Origin: Pilasporangium apinafurcum
Taxonomy: Eukaryota; Oomycota; Peronosporomycetes; Pythiales; Pythiaceae
NCBI GenBank assembly: GCA_001600495.1
Contig: BCKE01000051.1
Coordinates: forward strand, 169,222-233,221
Length of the DNA: 64,000 bases
Direction of reading: 5' to 3'
In this document: positions 1-64,000 of the stretch, in pieces
Numbering within the stretch: position 1 is the first letter of the stretch
How the letters are laid out: each line of letters starts with the position of its first letter
Notes under the pieces: model-generated
The model's input: only the letters and a program-made list of their open reading frames with translations
What the model was told of the DNA's origin: nothing
Database searches by the model: none
Made by a program: the position numbers and the translations under genes

Positions 1-600
1 CATCGGCTTGTGTCTGGTTCTTGATATTAGGAAGTGAGGAGGTTGAAGGCAAACTCTAAAATGAGATTAACTGAGTCACCCGATTTGCCGCGACTGCAGG
101 AGCACAATGATGATGCTAAGAAATAGCTACGCTTTAATACAGAGCAAGAAGAAGGGTCCACTCTGTTCTACTTACCACCAGCGGTATGGATGTTTGATTA
201 CAACGGCTCGGATGGGTGAGCGCAAGTGCAACTCGTAACATCACAACGGAACGAAAACCACAAACAGGAAAGGAAAAAAGCGGAATTTAACTGAACTGGC
301 CGATGCATCATGGCGTAGGATGTAGCCAATCAAACGTCAATGCCAGTGATTGACCCAACGTCCGTCATGAAGCGCATCCCCGAACTGCTGTTGCTTGCTC
401 AGTGACGGTTGAACGAAGCGAAGCAGCAGCCAAAAAAAAGGAGGATGCGACACTCAAACTCCATAATTCAATCCACACCCACATAAACTGAGTCATCGAA
501 ATTTTAAGGCATCTATGACATTTGAGTCATCTGGAAAATGGCATTCGCAACACCAAGAGCGATGATTGAGTGAGTCAGCACTATGCCATGTGGAGATCTT
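1..600 (-). promoter_or_regulatory. Probable promoter of a gene lying left of the window
   Basis: No gene is visible here. There are four TGAGTCA sites, at 72-78, 489-495, 523-529 and 571-577. The first bases are CAT, which on the minus strand would be an ATG. The following 80 bases resemble the 5' flank of the transporter gene that starts at 5842: both have an AAAATGAGA stretch followed by a TGAGTCA about 70-80 bp from the start codon. I infer that a leftward gene, possibly a third nitrate transporter, begins at the window edge. Confidence 0.4.
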
Positions 601-1610
601 TTCGCGCTGGATACTTCTAGCTCACTTAAAACCGGCGAAGCACAATGTGTCATCGTACTATTGAGTTCGCTACGTGTATGTGATAGAACGATTATATGTG
701 GCTCTGGTTCAAAAACTCTATGGTATAGCAATAGATGTATGCAGTTACTCATGAGAAGCTGTTTACCACTGTTATAGCTCTGCAAGCGGTTTTGCTTTCT
801 TTCCAGATGAATAGTTCTCAACGGCAAGTGTTCATCCCTACTTTCTGAAGATCCTTTTTCTCATGGAAGGACGATAGAGATGAGGGACAAGTCGCTCCGA
901 AAACGGCAACTGAACAGAAAGGAGACACGAACGAGCGCGTCGACAGCCAATTGGTGCAATCAGAGCACAGGGAATTGCCACGGACTGATAGTCATCCATT
1001 CGAGGATAAGAGGCGAAGTATGTCTATGGGTTCAGATCCTTCACGGTTTCAGCAAACCATGTGAAAGAGTCTTGTAATCTTTTAGCCCTTATCGAATTAT
1101 TACAGTATATGGATCTATGTTCAACGCTCTTTGCTTAACGATATGACGGTGGCGAAATCGGAAGCGATGTTGAGGAAACTGCGCTATGTGAGCAATCCAA
1201 CTGTCGACCAATCTATGAACTGCTTATCACATGTAGAATGGATGGGTTTTCAGTTTTTCAATCTAGGCTTACTTACACCACATAGATAAACAAAAAAGGG
1301 TTCGAATTCAACTAGTGCTTTTATTTTTATTTGCAGTTGTGTGTGGATTTAACTTCCCTATCCAGCTGTGCCATCTAAATTAATGTACGTTGGTAAACAA
1401 GGAAGCTTCCTGCTGCAACGCGCTCTTTGATTAGCTGAAATAAAGCCGCATGCAGGACATGTAAGAGTTAAAATACACATATCAATGCCTTGACAAACAT
1501 GATCGTTCTTAAATACTCTTATATTGTCCACGACAGCCATTTACGTGCGGGTTACGTTTAAGCTCGCATAATGGTGATTTGGAAACGAGCTTTCTCGTAC
1601 ATATCAAGAC
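601..1610. other. Intergenic, no gene recognised
   Basis: About 1 kb between the presumed promoter at the left edge and the 3' end of the first transporter gene. Only short reading frames without recognisable domains occur. The last part is presumably 3' UTR of the transporter. I see no repeats or RNA genes here. Confidence 0.5.
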
Positions 1611-3224
1611 TTATATATATCTGACATCTGCTCCGTTGTCTTCTTCCTCATACTCATCTGCACATACTGTTGCGGCAGTGCTGCCATGCACAGACGGATC
1701 ATCTTCACTCACATCAGGCTGTTCATTCTCCAAGCGAATGACCCCTGTCAACAGCGCAGCTACGAAAACACAGGCACTTAAATACTTGAACGCTGTTGCT
1801 CTGTCTCCGACTGCTTTAAAAAGAAGTCCCCACCAAAGCGCACCCATGTTTCCGCCCGCCCCTATGACACCAGAGATCGCACCGGTGTGTCTAGGTGAGA
1901 CATAAGGCACAATACCAAACGTACTGCCCGTGCAGGCTTGCAGGAATCCCCCAAATGTGACTAAGCAAAGGATGCTCCATGTAAGCGACTTGATTTGACT
2001 ATAGAGCACAAGAAAAAACGCCTCGCCCGTGAGTGTCACAAACTGTACTAGCAGTCGACCTTGATGCCCGGCGCGGCGGCTGGCGATATCTGATGCATAG
2101 CCGCCTAAGAATCGCGCAAAAATGCACATCAAACCAAATAATGACGAGATCAAACTGGCTTTTGCCTGCGAGAGCAAGCGGCATTTGTTGATATCAGCCG
2201 CGGCGTCACAATCTGCTTTGGTGAAATCTTCGTAGTAAAACAAACTCAGAACATTGTGCATTTGAAGTTCGACACCAAAGGAGCACGCATACTGGAACGC
2301 CAGAATCCACGTCAAAGGCATTCGACAGACATGAATGAGCCCTTCTTTGAGGCTGGCATGAGTTTTGGCTTCGGTTGGAATGGGTTCGCCTTCACCAAGA
2401 ACAGCCATTGAATTCTTTCTTGAGGCGGCAGTGTGATGATTACCGTGCGGACAATCGTCCGTATAGGCATACACATAAATACCTACCATCATCATGAGCA
2501 TCGCCGGAAAAATCATTACCAACCGCCAGCCCAGATCCACTGAGATGGTGGGGATCGACGTTAGCAGACCAAAGAGATACGGCGTAATCAGATACGCTGC
2601 TCCTGCTCCCAAATTTCCCCACCCAGCAGCCAGCGCATTGGCACTGCCGACGACTTCTTTGCTGAACATGACTGATGACCAGTAGACTGTCGCAATGAAC
2701 GAACAACCAACGAGACCGATGCAAAAGCGGACGATCATGAAGCCCACATAATCTACAACGAAGGCTGCTGAGGCGACTGGAAGTGCACCAACCACCAACA
2801 AAGTGGCCTGTACTGCACGTGCACCGTAGCGATCGCAGAGCGGACCAGTCAGTATACGACCGAGGATAGTGCTAGCCACGGCAGCAATGTTAGAGTTGTA
2901 AACCTCGTCGTCCGTGAGTTGCAACTTCGTCTTAATAGTCGGCATTAGTGGCGGGATCGAGAACCAGCCAAAGAACGCGACGAAGAACGAGAGCCAAGCC
3001 AAATGAAACGCACGCATGTGCGGTCGATCGAATCGTAACAACTGGATTTCGGTAGCTTTGTCATCCTGTAGTGGATCGGTTGCAATCGAAAAGACCATTC
3101 TTTGCTGCGGAAGTCCTTCCTTATCACCAGGTGTTAAACCAAAAAAGTAATGTGCATCGCAATAATGCGGATAGTGCGAGTCTGGTGACGACGAAGAAGC
3201 TTCGTGGTGCTTTAATTGCGTCAT
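1611..3224 (-). CDS. NRT2: NRT2/NrtA-type high-affinity nitrate transporter (MFS), copy 1
   Basis: A 537-residue major facilitator protein that would import nitrate (and perhaps nitrite) across the plasma membrane with protons. The core begins at about residue 69 with RPHMRAFHLAWLSFF, followed by about 12 hydrophobic segments. Both nitrate-porter signatures are present: AGWGNLGAG in the first half and GAGGNMGA in the second. The loop GPLCDRYGAR is the MFS signature between helices 2 and 3. The acidic C-terminal tail is cytosolic. It is strongly similar to the neighbour at 4301-5842, so the pair is a tandem duplication. Its N-terminus is about 25 residues longer than the neighbour's and contains a His/Tyr-rich stretch absent there, so the exact start or a small unspliced intron near 3120-3170 is uncertain. 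It is an uninterrupted frame. Unlike copy 2 it has no TGASTCA site within about 890 bp upstream. Confidence 0.93.
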   Translation of the reverse strand: MTQLKHHEASSSSPDSHYPHYCDAHYFFGLTPGDKEGLPQQRMVFSIATDPLQDDKATEIQLLRFDRPHMRAFHLAWLSFFVAFFGWFSIPPLMPTIKTKLQLTDDEVYNSNIAAVASTILGRILTGPLCDRYGARAVQATLLVVGALPVASAAFVVDYVGFMIVRFCIGLVGCSFIATVYWSSVMFSKEVVGSANALAAGWGNLGAGAAYLITPYLFGLLTSIPTISVDLGWRLVMIFPAMLMMMVGIYVYAYTDDCPHGNHHTAASRKNSMAVLGEGEPIPTEAKTHASLKEGLIHVCRMPLTWILAFQYACSFGVELQMHNVLSLFYYEDFTKADCDAAADINKCRLLSQAKASLISSLFGLMCIFARFLGGYASDIASRRAGHQGRLLVQFVTLTGEAFFLVLYSQIKSLTWSILCLVTFGGFLQACTGSTFGIVPYVSPRHTGAISGVIGAGGNMGALWWGLLFKAVGDRATAFKYLSACVFVAALLTGVIRLENEQPDVSEDDPSVHGSTAATVCADEYEEEDNGADVRYI

Positions 3225-4300
3225 TTTTGTTTTCTTGTTCGGTGCAAGCTTTTCTGTGCTTGTGGAATGTTGAAGGCGAAATGGAAAGTTATCAGAAAAG
3301 TGAGAACGTTGTCACGAAGCACACTCATCTTACCCAAAGTTTCACTGAGAGATGCGCTATCTACACTAGGCAGAGAGAGAAAAAGAAGTACAGATGCGAG
3401 TAAGGACGGCACAAAACGCTAGCTTTCGTACTAAAGTAACACAGAAGTGAGCCAATCATCTCTTGATATATTAACCAGGGAGATAGGCACAGCATAACGA
3501 TGTGGGTGTAAACCCACTCTCTTCTAGTGTTTCTTGAAGTATATGTGCGTACAAAGGTGATTTTGAATGCACTCGTTCGACAGAAGCTACAGCAAAACCA
3601 TCCCTCCCATTCCTTCACCCACCGCTTTGACATTAACACTGCATCGAATTATGATAGTCGCTGTTTCGTTTTTATCTGCTCAGACAAAACTTGAATTACC
3701 AAGAGATTCGGGACATCTTCAGCTCATGAAAGAGAGATGATAAGAGAACATTCAGCATATACTTAGAATTCTCGTGGTGAGAAACTATACTCAAACGCCA
3801 AGCCTCTTTTACTACGCAGCAATCGCTCTGTGTCGATGTGAAAAGTACATCGTCGATCTTTGTCACTTTGTAATCTCTACTCTCCCTCAATTACTGTCTG
3901 TCTACATCGATCATCCGTAGATAGATCTGGATTCTCAATAAGAGTAGTGCGTTTATCGCTTAATGGTTCTATGTACATGACAGATGAGCAAATTTCCCTG
4001 TATATGCCTTTCTTTATTCAGAGCCACAGAGTGCGATTTACTTGGAACATGTTTGAAGAATATCAAATTTAACAAACAAAACATCATCTTGTACCTTGTT
4101 ACCTGAAATTTGATGCTGACTCATCGATCATGGTAAAAAAGATACAATTTTGTGCTGAAGTAACATAAACGAATGCTGACTCATCCGCTAAAGTAGCACA
4201 ATTTTAACAAAATTAAAGATCAAATCCAGTGTATAATTTATTTTACAATATTAATGCAAACAACAGCATGGAAAACAGATTAACCACCATCATTGACTTC
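3225..4300. promoter_or_regulatory. Intergenic between the two transporter genes
   Basis: Contains the promoter of transporter copy 1 (near 3225) and the 3' flank of copy 2 (near 4300). Two related segments carry ATGCTGACTCATC, around 4113-4125 and 4173-4185, 60 bp apart, each with a TGACTCA site (4117-4123, 4177-4183). The sites are closer to the end of copy 2 than to the start of copy 1. No gene was recognised. Confidence 0.5.
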
Positions 4301-5842
4301 CTACGCCAAGTTCTTCTCCAGCATATCGTCATCACACTCGGTCGCGGCTTTGCTGCCATGCACTGAGTCGTCTTTGCCCCAGAGCGTTCGTTCGCCCTCG
4401 ACCTGAATACCAAGCGTCGCAACCGTCGCCGCGGCCACGAAATAGCTCAAATATTTAAAAGACTTATCCCGAGCCCCAACTTCCTTGAACATAATGGCCC
4501 AACAGAGCGCACCAAGATTACCACCAGCTCCGACCATACCCGAGGTCGCCCCCGTGTACTTTGGATAGACATAAGGCACAATTCCATAGGTGCTACCAGT
4601 GCATGCCTGGACAAAGATACCAAATAGCACAAGCAATGGTACGCTCGCTGCCAGCGACTTGGCCTGACTGAAAAAGTAGAGGGACACTGCCTGGCCAGCA
4701 AAACAGATGAATTGGATGACGATTCGGCCTTTCATTTCCCATCGACCACTCGCAGCATCCGACGCATAGCCACCCATGGCACGAGCAAAGATGCACATTA
4801 AGCCAAAAAGCGACGAGATGAGCGTGGCGTGGGACTGAGTGAGGCGGCGGCATGCAGTTGCGTCAGTTGCTGGATCACAATCTGCGCGCGTAAAGTCGTT
4901 GTAGTAGAAGAGCGTCAGCACATTGTGTACTTGCAGTTCGACGCCGAACGAGCAGGCGTACTGAAATGCCAAGATCCAGGTCACGGGCATCTTGCACACT
5001 GCCCAGAGACCTTGCTTGACGTCATCCTTCTGTGGTTGCTTCTCCGCAAGGTCAAATTCTGGGACATTCTTCTTCAGGTCGGCATAGTTTCCATGGGGGC
5101 AGTCATCTGAGTACTTGTACATGAACAGCCCGACAACGATCATGAAGGCCGCAGGGATAACGAGCGTGATGCGCCAGCCCATGTCATCTGAGATCGCGCC
5201 GCCGGTTGTCACAAGATTGAAGATCTGTGGAGTAATGAGCGTCGTCACACCAGCACCCAAGTTTCCCCAGCCAGCCGCCAATGCGTTCGCACTACCGACA
5301 ACTTGTTTGGTGAACATGGTCGATGTCCAGTAGGCAGTGCCGATAAAAGTGCAACCAACAAAACCAATGAATAGCCGCACAATCAGCAGACCTGTATAGC
5401 TCGTAACAAATGCTGCGCAGGCCACTGGCACAGACCCAAGTATCAGCAATACAGTTTGCACCGTTCGAGAGCCGTAGCGATCACATAGGGGACCAGCGAT
5501 GACTCGCCCGACGATGGTGCTTGAGACTGCGGCGATGTTGGTGTTGTAGATTTCTTCAGTCGTGATACCCAACTGTTTTTGGATCGTCGGCATCATCGGC
5601 GGGATGGACCACCACCCGAAAAACGCTATGAAGAAGGACAGCCACGCGAAATGAAATGCGCGCATGTGCGGTCGTGCGAAGCTTAGGAGCTTGATCTCTG
5701 AGGCTTTGTCGCCTTGCATGGGGTCGGTGGCGATAGGGAACACACGGCGTTGATGGACGCCAGCAATGTCGGGTGTAAGTGGCGCACTAACATAGTTTGG
5801 AGGTGAAGCAGGCGAAGGCGATTGGAGTTGGACTTGCACCAT
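4301..5842 (-). CDS. NRT2: NRT2/NrtA-type high-affinity nitrate transporter (MFS), copy 2
   Basis: A 513-residue MFS transporter for nitrate, closely similar along its whole length to the gene at 1611-3224. About 12 membrane segments start at FHFAWLSFFIAFFGWW. The nitrate signatures AGWGNLGAG and GAGGNLGA and the MFS loop GPLCDRYGSR are intact. The C-terminus ends in a short acidic tail like that of copy 1. The start at 5842 gives a normal cytosolic N-terminus rich in Pro and Ser. It faces the nitrate reductase gene across a 3.3 kb divergent gap. A TGAGTCA site lies 80 bp upstream of the start codon, which suggests co-regulation with the reductase genes. There are no frameshifts or missing signature residues, so it should be functional. 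Confidence 0.95.
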   Translation of the reverse strand: MVQVQLQSPSPASPPNYVSAPLTPDIAGVHQRRVFPIATDPMQGDKASEIKLLSFARPHMRAFHFAWLSFFIAFFGWWSIPPMMPTIQKQLGITTEEIYNTNIAAVSSTIVGRVIAGPLCDRYGSRTVQTVLLILGSVPVACAAFVTSYTGLLIVRLFIGFVGCTFIGTAYWTSTMFTKQVVGSANALAAGWGNLGAGVTTLITPQIFNLVTTGGAISDDMGWRITLVIPAAFMIVVGLFMYKYSDDCPHGNYADLKKNVPEFDLAEKQPQKDDVKQGLWAVCKMPVTWILAFQYACSFGVELQVHNVLTLFYYNDFTRADCDPATDATACRRLTQSHATLISSLFGLMCIFARAMGGYASDAASGRWEMKGRIVIQFICFAGQAVSLYFFSQAKSLAASVPLLVLFGIFVQACTGSTYGIVPYVYPKYTGATSGMVGAGGNLGALCWAIMFKEVGARDKSFKYLSYFVAAATVATLGIQVEGERTLWGKDDSVHGSKAATECDDDMLEKNLA

Positions 5843-6101
5843 TGTGATTGATCAAGAGTAAGATTTCTTTGGATTTGTAGCTTTGTGTAGATCGAAGCAA
5901 ATTGTAAAATGAGAATAAAGCTGAGTCATCTAAAAAATGCCAGAGAAGGGTGAAAACAGTGTCGATGGAAAAGGAGATTTAGTGATCACAAACAACGACG
6001 GGAGATTTTGAGGCAACTTCACGGCCGTCGATGTCGAAATGATGTGCTATGGTAGAAGATGCGACTGTTAAATTTCAGCCAATCAGTGAGGTGGTTCAGC
6101 T

Positions 6102-6122
6102 TGTGACGACACTGTCGTCACA
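6102..6122. promoter_or_regulatory. Perfect 9-bp inverted repeat, operator-like
   Basis: TGTGACGAC and GTCGTCACA are separated by ACT. The half-site TGACG resembles a CRE/ASF-1-type bZIP half-site. It is 260 bp upstream of transporter copy 2. A protein-binding role is a guess. Confidence 0.4.
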
Positions 6123-6953
6123 GGGTGATCCTTTTGCTTGTCTGGTTAGCTTCAGAACCCGGCAGTTCAATCACAAGCAGCAGTGCTGACACGTTTGGTC
6201 AGTCACACTATGTAATTTTCCAACCCATGAGGCATATAGACTGAACATATAGGCAATACATTTGCAGCCTACGCACATGCTAGTGGTACAACCGTATGTG
6301 ATAGCAACTGTAGAGAAAGGAAGCCACTACAGTACTATTTTCATTCAGTAGCATCAATCAACGGCTCGCTCATAAAAAAGAAATTGAGTCACCCACTTTG
6401 CGCTAAGAAAGCATCAATGAAAATATTTGCCACTATTTTTTTGCTCTGGTTAACTATCAGACATTTGCATTGGGAGCTTGTGCATATGCAGATAAACTGT
6501 TGGCCTGTCAGACCTTTGCCATGGACAAGCATGTGGTAGGGAAGTCTAGTTGTGTTCGATATTAATCAATGAACAATGAACGATGAACTGTAGATGGCTC
6601 AGTTTCTATTGAAAGTGGGGTTTCTACGATCTAGAGCCCCATTTACAAAGAGAACCGTTGGGGAAGCCCAATTTTACAATTAAACCTTAAAGATGGCATG
6701 TGGTCATGGATAGACATCTAGGTTTAAAAATCACTCGGACTTGAAATTTGCGGATAACTCATTACCAGCGGAAATCCATACCGAGACTCATTCTGTGTTG
6801 CCGCCATCACTATCTTGCTTACTCACCTCATTACCAAGCAAATGGAGATGGTGTTCTGGATGTGGTGAAGTGTAATCGATGCGTATTCGAATGTGAAATT
6901 CCTGAAGGTTGATGCTTCCAATAACTATGAAAAATAGAGCGATGAATCAGTTG

Positions 6954-7015
6954 ATGACTCGGACGCGTCAATAACCATTAGCGCCCTGATTGGACTGGCG
7001 GTGTGTTGACGCGCC
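6954..7015. repeat. Degenerate third copy of the 61-bp module
   Basis: Starts ATGACTC and contains GCGTCA, TGATTG and GTTGACGCGCC in the same order and almost the same spacing as the two better copies downstream. The middle is diverged and the TGAGTCA core is lost. Confidence 0.35.
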
Positions 7016-7860
7016 CTAGCTACTCAACCGTGCATTCGCTCTCCTCATTCCTCTTTCTTGGTAGAGCGTTGCAGGGCTTGGATTAGTAGTCACGAAATTG
7101 GGAAAATGAGGGAAAGGACAGATCCATCACTGGATGCCAAGCCTCCACTTTCTTCCAAAGCATCCAACGCTCATCTACGGTTTGATTCCAGGAAGGAGTC
7201 TTTCTGAGACTTGACTTTCATGGTCTCGTGTTTGAATTGGAGCTAGTATAAATATACTGCGTTGAATTAGCTTTATGTGCTGCATTAATAATTGTGCTAA
7301 ATTTTAGTGGTCCACAAAAATCGTGACAGAAAAATGTCCAACAACAACCCAAACAACTCAAACGAGATCCATGTGCCTCACTTGCTCCTGTATACACTAG
7401 GCTGCAGTCACCAAAATCCAATTCCATTGCTGCTACGAGTTCTATCGATCAATGTCAGCAGCCTTGGAAAGCAAGTAAACGATGTTTTCAATGTTATTGT
7501 GCCGACAATGTCGTGTATTTTTTATAGTTATATGTGCTTTATCTGTATGAGCGCTCTGGGAATAAAAATTAATCCTCTTCCCCCATTGTGCTCTTCTAAG
7601 CTCATGTCGCTTAATACTTCAACATAAAGAAACAGAATCGCCGGTAAAACGTCAGCCAGTTGCATCAAAGTAAAAAACCGTCGAAGCGCTAAGTGACGGT
7701 TGGTACAAGCAAGTCTAATCTTATTGGGTTCAGTTTCCTTTGCTTTCTTGTGAGTGACTCAATGTGAAGAGCCAATCACTATGTGATGTGTCGGTGATGG
7801 ACTATACCAGCGGAACAAATCCAGCAAGGCAAGGGAGATGAGCAGTTGAGATGGGTTGTC

Positions 7861-7921
7861 ATGACTCACGGTGCGTCAATTGTATCTGAAAGCTGATTGA
7901 GTCATTTAGGTGTCGACGCAC
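7861..7921. repeat. 61-bp promoter module, copy A
   Basis: Begins ATGACTCACGGTGCGTCA, then has 15 variable bases, then TGATTGAGTCATTTAG followed by GTGTCGACGCAC. It holds two TGASTCA sites and an inverted pair GTGCGTC/GACGCAC that brackets them. The same edges with the same spacing occur at 8543-8603. Confidence 0.6.
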
Positions 7922-8542
7922 CAAGAAACGATTCGTTGTTAAAGAAGTGGCTTCAGTGGAGTTTCCGTGTTTAACTGGTATCTGAAGATAATCCAACCAA
8001 AGCCATTAGAATGGAATTCACTTCCAATCACCTTCCAATAGAAGAATAAAAATCAGAATCACATTGACAGAGACTTTCCTGTTATATTAGCCTCGGTATG
8101 CTCATTCTAAACACTAAACTCCGAGGAACTGGAAATAAAACATGGTTAGAAGCTCATGCACACCTTTCTGTGATGAATGCTCGAACAAAGTGTACTATTG
8201 AAATCCAAAGATGATGCCATTTGATCCTTTTATTGAATTGTCGACAATTTCACTTCAAATGTGCCACCCCAATCAGCCTAGCAACCAAGTTGCAGTAGCA
8301 TGGATCCAATCGGTTGCCCCACAACATAGCAGCAGGAAGAGATGGACTATATCATTCCAACTCCTGGCGCGAAATTCACTTCCACATGAGTTATCCTTTA
8401 TTTCCGTGCCACATTTAACACTCAATCTCATAGGGGTGAATTGAAGCCATGAAATTCTGTAGGAGGTTAGCACTGGAAAATGTGACGAAAAGATTTTGCA
8501 TAACCACCGGCGAAAACCATCTCAGAAGATGGGAGATATTTT

Positions 8543-8603
8543 ATGACTAACTGCGCGTCAGCTCATGCTGCGTTTTGATTGAATCATTCACGTGTCGACG
8601 CAC
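8543..8603. repeat. 61-bp promoter module, copy B
   Basis: Has the same edges as copy A: ATGACTAACTGCGCGTCA, 15 bases unlike those of copy A, then TGATTGAATCATTCAC and GTGTCGACGCAC. The total length is identical (61 bp). The bZIP cores are altered by one base each (TGACTAA, TGAATCA). It ends about 540 bp upstream of the nitrate reductase start. Confidence 0.6.
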
Positions 8604-9140
8604 TACAGTTGGTAATCCACTCTCCGTCCTACAGTAAAGCGTCTGTATATAAAATTACACTCAGGTAATGAAATTCCCGGTGCAAGAGGACAGACTTCAG
8701 AAGAATGGATGATTAGCACCATTCTCCATGATTTGAATCCTAGGTATCTAAAGTATCATAAAAAAGAATGGCTAATTATACCAAACTTTCTTGACCAGCT
8801 GCTACTCTCTTCTCTGCATAACTTCCACAATCAACAAGTCAGTTGAATCATCATGAAACACTCTGTTTCCACGTTTCTGTACCAATCCTTTTGGGGGTCA
8901 GAGGGAGATGCTTCAACTAGCAACTCTATCGTCAGCGTTTATGAGTGTGACACGTTGCACCAGTCACTGCGTCAACGCACCAATGAAGGAAGACAAACAA
9001 CTCTAATCCCACTCACCAAGCTCATAGACGCGCATGAGTTATCTAGAAATTCGCTTACAAGAGTCTCAGTATCCAATCTCTGGGCAACTGCACAAGGCAC
9101 ATCCATTTTACATTATTTCGTATAACTCACACCCGTCAAA

Positions 9141-11720
9141 ATGGTATATCAAACAAATCACCTCGTCACGGAGATCGACCCTCGAGACAAGAACACACCA
9201 GACGAGTGGGTGCCAAGACATCCTGAACTCGTCCGTCTGACAGGTCGCCATCCGTTCAATTGTGAACCACCACTAGAGCATTTACGGACATTCATCACCC
9301 CCACATCGCTACACTATGTGCGTAACCATGGTCCTGTACCTCGACTGGAGTGGTCCACCCACCAAGTCACAGTGGACGGTTTGGTGGACCGCACAAGGTC
9401 GTTTGGCATGGAAGAGCTCCTGTGGCTTTTTGAAGAAGCTATCGTGGAGATACCAGTCCTGCTGGTCTGTGCCGGTAATCGCCGTAAAGAACAAAATATG
9501 ATCAAGAAATCCATCGGCTTCAGTTGGGGCGGCGGTGCAGCTTCAACGTCAGTATGGACAGGCATCCCACTACACAAGCTACTTGAGTTTTGCGGAGTAG
9601 ACAAATCCAAGGCCAAGTACGTCTGGTTTGAAGGCTCCGATGTACTTCCTCATGATAATTATGGCACATGCATTCCCGCTCACACAGCATTAGATCCAGC
9701 CTGTGACGTGTTGGTGGCCTGGAAGATAAATGGTGAGCACTTGACACCCGATCATGGTTACCCGCTGCGGATGATCATTCCGGGCCATATCGGCGGGCGG
9801 ATGGTTAAGTGGCTCAGACGGATTCATGTAAGCGACCGTGAATCCGATAACAGACATCATCTCCACGACAACCGCGTGCTGCCTTCACATGTCGACGCTG
9901 AACTTGCAACTGCGGAGAACTGGTGGGCAAAACCAGAATACGTTATCAACGAACTGAACGTTAACTCCATCTTCCTCTCGCCTGCCCATGACGAGAAACT
10001 GACTGTTAATGCCCAGACACTCGACCAAGACATGTACACTGTGAGTGGCTACGCCTACACTGGCGGAGGGCGGAAGATCATCCGTGTGGAGTTCACACTG
10101 GATGATGGACTAACGTGGCAACTCTGCCGGATCAAATACACGGAAAAACCCAACGCCTATGGTCGGTGGTGGTGCTGGGTGCAATACGAACTGGAGGTTC
10201 CTATCGTCAGCCTTTGTGGTACCTCAGAGATCTGTGTGCGTGCCTGGGATGCGTCGATGAACACCCAACCGGAATTCCCAACCTGGAACGTCATGGGTAT
10301 GATGAACAACCCATGGTTCCGTGTTAAGATCCATCAGATCAATAATGGCCAGCAGCTTCACTTTGAGCATCCAACGAACGCTGGATCACTTAAAGGAGGC
10401 TGGATGACGGCCGAGAGAATTCAAAGTAGCAACAACGCAGGCGCTTCATCTAAGCGCCAACAGCAGCTGGCTGTTAATAACCAGAAAGAAGATGAAACAG
10501 ACAAGAAAGAAAATGACAAAGCACAAATAGCGACACCTAGCATCGATCTCGACAAGCTCCAATGGATCACACCTGAAGAGGTGGCCAATCATAGCACCAA
10601 GGAAAGCTGCTGGTTCATCTGTAGAGGTCTCGTGTACGACGCCACCAAATTCCTCACGCTTCATCCTGGTGGAGCGACGAGCATTCTGCTTTGCGGTGGT
10701 ACCGACTGCACGGAAGAGTTTGAGTCGATTCACTCCACTAAGGCGTGGGCGATGCTGGCAGAGTACTGCATTGGCCGTTGCACCACGGACAGTAATAATG
10801 AACCTGAAACCGACAGTAGTGGCGACGACGAGCGATCAGAATGCGATGCTGGTTCAGTCAAGTCTACCGTTACCCAAGTGAGCTCCGTTTCTTCGGAAGA
10901 TGACAACAACAATGAGCTGAAAGTGGCACTCAAAGGTACTCAAAAGGTACCACTGGTGCTTATTTCTAAAGAAATTGTGAGCCATGATTCACGAATCTTC
11001 CGATTCGCGTTGCCAGAGAAAGACATGGTACTGGGTCTTCCCACAGGCAACCACGTGTTCCTTTACGGCAAAGTAAACGGCAAGATCGTCGTCCGAGCTT
11101 ATACGCCCATCTCCTCCAACGATGAGCCTGAAGATATCGGATTTATCTCCTTTCTGATCAAAGTGTACTTTGCGACCGAGAATTCCCCTGGTGGGATGTT
11201 CTCTCAGTACCTTGATGACTTGCATTTAGGCAGTCGCATTGAAATGAAAGGACCGCTTGGTCATTTCCGATATTATGACCAAGGCGTGTACTCATTGGAA
11301 GCCGAGAAGTTCAAGGCTAACAAGTTTGGGTTAATTGCAGGCGGGACAGGGATCACGCCAGTGTACCAACTCATGCGTGCCATTCTCACGAACCCACTTG
11401 ACACCACGCGTGTGCATGTCATCTACTGTGTCCGAAAAGAAGAGGATCTGTTGCTTCGAGACGAATTGGAGGCGCTCCAACGTCTGCGGCCAGACACCTG
11501 TCGACTGTACATGACACTCACAGATCTCGATAATCCACTGGAGGCTAATCCCAATTGGACACAAGGTGTCGAGCGGATTAATCTAGAGATGATTCGAGAA
11601 GTGATTGGTGTGGATGCCTCACATGTTGCTATGTGTGGCCCAGAGGGTATGATTGAGCATGGATGTATACCTGCATTAGCAAAATTGGGCTACTCCCAGG
11701 ACGCTCTGACTGTCCTATAA
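9141..11720 (+). CDS. NR: Assimilatory nitrate reductase (Mo-pterin / cytochrome b5 / FAD-NAD)
   Basis: An 859-residue cytosolic enzyme reducing nitrate to nitrite with NAD(P)H, of normal eukaryotic length. Domains in order: sulfite-oxidase-type molybdopterin domain (about residues 50-250) with the Mo-ligand Cys in VCAGNRRKEQ (Cys110) and GHIGGRMVKWL; Mo-dimerisation domain to about residue 420; a Lys/Asp/Glu-rich hinge (about 430-465); cytochrome b5 domain (about 472-550) with the first haem ligand in LHPGGATSIL; a second acidic Ser-rich hinge; a ferredoxin-reductase-type FAD domain with RAYTPISSND and GGMFSQYL; and an NAD domain with GGTGITPVYQLM and CGPEGMIE. It is a single uninterrupted frame and the start is 5 residues before a conserved region. 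It stands next to nitrite reductase in the same orientation (755 bp gap), with the transporters divergent. Confidence 0.97.
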   Translation: MVYQTNHLVTEIDPRDKNTPDEWVPRHPELVRLTGRHPFNCEPPLEHLRTFITPTSLHYVRNHGPVPRLEWSTHQVTVDGLVDRTRSFGMEELLWLFEEAIVEIPVLLVCAGNRRKEQNMIKKSIGFSWGGGAASTSVWTGIPLHKLLEFCGVDKSKAKYVWFEGSDVLPHDNYGTCIPAHTALDPACDVLVAWKINGEHLTPDHGYPLRMIIPGHIGGRMVKWLRRIHVSDRESDNRHHLHDNRVLPSHVDAELATAENWWAKPEYVINELNVNSIFLSPAHDEKLTVNAQTLDQDMYTVSGYAYTGGGRKIIRVEFTLDDGLTWQLCRIKYTEKPNAYGRWWCWVQYELEVPIVSLCGTSEICVRAWDASMNTQPEFPTWNVMGMMNNPWFRVKIHQINNGQQLHFEHPTNAGSLKGGWMTAERIQSSNNAGASSKRQQQLAVNNQKEDETDKKENDKAQIATPSIDLDKLQWITPEEVANHSTKESCWFICRGLVYDATKFLTLHPGGATSILLCGGTDCTEEFESIHSTKAWAMLAEYCIGRCTTDSNNEPETDSSGDDERSECDAGSVKSTVTQVSSVSSEDDNNNELKVALKGTQKVPLVLISKEIVSHDSRIFRFALPEKDMVLGLPTGNHVFLYGKVNGKIVVRAYTPISSNDEPEDIGFISFLIKVYFATENSPGGMFSQYLDDLHLGSRIEMKGPLGHFRYYDQGVYSLEAEKFKANKFGLIAGGTGITPVYQLMRAILTNPLDTTRVHVIYCVRKEEDLLLRDELEALQRLRPDTCRLYMTLTDLDNPLEANPNWTQGVERINLEMIREVIGVDASHVAMCGPEGMIEHGCIPALAKLGYSQDALTVL

Positions 11721-12475
11721 TTCTTTATTTACTTTAAAAGGATATTGTACGTGAAATTTGTTTACTAACAAGCACACTGAGGAAGAGATCTATTATAATT
11801 TACATCATTTACGTGAATGGACGGTGAATTTTGCTACTACAAAAACTCGAGTGTATATTTCTTTCATTTGTAGAGCGAGAGGCACAATGTGGACATCCGA
11901 GGATATTTACTGTATTCATGTGCTGCTTCACCAGAATGGGCACAACCATTTCCTCCCCTTTCTCTCTCCAAGCAATCAACTTTGACAATAGGAGGATGGA
12001 GACTAGAGGATGGACGAGGGAAAGGGAGAGAGCACTTTAGTCCACCAAGAAGAGAGAAGTGAGTGGGCATGGAACGATAAGGCAAGAACAAGGGCTGCAG
12101 CCACATGGGTGATCTGGGCGAAGGGAATAAGTACCCAAAATTACAAGAGTTTTGGATGACTCACCATCTCACTTTGACCGTTTTCTGCAGGAATTCAGGT
12201 GGTGCATCCTACAGCATCAGCAGCCATAGACGTCATTCATTGGTTGTTGCCGACGCGTCATCGCTGAAGTTGTCAGTGCCAATTTTGATCACTCATTTTT
12301 CGCAGACGCTTTTCTTTATGCTTAAAATGGTACGCAAGCAGTAGCGCCAGAAGAAACATGGAGCTCATTTCCTCATCTTCCGCGTACAACAGAAGCACCA
12401 GTGCCAATAGAAGCCAAGGGTTTCTTTTTTCTACTTCGCATATATTCTCCCATATAAATCTTCACCCTTGACACA
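11721..12475. promoter_or_regulatory. Nitrate reductase 3' flank and nitrite reductase promoter
   Basis: A 755 bp gap without a recognisable gene. A TGACTCA site lies at 12157-12163, about 315 bp upstream of the nitrite reductase start. A GACGCGTCA element lies near 12251-12259, related to the GCGTCA edges of the 61-bp module in the reductase promoter. The last 60 bases are pyrimidine-rich. Confidence 0.5.
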
Positions 12476-15400
12476 ATGACTGACGAAATCAAGAAGGAGG
12501 TGGTCGTAGTTATCGGCAACGGTATGGTCGGCCATCGCTTTCTTGACAAAATGAAACGATATGACACCAAGAAACGATACACACTCGTCACGATCGGCGA
12601 AGAACCATTGCAGCACTACAATCGCATGCTGCTGACCGAGTATTTTGAGCACTTGAGCATTGATAAACTGAAGCTGGCGCCACCAGAATGGTACGGCGAG
12701 AACGAAATCGCGCTCAAGCTGCACTCGCAGGTACTTGCGATCGATACCAAGAAGAAACAAGTGCGCTGCCAACGACTAGACGAGATCCCGGCGGGATGCA
12801 ATCAGTTCTTCGAAGTCGAATATGACCACGTCGTCATTGCCACAGGCGCCAGCGCGCTAGTACCACGATTGCCTGGCACAACGCTGCGCGGTGTGTTCGT
12901 CTATCGAACCATCACAGATTTAAATGATATCATCGCATATGGTGAAGCCCAGTACGCCAAAGAAAAGGAAGGTGCACCAAAGAAATGTGCTCTCGTCATC
13001 GGTGGTGGTCTGCTCGGTTTGGAAGCTGCAAAGGCTATCCACGACCTGCACCTGTCGGTGCGCATCATCAATCGCGGCGATCGTCTTATGTCGCGTCAAT
13101 TGGATGATGCTGGCGCCAAACTGTTGCACTCGGAAATTGTGAACAAATTTGGTATCGAAGTGCTTTACCACAAATCAACGAAGAAGGTCTTTAGTGGTGA
13201 AGGTGCAAACTGTGTCGAAGGAGTCGAATTCAGTGATGGCGTTATTTTTGATGATGTCTTCATGATCATCTTTGCAACTGGCATCAAACCGCGTGATGAT
13301 TTGGGAAACACAAGTCAACTTCAGCTCGCGCAGCATGGTGGCTTCGTCGTTAATGATCTTCTTGAAACGAGTGTGGAAAACATTTACGCCATCGGTGAAT
13401 GTGTTTCTCATCGTGATGTCTCGTATGGATTGGTCGCTCCTGGCTACGAAATGGCCGATATTCTTGCCAAAAACTTCAACCGTGAGAGTGAAGATGCAGA
13501 ACGTGTGTTGTTCACGGGCGCGGACAGCTCTACGAAATTGAAGCTGATGGGTATGGAAGTCGCATCGTTCGGAGACTACTTCACGGAAGAGATCAATGAG
13601 CCGTTCGAGGTATTAGTGTACAACAATCCTTTAGAGAAGGTATACAAAAAGCTCATCTTCTCTGCTGACGGAAAGAAACTCTTGGGTGGAATCCTCGTCG
13701 GTGATGCGAGCGATTTCCCTCGTTTGACACTCATGTGTAAAATGAAGGATACCAAGCCGTTGACTGAGCCCCCAAACGAGATTCTTTTGGGAAAACGCGG
13801 TGGTGGTGCTGCCGCCAGCGTTTTGGATATGCCCGATGAAGCGCAAGTCTGCTCTTGTAATAACGTGACCAAAGGAGAAATGTGCCAGGCAATTAAGGAG
13901 CAGAACTTGTGCACAGTCGGCGACTTGAAGAAGGCCTGTAACGTTGGAACTGGATGTGGTGGCTGTTTGCCCCTGGCAAAAGATATCTTGGAAGCTCAAT
14001 TGGCAGCGTCTGGAGCTACTGTCGACAAATCCCTCTGTGAGCATTTCGCATACTCTCGTCAAGAACTTTATCAAATCATTCAAGTCGAGAAATACACAAC
14101 CTTCACGGAGGTTCTCGCCAAACATGGCCGGAACCAGAACAATCCGCACCAGCATGGTTGTGAGATCTGTAAACCGACAATTGCGTCAATTTTTGCAAGT
14201 CTGCAGAATCGACATATCCTAACAGGCGATCGTGCTCCTCTCCAGGACTCGAATGATCGCTTCTTGGCCAACATCCAAAAGTCTGGGCAATTCTCTGTGG
14301 TTCCTCGCATTGCCGGTGGTGAAATAACCCCAGAGAAATTGATTGTGTTGGGTGAAGTCGCCAAAAAGTACAACTTGTACACGAAAATTACTGGTGGTCA
14401 GCGTGTCGATCTCTTTGGTGCTGAAAAATACGACTTGCCTGATATCTGGAAGGAACTCGTGGATGCAGGTTTCGAATCTGGGCATGCCTACGGTAAAGCA
14501 CTCCGTACTGTTAAAAGTTGCGTTGGATCCACTTGGTGCCGATTTGGTGTGCAAGACTCAGTAGGCTTTGCTATTTTCTTGGAAGATCGATACAAGGGTA
14601 TTCGATCGCCGCACAAGATCAAAGGTGGTGTTTCGGGTTGCACACGAGAATGCGCGGAAGCTCGAGGCAAAGATTTCGGGTGTATCGCCACAGAGAAAGG
14701 ATACAACATCTACGTCTGCGGTAATGGTGGCACCAATCCGAAGCATGCGGTACTACTCGCATCAGATGTACCACAAGAGCTTGCCGTTAAGTACTTGGAT
14801 CGCTTCTTGATGTACTATATTCAAACGGCTGATCGTCTTCAACGTACATCCAAGTGGCTTGAATCGCTTGAAGGTGGCATCGATCAGCTTCGACGGGTTG
14901 TGATGGAAGATTCACTGGGTATTTGCGCCAAACTGGAGGAGCAAATGAACTTCCTCGTGGGTACGTACGAGTGTGAATGGAAAAAAGTCGTAGAATCCCC
15001 AGAATTGCGTGCCCAGTTCGCTCAATTCAAGAATACTTCCGCCACGCAACAGGAAACTGTCATGAAGAAAGAGCGCAATCAGCTGTTTCCTGATCTCAGT
15101 CGTAGTGGTAAGCGGGAACTTCGGAAAATTGTATCTCGTAAACCAAGCGATGAAGCACCTTTGTCCCCGCAATCACCTACTTCTGTTATAGCTACGTTGG
15201 CAAACGAAGACGAAGCATCAATGGAGTGGATCCCATTTGGCTCGAAGGATCTGTTCCAGCCCAACAGTGGTGGCGCGGTCTTGTATGGTGATACGCAATT
15301 GGCGATCTTTAACGTGACGGAGATCTGCAACGGCATTGAAAAAGTGACATGGTATGCCACACAAAACATGTCCCCGGATAAAAATTCCTTCGTATTGGCA

Positions 15401-15700
15401 CAAGGTGTAGTCGGTGACCTGCATGGTCGTCCAAAGGTCGCGTGTCCGATGCACAAACGCAATTTCGATCTCGAGACTGGTGCGTGTTTGAGTGGAGAGG
15501 ACTACACAATCGAAACCTTCCAGGTGAAGGAACAAGATGACATCATCTACGTATTGCTGCCTCCTGTAGCTGTTTTAGATGCACGGCTCGGCACGTCACT
15601 CTACGTCAACGGTGAGACTACCTCCTTTGACGACGGCGCCATTGATGCGAGTGCCGCTCCTACTCGTGTCACATGCGGTAACAAGAGTCTGGATTGGTAA
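12476..15700 (+). CDS. NiR: Assimilatory nitrite reductase [NAD(P)H], NirB-NirD type
   Basis: A 1074-residue enzyme reducing nitrite to ammonium, laid out as in fungal NiiA. N-terminal FAD domain with VVVIGNGMVGHRFLDKM; NAD(P)-binding LVIGGGLLGLEAAKAIHDL; BFD-like [2Fe-2S] domain around residues 459-500 (CSCNNV ... GTGCGGC); ferredoxin-like and sirohaem/[4Fe-4S] domains, with cluster and sirohaem cysteines in SCVGSTWC (about residue 681) and GCTRECAEA (about residue 721). The C-terminus is a Rieske-like NirD domain: the CPMHKRNFDLETG pair is present, but the first Cys-x-His pair is replaced by sequence around NMSPDKNSF, so it probably holds no Rieske cluster, as in many NirD proteins. It is a single uninterrupted frame. 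It follows nitrate reductase in the same direction and completes the pathway. Confidence 0.97.
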   Translation: MTDEIKKEVVVVIGNGMVGHRFLDKMKRYDTKKRYTLVTIGEEPLQHYNRMLLTEYFEHLSIDKLKLAPPEWYGENEIALKLHSQVLAIDTKKKQVRCQRLDEIPAGCNQFFEVEYDHVVIATGASALVPRLPGTTLRGVFVYRTITDLNDIIAYGEAQYAKEKEGAPKKCALVIGGGLLGLEAAKAIHDLHLSVRIINRGDRLMSRQLDDAGAKLLHSEIVNKFGIEVLYHKSTKKVFSGEGANCVEGVEFSDGVIFDDVFMIIFATGIKPRDDLGNTSQLQLAQHGGFVVNDLLETSVENIYAIGECVSHRDVSYGLVAPGYEMADILAKNFNRESEDAERVLFTGADSSTKLKLMGMEVASFGDYFTEEINEPFEVLVYNNPLEKVYKKLIFSADGKKLLGGILVGDASDFPRLTLMCKMKDTKPLTEPPNEILLGKRGGGAAASVLDMPDEAQVCSCNNVTKGEMCQAIKEQNLCTVGDLKKACNVGTGCGGCLPLAKDILEAQLAASGATVDKSLCEHFAYSRQELYQIIQVEKYTTFTEVLAKHGRNQNNPHQHGCEICKPTIASIFASLQNRHILTGDRAPLQDSNDRFLANIQKSGQFSVVPRIAGGEITPEKLIVLGEVAKKYNLYTKITGGQRVDLFGAEKYDLPDIWKELVDAGFESGHAYGKALRTVKSCVGSTWCRFGVQDSVGFAIFLEDRYKGIRSPHKIKGGVSGCTRECAEARGKDFGCIATEKGYNIYVCGNGGTNPKHAVLLASDVPQELAVKYLDRFLMYYIQTADRLQRTSKWLESLEGGIDQLRRVVMEDSLGICAKLEEQMNFLVGTYECEWKKVVESPELRAQFAQFKNTSATQQETVMKKERNQLFPDLSRSGKRELRKIVSRKPSDEAPLSPQSPTSVIATLANEDEASMEWIPFGSKDLFQPNSGGAVLYGDTQLAIFNVTEICNGIEKVTWYATQNMSPDKNSFVLAQGVVGDLHGRPKVACPMHKRNFDLETGACLSGEDYTIETFQVKEQDDIIYVLLPPVAVLDARLGTSLYVNGETTSFDDGAIDASAAPTRVTCGNKSLDW

Positions 15701-15889
15701 ATATGGGATTTGGGGCTATATTAGGCTTTGTACCTTAAATAAATCATTATTAGCATTGAACAAATCGTTACAGCAACTTTCGTTCCACCTTCGTGCGACT
15801 TTTACTCCGAGGTTGAAGTTGTGACCTTCATTCTCATTTCACATTCCTTCATTTGCAAATTGAGGAAGTACAGGGAAGAGCGAGGAAGA

Positions 15890-18800
15890 ATGCTGGAGCG
15901 TTTGGTGATGGAGAACTTCAAGAGCTTTCGCGGCCGCCATGAGATCGTGTTCTCACCTAAACTCAACTGCATAACTGGCCCGAATGGATCTGGTGTGTTT
16001 GTTTCCTCTTTCATTAACTTTCTCCTGGTTTGCAAAACTAACTTCTGTGATGTCGTGAAACGATAACAGGGAAATCCAACATTTTTGGTACGAAGCCACT
16101 ATCAACGGCAATGTAGATGATATTTGTAACGAGTTTTTGTCTATGAAGAGGCCATTTGCTTCGTGTTAGGAGAAGAGAGTTTATCCCGTCTTCGAGTGAA
16201 AGCGATGAAGGGATTGCAATCCAAAGTTCTGCCTAACACGCGCGAGAAGACAGACCAAACCCGTGTGACATTGCATCTACGAACACGTCGTAAGCAGTTC
16301 AAACACCATACTTGCGAGTATTTGCGGCAGTTCGATTGACCAACTGTAAACTTGTGCGGAATCAGTGAAAGAGGCTTTGGTTGTTGTGGCAACAGTTTGT
16401 CCAGACACGGGTCGTCGACTCTACAAGCTAAATAACCGCGTGTTACCCATGAAGCGTGAGAAATATCATTGAACAATCCAGATCCTTGAGGGTATGGCGT
16501 ATATTTAGCTGACTAGTGAATGCATGAACACAACTTCTCGACTTCGGAAACTAGAGGTAAAGCGCCAGATCAGGAACTCGTGTGGCATAAGCATCGACGT
16601 TTCGTTATGGCTGATTCAGCAGAATCTCGTTCATAAGATGGTACATCCAGTCTCTTGCTTTCATACTTCAAAATCCATAATCAACCTCGTGAATTAACTT
16701 TAGGCGGGCAAGAGTTCAGTGGAATTGGCGACTTATTTGTGCGAGGTAACATTGCACAGTCTAACGCCAGTTGAGTGAACAAAATAATGCGAATACTAAT
16801 GCTCAAGTGTAGGCGGCTGGAACGAAAGTGTTCTTGGAGTATAAAGAGGAAGCAAAAGTCATGATCGAGTCGTTTAAAGCATCAGCAGACAAAATTGCGC
16901 ATAATGTTCAGCAATTGGTACTTCCTTGCATGTTTCATGACAAACTGCTGAGATTAACATACCAAGCTTTTACCGCAACTATTTCAAAGAGTGATACAGT
17001 TCAAAGGGAAACAATTATTCGAGACGATTACCGACAAAAACGGGAGGTGAGAGTCATAAACAAATTAAAGCTAAACAAGGATGGGCATATATCCACGACG
17101 TTGACGTGCTAGGCTCAACGACTTCTTACCAAGTGCAAACAAAGAGTTAAATCGCTGGAAGTGGAGCTTATGATTGCCGGTATTATGGGCTTTTCTCTAT
17201 AGTTGCCTGCAAACGTCATCCACCAGACCTTATCTTGCCTCTTCATGGCTAGAGCTAAATTCCAAAAGGGAAGAAAAGCTATCACTGGAAGCAGAAGAGC
17301 AACAACTATCCATGTCATTGTCAAATCTTGCAAGCAGTTTAGCACTGCACACACATGATGTAGAGTCGCTTCGTGTAACTATTTCGCGCGCTGGTGCAAT
17401 TGAAGAGGAGGTCGAAGTAGCCGAACATAAAATGTTCCAATTGATGTCAAGACACGATACACTACTGCAAGAGGTGAGAGCAATGGAAAGCAAGATGGAA
17501 GAAAGATCTCGTCAGTTTGCACTCCTCCAGGAGCAACTACAAATGCAAAGATCTACCATTATGGATTTAGAACAGGTAAACATAACAAAATAATTTTTGA
17601 TGATCTCTTCGTAATGGACTTTCTCTAGTTGATTGCAGAGGCATCCGGGCAAATTGCTAGTGTTGAGATTGTTGAAGAAGCAACGGCTAACCTGACAAGC
17701 GTGACGGAAAGGAATCAAGTCGAGCTTCAAATGAAAATAAAACGCACGATTGAGACGGTAATCATATCCACTGTAGAATCCGAGTCGTACGCGATAATAT
17801 TTGTTGTGTATATTTTTCTCTTGCCAATAGGTAGGGAATCAAACTGCAGAGGAAGATTTTGTGTCAACGAAACGCCATCTCAACCTCAACGTAAGTCGTC
17901 CCGCTTTGTCTTCTTGGATGTATACTTGTGACACCGTTCGATCTATAGGAATCGCTTCTACGAAATCGAGAAGCTGAAATTATGGAGATCAAGAGAGCCA
18001 TAAACCAATTAGCATCGAGACTCAATAGATGCGAAACCGAAGATAAAAGTCGGGGAGAACAGTTAATGAATATTTCAGAGGACAAACTTGGGCATGAGCT
18101 ACAGCAATCTACACGCTGTGTGGATGAAGCTGCTTCAGAGCTTCGACGAATACAGAGTCGCTTGCCAGAACTATACCCACCTCGGCAAGGTGATGGTAAG
18201 TTAAGATGCGAGTCAAGGGAAAGATCATGGCGAAGTTTAATGTGCACTTGATAGGTGATTTCGGTTTCTTCATGGATCTCTTCACCGTCAATCATCTTTA
18301 TATCGTCTCATGGGCTGAATGGATGCAGCCTTTGGGTCTTATTCTTGAGAAACATTTATTCCATCGAATCTGCTTGGACACACCTACCGCAAAGAAAATA
18401 CTTCAAGTTAATCAAAACCGGCGCGGGTTCACAATTTGGTGAGCTCTGGTTTTCATATTTATTTGTTCTTTTGCAACAATGCAATACAAATTGACTTTGT
18501 GCAGGCCACTGACGAGCCTTCAAATCCAAAATCGAAAACTTGATTGGTGCATTACCTCCATCCGGAAGCAGTTTGGATCAAAAAATATTTGCGATCCAAT
18601 GGATCTCCTCGAAGTCGAGAGAGATTACATAGATCATGCAGATACCGTTTTTAACAGCCTCAAGAAAGGTACCAATATGTCATTCTACACATTTCATAAT
18701 ATCGTAAATTCTCATTGTAATGTATGCAGCCTTGGGTTCATGGTTACTTGTCCAGAATGATGATATCGGAAAAGCTATACTTGAGCAATACAAGATCCCA

Positions 18801-21033
18801 TGTGTCTCCAAGGCACTTAATGTGCACAGTCTTGGTGTAGGAGGGGTATTCATGGATTTTGATATCTTTTATAACTACTTACATCACTTCTTTCGATACA
18901 CAAGTTGCTGTCAGGAGGTCATATCGCCGAAGATAACAGTTTTTCGATGTTCGCAAGAATGAAAGGGTTGAAGATGCGATTGTATGTAAACAGATACTGA
19001 AAAAAAACAAATATGTTCGTGTCAAATTGTGTTGACTCGTTATGGTATAGATATGATCTTGTGGACCAACGCAATAAAATTGAGGAGCAACTTGGACACC
19101 TTCGTCATCTGAAGATCGCTCAAAAACAAGCTACCAAACTCAGGTAAGCGATCAAGACAGATGTTTTTCCTGTCTTCATTTATAAACTATAAGATCATTT
19201 GTAGAAACAACACTATACAGCTGCAAAAGAAGTTGGTTCGTATTGAATTCGAATACAATCAACTAGTTCACAAAAAGCGACATTTGGAGCAAGAAGCCCG
19301 AGTCGCATCAAGCTTTAAGTTTAAACAAGCTATCATTCGAAAAGAGTTGGAAGCCTATGTGGAGATGGTCCAGTCCGAAAACAAAGCACATTTACTTCCA
19401 GCGCTACGAAGCACACTCAAAGGGTACGTATTGCTGTGAATTTCGGTGGGTGCTATATCTGATCAGTATTGTCAAGGAAAAAAACTTTGTTCGGCCAGCA
19501 GCTGGAACAATCCAGCGATGCGCTCAAAGCAGCTGAGGTGTGACTCATCTAGACCATCGCAATTTTATCCTTAATATGCTGATGCGATAACCAATGTTGC
19601 TAGGCCGAATATACTATTCAGCAAAACGTAGCCGAAAATGAGAAAAAGGAACTAGATGAGATTCGACAAAAGCATGCAAAGAAAAAGGAGGAGGCAGCAA
19701 ACATTGAGGATCGCCTTCGATTGTGTCAAGTTGATTTGGAGAATGTCATGCAGAAGGTGAAGGGCGTACGAGCATCCAAATCGAACATGGAAGCAGCTGA
19801 ACGTCAAATTTGGCAAGTAATTTTGATAACGAATCCTGCAGCAATTGTTAATAACGATCAATTTTAGGAGCATTACCAAGCAAAAACAGGAACTGGAATC
19901 TGTACTGGAACGATGCCATCATCAGCTGATAACACTGAACACAGAGATATCACAGCGACATGAATATATTTTAAAGGCTTTGGAAGAGGCCAAGCATAAT
20001 GTGGATCGTTTGAACGTCACAGAAAGCGAACATATAAGATTTGCGACCGCAAGGCCAATACAATGCATTAAGCAAGAGATGATGCAGAATGACTCGCAGA
20101 TGGCTGAGCATCGCATGCAAGTCAAAGTCTTAGAGGACAAACTGCAAGATACCCCGTTGGTCAACGAAGCGGGATTGTTGTCAAAGCAGCAAACTCTCGT
20201 ACGCTTGGACACTCAAGCATCAAAAATCCGCGAAGCAATTGATAAGCTTGAAGATGGTATTAAATCAACTCAAGAGCGTATTGTTGAAGCAAACCAGGTT
20301 GCCTATGCACAAGTTCGGCGCCATTTTCGGAATATTTTTGCTTGTGCCGTACCTCAGAAGATGGCTGATATTCGTACATCAAATGAAAGCATTGAGGTAT
20401 CAGTACTGTGTTGTTGGAAAAATGAGGCTCAACGAGTAAGCGTATGTTAACAAAAACCAACAACAAAAAACAATGTACGTAGCTGGGGATATCATTTAAT
20501 GTGGAACCTGTGTCAAGCCTCGGCTCGAAGTGCATCGAAAAGTCGACAAAGGAGCTTTCTGGTGGTCAACTGACAATGTTGGGTACGGCTAGTAGGATAG
20601 CGTTCGACGACCGTAGACTAACAGGAGTTTATGTTCTCGACAGGGATGGCCTATATTTTTGCATTAGCACGCCATAGTGCCTCACCACTTTACATCTTGG
20701 ACGAAATCGATGCTGCGTTGGACGAACATAATCAGGTATATATCGTTCGCATCAGCTCTAACTGGTATTTACAAACTCAAAGATTGTTCTTGTCAGCGTG
20801 CTGTAGTTGAACTTGTTTTAAGCAATTTTGCTCAAAGCCAAGTCATTTGTATTTCTCATCATGAAGTACGACGAGAAACAATTGAGAGTGTGAAATATGA
20901 TGCTACTGATGAATGGTGTTCGCTTATAAATGTTTCACATATGTAGGCATTTCATGAGCGAGCTCATCACATGATACAAGTGAAAAAAAGCGATTCCACA
21001 TCTGCAGTCAAATGTCATTCAAGACGAATCTAG
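15890..21033 (+). CDS. SMC-family chromosome ATPase, intron-rich
   Basis: A spliced gene with more than ten short introns (about 50-80 nt). Exon 1 (15890-15992) encodes MLERLVMENFKSFRGRHEIV and the start of the Walker A motif. Splicing to 16070-16087 and 16149 gives GPNGSGKSNIFEAICFVLG. Later come WLIQQNLVHKM and EAAGTKVFLEYKEEA, typical of the SMC N-terminal head. Long coiled-coil segments follow (about 16.9-20.4 kb). The C-terminal head has the ABC signature KELSGGQLTMLG (about 20550-20585) and Walker B PLYILDEIDAALDEHNQ (about 20685-20735). The last exon (20947-21033) ends HHMIQVKKSDSTSAV and a short tail. SMC proteins form ring-shaped complexes acting on chromosomes. Walker B resembles SMC2, but the head is divergent, so I do not assign a paralogue. 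Internal exon borders are only partly worked out and one or more could be broken. Confidence 0.8.
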
Positions 21034-21257
21034 AACACGCAACTGAACAAGATGAAAAAAATATCTTAGTACCATCCAAAGCCATCGTAATTTACCATTG
21101 TTGACGGTGTCCATGGGACGGCCAAAGAACCGATACGAATCAAAGGACAAGAATACAATACCCCTCGTCAGCTAGTCGCTTGTCCGATGCACCACTATCA
21201 CCGTCGTTATCCTGCTCAACCTACGCACCTATCATGACGAAGGCCAACTTGGAAAAT

Positions 21258-22442
21258 TTAGGCCGAAGCTTTCTTCTTCTTCTTCTTGTTCTTCTTCTTC
21301 AAAGAAGCAGCCAAGATCGCTGCAGTTTCGTCGTCCACCGTCTTTTCCGAATGGATGCGATCAGATGGGAACGGCAATCCCGTGATCTTGGTGGTACCTG
21401 AAGGCAGCAACAACACGGTAACCTTGAAGTGCACGATCTTATCTCCTGCGCGACCTTCCAAAACTGGATACGGTTGCAACAAGTCATGTTTCACACATTC
21501 GACAACACCCATACGTGCTTGTGCTTCGTCCTCAAACGCACGGATGGTGAACGGCAACGTGGGGAACTTCGCATTGATTTCCTTGAACACATAGCGGGAG
21601 GCCTTCATCTTCAAACGGTAAGTTTTGTCCACTTGACGCTTAAACACTGTCGTACGACGCTCGCTGTTGACTGGTTTGTCATTGCCCGTAGTGTAGCAAA
21701 TATCAATGGTATACACTTCATTGGGTTCAAACGTCACCTTTGGCGTACGGTTTTCCACGTCCAACTTCTGTGCAATCAGCTTGTTGCCATCAATCACGAA
21801 GCGCTTCAGCTGGTGCATCAACGTACCCTGAAGCGACTTGACACCGTAAGCAGATTCTAACTTGGTCAATGCCTCCGTCACTTGCAAGTTGGTATTACCA
21901 GGCTTGATCAACCGCGCACAGAGTTCCACAGCATCGTGCGCACACTTGAATACATCAGCTTCCTCGCCCTTCAATTCTGGGAAGGGAGCATCGGGACCCG
22001 CACCTTCTTCTGGCACAATGACGGTGTGAGCCACAACAGCGATGTACCCGTCAATGTGGCAGCCCAAATCGATCTTGACCCAATCACCAGCCTTGACCGT
22101 CATGGATTCGTTTGGCAGTGGCGAGAAGTGGCAGATCACCTCATTCACTGACACGGACGTTGGAAAGGCAATACCCTTTTCGATCTTCTTGCTCTTGAAG
22201 ATCGTGCTGCAGCGCTGTTCGATGATCAAATCACCAAATTTGCAGAGTTCCACGATATCCTTGCCCGGAGCCAATTGCGAAATCACTCCTTGAAGCGCAG
22301 ACTGCGCGATCTCCGAAGCCAGTCGGTATTTGGTGACGACATCCGAGTTGCTGCAGTCTTCAACTTCCTTCTCCACCTGCTTTTGTTCTTCGACTTCTTC
22401 TTCGCTGTCGCTGTGGTTGGAGCGTTCGTCGTCCGAGGGCAT
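21258..22442 (-). CDS. PA2G4: PA2G4/EBP1-like protein (methionine aminopeptidase-fold pseudoenzyme)
   Basis: 394 residues, the usual length of the family. It has the pita-bread fold of type 2 methionine aminopeptidase. An acidic N-terminus (SDSEEEVEE) precedes YRLASEIAQSALQGVI. The region VKIDLGCHIDGYIAVVAHTV aligns with the metal-site strand of MetAP2, but the second Asp ligand is missing, in keeping with a non-catalytic binding protein. The C-terminus ends in a Lys-rich tail (KKKNKKKKKKA) typical of EBP1, which binds RNA, ribosomes and nucleoli in animals and plants. It is convergent with the SMC gene (224 bp between stops). There are no introns or lesions. Confidence 0.92.
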   Translation of the reverse strand: MPSDDERSNHSDSEEEVEEQKQVEKEVEDCSNSDVVTKYRLASEIAQSALQGVISQLAPGKDIVELCKFGDLIIEQRCSTIFKSKKIEKGIAFPTSVSVNEVICHFSPLPNESMTVKAGDWVKIDLGCHIDGYIAVVAHTVIVPEEGAGPDAPFPELKGEEADVFKCAHDAVELCARLIKPGNTNLQVTEALTKLESAYGVKSLQGTLMHQLKRFVIDGNKLIAQKLDVENRTPKVTFEPNEVYTIDICYTTGNDKPVNSERRTTVFKRQVDKTYRLKMKASRYVFKEINAKFPTLPFTIRAFEDEAQARMGVVECVKHDLLQPYPVLEGRAGDKIVHFKVTVLLLPSGTTKITGLPFPSDRIHSEKTVDDETAAILAASLKKKNKKKKKKASA

Positions 22443-22925
22443 CTTTCCTTTTCAGCGCTGCTTTTGCTTTCTCTGGGTGGGTGTGGGGCTGAAATCCAAA
22501 AAGATTGAGTGAATGGAAAGAGTTCAACCCAAAAAGGGAGGGGGTGGTCGTTTCTCCTCCACCACAGGATGTACCAGCCAGTATTGTTCTTCCAGATCCC
22601 GAGATCCAACAAACCTCGCCTGTCGAAAATACGCCTTTTCGACAATTCCTGTCGAAAACTTCTAATCCACCAGAGTCTTTTACACTGTTGAAGATTTTAA
22701 ACGCCCTGGGGGTAGGCCTTTGGTTGTTGATGTTGACCCTCAAATTGATACCTGATATAAAGTGCTACTTTTCATCTCTGGGACGAAAGACTCTGCCTCC
22801 ACCAAGACCCTTGTTGTCAATGGCTTGAGGAGTAACTAAGCTTTACTACGTGTGGCAGCGCACCGAGCACCAGCGCAACGCCAAGTGGTCGGCCAGGTAC
22901 TTTCTGGTAACCAAGACCCCCGACA

Positions 22926-24940
22926 GTGCGTAAATCCATCAAAAATGAAAATCTAACATTGGGATATAATCGGATGGAGTTCGGGAACAGCCCCCCCCTC
23001 CCCGACCCCAACCTACCATACTACAAAATGGTCAAGACCAGCCTTGCCTCTGTTCTCAAGAGTCCGGAGAAGCAGCCGGTGATCAGTCAGGTAGCGGCGA
23101 TGGTCAGCCGCGTCATCATTCAATCGCTCCTGTTCCTCAGGCTGTACTTGATGCACCACAAGGATACACCACCAGTCGTGAATGCCGAGCTGGTGGATAC
23201 GACGTTTAAGGCAGTTTGTCAGTAGAAGGTTATAGGTAGATCGCCTTCGGCCACCGCCAAAACCCTGCGGGACAAATTGACTGGGTTCTACAAACAGCAC
23301 TTCGAGCCCCTGTTGCCAATAGGAGACCAACCGTTGTCCTACACTCACCTCAACACTGTGCTAGACTATGCTTCCGTGCAAGCGGTAACAGTCTTCGAGG
23401 CCAACATCAAGCAGCACTTCGTCGAGTATGTAGTGGCATATGTCAACATGGTGTGGCAGAAGAACTACCTGGTAGAGCGCATCAGGACTACTAGGAGAAC
23501 CAAATGGGAGCGCGAGGCTGCGATCAGGAAGCTGTGTGTCACTCTCCGGCATCTCAAGAACGATCTGTTGAACGTCGGATCAGAGCCCTCTCAGTCGCAT
23601 TCCTTCTACCACTCATGGATGAGGCAGCAGAAGAGCCTAGTGCTACCTGTAAAGACCAGGTATGAGAAGGAACTGCTATATTACGACCTGCAATGCAAGT
23701 CACAGGACTACTGACCCAGAATGCTGAGGATAACCGAGAAGATCGAGCAGTCTGGTAAGAAGGTCCGTAACTTCTGCCCTCTGAGGATCAGCGTTATTCC
23801 AAGGCACATCACACTGGACGCGACCACCCTGGTGCACCTGCTGACCAAAGGAGAGCTGGTGCGTAACAAGGACAAGATATGGAAAACGTTCTTCAGGACC
23901 AACATGAAGGTGTTCAAGGCACGTAACTACTGGTTCAACGACATGATCAGCGCTGATGGGGTCGCTTGCAGCATCCTGTTGATCAGGTGCGATCTGTATG
24001 GTAAGAATATCTCCAAAAAGAAGCTCGTAGTGGCTCGGGAGCGGTACATAGACGACCTGGCAGCAGATGAAGCGCAACAGCTGAGCAAGCGAAGTGTGGT
24101 GGGCATCAACCCCAACATGAGCGACCTGCCGTTCTACGTTGATGAGGATGCCTTTAAGCGGTGCCGTTCTACTCAAAACTAGCGCAGACAGGAGACCAAG
24201 GTCAAGAAGTATGCTCAGATCATCCTGAACGGCAAGAGATACTCTTCGGTCGAGGGTCGCACGATTGTAGAGTGAGAATCGGACCTGTCGATGTATGATC
24301 GCAAGACTGTCGATAACGACAATTTCAAGGCTTTCATCAAGGCTAAGCCGCTGGTGAACAACAAGGTAACTGAGTTCTATGAGAGTAGGCTGTACAACAA
24401 GGTGACTAGGTTCTACGCGGGCGAACTGTATCGCAAGATGCGACTAAACAGCTTTTACAAAATACGCAAGTCCGACAGCGGCTGATGCAACACTTCAAGA
24501 AGATCTTCGGCGCCCCAGACAAGGTAGTGATGGGCATCGGTGACTGGGAGCTGAAGAAGCATCGCAAGTTCAACGAGCCCGCCAAGGGCAAGGGATTCAA
24601 GACTCTGTTGAGGAAAGCCGGCTACTCGGTGTACCTTGTGGACGGGTTCAAGACCAGCTGTCAGTGCTCTCACTGCCAAGCCGAAGGTGCCAAGTGCGAG
24701 AAGTTTCGTATCAGCTTGGGCCCTAACACCAAAAAGACTGACGAAGACAGACAACTCCGACTTGTACACAGTCTATTGCTGTACCAACAGTGTCATAGGC
24801 TGTGGGATCGAGATGTCAACTCTTTAATCAACATAGCTCGCCTCACAAGGCGAGCTCTGGAGAGAAGAGGGAGACCAGAGTATCTGAGTCTCCAGATACG
24901 ACTGCCACCGGCGGATAGTGCTGTTACGTCGACAGCATAG
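22926..24940 (+). pseudogene. Decayed Fanzor1-like RNA-guided nuclease (eukaryotic TnpB relative)
   Basis: One frame can be followed from 22926 to 24485, broken by stops at 23223, 23712, 24180 and 24273, then a one-base shift into the frame 24485-24940. Fanzor features: a basic helical segment with RRTKWEREAAIRKL; FCPLRISVIPRHITLDATTL; the RuvC-I region VVGINPNMSDLPFYVDE; IGDWELKKHRKFNEPAKGKG; LVDGFKTSCQCSHC; and RuvC-III LWDRDVNSLINIARL. Fanzors are RNA-guided DNA nucleases derived from TnpB and carried by eukaryotic transposons. This copy has decayed: Asn (24108-24110) replaces the catalytic Asp expected in the RuvC-I GIDPG-type motif; Gly (24644-24646) stands where an acidic residue is usual in VDEF; and the zinc ribbon lacks one Cys (LYQQCHRLW). 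The N-terminal part (22505-22925) may belong to it but is too decayed to place. It sits between PA2G4 and a chromatin gene. Confidence 0.8.
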
Positions 24941-25011
24941 AAACATAACTTACACTGGCCGAAGATTCCCGAACGTTTGTTTTTTACGACATTGTAAATC
25001 TTCAACAATGT
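24835..25011 (+). ncRNA. Possible remnant of a Fanzor guide-RNA (omegaRNA) scaffold
   Basis: Four short hairpins are lined up across the 3' end of the Fanzor pseudogene and just beyond: AGCTCGCCT/AGGCGAGCT (24835-24856, 9 bp, 4-nt loop), GTATCTG/CAGATAC (24880-24899), TGCTGT/ACAGCA (24919-24937) and ACATTGT/ACAATGT (24989-25011). In TnpB and Fanzor elements the guide RNA overlaps or follows the 3' end of the nuclease gene, which is why the position matters. Transcription and function are not shown by the sequence. Confidence 0.3.
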
Positions 25012-25269
25012 AAACAGGCTACGACCACCTATTCTGCAACATTGACTGCGTGGGATACGAATTTGCAAGCATGTTCAATGTCACAACGATTGTACGCCAA
25101 CAATACAACAAAAGGTATATGTGTTGTGCTTTTTTTCTGTTTGTTCCACATCTAGTATTTTCAAGCCGTGATGCGTTAGCTCTAACTATTTTCCCATAAG
25201 CAATCATCATCAACCTCTTCCATCTCAGAACAGCATCACACTGCTCCACAAAAAAATTGTCCCTATAAC

Positions 25270-27905
25270 TTAGGACGCAGCGGCTTCGTTTTTCCACTTC
25301 TTGCGAAGTTTTGTGGCGGCGTGGGCAATTTTTTCATTGCTACAAGCAAATCACACCAGTGAAAACGTGTCAAAGTCGCAATAATATTAGAAGGAAGTAT
25401 TACTTACCTTGATTTCCGCAGCTTGGAAACGACAACACCAATCTTGGATTCAATGATTTCCTGAGTGCTCAGCGACATTCCATGAAGCTTGTCCAAGGTT
25501 GACAATTGTGCGGCATGAACACTCTCATCACCATCTTGATCTAAACGTTGTTCAAGAATGCGATTCATCTCTTCCAACTGATTCAGCCGATCTAAGTCTG
25601 TAGCAAGATCACTCGTGAGTAACACTATGCGCAGCCTCAGAGTGAGTAAGCGTTCTTACTATTATCCTGTTTCTCCTTATCCACAAGCTGCATCCACGAC
25701 TTTCGAAGGTTATAAGCCATACTAGACACTTTGTCGTTGCTACAATAAGCAATAACATCAGTTCGTGAAGGTTCTGGCCAAGCAGATGAAGCGCGGTGAG
25801 AGTCATAAGAAACGTACGCATGTTGACGAAGCTTTGCAACTGCGCGTGCAATTCCAGTGCTCTTCAGATGAGAAATTTGTATCGGCATCTACAGGGTTAA
25901 GATATCATCGAATATCATTCTACATGATGAGCTGTTCATTGAGATATAACATTACATGTCAGTTATTACTTACCTTCGCTAGTTTTTCCAAGCACACCAC
26001 GATCTCATCATGCGAAGTATCAGGGTTCACAAGTTTTTCTTTCATCTCTAAAATGTCGCTCTCATCAACAGGTTCTGGTGAAGAAATCAAATCTTCCACA
26101 CCCCATTGAGTCACCAGTGTGGCCACAAGTTCTGTCACTGAAGCCGAGGAATGTGATTGTAGTTGGATAAGTTTCGGCAACAAAAGTGATCCAGTCAACG
26201 TTTCTCGTTCCACGGAAGGAATTGTCGCCAGTTCTTTCAGTGTTTCGACAAGTTTTGGTTCTGAATCTGCCGCCAGATCTTTCTCCGCATCCACCAAACG
26301 TTGAGAAATATCTTTTTCTTCCACTATGGGTTCCGGTATACTCGCTGGTGCAGGTATGGGTTCGTCTTTAATGGGTTCATCTTTGATGGGTTCGTCTTTG
26401 ACAGGTTCTTCATTCGCAGCAGTACTATCCGACTTCTCCTTCACCTCTGCTTCATTACTATTTGGCTCAGCCTCCGCCTCGTCCTCCATGGAAGCAATCA
26501 CGCGTGCCACACCTTCTTTAATTGATGCTTTATGATGCCGCAAGTCCATGTTCAGTCGTTTTTCCAACAGTTTTCGGACAGTCTTGGTGGTCATTTCGTC
26601 AAACTGATAGTTCACGAGGATCCATCGAATCTCTTTCTCCAAGACAGCACTCAACGATTCTCCAGACGGTTCAGCAGCGGGTCGTTCCATCTTTATTTTG
26701 GGTTTGCTCTCCGATGTTTCCTCTGCCTTCATTTCTACAGGTGCAGACGAAGTTTCATATTTCACATCAGTCGATTTTTCCGTCTTGGCTGCTTTTGGGG
26801 GAGACTTGCTTCCACTACTCGCTTCATCATCAGGTGCGTCACTCGGAGATGGTTTCTTTCGTTTCTTGTCATTTTCATTTTTCTCATCGCTCACTTTATT
26901 GCCCTTGGTAGAAGATGAACTCTTCGAGCTACTGTGCTCCTTCTTACTCGCTTTCTTGTCCTTCGATGACAAAGATGACGATGACGATGATTTCTTTTTC
27001 TTCTTCTTCTCGTCCTTCGACTCTGCAGATGATTTTTTCTTCAAGCTCTTTTCTTTCTTCTTCTTCTTCTTCTGGAGTGTCTCTGCGTCGGAGCCGCCCA
27101 TGTCGTGATCACCATCATCAGCGTCATCTCCTTCACTTGCGGCATCTTCTTCGTCTCCTTCTCCTTCTGCTCCTGCTTCTTCATCATCTTCACCGCCTTC
27201 GCTCTGGGCCGGTTCCGGTATTTCGATCTCTGGCGGCGGCTCTAGCGTCGGATCCAAATCCGATGGCACCATACACGGCGGCAGACGCATATCTTCCGGT
27301 TGTGATAAATAGTCCTACACAAAGCGACCCACACCACACTTGTCTAGTTTAGACACAATTCTTTTCACTTTCAGTAGAGACTGAAGCCTACCTCTGCTTC
27401 TTGAATGGCCATCTGCAGGTCTTCCATGATGGCTTTCTTTTTCACGAGATGCGACGGATGACCTTTTAAAAACGATTCCTGCTCTTTACAATCCCATGGT
27501 TTCAGCACACCTTTCTTTAGCGCTGCCTGTGCACTGTACCAACAATGAGCAATCACGCCATTTATGAAGAGCTCTTCGTCACCAATCACCTCCAGCATAA
27601 ACGTACAAGTCATGCGAGCCAAAGTAGTACACAACACCAAAGTCTTTCGAAAAATCCTTAGCCTTGCGGAGAATCCGTCGATGGCCATTGCCTACCAAAA
27701 GCAGAAGCATTCCATTAGATCCAGCAATAATGGTTCGCTTATCACAGGAAAAAAAAAATCTTTTAGAACGAATAAGGAACAAGCGCTTACCGAGCAGATG
27801 CAACTTGGGCCGCAGCTTAAAAGGGTCACACACGTATACAGGCCACCACGGATATCCTTCTAAGATGTGCCATCCGACCGAATTCGGTGGCGGAGGACTC
27901 GCCAT
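25270..27905 (-). CDS. PWWP / DEK-C / TFIIS-N-domain chromatin protein (LEDGF/IWS-like)
   Basis: A spliced gene. Exon 1 (27905-27791) encodes MASPPPPNSVGWHILEGYPW with the PWWP motif (WHILEGYPWWPVYVCDP). The next exon gives VVYYFGSHDLYVY, the PWWP beta-strand that binds methylated histone tails. After 27392 a splice to 27314 leads into a long acidic and Lys/Ser-rich linker. Then comes a DEK-C helical domain (EIRWILVNYQFDEMTTKTVR), a first leucine-rich helical TFIIS N-terminal-like domain completed after the donor at 25974 by KSTGIARAVAKLRQHA and NLRKSWMQLVDKE, and a second such unit ending VVSKLRKSR and KLRKKWKNEAAAS. These modules bind chromatin and elongation factors. Oddity: the frame must change by one base near 27590-27605, between the PWWP strand and the following EVIGDEELFINGVIAHCW, and no normal intron fits. 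Exact internal borders downstream are approximate. Confidence 0.75.
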
Positions 27906-28215
27906 TGCGCTCCTGTTGCTTGTATTTCTGGGCTAATTGACTTGCGCTTGAGCGTTTTGTACACCCTGTGAATATGGGCGGGAAGCCTATAATTTATAAC
28001 CAAAAGTAGGTCACGCTATTTTGCTTACTTCAGGGCCACGTGCCACTTTTAGTCACAAAACTACAAAAAAGCGTAAAAACTCGCTTTTTACGAACACATC
28101 CTTTAAAAACAAATAACTGAAACATATCAATGCAAATAACAATATGTAGTGTATTTATAACAAACTTGGCATCAAAACGGACAAACCACAAAAAAAAAAG
28201 GCAATTATCTCTATT
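27906..28215. other. Intergenic: PWWP-gene promoter and PES1 3' flank
   Basis: 310 bp, AT-rich in the part next to PES1, with a poly-A run near 28190. It holds no reading frame of note and presumably contains the promoter of the minus-strand PWWP gene and the PES1 polyadenylation region. Confidence 0.5.
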
Positions 28216-30276
28216 TTATTGGGCAGCCTTGCTCTTCTTCTTCTTCTTGGCGGCTGTAACCACCGTGTTCTGTGTCGTCTGCTTCTTGGCTTCTTCTAAC
28301 TTCGCACGTTTGTCCTCCAACGCCTGAATTTTGTCGGCCTTCTTGCCCAACCCATATTGCATACGGTCATACAAGCGCTTCGACTTCTTCGACATCATGC
28401 TCTTGGCAAGTTCGTGCAATTCTTTTTCTTCTTCCTGAATCTTGGCCTTTTTGGTCTTCTTCGCCACAGGCACATCGTTGGCAGCCTTTCGCTTCGTCGT
28501 TGTGTTCTTCTCTTCTTCCTCCTCTTCCTCTTCTTCTTCTTCTTCAGCTTCTTCATCAGAAGCCATTTCATCATCTTCTTCATCCGAATCCACCGGCTCC
28601 TCATCATTCTTGCCGTCCAATTCGGCCTTGAGCCCAGCAGCATACGCGGCTTCTTCATCTTCGGACTCATCCTCATCATTATTACCCTCTTCACCGCTTT
28701 CTGCAAGATCACCCACCTCACGCAGGACCTGTGATGCCGATTTCAGTTTCTCAAGTTGCGTGCGGTACTCAGGTGTGTAGCCTTCTGCAGCATCATCCAC
28801 AAATGGCGAAAGATGCGGCGGTAGCTCTGCACCAGGCACGTACCGTGCTAGTGGCAACAAGATGCCATTGTTGACACAGTCAAAGACCCATTGTGGTTGC
28901 ACATATTCGCGGTTAAAGTAGCGATGGCCTTGATGAGGTCGATCCATAATGTGATGCGTGATATGCTCGCTCTTCTCCGTGAACGGCGAACATTCACCCT
29001 CCCAGCCGATTTGTGCGCCATGCGACCGCAGCACCAGCTCCAGACATGCAGTGGGCACTTCACGCGACAAAAAGAAGTATAGTCCACTGAACAAACCTTT
29101 TTCGCTGTCTTCCTTGAGTTGTTCACGGTAGATCTGCGTTGCCAGTTTGTTGGAGGCAAACGCTGCTTCCAGCGGTTCGCTCATCTCACCATATTTGAGA
29201 GCATCCTCATCATCCTCATCCTCATCTTCATTGTTTGACGGCGTGAATGCCAGCGTCTTAATACGCTTTTCCGACTCCTTCTGTTGCTTCGTGACTACTC
29301 TTGTTTGTTCTTCCTCTGAAGTGGCGTTTTCCATCTGCTCATCATCATTCACAGGCTGTTCATTGGTCTTTTCATCTTCGGCTTTCGCCTTCTCTAGACG
29401 CTCAAGCTGCAATGATGCCAACTGTGCACCGGCTTGATCTAATTGCAAATTGATCTTTGGTGGATACGCGATGCCAATCTCCGTGTACAGTTGGAAGTTG
29501 ACAAACTTGAGTAGCACTTCGTAAAATTCCAAAAAAGTCAGCATCACACGCACATCCACACGTTTGTCCATCGTCGGCGTGAATTGATGCGGCACGAGCC
29601 ACGTAATGGTCTGTCCCTGGACGTTCGCCTGGTAGTAAATGCCTTTGATACTAACAAAAACCTTGGTCAACGACCGCGTTGTCACGATGTAGTTCTGCCA
29701 TTCACGCACCAATCGCAAACAGTTTTCCGTGACTTCGCTCTTGATGCCTTTGCCTACTGGCATCATCGCAAATAAATGTACCAAACACAATGCATCATCT
29801 AAATCCCCCAATGCATCAACAAATCGCGGATACCGTTCTTTGACAATGTGGTCCAGCGAATACACTGGCCGATTGTCGTGTTTGCGGCGTGCATCCTCAT
29901 AATCCTTCTTGCCCATAGCCTTCTTTACCTTCTTCATGAAGGTCTTGAACTCGCGGAACTTCTCCAACACTGGTTCATGCGCAAGATACATGACATCCTT
30001 GAGATAATAGTATGTCTTGTCCTTGCCGCTCGGTTTCTTCTTCGGTTCACGTGGGTAAATGCCTTTCAAAATGCAAAGCCGACGGAAATCCTTGAGAGTA
30101 ATCTGCAATTTCTTGAGCGCTTGACTGCGCGTGATGTAATTGGCCGCTGACCCTTTCATGCCTTTGCGCTGCTCCTTACCAAACTTGGCCAAGCGTCGCT
30201 TGCTGCCCATATTGTCCGTGAGCTTCGCCTTGATGGACTTGAGCTTCTTCTTTCCTTTCACGCGTTTCGTCGGCAT
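28216..30276 (-). CDS. PES1: Pescadillo homologue (ribosome biogenesis, PeBoW complex)
   Basis: A nucleolar protein needed for maturation of the 60S ribosomal subunit. The start at 30276 (MPTKRVKGKKK) is preferred over an upstream in-frame ATG at 30321, giving 686 residues. A basic N-terminus precedes the Pescadillo domain (NYITRSQALKKLQITLKDFR, then RRLCILKGIYPREPKK). A BRCT domain lies in the middle (VPTACLELVLRSHGAQIGWE ... YVQPQWVFDCVNNGILLP). A long acidic, Glu-rich stretch and a Lys-rich tail (AAKKKKKSKAAQ) with nuclear-localisation character follow. It is an uninterrupted frame with no introns. It is divergent from DHX37, another ribosome-biogenesis gene, across 421 bp. Confidence 0.95.
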   Translation of the reverse strand: MPTKRVKGKKKLKSIKAKLTDNMGSKRRLAKFGKEQRKGMKGSAANYITRSQALKKLQITLKDFRRLCILKGIYPREPKKKPSGKDKTYYYLKDVMYLAHEPVLEKFREFKTFMKKVKKAMGKKDYEDARRKHDNRPVYSLDHIVKERYPRFVDALGDLDDALCLVHLFAMMPVGKGIKSEVTENCLRLVREWQNYIVTTRSLTKVFVSIKGIYYQANVQGQTITWLVPHQFTPTMDKRVDVRVMLTFLEFYEVLLKFVNFQLYTEIGIAYPPKINLQLDQAGAQLASLQLERLEKAKAEDEKTNEQPVNDDEQMENATSEEEQTRVVTKQQKESEKRIKTLAFTPSNNEDEDEDDEDALKYGEMSEPLEAAFASNKLATQIYREQLKEDSEKGLFSGLYFFLSREVPTACLELVLRSHGAQIGWEGECSPFTEKSEHITHHIMDRPHQGHRYFNREYVQPQWVFDCVNNGILLPLARYVPGAELPPHLSPFVDDAAEGYTPEYRTQLEKLKSASQVLREVGDLAESGEEGNNDEDESEDEEAAYAAGLKAELDGKNDEEPVDSDEEDDEMASDEEAEEEEEEEEEEEEKNTTTKRKAANDVPVAKKTKKAKIQEEEKELHELAKSMMSKKSKRLYDRMQYGLGKKADKIQALEDKRAKLEEAKKQTTQNTVVTAAKKKKKSKAAQ

Positions 30277-30697
30277 GGCTATTCTTCTGTGTGTAAGCTG
30301 TTTGTTTTCTCTTGCTTGCAACGGCGAGGAAAGGCGCTTCTAGACGCGAAGAACTACGACCGAATCGATTCAATTCAATGGAATGAGCTGTTCATGCGGC
30401 TTCCAGTCATTTCGGGACGGGTTACCAGTCAATCCAACAATTAATTTGATTGGTTAGAAATTCTTGTAAATTAATAACAATATTTCATTGGATAAAATTA
30501 GTAAATTGGATAGGTGATTGGTTAAATTGGGCAATCTTGAAACGACAGGGGTGTTAACGAATGTTAACTCAACAATGTCACTTTGTAACATCCCTCATAA
30601 CAGCAATTTCCTACTATATCTATAGCGTTAACGTTCATCAACATCCATTAACATTCATACGGCAACCAATCAAGAGCGCCGCAATCACTCTTCCAAT
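30277..30697. promoter_or_regulatory. Shared divergent promoter of PES1 and DHX37
   Basis: 421 bp between the two start codons. The middle is AT-rich with several ATTGG/CCAAT-like boxes (for example around 30450-30525: GATTGG, CATTGG, AATTGG). Around 30555-30655 the words GTTAAC(A)/TTAACA recur. Both genes make nucleolar proteins, so co-expression is likely. Confidence 0.55.
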
Positions 30698-33600
30698 ATG
30701 GTGATCAAGAAGAGGAAACATGGCGGAAGTGCTGACAAGAGCAAAAAGAAGAACAAGAAAACGCAACCAGCTACACAGCCAACAGACTTGCATGCAGTAG
30801 AAGTAGCATCTAATGATGTGCAACTACCACTATCCGCGACAGCAGCCCTCGAAGAAGAAAAATCGGTGGAAAATGACATTTTGTCGGCTGAACTGCGTGC
30901 GGAATTAGGTGGTAATGCCGACGACGTCATGGTGATCGTCGGCAATAAAAAGAAGAAAACTAACAAAACAAAAGAGGACGATATTTCGGAAGAAGTTGTA
31001 GAGCAAGCCGCCAAGTTGAGCAAGAGCAAGCGCAAAAAGCTGGAGCAAATCGCCGCGCGGAAAATCAAGGAAGCTCGCAGAGAAGAATTATACAAGTCAC
31101 TGGAGAAGCAGCAACTCACACAACAGCAGATGGAGTTGATGCATTCTACATCGCGTTTGGGTCACAAGGAAACGTTGCGCGAACGGCTGAAGCGGTCGAT
31201 GAACCGTCAACGTGCTGGGTTGGAGCTTTCCGCAGAGGCACAAGAAGAATTGGTGAAGAAGAAGACACAGCCGGAGGAGGATGGAGATGGAGATGAAGCA
31301 ATGCACGAAGAGGAACAGAACGAAGAAGAGCACGATGTGGCAAAACCACCCACTGTGACAAGAGCTAGTGAGAAGCAGCAGCCTGAGACCAAGGGCACCA
31401 AAAAACCAGCGAATATGAAGGTATACAAGAACACGACGGAGAGCATCGATGAACTGAAGCAAGTAGATAGTGAGAATGGCAAGAAAAAGCGCCGGAAGCG
31501 ATCCAAAGTTGCGCATAATATCGTGCCATTGGCTCCAACCCAGAGCAACGCGTCGTCATCTCCTGCAACTACTAGTACTGTAAACACCCAACCTGACTCT
31601 TCAACAACTTCCAACTCGGCGGAACTGGCATCCATCGCCTTGACAGAGCCAAACGCTGCTGGTGATGATATAGAGTCTCAACCGATAAGTTCTCAGAGCG
31701 ATGCAATGGCGAAACTTGCAGCGCTCCGCAAGAAAAATGAAGAAAAACGTAGGCAAAAGGCGCTCGCCGCTGCACAACCACAAGTGACGATAGAAGACGA
31801 AACACCGACAAACCCTTCGGAAGTGTACGTCCCTCAACCGATCGTGCTGAAGACAACAGAAGAAATGCGTGAGCTGAGCAAGAAAACGAAGTTATCCTAC
31901 AAGACAACCCTGGTGCAGCTGAAACGAAAGCCGGAGATTCAGTTGGCACGCATGCAGCTTCCAGTGTGTAGTTCCGAACAGGAGATCATGGAAGCAATTA
32001 CGGATAACGATGTGATCATCTTGTGTGGTGAAACTGGTAGCGGGAAAACCACGCAAGTCCCGCAATTCCTATACGAAGCTGGATATGGCCACCCTGATCA
32101 CCTCGAATACAATGGAAGAATTGGTGTGACGCAGCCCCGACGAGTGGCCGCTGTTTCAACTGCAAAACGTGTGGCTGAAGAGCTGAACGTAGAGTTTGGT
32201 GGTAAGACAGGGCATGTCGGGTATCAAATCCGGTACGATGCGGAGCATGTGTGTGAGCATACTCGCATTAAATTCATGACAGATGGTATTTTGCTCAAGG
32301 AGATACAGCAAGACTTTTTGCTGCAGCAATATTCGATCTTGCTGCTTGATGAAGCCCATGAGCGTAATGTCAACACAGATATTCTGATTGGACTTTTATC
32401 TCGTATTGCCCCATTGCGAGCACAGATGGCGAAAGAAGAACAGGAAGCATATGCATTACTTTCCGATGAGGAACGACAAAAAGCACAACAACCCATTAAA
32501 CCATTGAAACTGGTTATTATGTCTGCCACGCTGCGGGTCGAAGATTTCACCCAAAACCAACGATTGTTCCCTAATCCACCACCGGTACTTCGTGTGGATG
32601 CACGCCAATACCCAGTGACTGTGCATTTCAATAAGCGAACCGAACTGGAAAACTACGTTGATGAAGCATACAAAAAAGTGATCAAGATCCACAAAAAACT
32701 TCCGGAGGGTGGTGTGCTTGTGTTTCTTACAGGACAACGCGAAATTCTTCAATTATGTCGAAAGCTTAGACGGTCATATTCATCGACAAAAGGGGCAAAA
32801 GCAGCGAATACCGCAACAACTTTACGATTACAGCAACGACAGCCTATTCAAAAATCTGCGAATGATCGTATTCTTCGAGAACATGACGATATCGAAGAAG
32901 AAGCTGACTTGGAAGATGCCCAAGTGTATGGGGCCGAGGACGAAACTAGTGCATTTAAACTAGACGATGAAGAAGACAAAAATTCATCCGATAGCGAAGA
33001 GGACGACGAAGAAGAAGAGCTGGCTGTTCCATATCTACATGTTCTTCCTCTTTATTCGCTCATGCCTAATGATGAACAGATGAAGGTTTTCGAAGCACCC
33101 CCAGAGAAACATCGATTAATTGTTGTAGCAACGAACGTCGCAGAAACCTCGCTGACGATTCCTGGAATAAAGTATGTCGTGGACGCCGGACGAACGAAAG
33201 AGCGCGTATTTGACCTTGCGAATGGAATATCGTCGTTTGAAATCCAGTGGATTTCGAAAGCAAGTGCTGATCAGCGAGCAGGTCGCGCTGGTCGTACCGG
33301 CCCCGGTCACTGCTACCGCTTATATTCTTCTGCTGTGTATGACACCGAGTTCAAAAAGTTCTCATCACCTGAGATTTTATGCCAGCCAATTGACGATTTG
33401 GTGCTGCAGATGAAAGCGATGGGGATTCATAACGTCCTTCAATTCCCATTTCCAACTCCTCCTGACCGCCAAGCAGTCAAGAACGCTTTAACTACATTGA
33501 TGAATCTAGGTGCGATAACGGAAGGTGAAGAGGAGGTCATTACACCGCTTGGGCATGTACTCGTAAAGTTCCCCGTGGCTACTCGCTTTGCCAAAATGCT

Positions 33601-34804
33601 TTTGCTCGCCAAAGAACTGAACGTCCTCGAATATACGATCGCTATAGTTGCCGGTTTATCGGGACATTCACCGTTTATTCTTGCGATTGATAACAAAGAC
33701 AAAGAAAAAGATGCAAATGATGCAGAAGACGAAGATGCAACAGACGAAATAGAAAAGGAATGGAAAGCGGCCGAAGAGTTGCGGAAGCATGCTCAATGGA
33801 TCGATACCGAAAGTGATGTGCTAAGTCTCCTTCGGGCGGCAGGTGCCTACGCATATACAGGAGGAAGCAGTCAGTTTTGCCAGGAAAATTATTTGCATGA
33901 AAAAACAATGCAGAATATGCTGAAACTGAGACAGCAACTTACACGGATCGTCAATCAACTGTATACCAATGAAGAAAGTGAATTTACTCCGATTAAGCTC
34001 TCACCAAAGATGCCACCTCCCAACCACGACACGCAAGTAATTCTCCGACAAATCCTGGCTGCTGGATTTCTCGATCAAGTGGCGAAGCGAGTTCCGCCGG
34101 GAACAATCACTGAAGGCACCAAGATCGAACGAAACTGTGCCTACATCACGGCAACTGGCACCATCAAGGAACCGGTATACATCCACCCACACTCGTCTGT
34201 ATTTTCCGCCAATCCAGCACAACTGCCTACGTTCGTGGTGTATCAGCACATCATGCGCACCTCTCGTGCATACATGAAGACAGTCACAGCAATAGAACCC
34301 GCGTGGCTTGCGTCTATAGGGAAGAACACGCCCTTGTGCAAATACTCGCAGCCGTTAACAGATTCCAGTCCACCGGTGTATGACGAGGAGCTCGACGAAA
34401 TCCAATGCTACGCCAAGGCACAGTATGGTACACATCAATGGGCTCTACCAATCGTCCGGATTCCATACCCAGAACACGATCAGCAGGAAGAGAAAGACGG
34501 ACTCTCAGGCAAATACCGATGGTTCGCCAAGTTTTTGCTAGACGGTCAGGTCATCCGAGGGTTGCAATCTTTCGCTGGCTCCGCCTTGAGAGAACCAAGC
34601 CACCTGGTGATTCGCAAGAAATTCGACAAAAAGATCCAATTGCTTGTATTAAAATTGCAGAAGAACCGTATTGCATCCCGTCATGCCTTACAAACGAAAT
34701 GGCGGCAGGACAAAACGTTCCTCAAGACGGAGCTCAAGGCTTGGATCAAGGACAGTCACCATGCAGAATTCAATAAAGTTTGGGCTAGTATTGTCCGATC
34801 TTAA
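30698..34804 (+). CDS. DHX37: DEAH-box RNA helicase DHX37/Dhr1 (Ecm16)
   Basis: A 1368-residue nucleolar helicase that in yeast and animals releases U3 snoRNA from pre-40S ribosomes. The N-terminal 400 residues are Lys/Glu-rich and low complexity. Helicase motifs: I GETGSGKTTQ; Ia TQPRRVAAVSTAKRVAEE; II DEAHERNVNTDILIG; III SATLRVEDF; V ETSLTIPGIKYVVD; VI QRAGRAGRTGPGHCYR. Two acidic insertions separate the RecA lobes and the ratchet region (near nt 32880-33020 and 33690-33770). HA2/winged-helix and OB-fold domains complete it, including the DHX37-type end GLQSFAGSALREPSHLVIRK. The length fits the family. There are no introns. It is divergent from PES1. Confidence 0.95.
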   Translation: MVIKKRKHGGSADKSKKKNKKTQPATQPTDLHAVEVASNDVQLPLSATAALEEEKSVENDILSAELRAELGGNADDVMVIVGNKKKKTNKTKEDDISEEVVEQAAKLSKSKRKKLEQIAARKIKEARREELYKSLEKQQLTQQQMELMHSTSRLGHKETLRERLKRSMNRQRAGLELSAEAQEELVKKKTQPEEDGDGDEAMHEEEQNEEEHDVAKPPTVTRASEKQQPETKGTKKPANMKVYKNTTESIDELKQVDSENGKKKRRKRSKVAHNIVPLAPTQSNASSSPATTSTVNTQPDSSTTSNSAELASIALTEPNAAGDDIESQPISSQSDAMAKLAALRKKNEEKRRQKALAAAQPQVTIEDETPTNPSEVYVPQPIVLKTTEEMRELSKKTKLSYKTTLVQLKRKPEIQLARMQLPVCSSEQEIMEAITDNDVIILCGETGSGKTTQVPQFLYEAGYGHPDHLEYNGRIGVTQPRRVAAVSTAKRVAEELNVEFGGKTGHVGYQIRYDAEHVCEHTRIKFMTDGILLKEIQQDFLLQQYSILLLDEAHERNVNTDILIGLLSRIAPLRAQMAKEEQEAYALLSDEERQKAQQPIKPLKLVIMSATLRVEDFTQNQRLFPNPPPVLRVDARQYPVTVHFNKRTELENYVDEAYKKVIKIHKKLPEGGVLVFLTGQREILQLCRKLRRSYSSTKGAKAANTATTLRLQQRQPIQKSANDRILREHDDIEEEADLEDAQVYGAEDETSAFKLDDEEDKNSSDSEEDDEEEELAVPYLHVLPLYSLMPNDEQMKVFEAPPEKHRLIVVATNVAETSLTIPGIKYVVDAGRTKERVFDLANGISSFEIQWISKASADQRAGRAGRTGPGHCYRLYSSAVYDTEFKKFSSPEILCQPIDDLVLQMKAMGIHNVLQFPFPTPPDRQAVKNALTTLMNLGAITEGEEEVITPLGHVLVKFPVATRFAKMLLLAKELNVLEYTIAIVAGLSGHSPFILAIDNKDKEKDANDAEDEDATDEIEKEWKAAEELRKHAQWIDTESDVLSLLRAAGAYAYTGGSSQFCQENYLHEKTMQNMLKLRQQLTRIVNQLYTNEESEFTPIKLSPKMPPPNHDTQVILRQILAAGFLDQVAKRVPPGTITEGTKIERNCAYITATGTIKEPVYIHPHSSVFSANPAQLPTFVVYQHIMRTSRAYMKTVTAIEPAWLASIGKNTPLCKYSQPLTDSSPPVYDEELDEIQCYAKAQYGTHQWALPIVRIPYPEHDQQEEKDGLSGKYRWFAKFLLDGQVIRGLQSFAGSALREPSHLVIRKKFDKKIQLLVLKLQKNRIASRHALQTKWRQDKTFLKTELKAWIKDSHHAEFNKVWASIVRS

Positions 34805-34859
34805 CCGTTATTGTTTGGGTCCGACTTAACTAACAAAAGCTAGCTTAGATTAGGCATGG

Positions 34860-34900
34860 CGGAGTAGGCGTCTCCGACACCTGGACCCATCAAGTCCAGG
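34860..34900 (-). other. Two hairpins at the 3' end of the TnpB-like fragment
   Basis: CCTGGAC/GTCCAGG (34880-34900, 7-nt loop) and CGGAG/CTCCG (34860-34876, 7-nt loop) lie side by side. The stop codon of the TnpB-like fragment (34890-34892) is in the loop of the first. This position matches the right-end RNA structures of IS605/IS607-type TnpB elements, but function is unproven. Confidence 0.35.
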
Positions 34901-35042
34901 AGAGTAGGTGGTCATTCTTAAGAAGGATGTTCCTCGCAGCATTGATATCCCTACCGAGAACGAACTTGCAGTAAGGGCACTGAAAGACTTTCTGGTGCTT
35001 CATATTGTGGTTGATTCTCCCACGCTGAGAACAAGTCTGTTG
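34890..35042 (-). pseudogene. C-terminal tail of a TnpB/OrfB-like (Fanzor2-type) nuclease
   Basis: Reads on the minus strand as QTCSQRGRINHNMKHQKVFQ followed by CPYCKFVLGRDINAARNILL and a short tail. This is the zinc ribbon plus RuvC-III motif of TnpB: C-P-Y-C then GRDINAARNI with the catalytic Asp. The first Cys pair is damaged (CSQR instead of CSxC). A stop codon (35043-35045) lies just upstream in frame. Traces may continue to about 35340, but I cannot align them reliably. It is a different subtype from the Fanzor pseudogene at 22.9-24.9 kb. It lies between DHX37 and the first glycosyltransferase. Confidence 0.75.
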
Positions 35043-35444
35043 TTAATTGTTCCTTACAGTCGTATGTATGATGCTTGCCTTCCTTTCACACCGATACTAC
35101 CGTGCCATGTTTTTTGGACAGTAACTTTGATTCTCCACGCACTCGATCTCCTCAGGCATGCACTGTCATCGCTTCGCATTCTTTCTTGAAAAGAAGAACG
35201 ACGCTCATTGTGGAGAATTGGAAATAAGTTTCTGCTTCTATCGATAGAGACGTCAAAGTATATCCCACTGGTAGGAGAAGTGGGCGAATAAAGGTTAAAG
35301 TTGTTCACGTCACAATGATGTAACAAAATTGATATAACCATTAGCTATCATGTTAAGTTACGGATAGAGAAAATACGTATTGGTTTTTGTTCGATGTTCG
35401 TTGTTCAGTCTTGAAAGCAGTGCAAGTGGTTGGCTCATCAGTAG
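35043..35444. other. Gap before the glycosyltransferase array
   Basis: About 400 bp containing possible further decayed TnpB-like sequence on the minus strand and the promoter of the first glycosyltransferase. No intact gene seen. Confidence 0.4.
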
Positions 35445-36860
35445 ATGCGGTCGCTTGCAAGGGGGCGATCGCCGTCGTTCACGTACAAACGAAGACGAAG
35501 GTTGGTGCGATGGAAACCGTTGCTACTCGCAATCGTTGCAGTGTGTGTGGTTGTGGGGAATTTGCTCATCTATCGAAGTTACCGGCGTCATCAACAGCAG
35601 GTCCGATGGAAAGTGGAGCCGTTACAGGACTACCCAGATCTTTTCGCTGAAAGTCTGTGGCAAGCGGCCTCACGAACGCCAATCGAGCGAGGGATCATCC
35701 TCCCACTCTTCGACGACATTGCGCTGCTCGGTATCTCGCTTATCCTGGAATTACGTGCGTTCCATGTAGACGTCCCGATTGAAGTTCCGCATTGCGGGGA
35801 TCTGAAGGACCACTTCCGTGCGAAATTACACGCCATAGATACAATGGTGCGTGTCTATGACGCCTGTGCACTCGCCGCTCAGGCAGTCGATGTTTTCTAT
35901 CCGCAGCGGAAGTTATTTTGCGTTGACGTGGAGCATTGTCATGCCAAGTTCCGATCGTTTGAGATCAAGGTGCTGGCCGTGGTATACTCGCAGTTCCAAG
36001 AGTTCATGCTCATGGATGCCGACACATTATTCTTCCAGAATCCGTTGTCTTTATTTGAGCTTGATAAATACCAGCACACAGGCACATTGTTCTTCCACGA
36101 CCGTATCAGCTACGAACTCTCGTACCTTGCGAAACGGTACCAGGACAACGATCACGTAACATCTCTTCACCAATTTCTCTCGACATTTGATGTCACGCCG
36201 TATCGCCACCTGCCCAAAATCACGCGTAGTAAAGCGACCCAAACGAATCAACGACAATCAGTTGATCTCCCGTTTGAACCAAGCGAGTTCTTACTGACCA
36301 GTCACTCGTGGAATGCCCGCTCAGGTCATCAGATGGATTCGTCACTCGTGCTTTGGAGTAAGCGGCGCCAACCACGCGCGACCGCCATTTTGGTGTCTTT
36401 CATTGCGCTCAATGGATTGGAGACACCACCTTCCTATGGCGATAAAGAATATTTCTTCCTGGCATGCGAGCTGGCGGAAACCATGTACTCATTCTCCGAG
36501 TTTGCTGTCGGTGCCATCGGCTGGGAACTGAAACGAGACGATGGAGACAAGTCGGTGCTTTGTGGCGATGCACTGCACTATTTTCCAGTAAGTGGACCCC
36601 ATATCGAGCCATTATACATTAACAGTGACAACATCATCACATGGCAACCACACAGGAAGCCACTCTATCGTACTATGGCTCACCCAGCCGTGTTCTACCC
36701 AGGATCATTCACGGAACGTCAACTGCCGCAGACCTGTCCATTTGACGTCACGGTAGTGCGGCTTACACAGTCACAAGAGCAACAGTTAGACCAACGACAA
36801 CACCTATATCAGGTCGCAGCTGCGTTGAAGGAGGGGGAGACGGCATGGTCTCCCACTTAA
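35445..36860 (+). CDS. GT71-type (Mnn1-like) glycosyltransferase, copy 1
   Basis: A 471-residue type II membrane protein: short basic cytosolic tail, signal anchor around residues 23-43 (PLLLAIVAVCVVVGNLLIY), then a lumenal catalytic domain. Family blocks: ERGIILPLFDDIALLG, IEVPHCGDL, FRSFEIKVLAVVYSQF, the metal/nucleotide-sugar motif MDADTLFFQNP, TGTLFFHDRIS, MDSSLVLW, YGDKEYFFLACELAE, CGDALHYFP and TCPFDV near the end. Mnn1-family enzymes add alpha-1,3-mannose in the Golgi; the true donor and acceptor here are unknown. It is the first of seven related genes and belongs to the DADTxFF subfamily. It is a single uninterrupted frame. The ATG at 35445 places the anchor correctly. Confidence 0.88.
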   Translation: MRSLARGRSPSFTYKRRRRLVRWKPLLLAIVAVCVVVGNLLIYRSYRRHQQQVRWKVEPLQDYPDLFAESLWQAASRTPIERGIILPLFDDIALLGISLILELRAFHVDVPIEVPHCGDLKDHFRAKLHAIDTMVRVYDACALAAQAVDVFYPQRKLFCVDVEHCHAKFRSFEIKVLAVVYSQFQEFMLMDADTLFFQNPLSLFELDKYQHTGTLFFHDRISYELSYLAKRYQDNDHVTSLHQFLSTFDVTPYRHLPKITRSKATQTNQRQSVDLPFEPSEFLLTSHSWNARSGHQMDSSLVLWSKRRQPRATAILVSFIALNGLETPPSYGDKEYFFLACELAETMYSFSEFAVGAIGWELKRDDGDKSVLCGDALHYFPVSGPHIEPLYINSDNIITWQPHRKPLYRTMAHPAVFYPGSFTERQLPQTCPFDVTVVRLTQSQEQQLDQRQHLYQVAAALKEGETAWSPT

Positions 36861-37848
36861 TATCAATGATGCTGTCATTAAATGCAAGGCTTAAAATATT
36901 GCTTCATTACATTTATAGACTTAGACGTACATGTTACTATCAACAAATAGAAACACGTTCCAAACACCAAGGCTCACCTACCACATCACATCAGCATATC
37001 CAACTGGTTTTGTTCCCAAAGACGAGTTTTGATAAGGCCGATTATTGAGAAACGTCATTTGAAGATCACAGTATATCAGACGACTACATCTTGCCAACAG
37101 TAGGGGCATAATCCCTGCATGGGATAAATGGAGCATGTGAATGGTCTTTATCACAGTATCGGGTGAGTAGTTTTGATGGACTAGGACGGATATAGAAGGC
37201 TCAGTCATCATGACATTTGGCGTTTGAAGATCGGTGGTGTTTTTAATAGAAAGAACGGGTTCAACAAGGGTGGAAGAATTGCTTTCAATAGTCTAATGCT
37301 CTTCTTTTTGTTTGTATGGACGGAAAATGCACTGTTCACTGGAGAATACAAGAGGAAAAGATCTATTACCGACTTAAGATATGATATCACCTATACACAA
37401 TTGAGTTCACTGGAGAATCCAAACTTCGTTGTCTTCTCTATCTCCACATTGTAAAGCTCACAGGCAGGTTTCGTTGGGGGGAATTTACCTGGGAAGCCAT
37501 TTTTATCATTCGATACACATACATTTCATAACCGTGGATTAATATCCGGTGCCATTGAGCGAATGTTACTGTTTTCCCCATCATCGCAGTTGTTGCAGAA
37601 GTAAAAAATGTTTACGCCCGTGGAGATCTTCTGTTGATTGTGCGGACTGCGTAGTCTTAGTGACAAAAAAAAAACGCAATCAGTTTCCCTTTATAGCGAC
37701 GCGACCTGTTGGCCATTTCCAGGAGCTTCATAAAACAAGACGTGATCATCACCCACACTCAAAAAGGCTACGTTCAGTCACAAGCGACGCTTCCAACCAC
37801 GACACGATAGCACACATCGCCGAAATAGATTAAAAAGATAATATTTCA
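36861..37848. other. Intergenic within the glycosyltransferase array
   Basis: 988 bp with only short, featureless reading frames. An A-run lies near 37667-37675. It presumably holds the 3' UTR of copy 1 and the promoter of copy 2. No repeat shared with other gaps was noticed. Confidence 0.45.
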
Positions 37849-39279
37849 ATGCTCCTCTCTATGCAGTACCACCACATCCAATGGAAGCTACACAAGCACT
37901 GTCGTCACCGCACAAGCCTCATTATTGTTACGCTGGCTGCCATCTCGTTATTTGCGCTGCATGCATTGCTGCTAACCATCCCGGATGACTCGCTCTCGCC
38001 TGTGCACATGTACAGGACCATTGTCGCTTCGGAAACATCCGAGGAATTTGCTTCCAGTCTATCATACGTTGCACAGCAGACGACAGAGTCAAAAGGGATT
38101 GTATTACCGCTTTTTGATGGCATTGCTGCACTGGGGCTCTCGCTAATAGCCGAGTTGCGCGCGTTGGGGGTGGATTTACCGATCGAAGTGCCGCATTGTG
38201 GTGATCTCAGCGTCTCATTCCAGCATATGCTCATAGAAAGACATAGCAACAACAACTACAGTACCAACGTGCGAGTTTATGACGCCTGCAGCCTCGCAGC
38301 GAACGCCACAGGAGTTTCGAATCCTTATAAAAAGCTCTTTTGCTGGAATCTCCGCCACTGCCAGCAGAAATTCCGGTCGTTCGACATCAAGGTACTCGCC
38401 GTAATATACTCACGATTCCAGGAGGTTATGCTCGTCGATGCCGATACACTCTTCTTCCAGAGCCCCATGGCATTATGGGAGACACAGAAATATCAAGAAA
38501 CCGGTACACTTTTCTTCTACGATCGCATCAGCAGCGATACCAAATATTTGGCCGAGCGCTTCCGCGGTCAGAAGAAGGTGAGTTTGCTGCACCACTTTCT
38601 CTCGAAGTTCGACGTCACGCCCTATCACCAATTGCCCACCATCCGTCGAGCCAAGACCGAGCGAACGTTCAAGATGCTGTTTGAGCCGAGTACGTTCCTG
38701 CTCACCAGTAACGTTTGGAATTTACGCAGTGGCCACGAAATGGATTCTTCGCTGGTACTCTGGAATAAGACGAAGCAACCGCGTGCTACGGCCATTTTGG
38801 CGTCTTTCATCGCACTCAATGACCACGAGCGGCCAAATTCATATGGCGATAAGGAATTTTTCTTTTTAGCGTGTGAATTAGCAGAAACGATGTACGAATT
38901 CTCGGATTTTGCGGTAGGGGCCATCGGTTCAGAGCTTCATGAAAAAGAGTCTGCGTTATGTGGCGATGCCTTGCACTATTTTCCAGTGCGAGGTGTTGAT
39001 GATGTGAACGCCACCAATGGTGAGCTGCTCTATCTCAATAGTGACAACATTATGAATTGGAATCCGACGAAACAATCATATTACCGAACAGCCTCTCGAT
39101 CGGCCATGTTCTATCCAGGATCATTCACAGACAGAAATTTGCCTCCAACTTGTCCGTTTGACATTACACCTGTTAAGCTTACCGATGCACAGGTGAACCG
39201 TTTGGTACATCGACAAAAGTTGTACGAAGCGACTGACGTGGGGAAGATGCTGAGTTGGTCTTTCTTTGGCCGCCGATGA
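37849..39279 (+). CDS. GT71-type glycosyltransferase, copy 2
   Basis: 476 residues, starting at 37849 or at the second Met (37861). Signal anchor SLIIVTLAAISLFALHALLL at about residues 24-43 follows a His/Lys-rich cytosolic tail. Catalytic blocks: SKGIVLPLFDGIAALG, IEVPHCGDL, HCQQKFRSFDIKVLAV, VDADTLFFQSP, TGTLFFYDRISSDTKYLA, MDSSLVLWNK, YGDKEFFFLACELAE, CGDALHYFP, TCPFDI. It is most like copy 3, sharing the stem LTIP-D-(D/E)-LSPVH, so these two are a recent pair. The frame is intact. Predicted Golgi glycosyltransferase with unknown acceptor. Confidence 0.88.
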   Translation: MLLSMQYHHIQWKLHKHCRHRTSLIIVTLAAISLFALHALLLTIPDDSLSPVHMYRTIVASETSEEFASSLSYVAQQTTESKGIVLPLFDGIAALGLSLIAELRALGVDLPIEVPHCGDLSVSFQHMLIERHSNNNYSTNVRVYDACSLAANATGVSNPYKKLFCWNLRHCQQKFRSFDIKVLAVIYSRFQEVMLVDADTLFFQSPMALWETQKYQETGTLFFYDRISSDTKYLAERFRGQKKVSLLHHFLSKFDVTPYHQLPTIRRAKTERTFKMLFEPSTFLLTSNVWNLRSGHEMDSSLVLWNKTKQPRATAILASFIALNDHERPNSYGDKEFFFLACELAETMYEFSDFAVGAIGSELHEKESALCGDALHYFPVRGVDDVNATNGELLYLNSDNIMNWNPTKQSYYRTASRSAMFYPGSFTDRNLPPTCPFDITPVKLTDAQVNRLVHRQKLYEATDVGKMLSWSFFGRR

Positions 39280-40511
39280 CGACGATAAATGTACATATAT
39301 ACATCTAAGAGCATAGCAGATAACGATTCGATGGAATCACATTATTTATTCACTAAGCAAGCATTCTGTTTTCAATTCCTCCTGTTCTTGACACATAGAT
39401 GAATCAACACTACTAGCGGTTCTCAGAATACGAACTAGACCATGTGGATACGTTTGAGAGATTGCTCGTCTCTCCACAAAACCGTATTAAAGATCGTACT
39501 TAGTAGAAATTTCTAACGATATCATCCATGATGGATTGCTGGAGCGTATTTTCTTCATTCGAGATGGGGATAATCAATGCTTCTCGCTGACATGAAGAGC
39601 AGGAATGGAAATGGATTGAGGAAGCGTATCCAGCCATCGTCACGTGGGGATTTTAAAATACGTGCGTTGCATCCATTACTTAAACGCGAGGAACTTCAAC
39701 TTTGAGGCAAAGCATCTCCCTCCAGCTTAATCAATTGTATAGGATGGAAAGAATGCCATCCGGATCCCACTATCCGAATGTGAGAAATTTACAGAATCTC
39801 ACCATGAATTTGTATAGAGAGTGGCTCCCCTTTCTAACTCGATCATCCTTCTCGATGATGGGAATATTGACAGGACAGAGTTTTATGTGTGAATACGTTT
39901 GCGGTATTCTCAAGCGAGTGCCGCGGATGTAGTCATGTTTTACATTACTTACTTCGTGTCTTTCCTGCGTCTACCGCTGGATTCTGCACAACGATGTTGT
40001 AGAACGATCGTCAAGAGATCGTGAGAATGCCATATCGGAACACACACGCAAAAACCCCTAACCTCTCCATGTGATGATTATACAAGTATACGACTAGGTT
40101 TCTAAACTTAAGTCCGCATAGTCAAAATGTCTCTCTATATATATTAAATACTATAAATAGTCTGATGTTTTGATTAAATCCGCAGAGTGCGGGCTTTAAT
40201 ATTGTCCATGTGGGCTCTTTTTAGAAAGATCCTTTTGGATGATCATCGTGGCCGCCGCATTGTTTACTGCCTCACGACTGCATGGGCAAAACTGACTGTT
40301 TACCATCACCAGGATAGGAGAAGAAGTGCCTTCTTTAGCCATCATGACCAAGCATAGATTCTAATTCTCTCTTGCGTGTGGTGTCTCACGGTAGTGAGTG
40401 AGCGAGCGGGCAATCTCTTGTTCGTTTCGTTTGTCTCTATACTGAACAAAGTGAAAGCATTTCGAACCATTCGCATTCTACTCATTGAAAATCTCTGATT
40501 TCTGAGTGACT
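39280..40511. other. Intergenic within the glycosyltransferase array
   Basis: 1.23 kb without a recognisable gene. Short frames only, none with glycosyltransferase similarity that I can see. It holds the promoter of copy 3. Confidence 0.45.
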
Positions 40512-41972
40512 ATGCGCCCGCTTTCTCCGACGTATGTCAAGCGCTGGCGCACAAATGGCCAGCGAAACGTAGTGCTGCTGCTGGCCTTTGCCCTTGTCCT
40601 CATGACGATCAACTTTATCTCTCTTACGATTCCCGATGAGCCATTGTCACCTGTGCATCTCTACAAGACATTGATCGCCACAGAAACACCAGCACAATTT
40701 GCCACGAGCCTCTCGCACGCATCACACAAGACGACCGCACCGCGAGGGATTGTCCTGCCATTGTATGACGATATTGGTGCACTTGGGACATCGCTCATCG
40801 CGGAATTACGCAACATGGAGGTAGATTTACCGATTGAAGTGCCTCACTGTGGTGATCTCAGCCCATCGATGGAGCAGGCCATTAAGCAAAACTTCCAGCA
40901 TGTGCGTATCTACAACGCCTGTCAGCAAGCTGCAAAAGCTACCGGCGCCAAGAACGAATACCTCAAGCTCTTTTGCTGGAATGTGCGCCATTGCCAGCAA
41001 AAATTCCAGTCGTTTGATATTAAAGTGCTGGCGGTGGTGCTCTCACAATTTGACGAGGTCATGCTGTTGGATGCCGACACGCTATTCTTCCAGAATCCGA
41101 TGCAGCTGTGGGAAACAGATAAATACACATCCACCGGTACGCTCTTCTTCCATGATCGAATTAGCAGTGACACATTATATCTGTCGCAGCGATTGCGTAG
41201 CCAGAGCAACGTGAGTATGTTGCATGATTTTCTCTCAAATTTTGATGTTGCACCGTTTCGTCATCTTAAGTTTTTGCCTCGTGCAAAAGCAACAACTCCC
41301 TTTTCCACGGCTTCAGAATTAGTCACACTCCCGTTTGAACCGAGCGATTTCCTGTTGACCAGCAACGTCTGGAATCTACGCAGTGGCCATGAAATGGATT
41401 CTTCATTGGTGCTCTGGAACAAACGCAAGCAACCGCGAGCTACCGCCATTTTGGCGTCATTCATCGCGCTGAATTCTGAACGAGAACGCCCGAATTCTTA
41501 TGGTGACAAAGAATTTTTCTTTTTGGCGTGCGAATTGGCGGAGACAGCATACGCGTTTTCAGATTTCAGTGTCGGGGCTATTGGCTGGGATCTGAGGCAG
41601 TCAGAGAAGGCTATCGATACTGGCGACAGTCAATCGGTGCTTTGTGGGGATTCCGTGCATTACTTTCCCACAAAGACATCCACAGACCATACAATGGAGA
41701 TTGACGCCGATCTACTCTACATGAACAGCGACAACATTCTAAAATGGGGTGAAGAGCAGGAAACACGACTCTATCGCACCAAGCCACGATCCGCGGCGTT
41801 CTATCCCGGCTCTTTCGCTGACCGCAACTTACCAGCGACGTGTCCATTCGATGTCACAGCCATAGATCTCACTACAGACCAGCGCGAGCGGCTGCAGCAG
41901 CGGCTTAGCTTATTCCGACAAGCAGTGCGGCAGCAGGCGCAGCACGTAGGCAATGATACATTATTATGGTAA
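40512..41972 (+). CDS. GT71-type glycosyltransferase, copy 3
   Basis: 486 residues. The start is the ATG at 40512 (MRPLSPTYVKRW); the codon two before it in frame is GTG, not ATG. Signal anchor VVLLLAFALVLMTINFISLT at about residues 19-38. Blocks: PRGIVLPLYDDIGALG, IEVPHCGDL, HCQQKFQSFDIKVLAVV, LDADTLFFQNP, TGTLFFHDRISSDTLYLS, MDSSLVLWNK, YGDKEFFFLACELAE, CGDSVHYFP, TCPFDV. It is close to copy 2. The insert between the IGWDLRQ block and LCGD is slightly longer than in its siblings. The frame is intact and it lies 178 bp upstream of copy 4. Predicted lumenal Golgi mannosyl- or related transferase. Confidence 0.88.
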   Translation: MRPLSPTYVKRWRTNGQRNVVLLLAFALVLMTINFISLTIPDEPLSPVHLYKTLIATETPAQFATSLSHASHKTTAPRGIVLPLYDDIGALGTSLIAELRNMEVDLPIEVPHCGDLSPSMEQAIKQNFQHVRIYNACQQAAKATGAKNEYLKLFCWNVRHCQQKFQSFDIKVLAVVLSQFDEVMLLDADTLFFQNPMQLWETDKYTSTGTLFFHDRISSDTLYLSQRLRSQSNVSMLHDFLSNFDVAPFRHLKFLPRAKATTPFSTASELVTLPFEPSDFLLTSNVWNLRSGHEMDSSLVLWNKRKQPRATAILASFIALNSERERPNSYGDKEFFFLACELAETAYAFSDFSVGAIGWDLRQSEKAIDTGDSQSVLCGDSVHYFPTKTSTDHTMEIDADLLYMNSDNILKWGEEQETRLYRTKPRSAAFYPGSFADRNLPATCPFDVTAIDLTTDQRERLQQRLSLFRQAVRQQAQHVGNDTLLW

Positions 41973-42150
41973 CCCATTTATTTTTGAACACTGGAACTAC
42001 AGAAACGAACTGGTAAAATATTTTTTAATTTACGCTTTTTTGTTTATGTATCCACTAAGTACGCTCGTTACTTAGCTATTCTTGCTTCTGAGAGCATAAG
42101 TTCTACTGGGTTACGCCGGTCATTTATTAGTGTTAATGCTGTAGGTCGAG

Positions 42151-43578
42151 ATGACGGATCGAAGAGATGTGGAAGAAGAGAATGAGCGGATGACAGCACC
42201 ACTGCAAAGATCTACCCCCTACTCCACATATCAGCGGCTAGTGGGTGTATTGATCTTTGTCGGCGTGCTGGTCACGCTCTCAAACATTGAACTCACACAG
42301 AAAATCGTGACATCTACTACTATCGGCTCCCTCAAGAGCACTCGTATGCGTCGACCTACACCAAGTCTCATGGACGTCATGCAAGACCAGACCAAGCATC
42401 AATTAGATGTAAATGAAGGCGGATACGACTTAGAGGCTACACGTGGGATGATTTTACCCCTTTTTGATGCCATTGCGCCATTAGGGATCTCACTTATTAT
42501 GGAGCTACGTACTTTGAACGTGGATCTCCCCATTGAAATCCCGCATTGTGGCGATCTAGGCGATGAGACTCAAGCGCTCTTGCATAGTAAGGACAAGGAC
42601 ATACGCATCTACGACATATGTGCGCTCGCTGCGGCTGATAAACGCTTTTGTAAGGACTTGAAGCATTGCCAGAACCGTTTCCGTGCGTTTGAAATTAAGA
42701 TTTTGGCCATGGTGTTCTCGAAATTCCAAGAGATTATGCTTGTGGATGCTGATACACTCTTCTTTCAGGATCCAATGAAGTTATGGGAGACTGAGAAATA
42801 TAAGCGTACAGGAACGCTCTTCTTTCACGACCGCATCAGTTGCGAAAAAGAATTCCTTGCACAACGAGTCAAAGGCAAAGAAGACATCAGTGTGCTGCAT
42901 CAGTATCTCTCTAAGTTTGATGTTTCCAAGTTCCAATCCTACCCCACTCTTCCGCGCAATGGCTCTTCAGTGCTCCCCAACAATCTTCCGCTACCATTGC
43001 ATTTCCAACCAAGTGATTTTTTATTATCCAGCCATTCATGGAACCTTCGTGCTGGTCACCAAATGGATTCCTCGCTGTTATTCTGGCATAAAGGCAAGCA
43101 ACCGCGTGCAACAGCTATCTTAGAATCCTTCATTGCTCTACATGGACCTGGTCGTCCGCCTTCATATGGTGATAAAGAGTTTTACTTCATCGCGTGTGAA
43201 CTGGCGGAAACGCAGTACGAAGTGTCGGACTTTGGCGTGGGTAGCGTCGGCTGGGACGTCAAAGAAGAAGGCACGGTATTGTGTGGCGATGCAATTCACT
43301 ATTTCCCAGAAGCAAGTGCTATACCAAATCATGGAAGTGGTTTGATCGATCCTCCTGTGCTGTACATGAATAGCGACAACATCGTCAAATGGAATCCACT
43401 CGACAAACCTCTATTACGCACTAAGGCTCGTCTGGGGTCGTTTTACGCCGGATCGTTTGTCACACGTAGATTACCACAAGAGTGTCCGTTCGATGTGACC
43501 GTTGTCAATTTGACACAGCAAGAGATCGGGGCCATTTTGCAACGACAAAAGTACCATAATGCACTTGTGAACGCTTAG
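42151..43578 (+). CDS. GT71-type glycosyltransferase, copy 4
   Basis: 475 residues. Acidic/polar cytosolic tail, signal anchor LVGVLIFVGVLVTLSNIEL at about residues 30-48, then the catalytic domain: TRGMILPLFDAIAPLG, IEIPHCGDLG, HCQNRFRAFEIKILAMV, VDADTLFFQDP, TGTLFFHDRISCEKEFLA, MDSSLLFWHK, YGDKEFYFIACELAE, VLCGDAIHYFP, ECPFDV. It shares ISCEKEFLA/ISCPKEFLS and the block around FLLSSHSWNLRAGHQMDSSL with copy 7 at 55.2 kb, so those two are closest. It starts only 178 bp after copy 3. The frame is intact. Confidence 0.88.
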   Translation: MTDRRDVEEENERMTAPLQRSTPYSTYQRLVGVLIFVGVLVTLSNIELTQKIVTSTTIGSLKSTRMRRPTPSLMDVMQDQTKHQLDVNEGGYDLEATRGMILPLFDAIAPLGISLIMELRTLNVDLPIEIPHCGDLGDETQALLHSKDKDIRIYDICALAAADKRFCKDLKHCQNRFRAFEIKILAMVFSKFQEIMLVDADTLFFQDPMKLWETEKYKRTGTLFFHDRISCEKEFLAQRVKGKEDISVLHQYLSKFDVSKFQSYPTLPRNGSSVLPNNLPLPLHFQPSDFLLSSHSWNLRAGHQMDSSLLFWHKGKQPRATAILESFIALHGPGRPPSYGDKEFYFIACELAETQYEVSDFGVGSVGWDVKEEGTVLCGDAIHYFPEASAIPNHGSGLIDPPVLYMNSDNIVKWNPLDKPLLRTKARLGSFYAGSFVTRRLPQECPFDVTVVNLTQQEIGAILQRQKYHNALVNA

Positions 43579-44377
43579 GAATAGAAGGCAACATTACAAA
43601 CAAATTAAACTTGAGGATCCAATTTTGCGACTAGACAAGGAAGATGAAGCTAGAAAGGAAGAAGGGATGAATTCTACAGCTCAATTCCACAACGCGACAA
43701 TGGGTTTGCTCTGAGGTACACACATCAAGTACTATCCTGTCCAGCATCCATGAGATATTCCATAAAAAAGGCGATAGCCGTGATTAACAAATTTTGTGGC
43801 ATGTTTAACCAATTTCTACAGAGCAAATACCATTCTATTGCCCTCAAAATAGTGTTGTAACTGGGATTCTTTTTTCATTCATCGCCGTCTAGCGTGGGAC
43901 TCTCATGGCGCACCCCCGATAATCACATTTTTGGTAGTACTTTGAGATAAATTACCAAGTGTATGAAGACACGCAGAGTGAATTTCATTTTGCCAAATAC
44001 AGCTCTAATTCAGATCGTAATGTGACCGAGTGCTAGTTCAAGCGACGCAGATTGCATTGGTTGTCTTGCTCAACATGGCAATTATTGATACATTCGGAGT
44101 GCCAGATGATCAGCTCAGCATTTTCGATATATTAACTGTATCTAAAGGATTAAATAACCTTTAATTGATGTAAAATAACCACTATTTTGGATTAACCATT
44201 GGTCGATTAATCCGCCGTGATAGTACTTGGACCGATTTTTGTTTGGGAAAGGTGTAGAAACATTGCAACAGCTCACAACCGTCCGGTGGCGATGCGATAC
44301 TCATCGTACCACCGTCATCTAGACGATGCTCTGCCACTCTTCCATTTACCTGCTGCATCCAGGAAAGAAGTCTGATC
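43579..44377. other. Intergenic within the glycosyltransferase array
   Basis: 799 bp, AT-rich in its second half. I see no gene or obvious glycosyltransferase remnant. It contains the promoter of copy 5. Confidence 0.45.
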
Positions 44378-45841
44378 ATGGACCTGGAAGGCGGGCAATC
44401 GACCGCCAAGAAACCTTATACTAGGCGTGCGTGGTCCACATCCAAGCAGCTGCTGGTGGTGATTTTCTTGTTAGGTGTGATTTTCACCATCTCTGACATA
44501 GAGATAACGACGCATCTGCGGTCGGCATTCACGCCTGACGTGACAGGCAGTGATGATAGTGGCTTATCAACTACATTGCCATTGAAGAAGAATGAGAAAC
44601 CATCGAAGCAACCATTGATCACAGGATGGACATCGACGATTGATCCAAACGTGTTCTACCGCATTTCGCAGCAAACATCGATCCAACGTGGTATTGTCGT
44701 GCCGCTTTTCGATGGAATTGGTAAATTAGGTATTGCGCTGCTCATGTCATTGCGTACCATGAATATCGATCTGATGATCGAAGTCCCACATTGCGGCGAT
44801 TTCAGTCCAGAACATCAGAAAATTCTCCGCGAACATGTACAAAATTTCAGGCTCTACGATGTCTGTGCACTAGCCGCCAAGGAAAAAATTGCTCCAGATA
44901 AGGAAGAAAAGGTGTTTTGCAACGACCTCGACGACTGCCACGACAAGTTCCGGTCGTTTTTCCTCAAGATTCTGTCGGTTGTATACTCGGAATTTAAAGA
45001 GCTCATGATCATCGACGCAGACGTGCATTTTTTTCAGAACCCGGCGGGGTTATGGGACACTGACAAGTACCAACAGACCGGCACACTTATGTTCAATGAC
45101 CGAATTGTCTGGGATCGGCTGTACTTGGCAGAACGCAAGCGTGGACGGGAAGATGTTGGCAGCATCCACGACTACCTGGCGCAGTTCGATATCTCTATCT
45201 ATTCTCACTTCCCCACCATCCCACGCAAGGAAAATAAATTACCGAGCGTCTCTCCTATCCCACTCCCATTCCAGCCAAGCGATATTCTCGTCGGTAGTCA
45301 TGCTTGGTCATTAAAAACGGGGCATCTCGTCGATTCCTCGGTGTTGCTTTGGAATAAGGATAAACAGCAACGCGCGACGGCGATCTTGACGTCCATGATC
45401 TCGCAAAATGGCGTTCATCGTCCGTTGTCATATGGCGATAAAGAGTATTTTATGTATGCATTAGAACTCGCTGAAACACAGTACGAGTTCTCAGATTATG
45501 GTTGTGGTGCTGCGGGGGTAGACGTGCAACGCAATGATACAGTACTATGTGGGGATGCGGCTCATTATTGGCCAGTGAAACCGGAGAATGGTGATCCAGA
45601 GTACGAACCGCCGCTGTTGTATATGAACAGCAACAGCATTAACGTCTGGAATCCGGCGACAATGATGTTGTATCACACTAAATCTCGCCCCAGAGAGTTT
45701 TATCCGGGAAAGTTTGAAGACCGTCACTTGGACCAGAGCTGTCCGTTCGACATTACAATCATGCAGATGACTGAACCAGAATTGGCGACGCTGACACAGC
45801 GACAAGCATTCCACAAGTCCATCGGTGGAAAACCTACATAG
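44378..45841 (+). CDS. GT71-type glycosyltransferase, copy 5 (DADVHFF subfamily)
   Basis: 487 residues. Signal anchor LLVVIFLLGVIFTISDIEI at about residues 25-43. Blocks: QRGIVVPLFDGIGKLG, IEVPHCGDF, FRSFFLKILSVVYSEF, IDADVHFFQNP, TGTLMFNDRIVWDRLYLAE, VDSSVLLWNKDKQ, YGDKEYFMYALELAE, CGDAAHYWPVKP, SCPFDI. The motif DADVHFF, FNDRIVWDR and YWPVKP separate it and copy 6 from the other five genes. Different donor or acceptor use is possible but not shown. It ends 107 bp before the left arm of the large palindrome. The frame is intact. Confidence 0.88.
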   Translation: MDLEGGQSTAKKPYTRRAWSTSKQLLVVIFLLGVIFTISDIEITTHLRSAFTPDVTGSDDSGLSTTLPLKKNEKPSKQPLITGWTSTIDPNVFYRISQQTSIQRGIVVPLFDGIGKLGIALLMSLRTMNIDLMIEVPHCGDFSPEHQKILREHVQNFRLYDVCALAAKEKIAPDKEEKVFCNDLDDCHDKFRSFFLKILSVVYSEFKELMIIDADVHFFQNPAGLWDTDKYQQTGTLMFNDRIVWDRLYLAERKRGREDVGSIHDYLAQFDISIYSHFPTIPRKENKLPSVSPIPLPFQPSDILVGSHAWSLKTGHLVDSSVLLWNKDKQQRATAILTSMISQNGVHRPLSYGDKEYFMYALELAETQYEFSDYGCGAAGVDVQRNDTVLCGDAAHYWPVKPENGDPEYEPPLLYMNSNSINVWNPATMMLYHTKSRPREFYPGKFEDRHLDQSCPFDITIMQMTEPELATLTQRQAFHKSIGGKPT

Positions 45842-45947
45842 AGGACCATTAGTACATGAAGGGAAGGATGTCTAGACTCCAGGGGTGTTTAGTTTGTATT
45901 TTTTTTCTTGTTGTAGCTATATCAAGTCCACAACGCGAACCTGAGTG
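45842..45947. other. Short gap to the palindrome
   Basis: 106 bp between the stop of copy 5 and the first palindromic base, with a T-rich stretch near 45898-45906. The palindrome edge has no visible target-site duplication or terminal inverted repeat of a transposon. Confidence 0.5.
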
Positions 45948-47916
45948 GCACAAACCTTAAGCCCTTTCATCAAAATATGTGATACTGTTTGAAGCGATTC
46001 AAATAAAAAGTTATTTATGTTCATTCTCTTTCTACGTGTCTAGCGTGAAATGAATGAAAGCTCGAATTCTACCATCGGTAAGCCACCACATAAATGTGAG
46101 AACAACCGTCAGAGAAAAATCGTCCGCATATTAATCTTTAAACAGTGCGACGAACCAGAGAAAAGAATGAACCAAACAACTTGACACATTCAAAGTTTGT
46201 AAGCTATTGTTTGTTTGTTTGTTTGTTAGTATGTTTATCCTAAATGAATCGATCGTCAATCCTACACATTTCATCAGGGTCGAAGTATGCTACTGACTTC
46301 CTCCTCTTAGCATCTATCTTCATTTCATCCCAGCTACGGCTTAGGCATTCTTAACGAGCTCTTCCGATTTCTCCCACAAGGCTTTGGCGACTTGTTCGTC
46401 CTTCGCCAATGTTGACGGTTCCCACGCCTCCCGGACGCGGATGTACATGCCACTTTGCCAACCATACGGCAATGGCTCCTCCAACGCAATCTGTGCCAAG
46501 TACTTACCCGAATTCTCAGGTGTCTCGGCGTGATTCTTGACTTCCTGTGGAATATTCCCCACAAATACTTGATTCTCACGGAAGAGTTGTGTGCCTGGCA
46601 TCAAACCTGGACTATAAGCGATGGCCTCTGGACCATTCGAGAATCGACGAGCGATCTCTTTTGCGAACAACAAATTGCAGAGTTTGCTGGTGGCATAGGC
46701 ACCTAAGCCGTTGAATGGCTCAAAACCTTTCGCTAATTGATCAAGATCGGACATGACTGGTTCAGGCAAACCGGTCTTCTCAGCTGGGTCATGGGTCTCG
46801 GAACTCAATGTAACAATGCGCTTGGTGTGGTCCAAGAGCATCGTGACAAGCAAGAAATGGCCCAAGTGGTTGGCTTGGAAGGTGCTTTCAAATCCATCTT
46901 CAGTGATGGTTTTGGTGAGCACTTGGATACCAGCGTTGCAAACGATAGAAAAGATTTGGAGGTTACGAGCGAGCAATTCATTCGCAAACTTGCGCACCGA
47001 TGTGAGACTGGTGAGATCGATAATACCAGATTCAATGGTGGTGGATGGGTCTGCTACTGCTTGGACTTGCTGAACAGCGGTATTGACGCGATCTTGGTTG
47101 CGACCAGCGAGGATGAGGTGGATGTTGGGCTGCTTGGCCAGGTAGAGACAACACTGTAGTCCCAGACCGGTATTCCCACCGGTGACAATGATGGTTTTGT
47201 TTTGCGCCATAGTTGGTTGATTTATTTGGTTGATGCGTGTGCTTGAAGGCAAATTGAGGAATGACATGAACACTTGATCGAAATGGTGCGATGTAGCAAA
47301 GAAAGAGCAGTGTCTCTTTATTCGACTAAGTACGAATGTTTAACCATACAGGAGCATAAGCAGAGGTGCTGACCATCACTCCTGGTTTATGCTTTAGCTG
47401 GGATATGCAATATGGTAGAGCGACCACCAATCCGGATATGAGATGGAGTGTCATCAAATGTTTTGATCATCACTCCTCTATTACGCTCCTTTGTGAAGAA
47501 TGCCGCGACAATGGTGCATGCGAGTATGAGCAGAAACTGAGCACGTGGCCATCATTGGCGGTTTTATGATAATGAATTGACAATAAGAAGAGATACAAAG
47601 CATTGATACGAACAAATTAGTGTTCTCTTGTGTAGAAGTTGTATATATGGAGTGTAAAACCTTTGTTCAAGCTTCTTGACAAATAGACCACTTCTTTCAT
47701 TGCAGGGAAAGTTGACGTTGCATTTTTGGTGAATATGGTACTTCAGTAACAGGTATATTTATGGTAAAATTGCTCTAGCAGTAGCGTCCCCAAAAAGTAC
47801 TATAGTGTTAGCAACTAAAGCACGGAACCCTGTCATCATAGGAGACGATCCTCTTCTTGGCATTCTCTGATGTGCAATGTATTAACAGTCCTGGACACCA
47901 TAAAGAGGGGAAAACT
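45948..47916. repeat. Left arm of a 4.33 kb palindrome
   Basis: 1969 bp matching the reverse complement of 48313-50281 without gaps (paired coordinates always sum to 96229). I saw one mismatch, near the outer edge (45955, C versus T). The arm carries one short-chain dehydrogenase gene, a GTTT microsatellite near 46207-46226 and about 700 bp of flanking sequence on the inner side. Confidence 0.95.
46341..47210 (-). CDS. Short-chain dehydrogenase/reductase, copy 1 (palindrome left arm)
   Basis: 289 residues from the ATG at 47210 (MAQNKTIIVTGG). An upstream in-frame ATG at 47267 would add 19 residues (MSFLNLPSSTRINQINQPT), perhaps a short leader. Rossmann motif TGGNTGLG for NAD(P) at residues 10-17, CNAGIQ, TLSSETHDPAEKT with the catalytic Ser, and the catalytic YATSK (Tyr-x-x-x-Lys). 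The set resembles the protochlorophyllide-reductase/retinol-dehydrogenase-like branch of SDRs, used here presumably on a small lipophilic or carbonyl substrate that I cannot name. The protein is identical to the product of 49019-49888. It is transcribed away from the palindrome centre. Frame intact. Confidence 0.88.
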   Translation of the reverse strand: MAQNKTIIVTGGNTGLGLQCCLYLAKQPNIHLILAGRNQDRVNTAVQQVQAVADPSTTIESGIIDLTSLTSVRKFANELLARNLQIFSIVCNAGIQVLTKTITEDGFESTFQANHLGHFLLVTMLLDHTKRIVTLSSETHDPAEKTGLPEPVMSDLDQLAKGFEPFNGLGAYATSKLCNLLFAKEIARRFSNGPEAIAYSPGLMPGTQLFRENQVFVGNIPQEVKNHAETPENSGKYLAQIALEEPLPYGWQSGMYIRVREAWEPSTLAKDEQVAKALWEKSEELVKNA

Positions 47917-48312
47917 GAATCTTGGCGTCATTTTTGCGTCTGATTGACTGAAATAGCTAGTGATTACTAGCAATTTTTCTGCGCTTTCCAGCTTTATCAT
48001 TTTCTCTTTGAATCAACAAGGAATAGCGGGGCTAGAGGAAGAAGACGTGATCGACGGTGCATTCTCCAGATTCACCTAAAGTGAAAGGAAGCCAAGTGAC
48101 GATTGGAGGGAACTACCTAAGAAAAAGCGGAAGACTGTGGATGATGATGATGATGATAGTTCTTCCTTCAGATACAGATGAAGATATATGACTTTTCGGA
48201 TGGATATCTTCCAGTTTCATAAATCCATTCAATTTATGGTAAGTAAGGTATATATGCTTTGCTTGCTTGTCAAGGTTACGAAAATCAATTACAATGTTTA
48301 AAATATACTATA
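47917..48312. other. Unique spacer at the palindrome centre
   Basis: 396 bp not shared by the arms. It contains a GATGAT run (about 48140-48158). One short plus-strand frame reads LPKKKRKTVDDDDDDSS, an NLS-like plus acidic stretch, but stop codons bound it and no gene is supported. Confidence 0.6.
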
Positions 48313-50281
48313 AGTTTTCCCCTCTTTATGGTGTCCAGGACTGTTAATACATTGCACATCAGAGAATGCCAAGAAGAGGATCGTCTCCTATGATGACAGG
48401 GTTCCGTGCTTTAGTTGCTAACACTATAGTACTTTTTGGGGACGCTACTGCTAGAGCAATTTTACCATAAATATACCTGTTACTGAAGTACCATATTCAC
48501 CAAAAATGCAACGTCAACTTTCCCTGCAATGAAAGAAGTGGTCTATTTGTCAAGAAGCTTGAACAAAGGTTTTACACTCCATATATACAACTTCTACACA
48601 AGAGAACACTAATTTGTTCGTATCAATGCTTTGTATCTCTTCTTATTGTCAATTCATTATCATAAAACCGCCAATGATGGCCACGTGCTCAGTTTCTGCT
48701 CATACTCGCATGCACCATTGTCGCGGCATTCTTCACAAAGGAGCGTAATAGAGGAGTGATGATCAAAACATTTGATGACACTCCATCTCATATCCGGATT
48801 GGTGGTCGCTCTACCATATTGCATATCCCAGCTAAAGCATAAACCAGGAGTGATGGTCAGCACCTCTGCTTATGCTCCTGTATGGTTAAACATTCGTACT
48901 TAGTCGAATAAAGAGACACTGCTCTTTCTTTGCTACATCGCACCATTTCGATCAAGTGTTCATGTCATTCCTCAATTTGCCTTCAAGCACACGCATCAAC
49001 CAAATAAATCAACCAACTATGGCGCAAAACAAAACCATCATTGTCACCGGTGGGAATACCGGTCTGGGACTACAGTGTTGTCTCTACCTGGCCAAGCAGC
49101 CCAACATCCACCTCATCCTCGCTGGTCGCAACCAAGATCGCGTCAATACCGCTGTTCAGCAAGTCCAAGCAGTAGCAGACCCATCCACCACCATTGAATC
49201 TGGTATTATCGATCTCACCAGTCTCACATCGGTGCGCAAGTTTGCGAATGAATTGCTCGCTCGTAACCTCCAAATCTTTTCTATCGTTTGCAACGCTGGT
49301 ATCCAAGTGCTCACCAAAACCATCACTGAAGATGGATTTGAAAGCACCTTCCAAGCCAACCACTTGGGCCATTTCTTGCTTGTCACGATGCTCTTGGACC
49401 ACACCAAGCGCATTGTTACATTGAGTTCCGAGACCCATGACCCAGCTGAGAAGACCGGTTTGCCTGAACCAGTCATGTCCGATCTTGATCAATTAGCGAA
49501 AGGTTTTGAGCCATTCAACGGCTTAGGTGCCTATGCCACCAGCAAACTCTGCAATTTGTTGTTCGCAAAAGAGATCGCTCGTCGATTCTCGAATGGTCCA
49601 GAGGCCATCGCTTATAGTCCAGGTTTGATGCCAGGCACACAACTCTTCCGTGAGAATCAAGTATTTGTGGGGAATATTCCACAGGAAGTCAAGAATCACG
49701 CCGAGACACCTGAGAATTCGGGTAAGTACTTGGCACAGATTGCGTTGGAGGAGCCATTGCCGTATGGTTGGCAAAGTGGCATGTACATCCGCGTCCGGGA
49801 GGCGTGGGAACCGTCAACATTGGCGAAGGACGAACAAGTCGCCAAAGCCTTGTGGGAGAAATCGGAAGAGCTCGTTAAGAATGCCTAAGCCGTAGCTGGG
49901 ATGAAATGAAGATAGATGCTAAGAGGAGGAAGTCAGTAGCATACTTCGACCCTGATGAAATGTGTAGGATTGACGATCGATTCATTTAGGATAAACATAC
50001 TAACAAACAAACAAACAAACAATAGCTTACAAACTTTGAATGTGTCAAGTTGTTTGGTTCATTCTTTTCTCTGGTTCGTCGCACTGTTTAAAGATTAATA
50101 TGCGGACGATTTTTCTCTGACGGTTGTTCTCACATTTATGTGGTGGCTTACCGATGGTAGAATTCGAGCTTTCATTCATTTCACGCTAGACACGTAGAAA
50201 GAGAATGAACATAAATAACTTTTTATTTGAATCGCTTCAAACAGTATCACATATTTTGATGAAAGGGCTTAAGATTTGTGC
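48313..50281. repeat. Right arm of a 4.33 kb palindrome
   Basis: 1969 bp, the inverted copy of 45948-47916, practically identical in both coding and non-coding parts. It carries the second short-chain dehydrogenase gene. Confidence 0.95.
49019..49888 (+). CDS. Short-chain dehydrogenase/reductase, copy 2 (palindrome right arm)
   Basis: 289 residues, identical to the protein of 46341-47210, with the same alternative upstream ATG (48962). TGGNTGLG cofactor site, CNAGIQ, catalytic Ser in TLSSETHD and YATSK. The two genes point away from each other, so their promoters lie on the inner side of the palindrome and are also identical. Dosage, not divergence, is the only evident effect of the duplication. 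Confidence 0.88.
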   Translation: MAQNKTIIVTGGNTGLGLQCCLYLAKQPNIHLILAGRNQDRVNTAVQQVQAVADPSTTIESGIIDLTSLTSVRKFANELLARNLQIFSIVCNAGIQVLTKTITEDGFESTFQANHLGHFLLVTMLLDHTKRIVTLSSETHDPAEKTGLPEPVMSDLDQLAKGFEPFNGLGAYATSKLCNLLFAKEIARRFSNGPEAIAYSPGLMPGTQLFRENQVFVGNIPQEVKNHAETPENSGKYLAQIALEEPLPYGWQSGMYIRVREAWEPSTLAKDEQVAKALWEKSEELVKNA

Positions 50282-50727
50282 ACACTACTGATGTGTGCAG
50301 CCTGTCGATAGTCGTTGTAGATTCGTGTGTACTGGAAGTTGTAAAGGATAGTTTGTTGTATCCGCAAGCTCAGGTCGACGCCAATGTCACATAACTCAAC
50401 GAGAAATAACGCACCGAATCCATCGATGCCGCCATGCTATGGCAAAACTATGCCAAGTGGAGTGATAGTTTTGAGTGAGACACGTTACAGACTCGTAGTA
50501 AATTACGCCGACACTTTCACGGCATCATCTTTCACGACATTAAAGTTGCAAGTGAGGATGAAGCTACAACATGAATTTTCAAGTTTCTCGCAATGACCAT
50601 TAGTATTCACAATCGACGAAAAGAATATCTATTTGTATGTACTTTTCTCCTATACGCTATAGCACCTATACAAGCCCCTTTCTTGTCTACCCTCTTTTTA
50701 CTTAATCACGATTACCATGTATCAATG
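50282..50727. other. Gap between palindrome and glycosyltransferase copy 6
   Basis: 446 bp, no gene recognised. It corresponds in position to the 106 bp gap on the left side but I see no similarity, so this segment was either inserted here or lost on the left. Confidence 0.45.
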
Positions 50728-52428
50728 TTATAGTGCTGGCTTCGTGAAGGTGGTCGCATCGGTATGAGTGCTACCAGCCGCAGCCGCAGCCGCAGCCGCA
50801 GCTGCAGCTGCAGCTGCAGCTGCAGCTGCAGCTGCAGCCTTCATGGCATTGTCGACTTCCTTGGCGAATGCCCGCCGCGTCACAAGCGTCTCAATCTCTC
50901 GATCATTGATCTTGTCCAACTCAATATCGAATGGGCAGTTTTGATCCAGTTTCCGCTTCTGAAACGGCCCGGGATAAAACTCGGCTGGCCGTGCTTTCGT
51001 GTGGTAGAGCGTCGGGTTGTCAAGTTTCCAGTCCAAAATACTGTTGCTATTGACGTACAGCAGCTCAGTGTCGGATGCATTGCGTCCATCTGTTGGTTTG
51101 ATCGGCCAGTAGTGTGCAGCTTCACCACACAGCACCGTGTCGTCGCGTTTCTTATTGAAGCCCCAGGCACCACAGCCAAAATCCGAGAACGCATACTTGG
51201 CCTCAGCCATCTCAAGCGCAAACATAAAATACTCCTTATCACCATAAGAAGGAGGTCGATGCACACCATTCTTTGAAATAAACGACGTCAAGATTGCCAG
51301 TGCGCGCTGATGTTTCTTCTTGTGTAGCAGCAGCAAACTGGAATCCACCATGTGACCCGTCCGGAGGTTCCATCCGTGGCTATTGACAATCAATTCGCTC
51401 GGTTGGAAGTCAAAGTCAATCGGCCCAACTTTCTTTTCTCGTGGAGGCTCATTGCGTTCAAGCGTAGGGATGTTTGCATAAACCGAAATGTCAAATTTTG
51501 CCATGAAATCGTGGATTGCACCGACATCTTGCCGTCCTCGGCGACGTTCGGCCAAGAAAATCCGGTCCCAAACAATCCGATCGTTAAAGATGAGCGTGCC
51601 AGTCTCTTTGTACTTGTCTGAGTCCCAAAGCGGCATGGGGTTCTGAAAGAAATGTACGTCCGCGCCATCGAGCACCATCACTTCCTCGTATTGTGAGTAC
51701 ACGACTGACAATAACTTAATATAAAACGACCGAAATTTCTTGTGACAATCTTCTAAATCTTTGCAAAATAAGGGTTTGTCCGTTGTTGGGTCCACAGCTT
51801 CCGCAGCCAATTCGCAGATATCGTAAATTCGCACGTTGCTCACATATTTCGTCAGCAATTCCTGATTCGTCTGGTTGAGATCCCCACAGTGTGAAACCTC
51901 AACAGGCAAATCAACGCCCATGTCGCGCACGTGCATGAGCAAAGAGATCCCCCACTTGGCGATGCCATTAAAAAGAGGCGCAACGATCCCACGTGGGATT
52001 GATGTTTGCTGAGAGATGGCGTGGAGCGAGCTTGTGTCTAGTTCTGATGTCCAGCCCAGTCGACCCTTGGGAAGTTTCTTTTTTAGTTTTGGCTTTTGCT
52101 CAGGCTGCTTTTGCTCCTTTACAGGTGGTTCAGTGGCTTCAATTGGCTTTGGTGATGATGAAGAAATCGCTGGTTGCTGCGCTTGGAACGCTTGGACCGC
52201 CGTAGTAATAGCCGTGTTGTCAGAAGAGGAGGAACCCGTTGTACTAGCAAAATTAAACGACGTGACTTCAAAATCCGAGATCATAAAGAGTACACCAAGG
52301 AACAGTATGCCGAGTAGCCAATGCTGTGGTGTGGTGCACCATGGCGCTCGTCGCGGCGCTGAGAGGCGGGTCGAGGATGAAACAAGTGCTTCACCTTCTT
52401 CCAGGTTTGTCATCCTTTTGTCTGACAT
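50728..52428 (-). CDS. GT71-type glycosyltransferase, copy 6 (DADVHFF subfamily, altered DxD)
   Basis: 566 residues, the longest of the family, on the minus strand. Signal anchor WLLGILFLGVLFMISDF at about residues 36-52, then a long Ser/Pro/Lys stem (PEQKPKLKKKLPKG). Blocks: PRGIVAPLFNGIAKWG, FRSFYIKLLSVVYSQYEEVM, FNDRIVWDRIFLAE, YGDKEYFMFALEMAE, CGEAAHYWPIKP, NCPFDI. Two oddities. The metal motif reads LDGADVHFFQNP: one residue is inserted in what is DADVHFF in copy 5 (codons 51661-51666, residues 255-256). In the PHCGD block it reads VEVSHCGDL, and CGD is CGE before AHYWP. The C-terminus ends in about 21 alanines encoded by a GCAGCN repeat. It may be catalytically changed or inactive. It is closest to copy 5, in opposite orientation on the other side of the palindrome. 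Confidence 0.87.
   Translation of the reverse strand: MSDKRMTNLEEGEALVSSSTRLSAPRRAPWCTTPQHWLLGILFLGVLFMISDFEVTSFNFASTTGSSSSDNTAITTAVQAFQAQQPAISSSSPKPIEATEPPVKEQKQPEQKPKLKKKLPKGRLGWTSELDTSSLHAISQQTSIPRGIVAPLFNGIAKWGISLLMHVRDMGVDLPVEVSHCGDLNQTNQELLTKYVSNVRIYDICELAAEAVDPTTDKPLFCKDLEDCHKKFRSFYIKLLSVVYSQYEEVMVLDGADVHFFQNPMPLWDSDKYKETGTLIFNDRIVWDRIFLAERRRGRQDVGAIHDFMAKFDISVYANIPTLERNEPPREKKVGPIDFDFQPSELIVNSHGWNLRTGHMVDSSLLLLHKKKHQRALAILTSFISKNGVHRPPSYGDKEYFMFALEMAEAKYAFSDFGCGAWGFNKKRDDTVLCGEAAHYWPIKPTDGRNASDTELLYVNSNSILDWKLDNPTLYHTKARPAEFYPGPFQKRKLDQNCPFDIELDKINDREIETLVTRRAFAKEVDNAMKAAAAAAAAAAAAAAAAAAAAAGSTHTDATTFTKPAL
50776..50838 (-). repeat. Trinucleotide repeat encoding a poly-Ala tail
   Basis: 63 bases of (AGC CGC)/(AGC TGC) on the plus strand, giving about 21 consecutive Ala codons (GCT, GCG, GCA) near the C-terminus of glycosyltransferase copy 6. 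Other copies lack this tail. Such repeats change length easily by slippage. Confidence 0.85.
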
Positions 52429-54130
52429 GGTAATTTGGAGCAGAGATGATAGGAGCAGAGCGAAGCGAGAATATGGAAATGAGCTGCTGCTGACCTCTAG
52501 CGATTCTCTTTCGTGGTGGGTTACACCAGCAGTCGGGGCAGTTTTATGTCTATTTTTCGAGGGGTGCCAAATGAATCCAAGTACCGCCTATTGATTGGCT
52601 GAAAATACGTTCGACCAAGTATTGCTTAGTGGCAGCCGTATAAACTAAACACTAAGACAACATAAATGAATCCCAGCTAGCTTCCGTGGATGCATTCTTC
52701 ATTCAATATGCATCGTACATATGTGTGAGAAGACATGTGTTTGTCGTAGAAGGTCTGTATTGATAAACAACATATGCACAAGAACGGCACCAGTGCGCAT
52801 GGCTCAGGTGATCAGTATGCCATCAGTTCGATTAATTCGGTGGCTACATTGCTATGATTGGCTTAAAATGCGTTTACCGGTGCTCGGCAAGCCATTGTCC
52901 ATGCGCGTGTCCAATGAACATGGATCAGCATGCATGGAAACGATAAGCCATAAATACTCTGGAGTGCTATTCTAGTCCGTTTGTTTCGCAAAATAATGCG
53001 TCTCTGGTAACGACATTGACGTGGTCCCCCAACATTTTTCGATTAATTTATTTTGATTTTTTAGCCAATAACTGCAATGTAACTACTCAATTTGCTTCCA
53101 TCGTTAGCCACAAAATTGCGTGCTCTAAAGAATTTCAATTGAACGATGCAACGATCACCACAACATGCTGCGTGTGCAAGAAATCTTTCCTCAATAAAAA
53201 AAGTAAACAAAGAAACTACTATTCTTTGATTAAGTCCGCGGCACCCAAGAGGATCGCAATATTAGGGAAACTATAAATAAGAATGATACTCCCTTTTAAA
53301 CCCGCAATCGTTTGCTTTCTTGGTGTATGGTAAGAGCCATGTTTGTTACAACGGAATCCGATTGCACGATCGTTTTGATAGAAAAAAAAACTCTTCCAAG
53401 TTAGCAATGATGCCAGATTTTTAGACAACCCTGTCTATCAAAGATACATTGCAAGACGATCCAACACCAGATGAAATGGATCCTTAACAAGCATTTTTTT
53501 TCCCTTATAATTGCTTCTTCCGCTTGTCTCATTACTATTCCTGGCGCTCGTCTAGGCAATGAAATCCACAATTAATAATAACTGGATCGCGATGTCATGT
53601 GTTGCAATCATAGCGTGCAGTGGACTCACAATTACTCCAACACAATCGGAAAAGCGCTCATCGACTGCGTTACTGCGTCCGAAACATGTTTGATGAAGCA
53701 TGTGATTCGTCAACCTCAATGACTACAATCATAGCGTAAAATAAAGAAAATTGAATCATCAACAAAACAAACGATCTTTTCAAGATACGCGGGGGTATTC
53801 GCCCACACGGAGTTCATATTCACTGAGATCCTACTGCTAGGAACTTATGATCATCTCCAACTTCGAATTCATGATTAGAGAAAAGGGAGTCGTTTCCGTT
53901 CGATGAGTGATTCTGCCTCGTAATCATCTCAACCTTCGTCAAGAACCAGATACAATCACTTTAGATGCAAGTTCAGATACATCACGCAACTAAGTATTTC
54001 CAGCTCCAATAGACAGTACTCCAATGGCCTGCTACTTAGTTAATCTTACGTTTTTGTCAACACTTCCACCACCAGCAACAACGATAACCGCGACGAAGAA
54101 GGAATCAGGCAAGTCATAAATGCTACCAGA
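52429..54130. other. Intergenic, no gene recognised
   Basis: 1.7 kb between copy 6 (promoter near 52430) and the glycosyltransferase pseudogene. Only short frames. It is AT-rich around 53030-53280. No repeats were recognised. Confidence 0.45.
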
Positions 54131-54783
54131 GAGCAAAGTCAGCCAGACCAGCGTCACTATTGATACCAGAGTATTCATAGATCTGACATTGCAAATTCCC
54201 ATCGCTCGTGGTATCACCCTACAGCTGTTTAATCCAATTGATGCCTTGAGGATTTCGCTGTTGCCGCACTTACGAAATATGGACATGTGACTGTCCGTCG
54301 AGGTTACACACTGCGGTGATTTTCCAAACGCTGAAAGAAGACGCTACTGAAAGAAAGTGGACAATGTGCGGGTCTACAACATTTGTCGAATGGTCATCCA
54401 GACAACAAGAGCATATCATGAAAAAAACTCCACATGGGTCGCTCTTTTGTAACGACCGGCATTATTGTCAGACGCGCCTCCGGTCGTTTTATATTAAAAA
54501 TTTGGTTCGTACAGCGCTTTGTGGCGACCCTGTAATTTCTTCCCATTTGATCCAACATCACAACAGAACTCTAGCAGCACTAACAACAACAACTTCCTCA
54601 AGTGGGCATCTTAGCAAAGCAAACTGGACCAGCTACTAGGCACAGAAGCGCAAAACGTGGGTCTCTACTTCAGTTCGTTTTAGAATCAAAAGTTATTGGA
54701 GATGTACCTTTTTTAAGTTCGCGTCCGCTAAAGGAACTCGCGAGCTTATCGCAACGACAACAGATGCATGCGCGCATGAAATA
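54131..54783 (+). pseudogene. Wrecked GT71-type glycosyltransferase
   Basis: Pieces of the family can be read on the plus strand. FIDLTLQIPIARGITLQLFN and the PLLxxLRNMD segment match the N-terminal catalytic block (around 54170-54285). A stop and a one-base shift follow; VEVTHCGDF then matches the EVPHCGD block and VRVYNIC the VRxYDxC block. The next stretch is full of stops and frameshifts. ALCGDP (about 54520) fits the LCGD block, and KELASLSQRQQMHARMK at the end matches the C-terminal PELATLTQRQAFHKS of copy 5. The segment with the DxD catalytic motif is deleted. It is most like the DADVHFF subfamily. Confidence 0.7.
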
Positions 54784-55183
54784 AAAAATATACACATAAA
54801 AAAAACGGCGTCTAATGCCTGAAAATGTGGCGTCGATGGACAGGACTAATCGATAGTGAAAAGCATCGAGAGCAATCATATTCGTGCGGCGCTGGTAAAC
54901 CAACTTCGCTCCTTGAAACAAGATATCGTTTGGAATGGGTGCAACATGGAGACAATCACCTGTTTTTGGCAATCGAATGTACCCTATCGTACAATTGTCA
55001 CTTTATAAAGGAAGATATTTAAACAAGATGCCTATTTCATCCTCTTACTTCTTATTTTCAACTTTTGTATACTTTATCAAAACGTATATACATTGTTTGA
55101 TCCTCTGTGCACCGTCAGGACCTAAGAAGTCAATCAGCCCCAAGAGCTCAAGCGTTATCACTTCGCCCTCCTCTGTGCTCTGC
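54784..55183. other. Gap before glycosyltransferase copy 7
   Basis: 400 bp between the pseudogene and copy 7. An open frame runs through it into copy 7, but its residues are unlike the family and the sequence is presumably promoter and 5' UTR. No other feature seen. Confidence 0.4.
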
Positions 55184-56659
55184 ATGAAGCGTCGATCGAA
55201 TTCAGTCGATTCTGCCGACCATCTACCTACTCTCACGGGCTTTCACGACCGGAGGAACAGGTCTTCTCCACCCTCCCGTGTCCAGAAATGTTCATCATGG
55301 GTGTGGTTATTGGTATTTCTGGTGCTTGCCTTCGCCGGCACGCATTACATGATCGTCACGAGACATTTATCATGGTCAGACTTCACAATCGGCACTGGCA
55401 ACCGTCAATCTCATTTTGCACCGGAAAGCGATGAAGCACGTGTGGAGAAGATGCATCTCATTAACGCATTGACGCATCTGACACAGCAGACACCGATCCC
55501 ACGTGGCATCGTCCTGCCACTCTTCGACAGCATCGCGCAGTTAGGGATCTCGCTCATCTTGGAGCTTCGTACGATGGGTATCGATCTACCGGTCGAAGTG
55601 CCGCATTGCGGAGATTTCCACGACAAATGGACCGAGATTTTACTGGACAAAGATCCACTCGTGCGCACGTACGACGTCTGTAAGCTCGCGATGGAGGCAC
55701 GTACGCTACAGAAGAAACGCATCTGGTGCAACAACCTCAAGCATTGCCAGCAGCGGTTCCGGAGTTTCGAGATCAAGGTACTGGCTGTTGCGTACTCACA
55801 GTTTCAGGAGCTCATGCTGCTTGATGCGGACACGGTTTTCTTCCAGGACCCGATGCAGCTGTTTGAGCTTGAAAAATATCAATTGACTGGCACATTGTTC
55901 TTCCACGATCGGATTAGCTGCCCAAAAGAGTTCCTCAGTGAACGATTGAAAGAGAATCCGAAATTTAGTCGTTTTCATCAATACATGTCACGGTTCGATG
56001 TGTCACCCTACCAATCGCTGCCGACGATCCCACGTCCATTACCCACGAAATCCAACCCTGTTCCATTACCATTGCAGTTCCAGCCGAGTGATTTCCTGTT
56101 ATCCAGTCACTCGTGGAATTTGCGTGCAGGCCATCAAATGGACTCGTCACTGGTGCTCTGGAATAAGGCCAAGCAGCCGCGTGCAACAGTGCTGTTGGCG
56201 TCGTTTATGACGATGAATGGCCCCGAACGACCGCCTTCCTACGGCGACAAGGAGTTTTTCTTCATTGCCTGTGAACTTGCCGAGACAAAATATGCGTTTT
56301 CAGACTTTGGTGTCGGTAGTGTGGGCTCTAATCTGCAAGACCAGGGTACGGTGCTCTGTGGGGACGCTGCGCACTTTTTTCCCGTGCATGCCGGTGCAAC
56401 GAAACACGCCCCGCTGCTCTATCTTAACAGCGACCACATTCTGGACTGGAAGCCCCACAAACAAACTGTCCATCGCACGCGAGCACGGCCGGCAGCGTAC
56501 TATGCTGGTTCGTTTGAGGATCGGAATTTACCACAAGAATGTCCATTTGGGATTTCCGCCACCCCACTCACACAGGACGAGATCAGTAAGATGCTGCAAC
56601 GGCAACGACTTGATCGCGTCGTGCGCGGGTGGAAACATGACAAAAAGATCAGTACGTAG
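55184..56659 (+). CDS. GT71-type glycosyltransferase, copy 7
   Basis: 491 residues from the ATG at 55184 (MKRRSNSVDSADHLP). The frame is open further upstream to 54935, but this start puts the signal anchor (WVWLLVFLVLAFAGTHYMIV) at about residues 39-58, as in the siblings. Blocks: PRGIVLPLFDSIAQLG, VEVPHCGDF, HCQQRFRSFEIKVLAVAY, LDADTVFFQDP, TGTLFFHDRISCPKEFLS, MDSSLVLWNKAKQ, YGDKEFFFIACELAE, CGDAAHFFP, ECPFGI. It is closest to copy 4, although the DADVHFF members, the pseudogene and the palindrome now lie between them. The frame is intact. Confidence 0.86.
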   Translation: MKRRSNSVDSADHLPTLTGFHDRRNRSSPPSRVQKCSSWVWLLVFLVLAFAGTHYMIVTRHLSWSDFTIGTGNRQSHFAPESDEARVEKMHLINALTHLTQQTPIPRGIVLPLFDSIAQLGISLILELRTMGIDLPVEVPHCGDFHDKWTEILLDKDPLVRTYDVCKLAMEARTLQKKRIWCNNLKHCQQRFRSFEIKVLAVAYSQFQELMLLDADTVFFQDPMQLFELEKYQLTGTLFFHDRISCPKEFLSERLKENPKFSRFHQYMSRFDVSPYQSLPTIPRPLPTKSNPVPLPLQFQPSDFLLSSHSWNLRAGHQMDSSLVLWNKAKQPRATVLLASFMTMNGPERPPSYGDKEFFFIACELAETKYAFSDFGVGSVGSNLQDQGTVLCGDAAHFFPVHAGATKHAPLLYLNSDHILDWKPHKQTVHRTRARPAAYYAGSFEDRNLPQECPFGISATPLTQDEISKMLQRQRLDRVVRGWKHDKKIST

Positions 56660-56841
56660 ATTTGAAACAGAGTGGACTAGTAAACCTGTGTGTGCGTTTC
56701 CTCATCATAACATATAAGGTTGTAGAAAAAAAATGTAAAAGCGAGATTGCCACCGCTCGCATCCATCACACTCATTGGCGCTACATTTTGTTGCTTTTAT
56801 TTCGTTCATTTTTTTCGCTCTTGTTCGGTTTATCTGTGCCA

Positions 56842-59283
56842 TCAGTTTTGGTCATTCACGCGTCGTCGCTTTACACGATCGAAATATTCTTTCACCGTAA
56901 TACCCTTCCTTGAAGCTTTGGCTTCCGCTGAGATCACGGGTTTATTTTGCATGTCCTTGACGATCTCACTCGCAGGCCGCAGTGTTGTCCATGTACCATC
57001 GTCGTCCTGAATACGAATCGTGGCGTTTGCGATCTCTTGAACGTTCGTTGGTGCCGCCCCTACAAACTCAACCTGTGCATCCTGCTGGTTCAGTTTTGCC
57101 TCGAGTTTTTCGGCTTCTTTTTGTTGCCGTTCGCGTTGTTTTGCTAACAATTTGTCGATGTCAATTTCCAGTCCATTCGAACCGTTCTGGTCGTTGTTGT
57201 TTTTGCCTGCCGCACTCACCAGTAAATCATCCGGTAAAGCCTCGACTTCATGAAGCTTGTTGCATGTCATGATTCGGCCGTCCGGCATTTGAATCAATTT
57301 GCCGTCTGCCAAATTTTTCTCGAGCTTGTCCCTAGACAAGTACATTTTCTTGGAATTCGCGCGCATGAACTGCAGTCGCTCTGCACTCGTCATCTTCTCA
57401 TGCATGGCATCGTTAAGGATTTGCGCCTGAAGGTCCTGTTTCATATTCGCCTCGCGATTCCGCTGGTTGATCTGATTAATGCGCAGTACGTCGTCACTTT
57501 TGCGTTTCTGACGGGCTTCATTCTCTGCTAACAGCTTCTGCAATTGTTCTTCGAGCTTGACTGCTTTCTCAAAGTTTTTCATATCCTGTGCTGCTTTTAA
57601 ATCGCGCTCTAACCGCACACGCTGTACACCCAATGAAACGTGAGAAGTGCCGATTTCTTTCTTACGACGCACCATTTCGTTCACTTCCTCCTCTGTGTAG
57701 CGATGTTTTGTAATCATGCGATGCTTCTCACGGTATAATTTCTTGGCTTCAGCATGTGTAGGGAAATGCAATCGTTCCTTGTTCAACGTTGCGCGCCAGA
57801 CCAGAAACTCACGTTCCTGAAGCGAATGAGATGACAAACTATTTAATCGCCACTCCAGTTTACTTTTTCCAAAAGCACAAACGACGCCCTTGTGGGTCGA
57901 TTCACCCGCAAACGTGTACGGCTTGCTAATCTTGCACACGCTCACGACCTCACAGAATCGATAGACCATTTCACCATCGATGACCGAGATTGGGATCCGC
58001 ACGTACACACCACGCACCAGTTTATCAAAATACGGCTCAAAGAAATATTTCTCAAAGAATGTCCGCTTGCGTAGCAGATAGTGATTAGCTTGATTCCAAT
58101 TCACGGGGACATTTTCTTCGGGTTTCACGGATTCTTCTTCTTCTTCCACACGTCCACCATCTAAACCGAGTGCCGGCAAGCCTGTTTTGCTGTCCAGACT
58201 TGTTTTCCCGCTCCTTCGGTGGTCGTCTTCGTCACTGTAGTCGTCATCATCTGCATTTCGACCTCGAGACCCGCCACGCTGGAGCTCCTGTCGCTTGCGT
58301 CGTTTTTCTGCGAGTTCACGGCCAGCACCACTGCCGACATACTCGTCGTCACTGCCCTGGGAGTCGTCACCTAATCGATCGCTCAGCATCGACCGTGTCT
58401 TGTCACTTGCTTTCGATTTGTTGACCTTGAGGTTCTTCAGTGCTTCTTTGCGGCGATCACTTTCCCGACTACGACCGCCGCGTCGTGTCGATACTTCCTC
58501 CTCCTCTTCCTCTCCTTCACTCTCTACTTCTTCTTGCTTCCGTGAGGCCGCCAGCCGTTTCTTCAACTCTTTCTCCTTGTTCTTTTGCTCCTCTGCTTCA
58601 TATTTCTCTCTGATAGCACAAGCAAAACTAGCATTAGATGCAGAAACACCCTTGCAATCTCAAATTCAAGTCACTACTTACAGCAGACGCTTCTCTTTCT
58701 CCACTTCTGTGAGACCCGAGAGGTCCTGGTCAAAGTCCAACTCTGCTTCCTCCTCTTCTTCCTCCTCATCCTCTTTAACTCTGAGCTTTCCACGTCGTTT
58801 CGTGGGTACACTTCCTTCGTTGTCGGCCTCGTTCGCGGTCTCCTCCTTTACCTGCTCTAGTGTTTCTTTGCTCAACGGTTTCTTCGCCGGTTTCTTCCCA
58901 CTTTTCGCCGCGGATTTTGCACGCGCGGAGGGTGCTGCTGCCTTCCGTTCTTTCTTCACGGGCGTTGGCGCTTTCTTCTTGGTGCGTTTCTTCACAGGGG
59001 AGGCAGTCGACCCCTCTGAACCACTACCACTACCGCTACCAGAGCCGGAGCCACTTCCGGAGCCAGAGCCACTACCCGATCCGGAGCCACTCCCAGACTC
59101 TGATCCACTACCGGAGCCACTACCAGATCCGCTCCCGGAGCCACTGCCGGACTCAGATCCGGAGCCGCTCTCAGACCCACTGCCTGACCCAGATCCCGAT
59201 CGCGAGCTGATCGATTCTGATGCCGACGAGTTTCCACCATCCGACTCGTCGCTCTCTTCCACTACGCGATTCTTCTTCGCCAT
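56842..59283 (-). CDS. RTF1: RTF1 homologue (Paf1 complex, Plus3 domain)
   Basis: Two exons: 59283-58682 and 58609-56842, with a 72-nt intron (donor GTAAGT, acceptor ATCAG). Together they give 789 residues. RTF1 is the Paf1-complex subunit that couples RNA polymerase II elongation to histone H2B ubiquitination. N-terminus: MAKKNRVVEESDES followed by a long Ser-Gly-Glu repeat and basic/acidic stretches. The histone-modification region is poorly visible. The Plus3 domain (about residues 375-500) includes KLVRGVYVRIPISV and YRFCEVVSVCKIS. A coiled-coil region with INQRNREANMKQ, typical of RTF1 after Plus3, follows. It is divergent from CEP104 (320 bp) and convergent with glycosyltransferase copy 7. 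Confidence 0.92.
59017..59205 (-). repeat. Ser-Gly-Glu low-complexity repeat inside RTF1
   Basis: About 190 bp of short repeats encoding (SG)n with interspersed SESG near the N-terminus of RTF1. The DNA repeat unit is the six-base GGCTCC/GGTAGT type with synonymous variation, so it is an old or selected repeat rather than a fresh expansion. Confidence 0.8.
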
Positions 59284-59603
59284 GTTCCTCTTCTTCTTAT
59301 GTATGTATGTGTGGATTTATCTGTGTGCACGCAAAGGTCGTTGGTTCTATGGATGTCCCACCGTCCACAATGCCTCCCTGTGGTCTATGAAAACTTGGAT
59401 TGACTTGTTTTCGTCCGCGCGGCCGGTCGTTGCGCGTGAGTGTGGTTGGGGTGCTGGTTGAGAGGAGGGGATAATACTAACTTAAAGATACTTAACGGTA
59501 CTTACTTTAAGCAATACAATTCATTTTTGAATTGAATAACTAGGAGCTCAAACGGGCGGGGGCGGCACTTCAAGTCGCATGCGCGCGTTCGTGCAGTAAG
59601 CAA
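59284..59603. promoter_or_regulatory. Shared divergent promoter of RTF1 and CEP104
   Basis: 320 bp between two start codons. No TATA box is obvious. A short AT-rich stretch lies at 59465-59545. Confidence 0.5.
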
Positions 59604-62494
59604 ATGAGCAAGTTGCGCTTTACGGTTGTGGCGTGTTCAGGGGAAGATCCTTCTTTCCCCGCGAGAGAATTGAACGAGCATGCGGCCAACAGTAAAGGAT
59701 TTATGACCCCAAAGTACGTTGATCGTCTCTCTTTCACTTTGCTCCTAGTGAGCGTATGCAAATGGAAGCGTAACTTTCATTGAATATAATTTCAAAGGAA
59801 CTGTGAGTATCCACAGGAGCTGATTCTGCAGTTGCAGGACGGACTGTGTCGCCTGACGCAGGTGCGTTTTGCTGTGTTTGTTTATGAAACTTTTGTTGCG
59901 TGGGGACTAGACTAACCGCGAGGTTGATTGCTGTTGAAGGTGCAATTGTTGTCACATCAGACGCATATTGCCACCAAGATCGAGTTATTTTTGAGCAAAA
60001 GTCAGTCGCTTCACGATGCAACTTTTCAACGTCTCGGGTAAGTTGTCACTGTATGTGTTATGTGGCTACGTTGTGGTGGATATTGCGTGACGGCTGGATT
60101 CGTTAACAATGTGTACATGGAAAACAGATTTTTGACACTGAAATCAAATATTGAAAGCAATTACAATGCACGTGAACTTAAAACCGTGCACATCGACAAC
60201 GAAGCGACCTTTGTGAAGCTCGTGATGCATCAGTGTTACATCAACGAGCGCAATATTTACAGCCAAGTGGGCGTTATGGCCGTCAATTTATGTGGAGAGC
60301 CACTCGAAGGTTACCAGAACGACGAGCTACCAAATCACTCGACAGGCGAGATTATGGGTGGCAACTCACCCTCCACTCGGTCTATCCCAAAACCAACCAA
60401 GGGTGGTGGTGGCGGTGGCGCGCGATCGACAGTGAACGACGATCTCAGCTTTGATTTGCGATTCGATGCCAAGACAGCTGGCCGGATCAAAGAAATTCAA
60501 ATTGCCAAGGACCAAGCGGTAGCCATGGAGGACTATGACCAAGCGAAGCGGCTCAAGCAAATGGAAGAACAGCTTAAAAGCATTGGTCTCCAGCTCGCAC
60601 GACTAGAAGCTCAGAAGAGAGATGCTGTGGCGAACGAAGACTATGACTTAGCGAAGAGAATCAAAGACGAGATCAATATGCTAGAGGCATCAGTGGGCAG
60701 TAATGAATCACAGCCGATCCTCGCACCAGTAGGGTCGTATCCAGCGTCATCACCAGCGAAGAATTCGTCGTCGCAGATGGATCGAACGGCACCACACAGA
60801 TCTCAAGTACTTCCACGTGCTGGCGCATCAGTGATGACATCTTCTGCGAACTTCTCACCACGAGATATGTATCCAGAAGAATCGGTTCCAGCGAAAAGGG
60901 GCCACGCTACATCACATGAAGATCAAACTGTAGGTCGACGCCCTCCAAGCTCAAACCACCATGCCCCAGAGAATGAGGAGGAAGAAGCGTTGGACCCTGC
61001 TTTTGGCGACGGTGATAGCGGTGGTCCAAATTCAAACTTTATTGGCATTGCTGATGCAGAGAATCTACCAGATCCTGAAGAAATCCCACCTGCATTGGCG
61101 AAAGAAAGCGAAGAGCTGATAGATGTCATTGGGCCATTCTTTACGCGATGCTTTTATAGCAACTTGTGGAACCACCGGGACGCTGCCATTCGTAAGGTAA
61201 CGATGGAATTGGAAAACTATAGGGTGAATCCGGTTCAGCTCCTCGAGGTTTGCTCAACCCTCGTACAAAGTGGAGCTGGTGATCGTATCGCACAAGTGGC
61301 ATTGTCTGCTTTTCGCTTGATGGATCGCATGCTTCCTTTTGCTGCAAATGTTCGAAGGGATGATATGTGTCGCATTGTAAGTATTATATGCAAAGCCTAT
61401 CCCAGGTACTATTTGATTGTTTGACGAACTGTTGATGTGTTATTACAGTTAGGAAACAGTATGACACAATTTGTCAACAAATTAGGTGAGTCGCAGACAA
61501 AAGTGCGTGACGATGCTGCCGCCATTTTAATGCGACTGGCGTCAGCAAAGAATGTTGGGGTCGCCTTTGTGGCATCACATCTTACAAAGCGATCCAAGAA
61601 GCCACTCGGTCTCAAATTTTTGCTCGGCAGACTGCTCGTTATAAATGACCTCTTGACCAAATTTGAGCTTCTTCCTGACTCAGATTTTTCTGTGGGTGGC
61701 ATCATGAGTTTTCTGGAGGATAGCAACTGTTTCAGTCACCAAAGTCGACAAATTCGTGACGCAGCGAAGGATATAACTGTGTCGCTATTCCTGGTATTGA
61801 CTTTTCCTCCATTGAAATGTTTCGAATTTTAATGTTCTGATCATGTATCTTGACTACACAGATGGTAGGCGACGAAGTTGAAGGATATCTAAAATCACTC
61901 CGCCCCAAGCAGCTGGAGGAATATCAGGCCGCATTTGAGGCTGCAGAGACATCAAAAGCATCTGCAACTAGATCGAATGCAGCGGCGCCAAGAAACCGGA
62001 GCTATGCCGGAAATTTTGATAGTAATGGTGGTCGTCAGGCAAACAAGCGTTCACACACGAATTTACCCGTTGAAATGATGAATGATGATGCCGATGATGA
62101 TGATGATGAATCTGTGGACGAATACACATGTCCATTCTGTGGTATCGTGGACGAGAAGTTCGACTCTGATTTGTTGGATCAGCATTATTGGGCTGATTGC
62201 AAAATGCTAACACCGTGTAAAATGTGTGGGCAGATCATTGAGATCTCTGGTCTAAATGAACACTTACTTGTTGAGTGTGAACGGAAGAGAAATCATAAAG
62301 AGTGCCCACGCTGCGGAGAAGCGATCACCTCTAAATTTTACGACAAGCATGTCAGCTTGAACGACTGCTTACCTCGTCCTCATCCGAAGAAGGGGAATCG
62401 CTGTCCCCTCTGTCACGACGATATTGGTACTGGAAAAAATGGGTGGAAGCGACATCTTTTAGAAGAAGGTTGTCCGAATAACCCACGAAGTTGA
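59604..62494 (+). CDS. CEP104: CEP104 homologue (ciliary-tip, TOG and zinc-finger protein)
   Basis: Six exons: 59604-59713, 59798-59861, 59940-60037, 60128-61376, 61449-61793, 61862-62494. All phases fit and give 832 residues. CEP104 tracks microtubule plus ends and caps the tips of cilia, consistent with a flagellate (zoospore) life stage. Order: N-terminal jelly-roll (MSKLRFTVVACSGEDPSFPA; CEYPQELILQLQDGLCRLTQ; QLLSHQTHIATKIELFLSKS; ARELKTVHIDNEATFVKLVM; NIYSQVGVMAVNLCG); two coiled-coil repeats of the form (A/N)xEDYDxAKR(L/I)K; a TOG-like helical array (about residues 420-600); and a C-terminal zinc-finger cluster (YTCPFCGIVDEKFDSDLLDQ; CKMCGQIIEISGLNEHL; CPRCGEAI; CPLCHDDIGTGKNGWKRHLL). 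The complete domain series makes this confident. Confidence 0.93.
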
Positions 62495-62633
62495 AAGAGA
62501 ACAAAATTCATTAACACGAAGAATCATTGAAATTGGTAAGGATATTAGTTGTACTTGTATGGGTGGATTTCTGCTTTGTCGAGCAATGTACCAATCAATT
62601 TCAGGTGGGTGGAGATATATTTAAAGTAGCTGG
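62495..62633. other. Short convergent gap
   Basis: 139 bp between the stops of CEP104 and the bZIP gene. No feature seen. Confidence 0.5.
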
Positions 62634-63386
62634 CTATCCTGAAAAGGAGAGTTTTGGAATAGGAGCATTTTCTTCGTGATCAGCGACGTTGATGGTCGCT
62701 GAGTCGACATTTCGTCCACGGAATCGCACCAGTGTCTCGCCAGTGATAGTAACTCCATATATTTCGCAGGCTTGCAGCAGCGATTGACTTCCAGCGATGA
62801 AGTGCCATGTGCACCGCACAGTGACGATATTGCTATCACTCAGATCGCTCATCTCTTCGACGTTTCTGATGAACAGGTTCACGTTCACATAGCCATCAAT
62901 AACCGCTCGCCATTGTTCAAGCAGTGATCCTTGTACATCATTACTGTGTGTATCCAACACATTCTGGCTCCAGTGCATATAGTCCACATCAATTAACGCA
63001 TAGTGCATGCTCCTGGTATGGAAATTCCGGAACAGCACCACTTCTTCACGTGGAGAAATAAGGTCGACGTTTGCGATTCGGTTGGCGAGAAGCGTCAGAT
63101 AACTGTGACGTTCCTGTCGCTTCTTCACCAGCAATGCCACATCTCGGTGCTCAAGTCGTCGTTTTTCGCGGGCTTTACGACACGCGAGTCGATTCCGTTG
63201 ACGACGCAGTTGAACTACCATTGGCTCGACTGCATTCACTGAAGAGGCTGCTTCCAGGAGAACTGTAAGGGACTGATGCTGCTGTTTCTCAGTCAATGAC
63301 GATGGAATTTGGTCATCTATTGACGGAATACAATGATCCGAAGTCTTCTCTGAACGCGAATTCGAGACGCGCCGTTTATTTTTCAT
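62634..63386 (-). CDS. bZIP-type transcription factor
   Basis: 250 residues. A basic region (QLRRQRNRLACRKAREKRRL, about residues 58-77) has the bZIP pattern N-x-x-A-C-x-x-A-R, keeping the DNA-contacting Asn and Arg but with Ala for the usual Ser. A short heptad-like segment follows (VALLVKKRQERHSYLTLLAN), with fewer leucines than a classic zipper. The C-terminal 150 residues form a globular domain of mixed strands (SMHYALIDVDYMHWSQNVLD, VNVNLFIRNVEEMSD) of a type seen with bZIP domains in oomycetes; I cannot name it. The start at 63386 (MKNKRRVSNSR) gives a basic, nuclear N-terminus. The frame is intact. Target genes cannot be told from the sequence. Confidence 0.75.
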   Translation of the reverse strand: MKNKRRVSNSRSEKTSDHCIPSIDDQIPSSLTEKQQHQSLTVLLEAASSVNAVEPMVVQLRRQRNRLACRKAREKRRLEHRDVALLVKKRQERHSYLTLLANRIANVDLISPREEVVLFRNFHTRSMHYALIDVDYMHWSQNVLDTHSNDVQGSLLEQWRAVIDGYVNVNLFIRNVEEMSDLSDSNIVTVRCTWHFIAGSQSLLQACEIYGVTITGETLVRFRGRNVDSATINVADHEENAPIPKLSFSG

Positions 63387-63729
63387 TGCACCTGAAGTAC
63401 TTGTAGCATTTGCTGTCCGATGTCGATGGTTCTCTAGTGTTTATGTGTGGAGCGATGGTGGTAATGCAAAGCAATCGTCAGCACAAAGGATTTTCTCTCG
63501 TTAGCATAGCGACATTGGTGAGATCAGAAAGAGGCCACGAACACCATTATCTATGTGGCTGTGTCAGCGTATGATCACATCTGCCGCGACAGGACGCGCC
63601 GTTTAAAGTTCAAATCGAAGCACACGACAATACGCTGCACTTTTCGTCACCATTATGTTGCGATTCGAAAAGCCACAGAAGTTTTTTTACTGAACATCGG
63701 TTCATCCTCCCAAATTCAATTTTAGCATA
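63387..63729. promoter_or_regulatory. Promoter region of the bZIP gene
   Basis: 343 bp upstream of the bZIP gene, ending at the TA dinucleotide (63728-63729) next to the transposon end. No other gene is seen. Confidence 0.4.
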
Positions 63730-64000
63730 CAGTGCGCGCCATAAATAACTGGACACGAAAAAAACGTTATTTTCTGGAATAACTTTTTGAATTCTAAAAC
63801 TTAGAGGCTGAAACTTGGTGTATATATAATATAAAATGCTTGAATACTGGTGACAAACTTTGAAACACTAACTCACAATATTCACGGCACTAGAGCAATA
63901 TATAAATTTAGAGAGTGCGCCATAAGTGTATGGACATTTTAAGAATTGCTGCTTTTCGAGGACCACAAGAACATTCTGGTGATAAAATGAGCTTCATTAT
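63730..64000. mobile_element. Left end of a Tc1/mariner-like transposon, cut by the window edge
   Basis: A TA dinucleotide is followed by CAGTGCGCGCCATAAATAAC and TGGACAC. A second, related copy (AGTGCGCCATAAGTGTATGG, then ACATT) starts at 63913, 182 bp inward and in the same orientation. Two direct repeats in one terminus about 180 bp apart is the IR/DR layout of some Tc1 elements, where the transposase binds both. The transposase gene would lie to the right, outside the window. Confidence 0.65.

Follow-up and report, generated by a model that had tools for sequence, protein, structure and literature searches.

Two identical short-chain dehydrogenase genes in a near-perfect inverted repeat within a mannosyltransferase-like gene cluster of Pilasporangium apinafurcum

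The DNA analyzed here (the window, a contiguous stretch of 64,000 bases without a single N) contains two inverted arms of 1969 nt each, 396 nt apart, and in each arm lies a single intact gene of the short-chain dehydrogenase/reductase (SDR) family that is transcribed outward from the spacer. The original prediction of a near-perfect palindrome with arms and spacer of exactly these lengths was confirmed by a repeat search, by BLASTN of the window against itself and by base-by-base comparison. Its parts are as follows:

45948..47916, plus strand: left arm (repeat search, self-BLASTN, base comparison), with similarity reaching out to 45944 with one gap
46341..47210, minus strand: SDR copy 1, an open frame of 289 amino acids (PF00106 profile; motifs TGGNTGLG, NAG and YATSK)
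47917..48312, no strand: unique spacer of 396 bp, 37% G+C, not palindromic itself
48313..50281, minus strand: right arm (repeat search, self-BLASTN, base comparison), with similarity reaching out to 50286
49019..49888, plus strand: SDR copy 2, identical to copy 1 in DNA and protein (open reading frame, sequence comparison)

The arms are identical at 1968 of 1969 bases. The sole mismatch lies 8 bases inside the outer edge, where a C at 45955 faces a T at 50274 on the complementary strand, and all 1961 bases inward of it match; the one differing base had been predicted near that edge. To this we can add a 1-base gap just beyond the arm edge, followed by four further matching bases, as self-BLASTN lengthens the match to 45944–47916 and 48313–50286 at the cost of one mismatch and one gap. 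The identity covers noncoding DNA as well, which makes up 1099 of the 1969 bp, and it is not attributable to chance; the upper limit on arm divergence is 0.0015. Aligned to its own reverse complement, the spacer scored no higher than shuffled sequences (38% of 300 shuffles reached its score). Beyond the arms, the sequence continues for more than 13 kb on either side, and the two flanks differ.

In each SDR unit of ~1.97 kb, one gene is preceded by about 0.7 kb of DNA and followed by about 0.4 kb, the start codons lying at 47210 (minus strand) and 49019 (plus strand). The two dehydrogenase genes are indeed the same gene twice: both frames are open, and none of the 135 fourfold sites differs between them. 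SDR proteins are recognized by their TGxxxGxG, NAG and YxxxK motifs, and the arm genes have TGGNTGLG at residue 10, NAG at 92 and YATSK at 172, the first of which we take to be the cofactor motif and the last the active-site motif. The match to PF00106 is clear (E 1.4e-18; 67.5 bits against a cut-off of 26.6). Eight solved sequences matched at E 1e-10 or better, seven of them being light-dependent protochlorophyllide reductases (best E 4.3e-30), but the arm gene scores far short of the curated cut-off for that enzyme, the TIGR01289 model giving only 109.8 bits against 331.35. A general oxidoreductase model, NF004846, scored higher at 136.4 and also fell short of its cut-off of 268. Judged by its motifs and profile match, the arm gene is an SDR of unassigned substrate. 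A search for bacterial relatives by one contig scan, made with a single protein and so able to detect close relatives only, gave 51 pattern matches, none of them confirmed.

Upstream of both genes lies a match to the INR+FPR core promoter, a combination suggested to be unique to oomycetes among the species tested (PMC3599244):

47251..47265, minus strand: INR+FPR match (1 mismatch) of SDR copy 1, 40 bp upstream of the ATG
48964..48978, plus strand: INR+FPR match of SDR copy 2, 40 bp upstream of the ATG, the same sequence as that of copy 1 and not independent of it

Another INR+FPR-like match is found 56 bp upstream of the ATG of one major facilitator superfamily (MFS) transporter. With up to two mismatches, the pattern occurs at chance level in the window (21 found against 18.2 expected, a number reached by 28 of 100 shuffles); with at most one mismatch, the three matches represent two independent sites and are not above chance either, 20 single-base shuffles giving 0–2 each. 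Only their distances to an ATG downstream, 40 and 56 bp, favor these sites, and we regard them as candidate promoters and as a lead only. Elsewhere in the window, Pfam domains mark two MFS transporters, a molybdopterin nitrate reductase and a NIR/SIR nitrite reductase; the transporters are presumably NRT2, and the whole group a nitrate-assimilation cluster. The genes of the window are long and open, with few visible introns; together with the presumed nitrate cluster, this suggests an oomycete or a near relative of the oomycetes.

The palindrome sits inside a cluster of seven mannosyltransferase-like (MT) genes between 35.4 and 56.7 kb. The PF11051 profile was run on MT4, MT5 and MT6 and matched all three; the remaining MT genes were assigned by alignment to these, with MT7 taken as 55175–56659. 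Three members of the family adjoin the arms:

44378..45841, plus strand: MT5, Mannosyl_trans3 family, with 106 bp from its stop to the left arm
50296..50535, minus strand: relic 1, a decayed remnant of an MT3-like gene (its 5' part), lying in the gap from the right arm to MT6 (tblastn, profile match)
50728..52428, minus strand: MT6, Mannosyl_trans3 family with a polyalanine tail, the sister of MT5 in mirror orientation

MT5 and MT6 are the nearest intact genes outside the arms and converge on the palindrome, in the order MT5> <SDR SDR> <MT6. They are sister paralogs (support 100/100) with 56% amino acid identity, and MT6 is the sole MT gene on the minus strand, the five others besides this pair all being on the plus strand. 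The mirror pair suggests an old inverted duplication whose middle was kept identical. Fourfold sites of MT5 and MT6 are saturated: 87 of 115 differ (0.757), where shuffling gives an expectation of 0.745. MT2 and MT3, taken for reference, differ at 83 of 125 (0.664, with 0.740 expected). Nucleotide identity between MT5 and MT6, taken by fifths from 5' to 3', runs 0.50, 0.59, 0.67, 0.64 and 0.60, showing no gradient toward the arm, so the MT genes bear no trace of conversion. Two clocks at the locus disagree: the MT5/MT6 pair is old, and the arm interiors are without change.

The edges of the arms are abrupt. An alignment of the outer flanks (45842–45947 with 50282–50727) was no better than those of shuffled sequences (35% of 300 reached its score), and no zone of middling divergence lies outside the arms. 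Both differences, mismatch and 1-base gap, fall within the outermost 13 bp of 1974, and two random changes would both lie so close to one given end with a chance of about 4e-5, by a test picked once the data were known; given the base composition, a run of seven matches out of seven past the mismatch would be expected with a probability of about 7e-5 (7 in 100,000 draws). The edge pattern is probably not the product of random mutation. It could be either a microhomology junction left by the duplication or the margin of the repeat that escapes conversion, and both histories predict it. No direct repeat of 6–12 bp was found at the outer borders, even with either border shifted by up to 12 bp; lacking such a target-site duplication, a plain transposon insertion or a foldback element was rejected.

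Relic 1 bears on the right edge. By tblastn its recognizable end is 14 bp away from the right arm, and by the profile match 32 bp; the first tblastn match reached 43 bp into the arm, to 50239, with barely any similarity in that portion. The relic contains three stops in 80 codons and groups with MT3 (99/98), on a long branch and with a placement that the program flagged as unsure; it shares 34 of 77 residues with MT3 and 26 of 77 with both MT2 and MT6. In simulated decay starting from four genes, at least three stops appeared in 0.25–1.5% of 400 runs at 0.05 changes per site and in 3.5–7.8% at 0.10. We found no counterpart of relic 1 on the left, where no MT match at the arm edge was better than E 0.4 except for the end of MT5 itself; a search for MT or SDR relics between the SDR genes gave a single match, mirrored in both arms, whose E of 0.33 we took as chance. 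Because it lies so close to the broken end of a pseudogene, the right arm edge looks like a real breakpoint. Should the arm have broken the gene of relic 1, the palindrome would date back as far as the decay of the relic, and the arms must then have been homogenized by conversion; should that gene have died earlier, nothing follows for the age of the palindrome.

We suspect, with about even confidence, that the palindrome is real and arose recently by inverted duplication of just the SDR unit, and prefer this to a conversion-maintained pair or an artifact. A unit of ~1.97 kb would have been copied in reverse orientation 396 bp away within the MT cluster, with its distal end coming to rest in or up against an MT pseudogene; the likely route would be template switching in the course of replication or of the repair of a break. 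The short imperfect stretch shared by the outer edges (seven of seven bases, bounded by the mismatch on the inner side and the 1-base gap on the outer) may be the microhomology of such a junction. The outcome would be two intact, divergent and identical SDR genes and probably a doubled gene dose, and the arms, once formed, would be able to convert each other and flip the spacer. The recency of the event, its mechanism, its dosage effect and the side that is original are what we infer. In favor of a recent event are the 0 differences in 1961 bp of arms that include 1099 bp of noncoding DNA, and the abrupt edges without a transition zone, which argue for a duplication of the SDR unit alone; so does relic 1, both because it lacks a counterpart on the left and spoils the mirror of the flanking genes and because its broken end lies close to the right edge, as expected of a breakpoint. 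The same distance of 14–32 bp is in keeping with the arm itself as the unit that was duplicated. On the other hand, a recent duplication does not explain why sister genes (100/100) flank the palindrome in mirror orientation, the concentration of both arm differences in the outermost 13 bp also fits incomplete conversion at the repeat ends, and the palindrome would be as old as the decay of relic 1 if the arm broke that gene.

These objections are the substance of a tentative alternative, to which we give clearly less credence, that the SDR pair is an old inverted one in which gene conversion between the arms has kept erasing differences as the surrounding DNA diverged; the unit would have been duplicated long ago, perhaps along with the MT5/MT6 ancestor. 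Sister genes of 56% identity with saturated silent sites converge on the palindrome, the decay of relic 1 far exceeds an arm divergence below 0.0015, so that the arms must have been homogenized if the palindrome broke that gene, the sole two differences lie where conversion might stop, and there are precedents in Caenorhabditis (PMC1803023) and Saccharomyces (PMC9731477). However, no zone of middling divergence surrounds the arms and the identity of MT5 and MT6 does not rise toward them; the mirror is inexact, with relic 1, of the MT3 line, standing between the right arm and MT6 and no left counterpart found; relic 1 may predate the arm as a dead gene, and the mirror orientation of MT5 and MT6 could have arisen independently. 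A fuller version of this history, in which the SDR pair forms the center of an older mirror duplication (MT5-SDR / SDR-MT6) and conversion keeps a sharply bounded core of 1.97 kb identical between genes saturated at silent sites, we consider a shade less probable again.

An assembly or sequencing artifact, with only one true arm and the second contributed by a palindromic read, by the merging of two haplotypes or by a collapsed repeat set down at two positions, appears unlikely. Short-read polishing can erase true differences, and a repeat consensus misplaced as a second copy would give exactly such perfect identity over 1961 bp. Palindromic reads arise from whole-genome amplification and from missed adaptors, and the chimeric reads of the former also put false inverted duplications into assemblies (PMC6218980). 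Such reads do not, however, easily account for two flanks that differ and for a pseudogene broken close to one edge, and a simple fold-back read is for these reasons unlikely: it would be expected to repeat its own flank or to end the contig. Both flanks here belong to the same MT cluster, the edges share an imperfect homology of 13 bp, the spacer is unique and the window is free of N; furthermore, independent long-read assemblies of a homogenized yeast inverted repeat agreed with one another (PMC9731477). Very improbable, finally, is a hairpin RNA locus, in which read-through from MT5 across arm, spacer and arm would yield a 1.97-kb duplex and silence SDR genes through RNA. For this there is the geometry, MT5 aiming into the left arm with its stop 106 bp away, but both SDR frames are open and have a promoter-like match, features that would point to expression. 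The original prediction had offered a very recent origin, upkeep by conversion or an artifact; all three have been weighed here and none is closed, with the edges, the identity and relic 1 favoring the recent one. None of the observations speaks to the gene amplification that it also mentioned.

Each explanation gives the locus a different meaning. If the arms are maintained, the palindrome would add a further eukaryotic lineage to the worm and yeast cases of concerted evolution in inverted repeats, and would offer a compact natural test case, with two genes, clean edges and diverged neighbors as an internal clock. If it is recent, we may be looking at a fresh change in gene dosage with its junctions still intact; if it is an artifact, the second SDR gene would be spurious.

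No such palindrome in an oomycete appeared among the literature matches listed, as far as titles and abstract openings tell. Within the group, recombination or gene conversion has been described among Phytophthora effector paralogs (PMC3820680); the evidence there consists of breakpoints in gene trees of effector families, and in the text the term "palindrom" is absent and "inverted" is used only of leaves. A second Phytophthora paper reports a 4.3-kb inversion upstream of a gene, again without the term "palindrom". In arm identity, the locus resembles the palindromes of the human Y chromosome, whose arms are more than 99.9% alike (PMC3723533); those are large and sex-linked, with conversion measured in populations, whereas ours is one window. 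Another likeness, in a microbial eukaryote, is the flip/flop inverted repeat of Saccharomyces, which also has nearly identical gene-bearing arms (Salzberg et al. 2022, PMC9731477). Its 4-kb arms end a 24-kb region, compared with a spacer of 396 bp here, and it is homogenized within strains and species with a demonstrated orientation polymorphism, whereas the present case is one sequence only. Among the long inverted repeats of Caenorhabditis, F44E5.4/F44E5.5 and HSP16 are divergent or convergent paralog pairs (Zhao et al. 2007, PMC1803023), and F44E5.4, with 2207 bp of arms and a 126-bp spacer, resembles the SDR locus in being a near-perfect inverted repeat of divergent identical genes with noncoding DNA included. 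Unlike our single sequence, the Caenorhabditis structure was found in several species and is therefore aged, which points to active maintenance. The Pilasporangium locus is, at most, another member of the known identical inverted gene pairs.

Pairwise amino acid identity among the seven mannosyltransferase-like (MT) genes is 41–61%, so they are divergent, and together with two relics they give the cluster the look of a birth-and-death family. The features noted, in this cluster and elsewhere in the window, are

35445–56659, MT cluster, seven Mannosyl_trans3-type genes and two relics
50775–50838, GCTGCA/GCCGCA-type unit run, encoding the MT6 polyalanine tail on the minus strand
54087–54507, plus strand, second MT relic, decayed
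23226–24940, plus strand, three successive open pieces, each in a different frame
1611–15700, apparent nitrate assimilation cluster, from domain matches

The second relic carries three stop codons within 117 codons (54087–54437). In the tree, it joins MT5 and MT6, the sister genes flanking the palindrome, with support 80/100, on a long branch whose placement is drawn open; by identity, however, its closest relative is MT7 (40/112). The repeat run in MT6 is, on its own, almost palindromic.

Elsewhere, the three open pieces possibly represent a TnpB/Fanzor-like gene, either broken or with introns: the Cas12f1-like TNB zinc-ribbon profile matches the third piece with a score slightly below the cut-off (25.3 versus 26.3 bits), and a Pfam search with the middle piece gave no match. 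The apparent nitrate assimilation cluster combines two MFS transporters, presumably NRT2, a nitrate reductase whose domains are Mo-co, cytochrome b5 and FAD, and a nitrite reductase that carries a Rieske domain.
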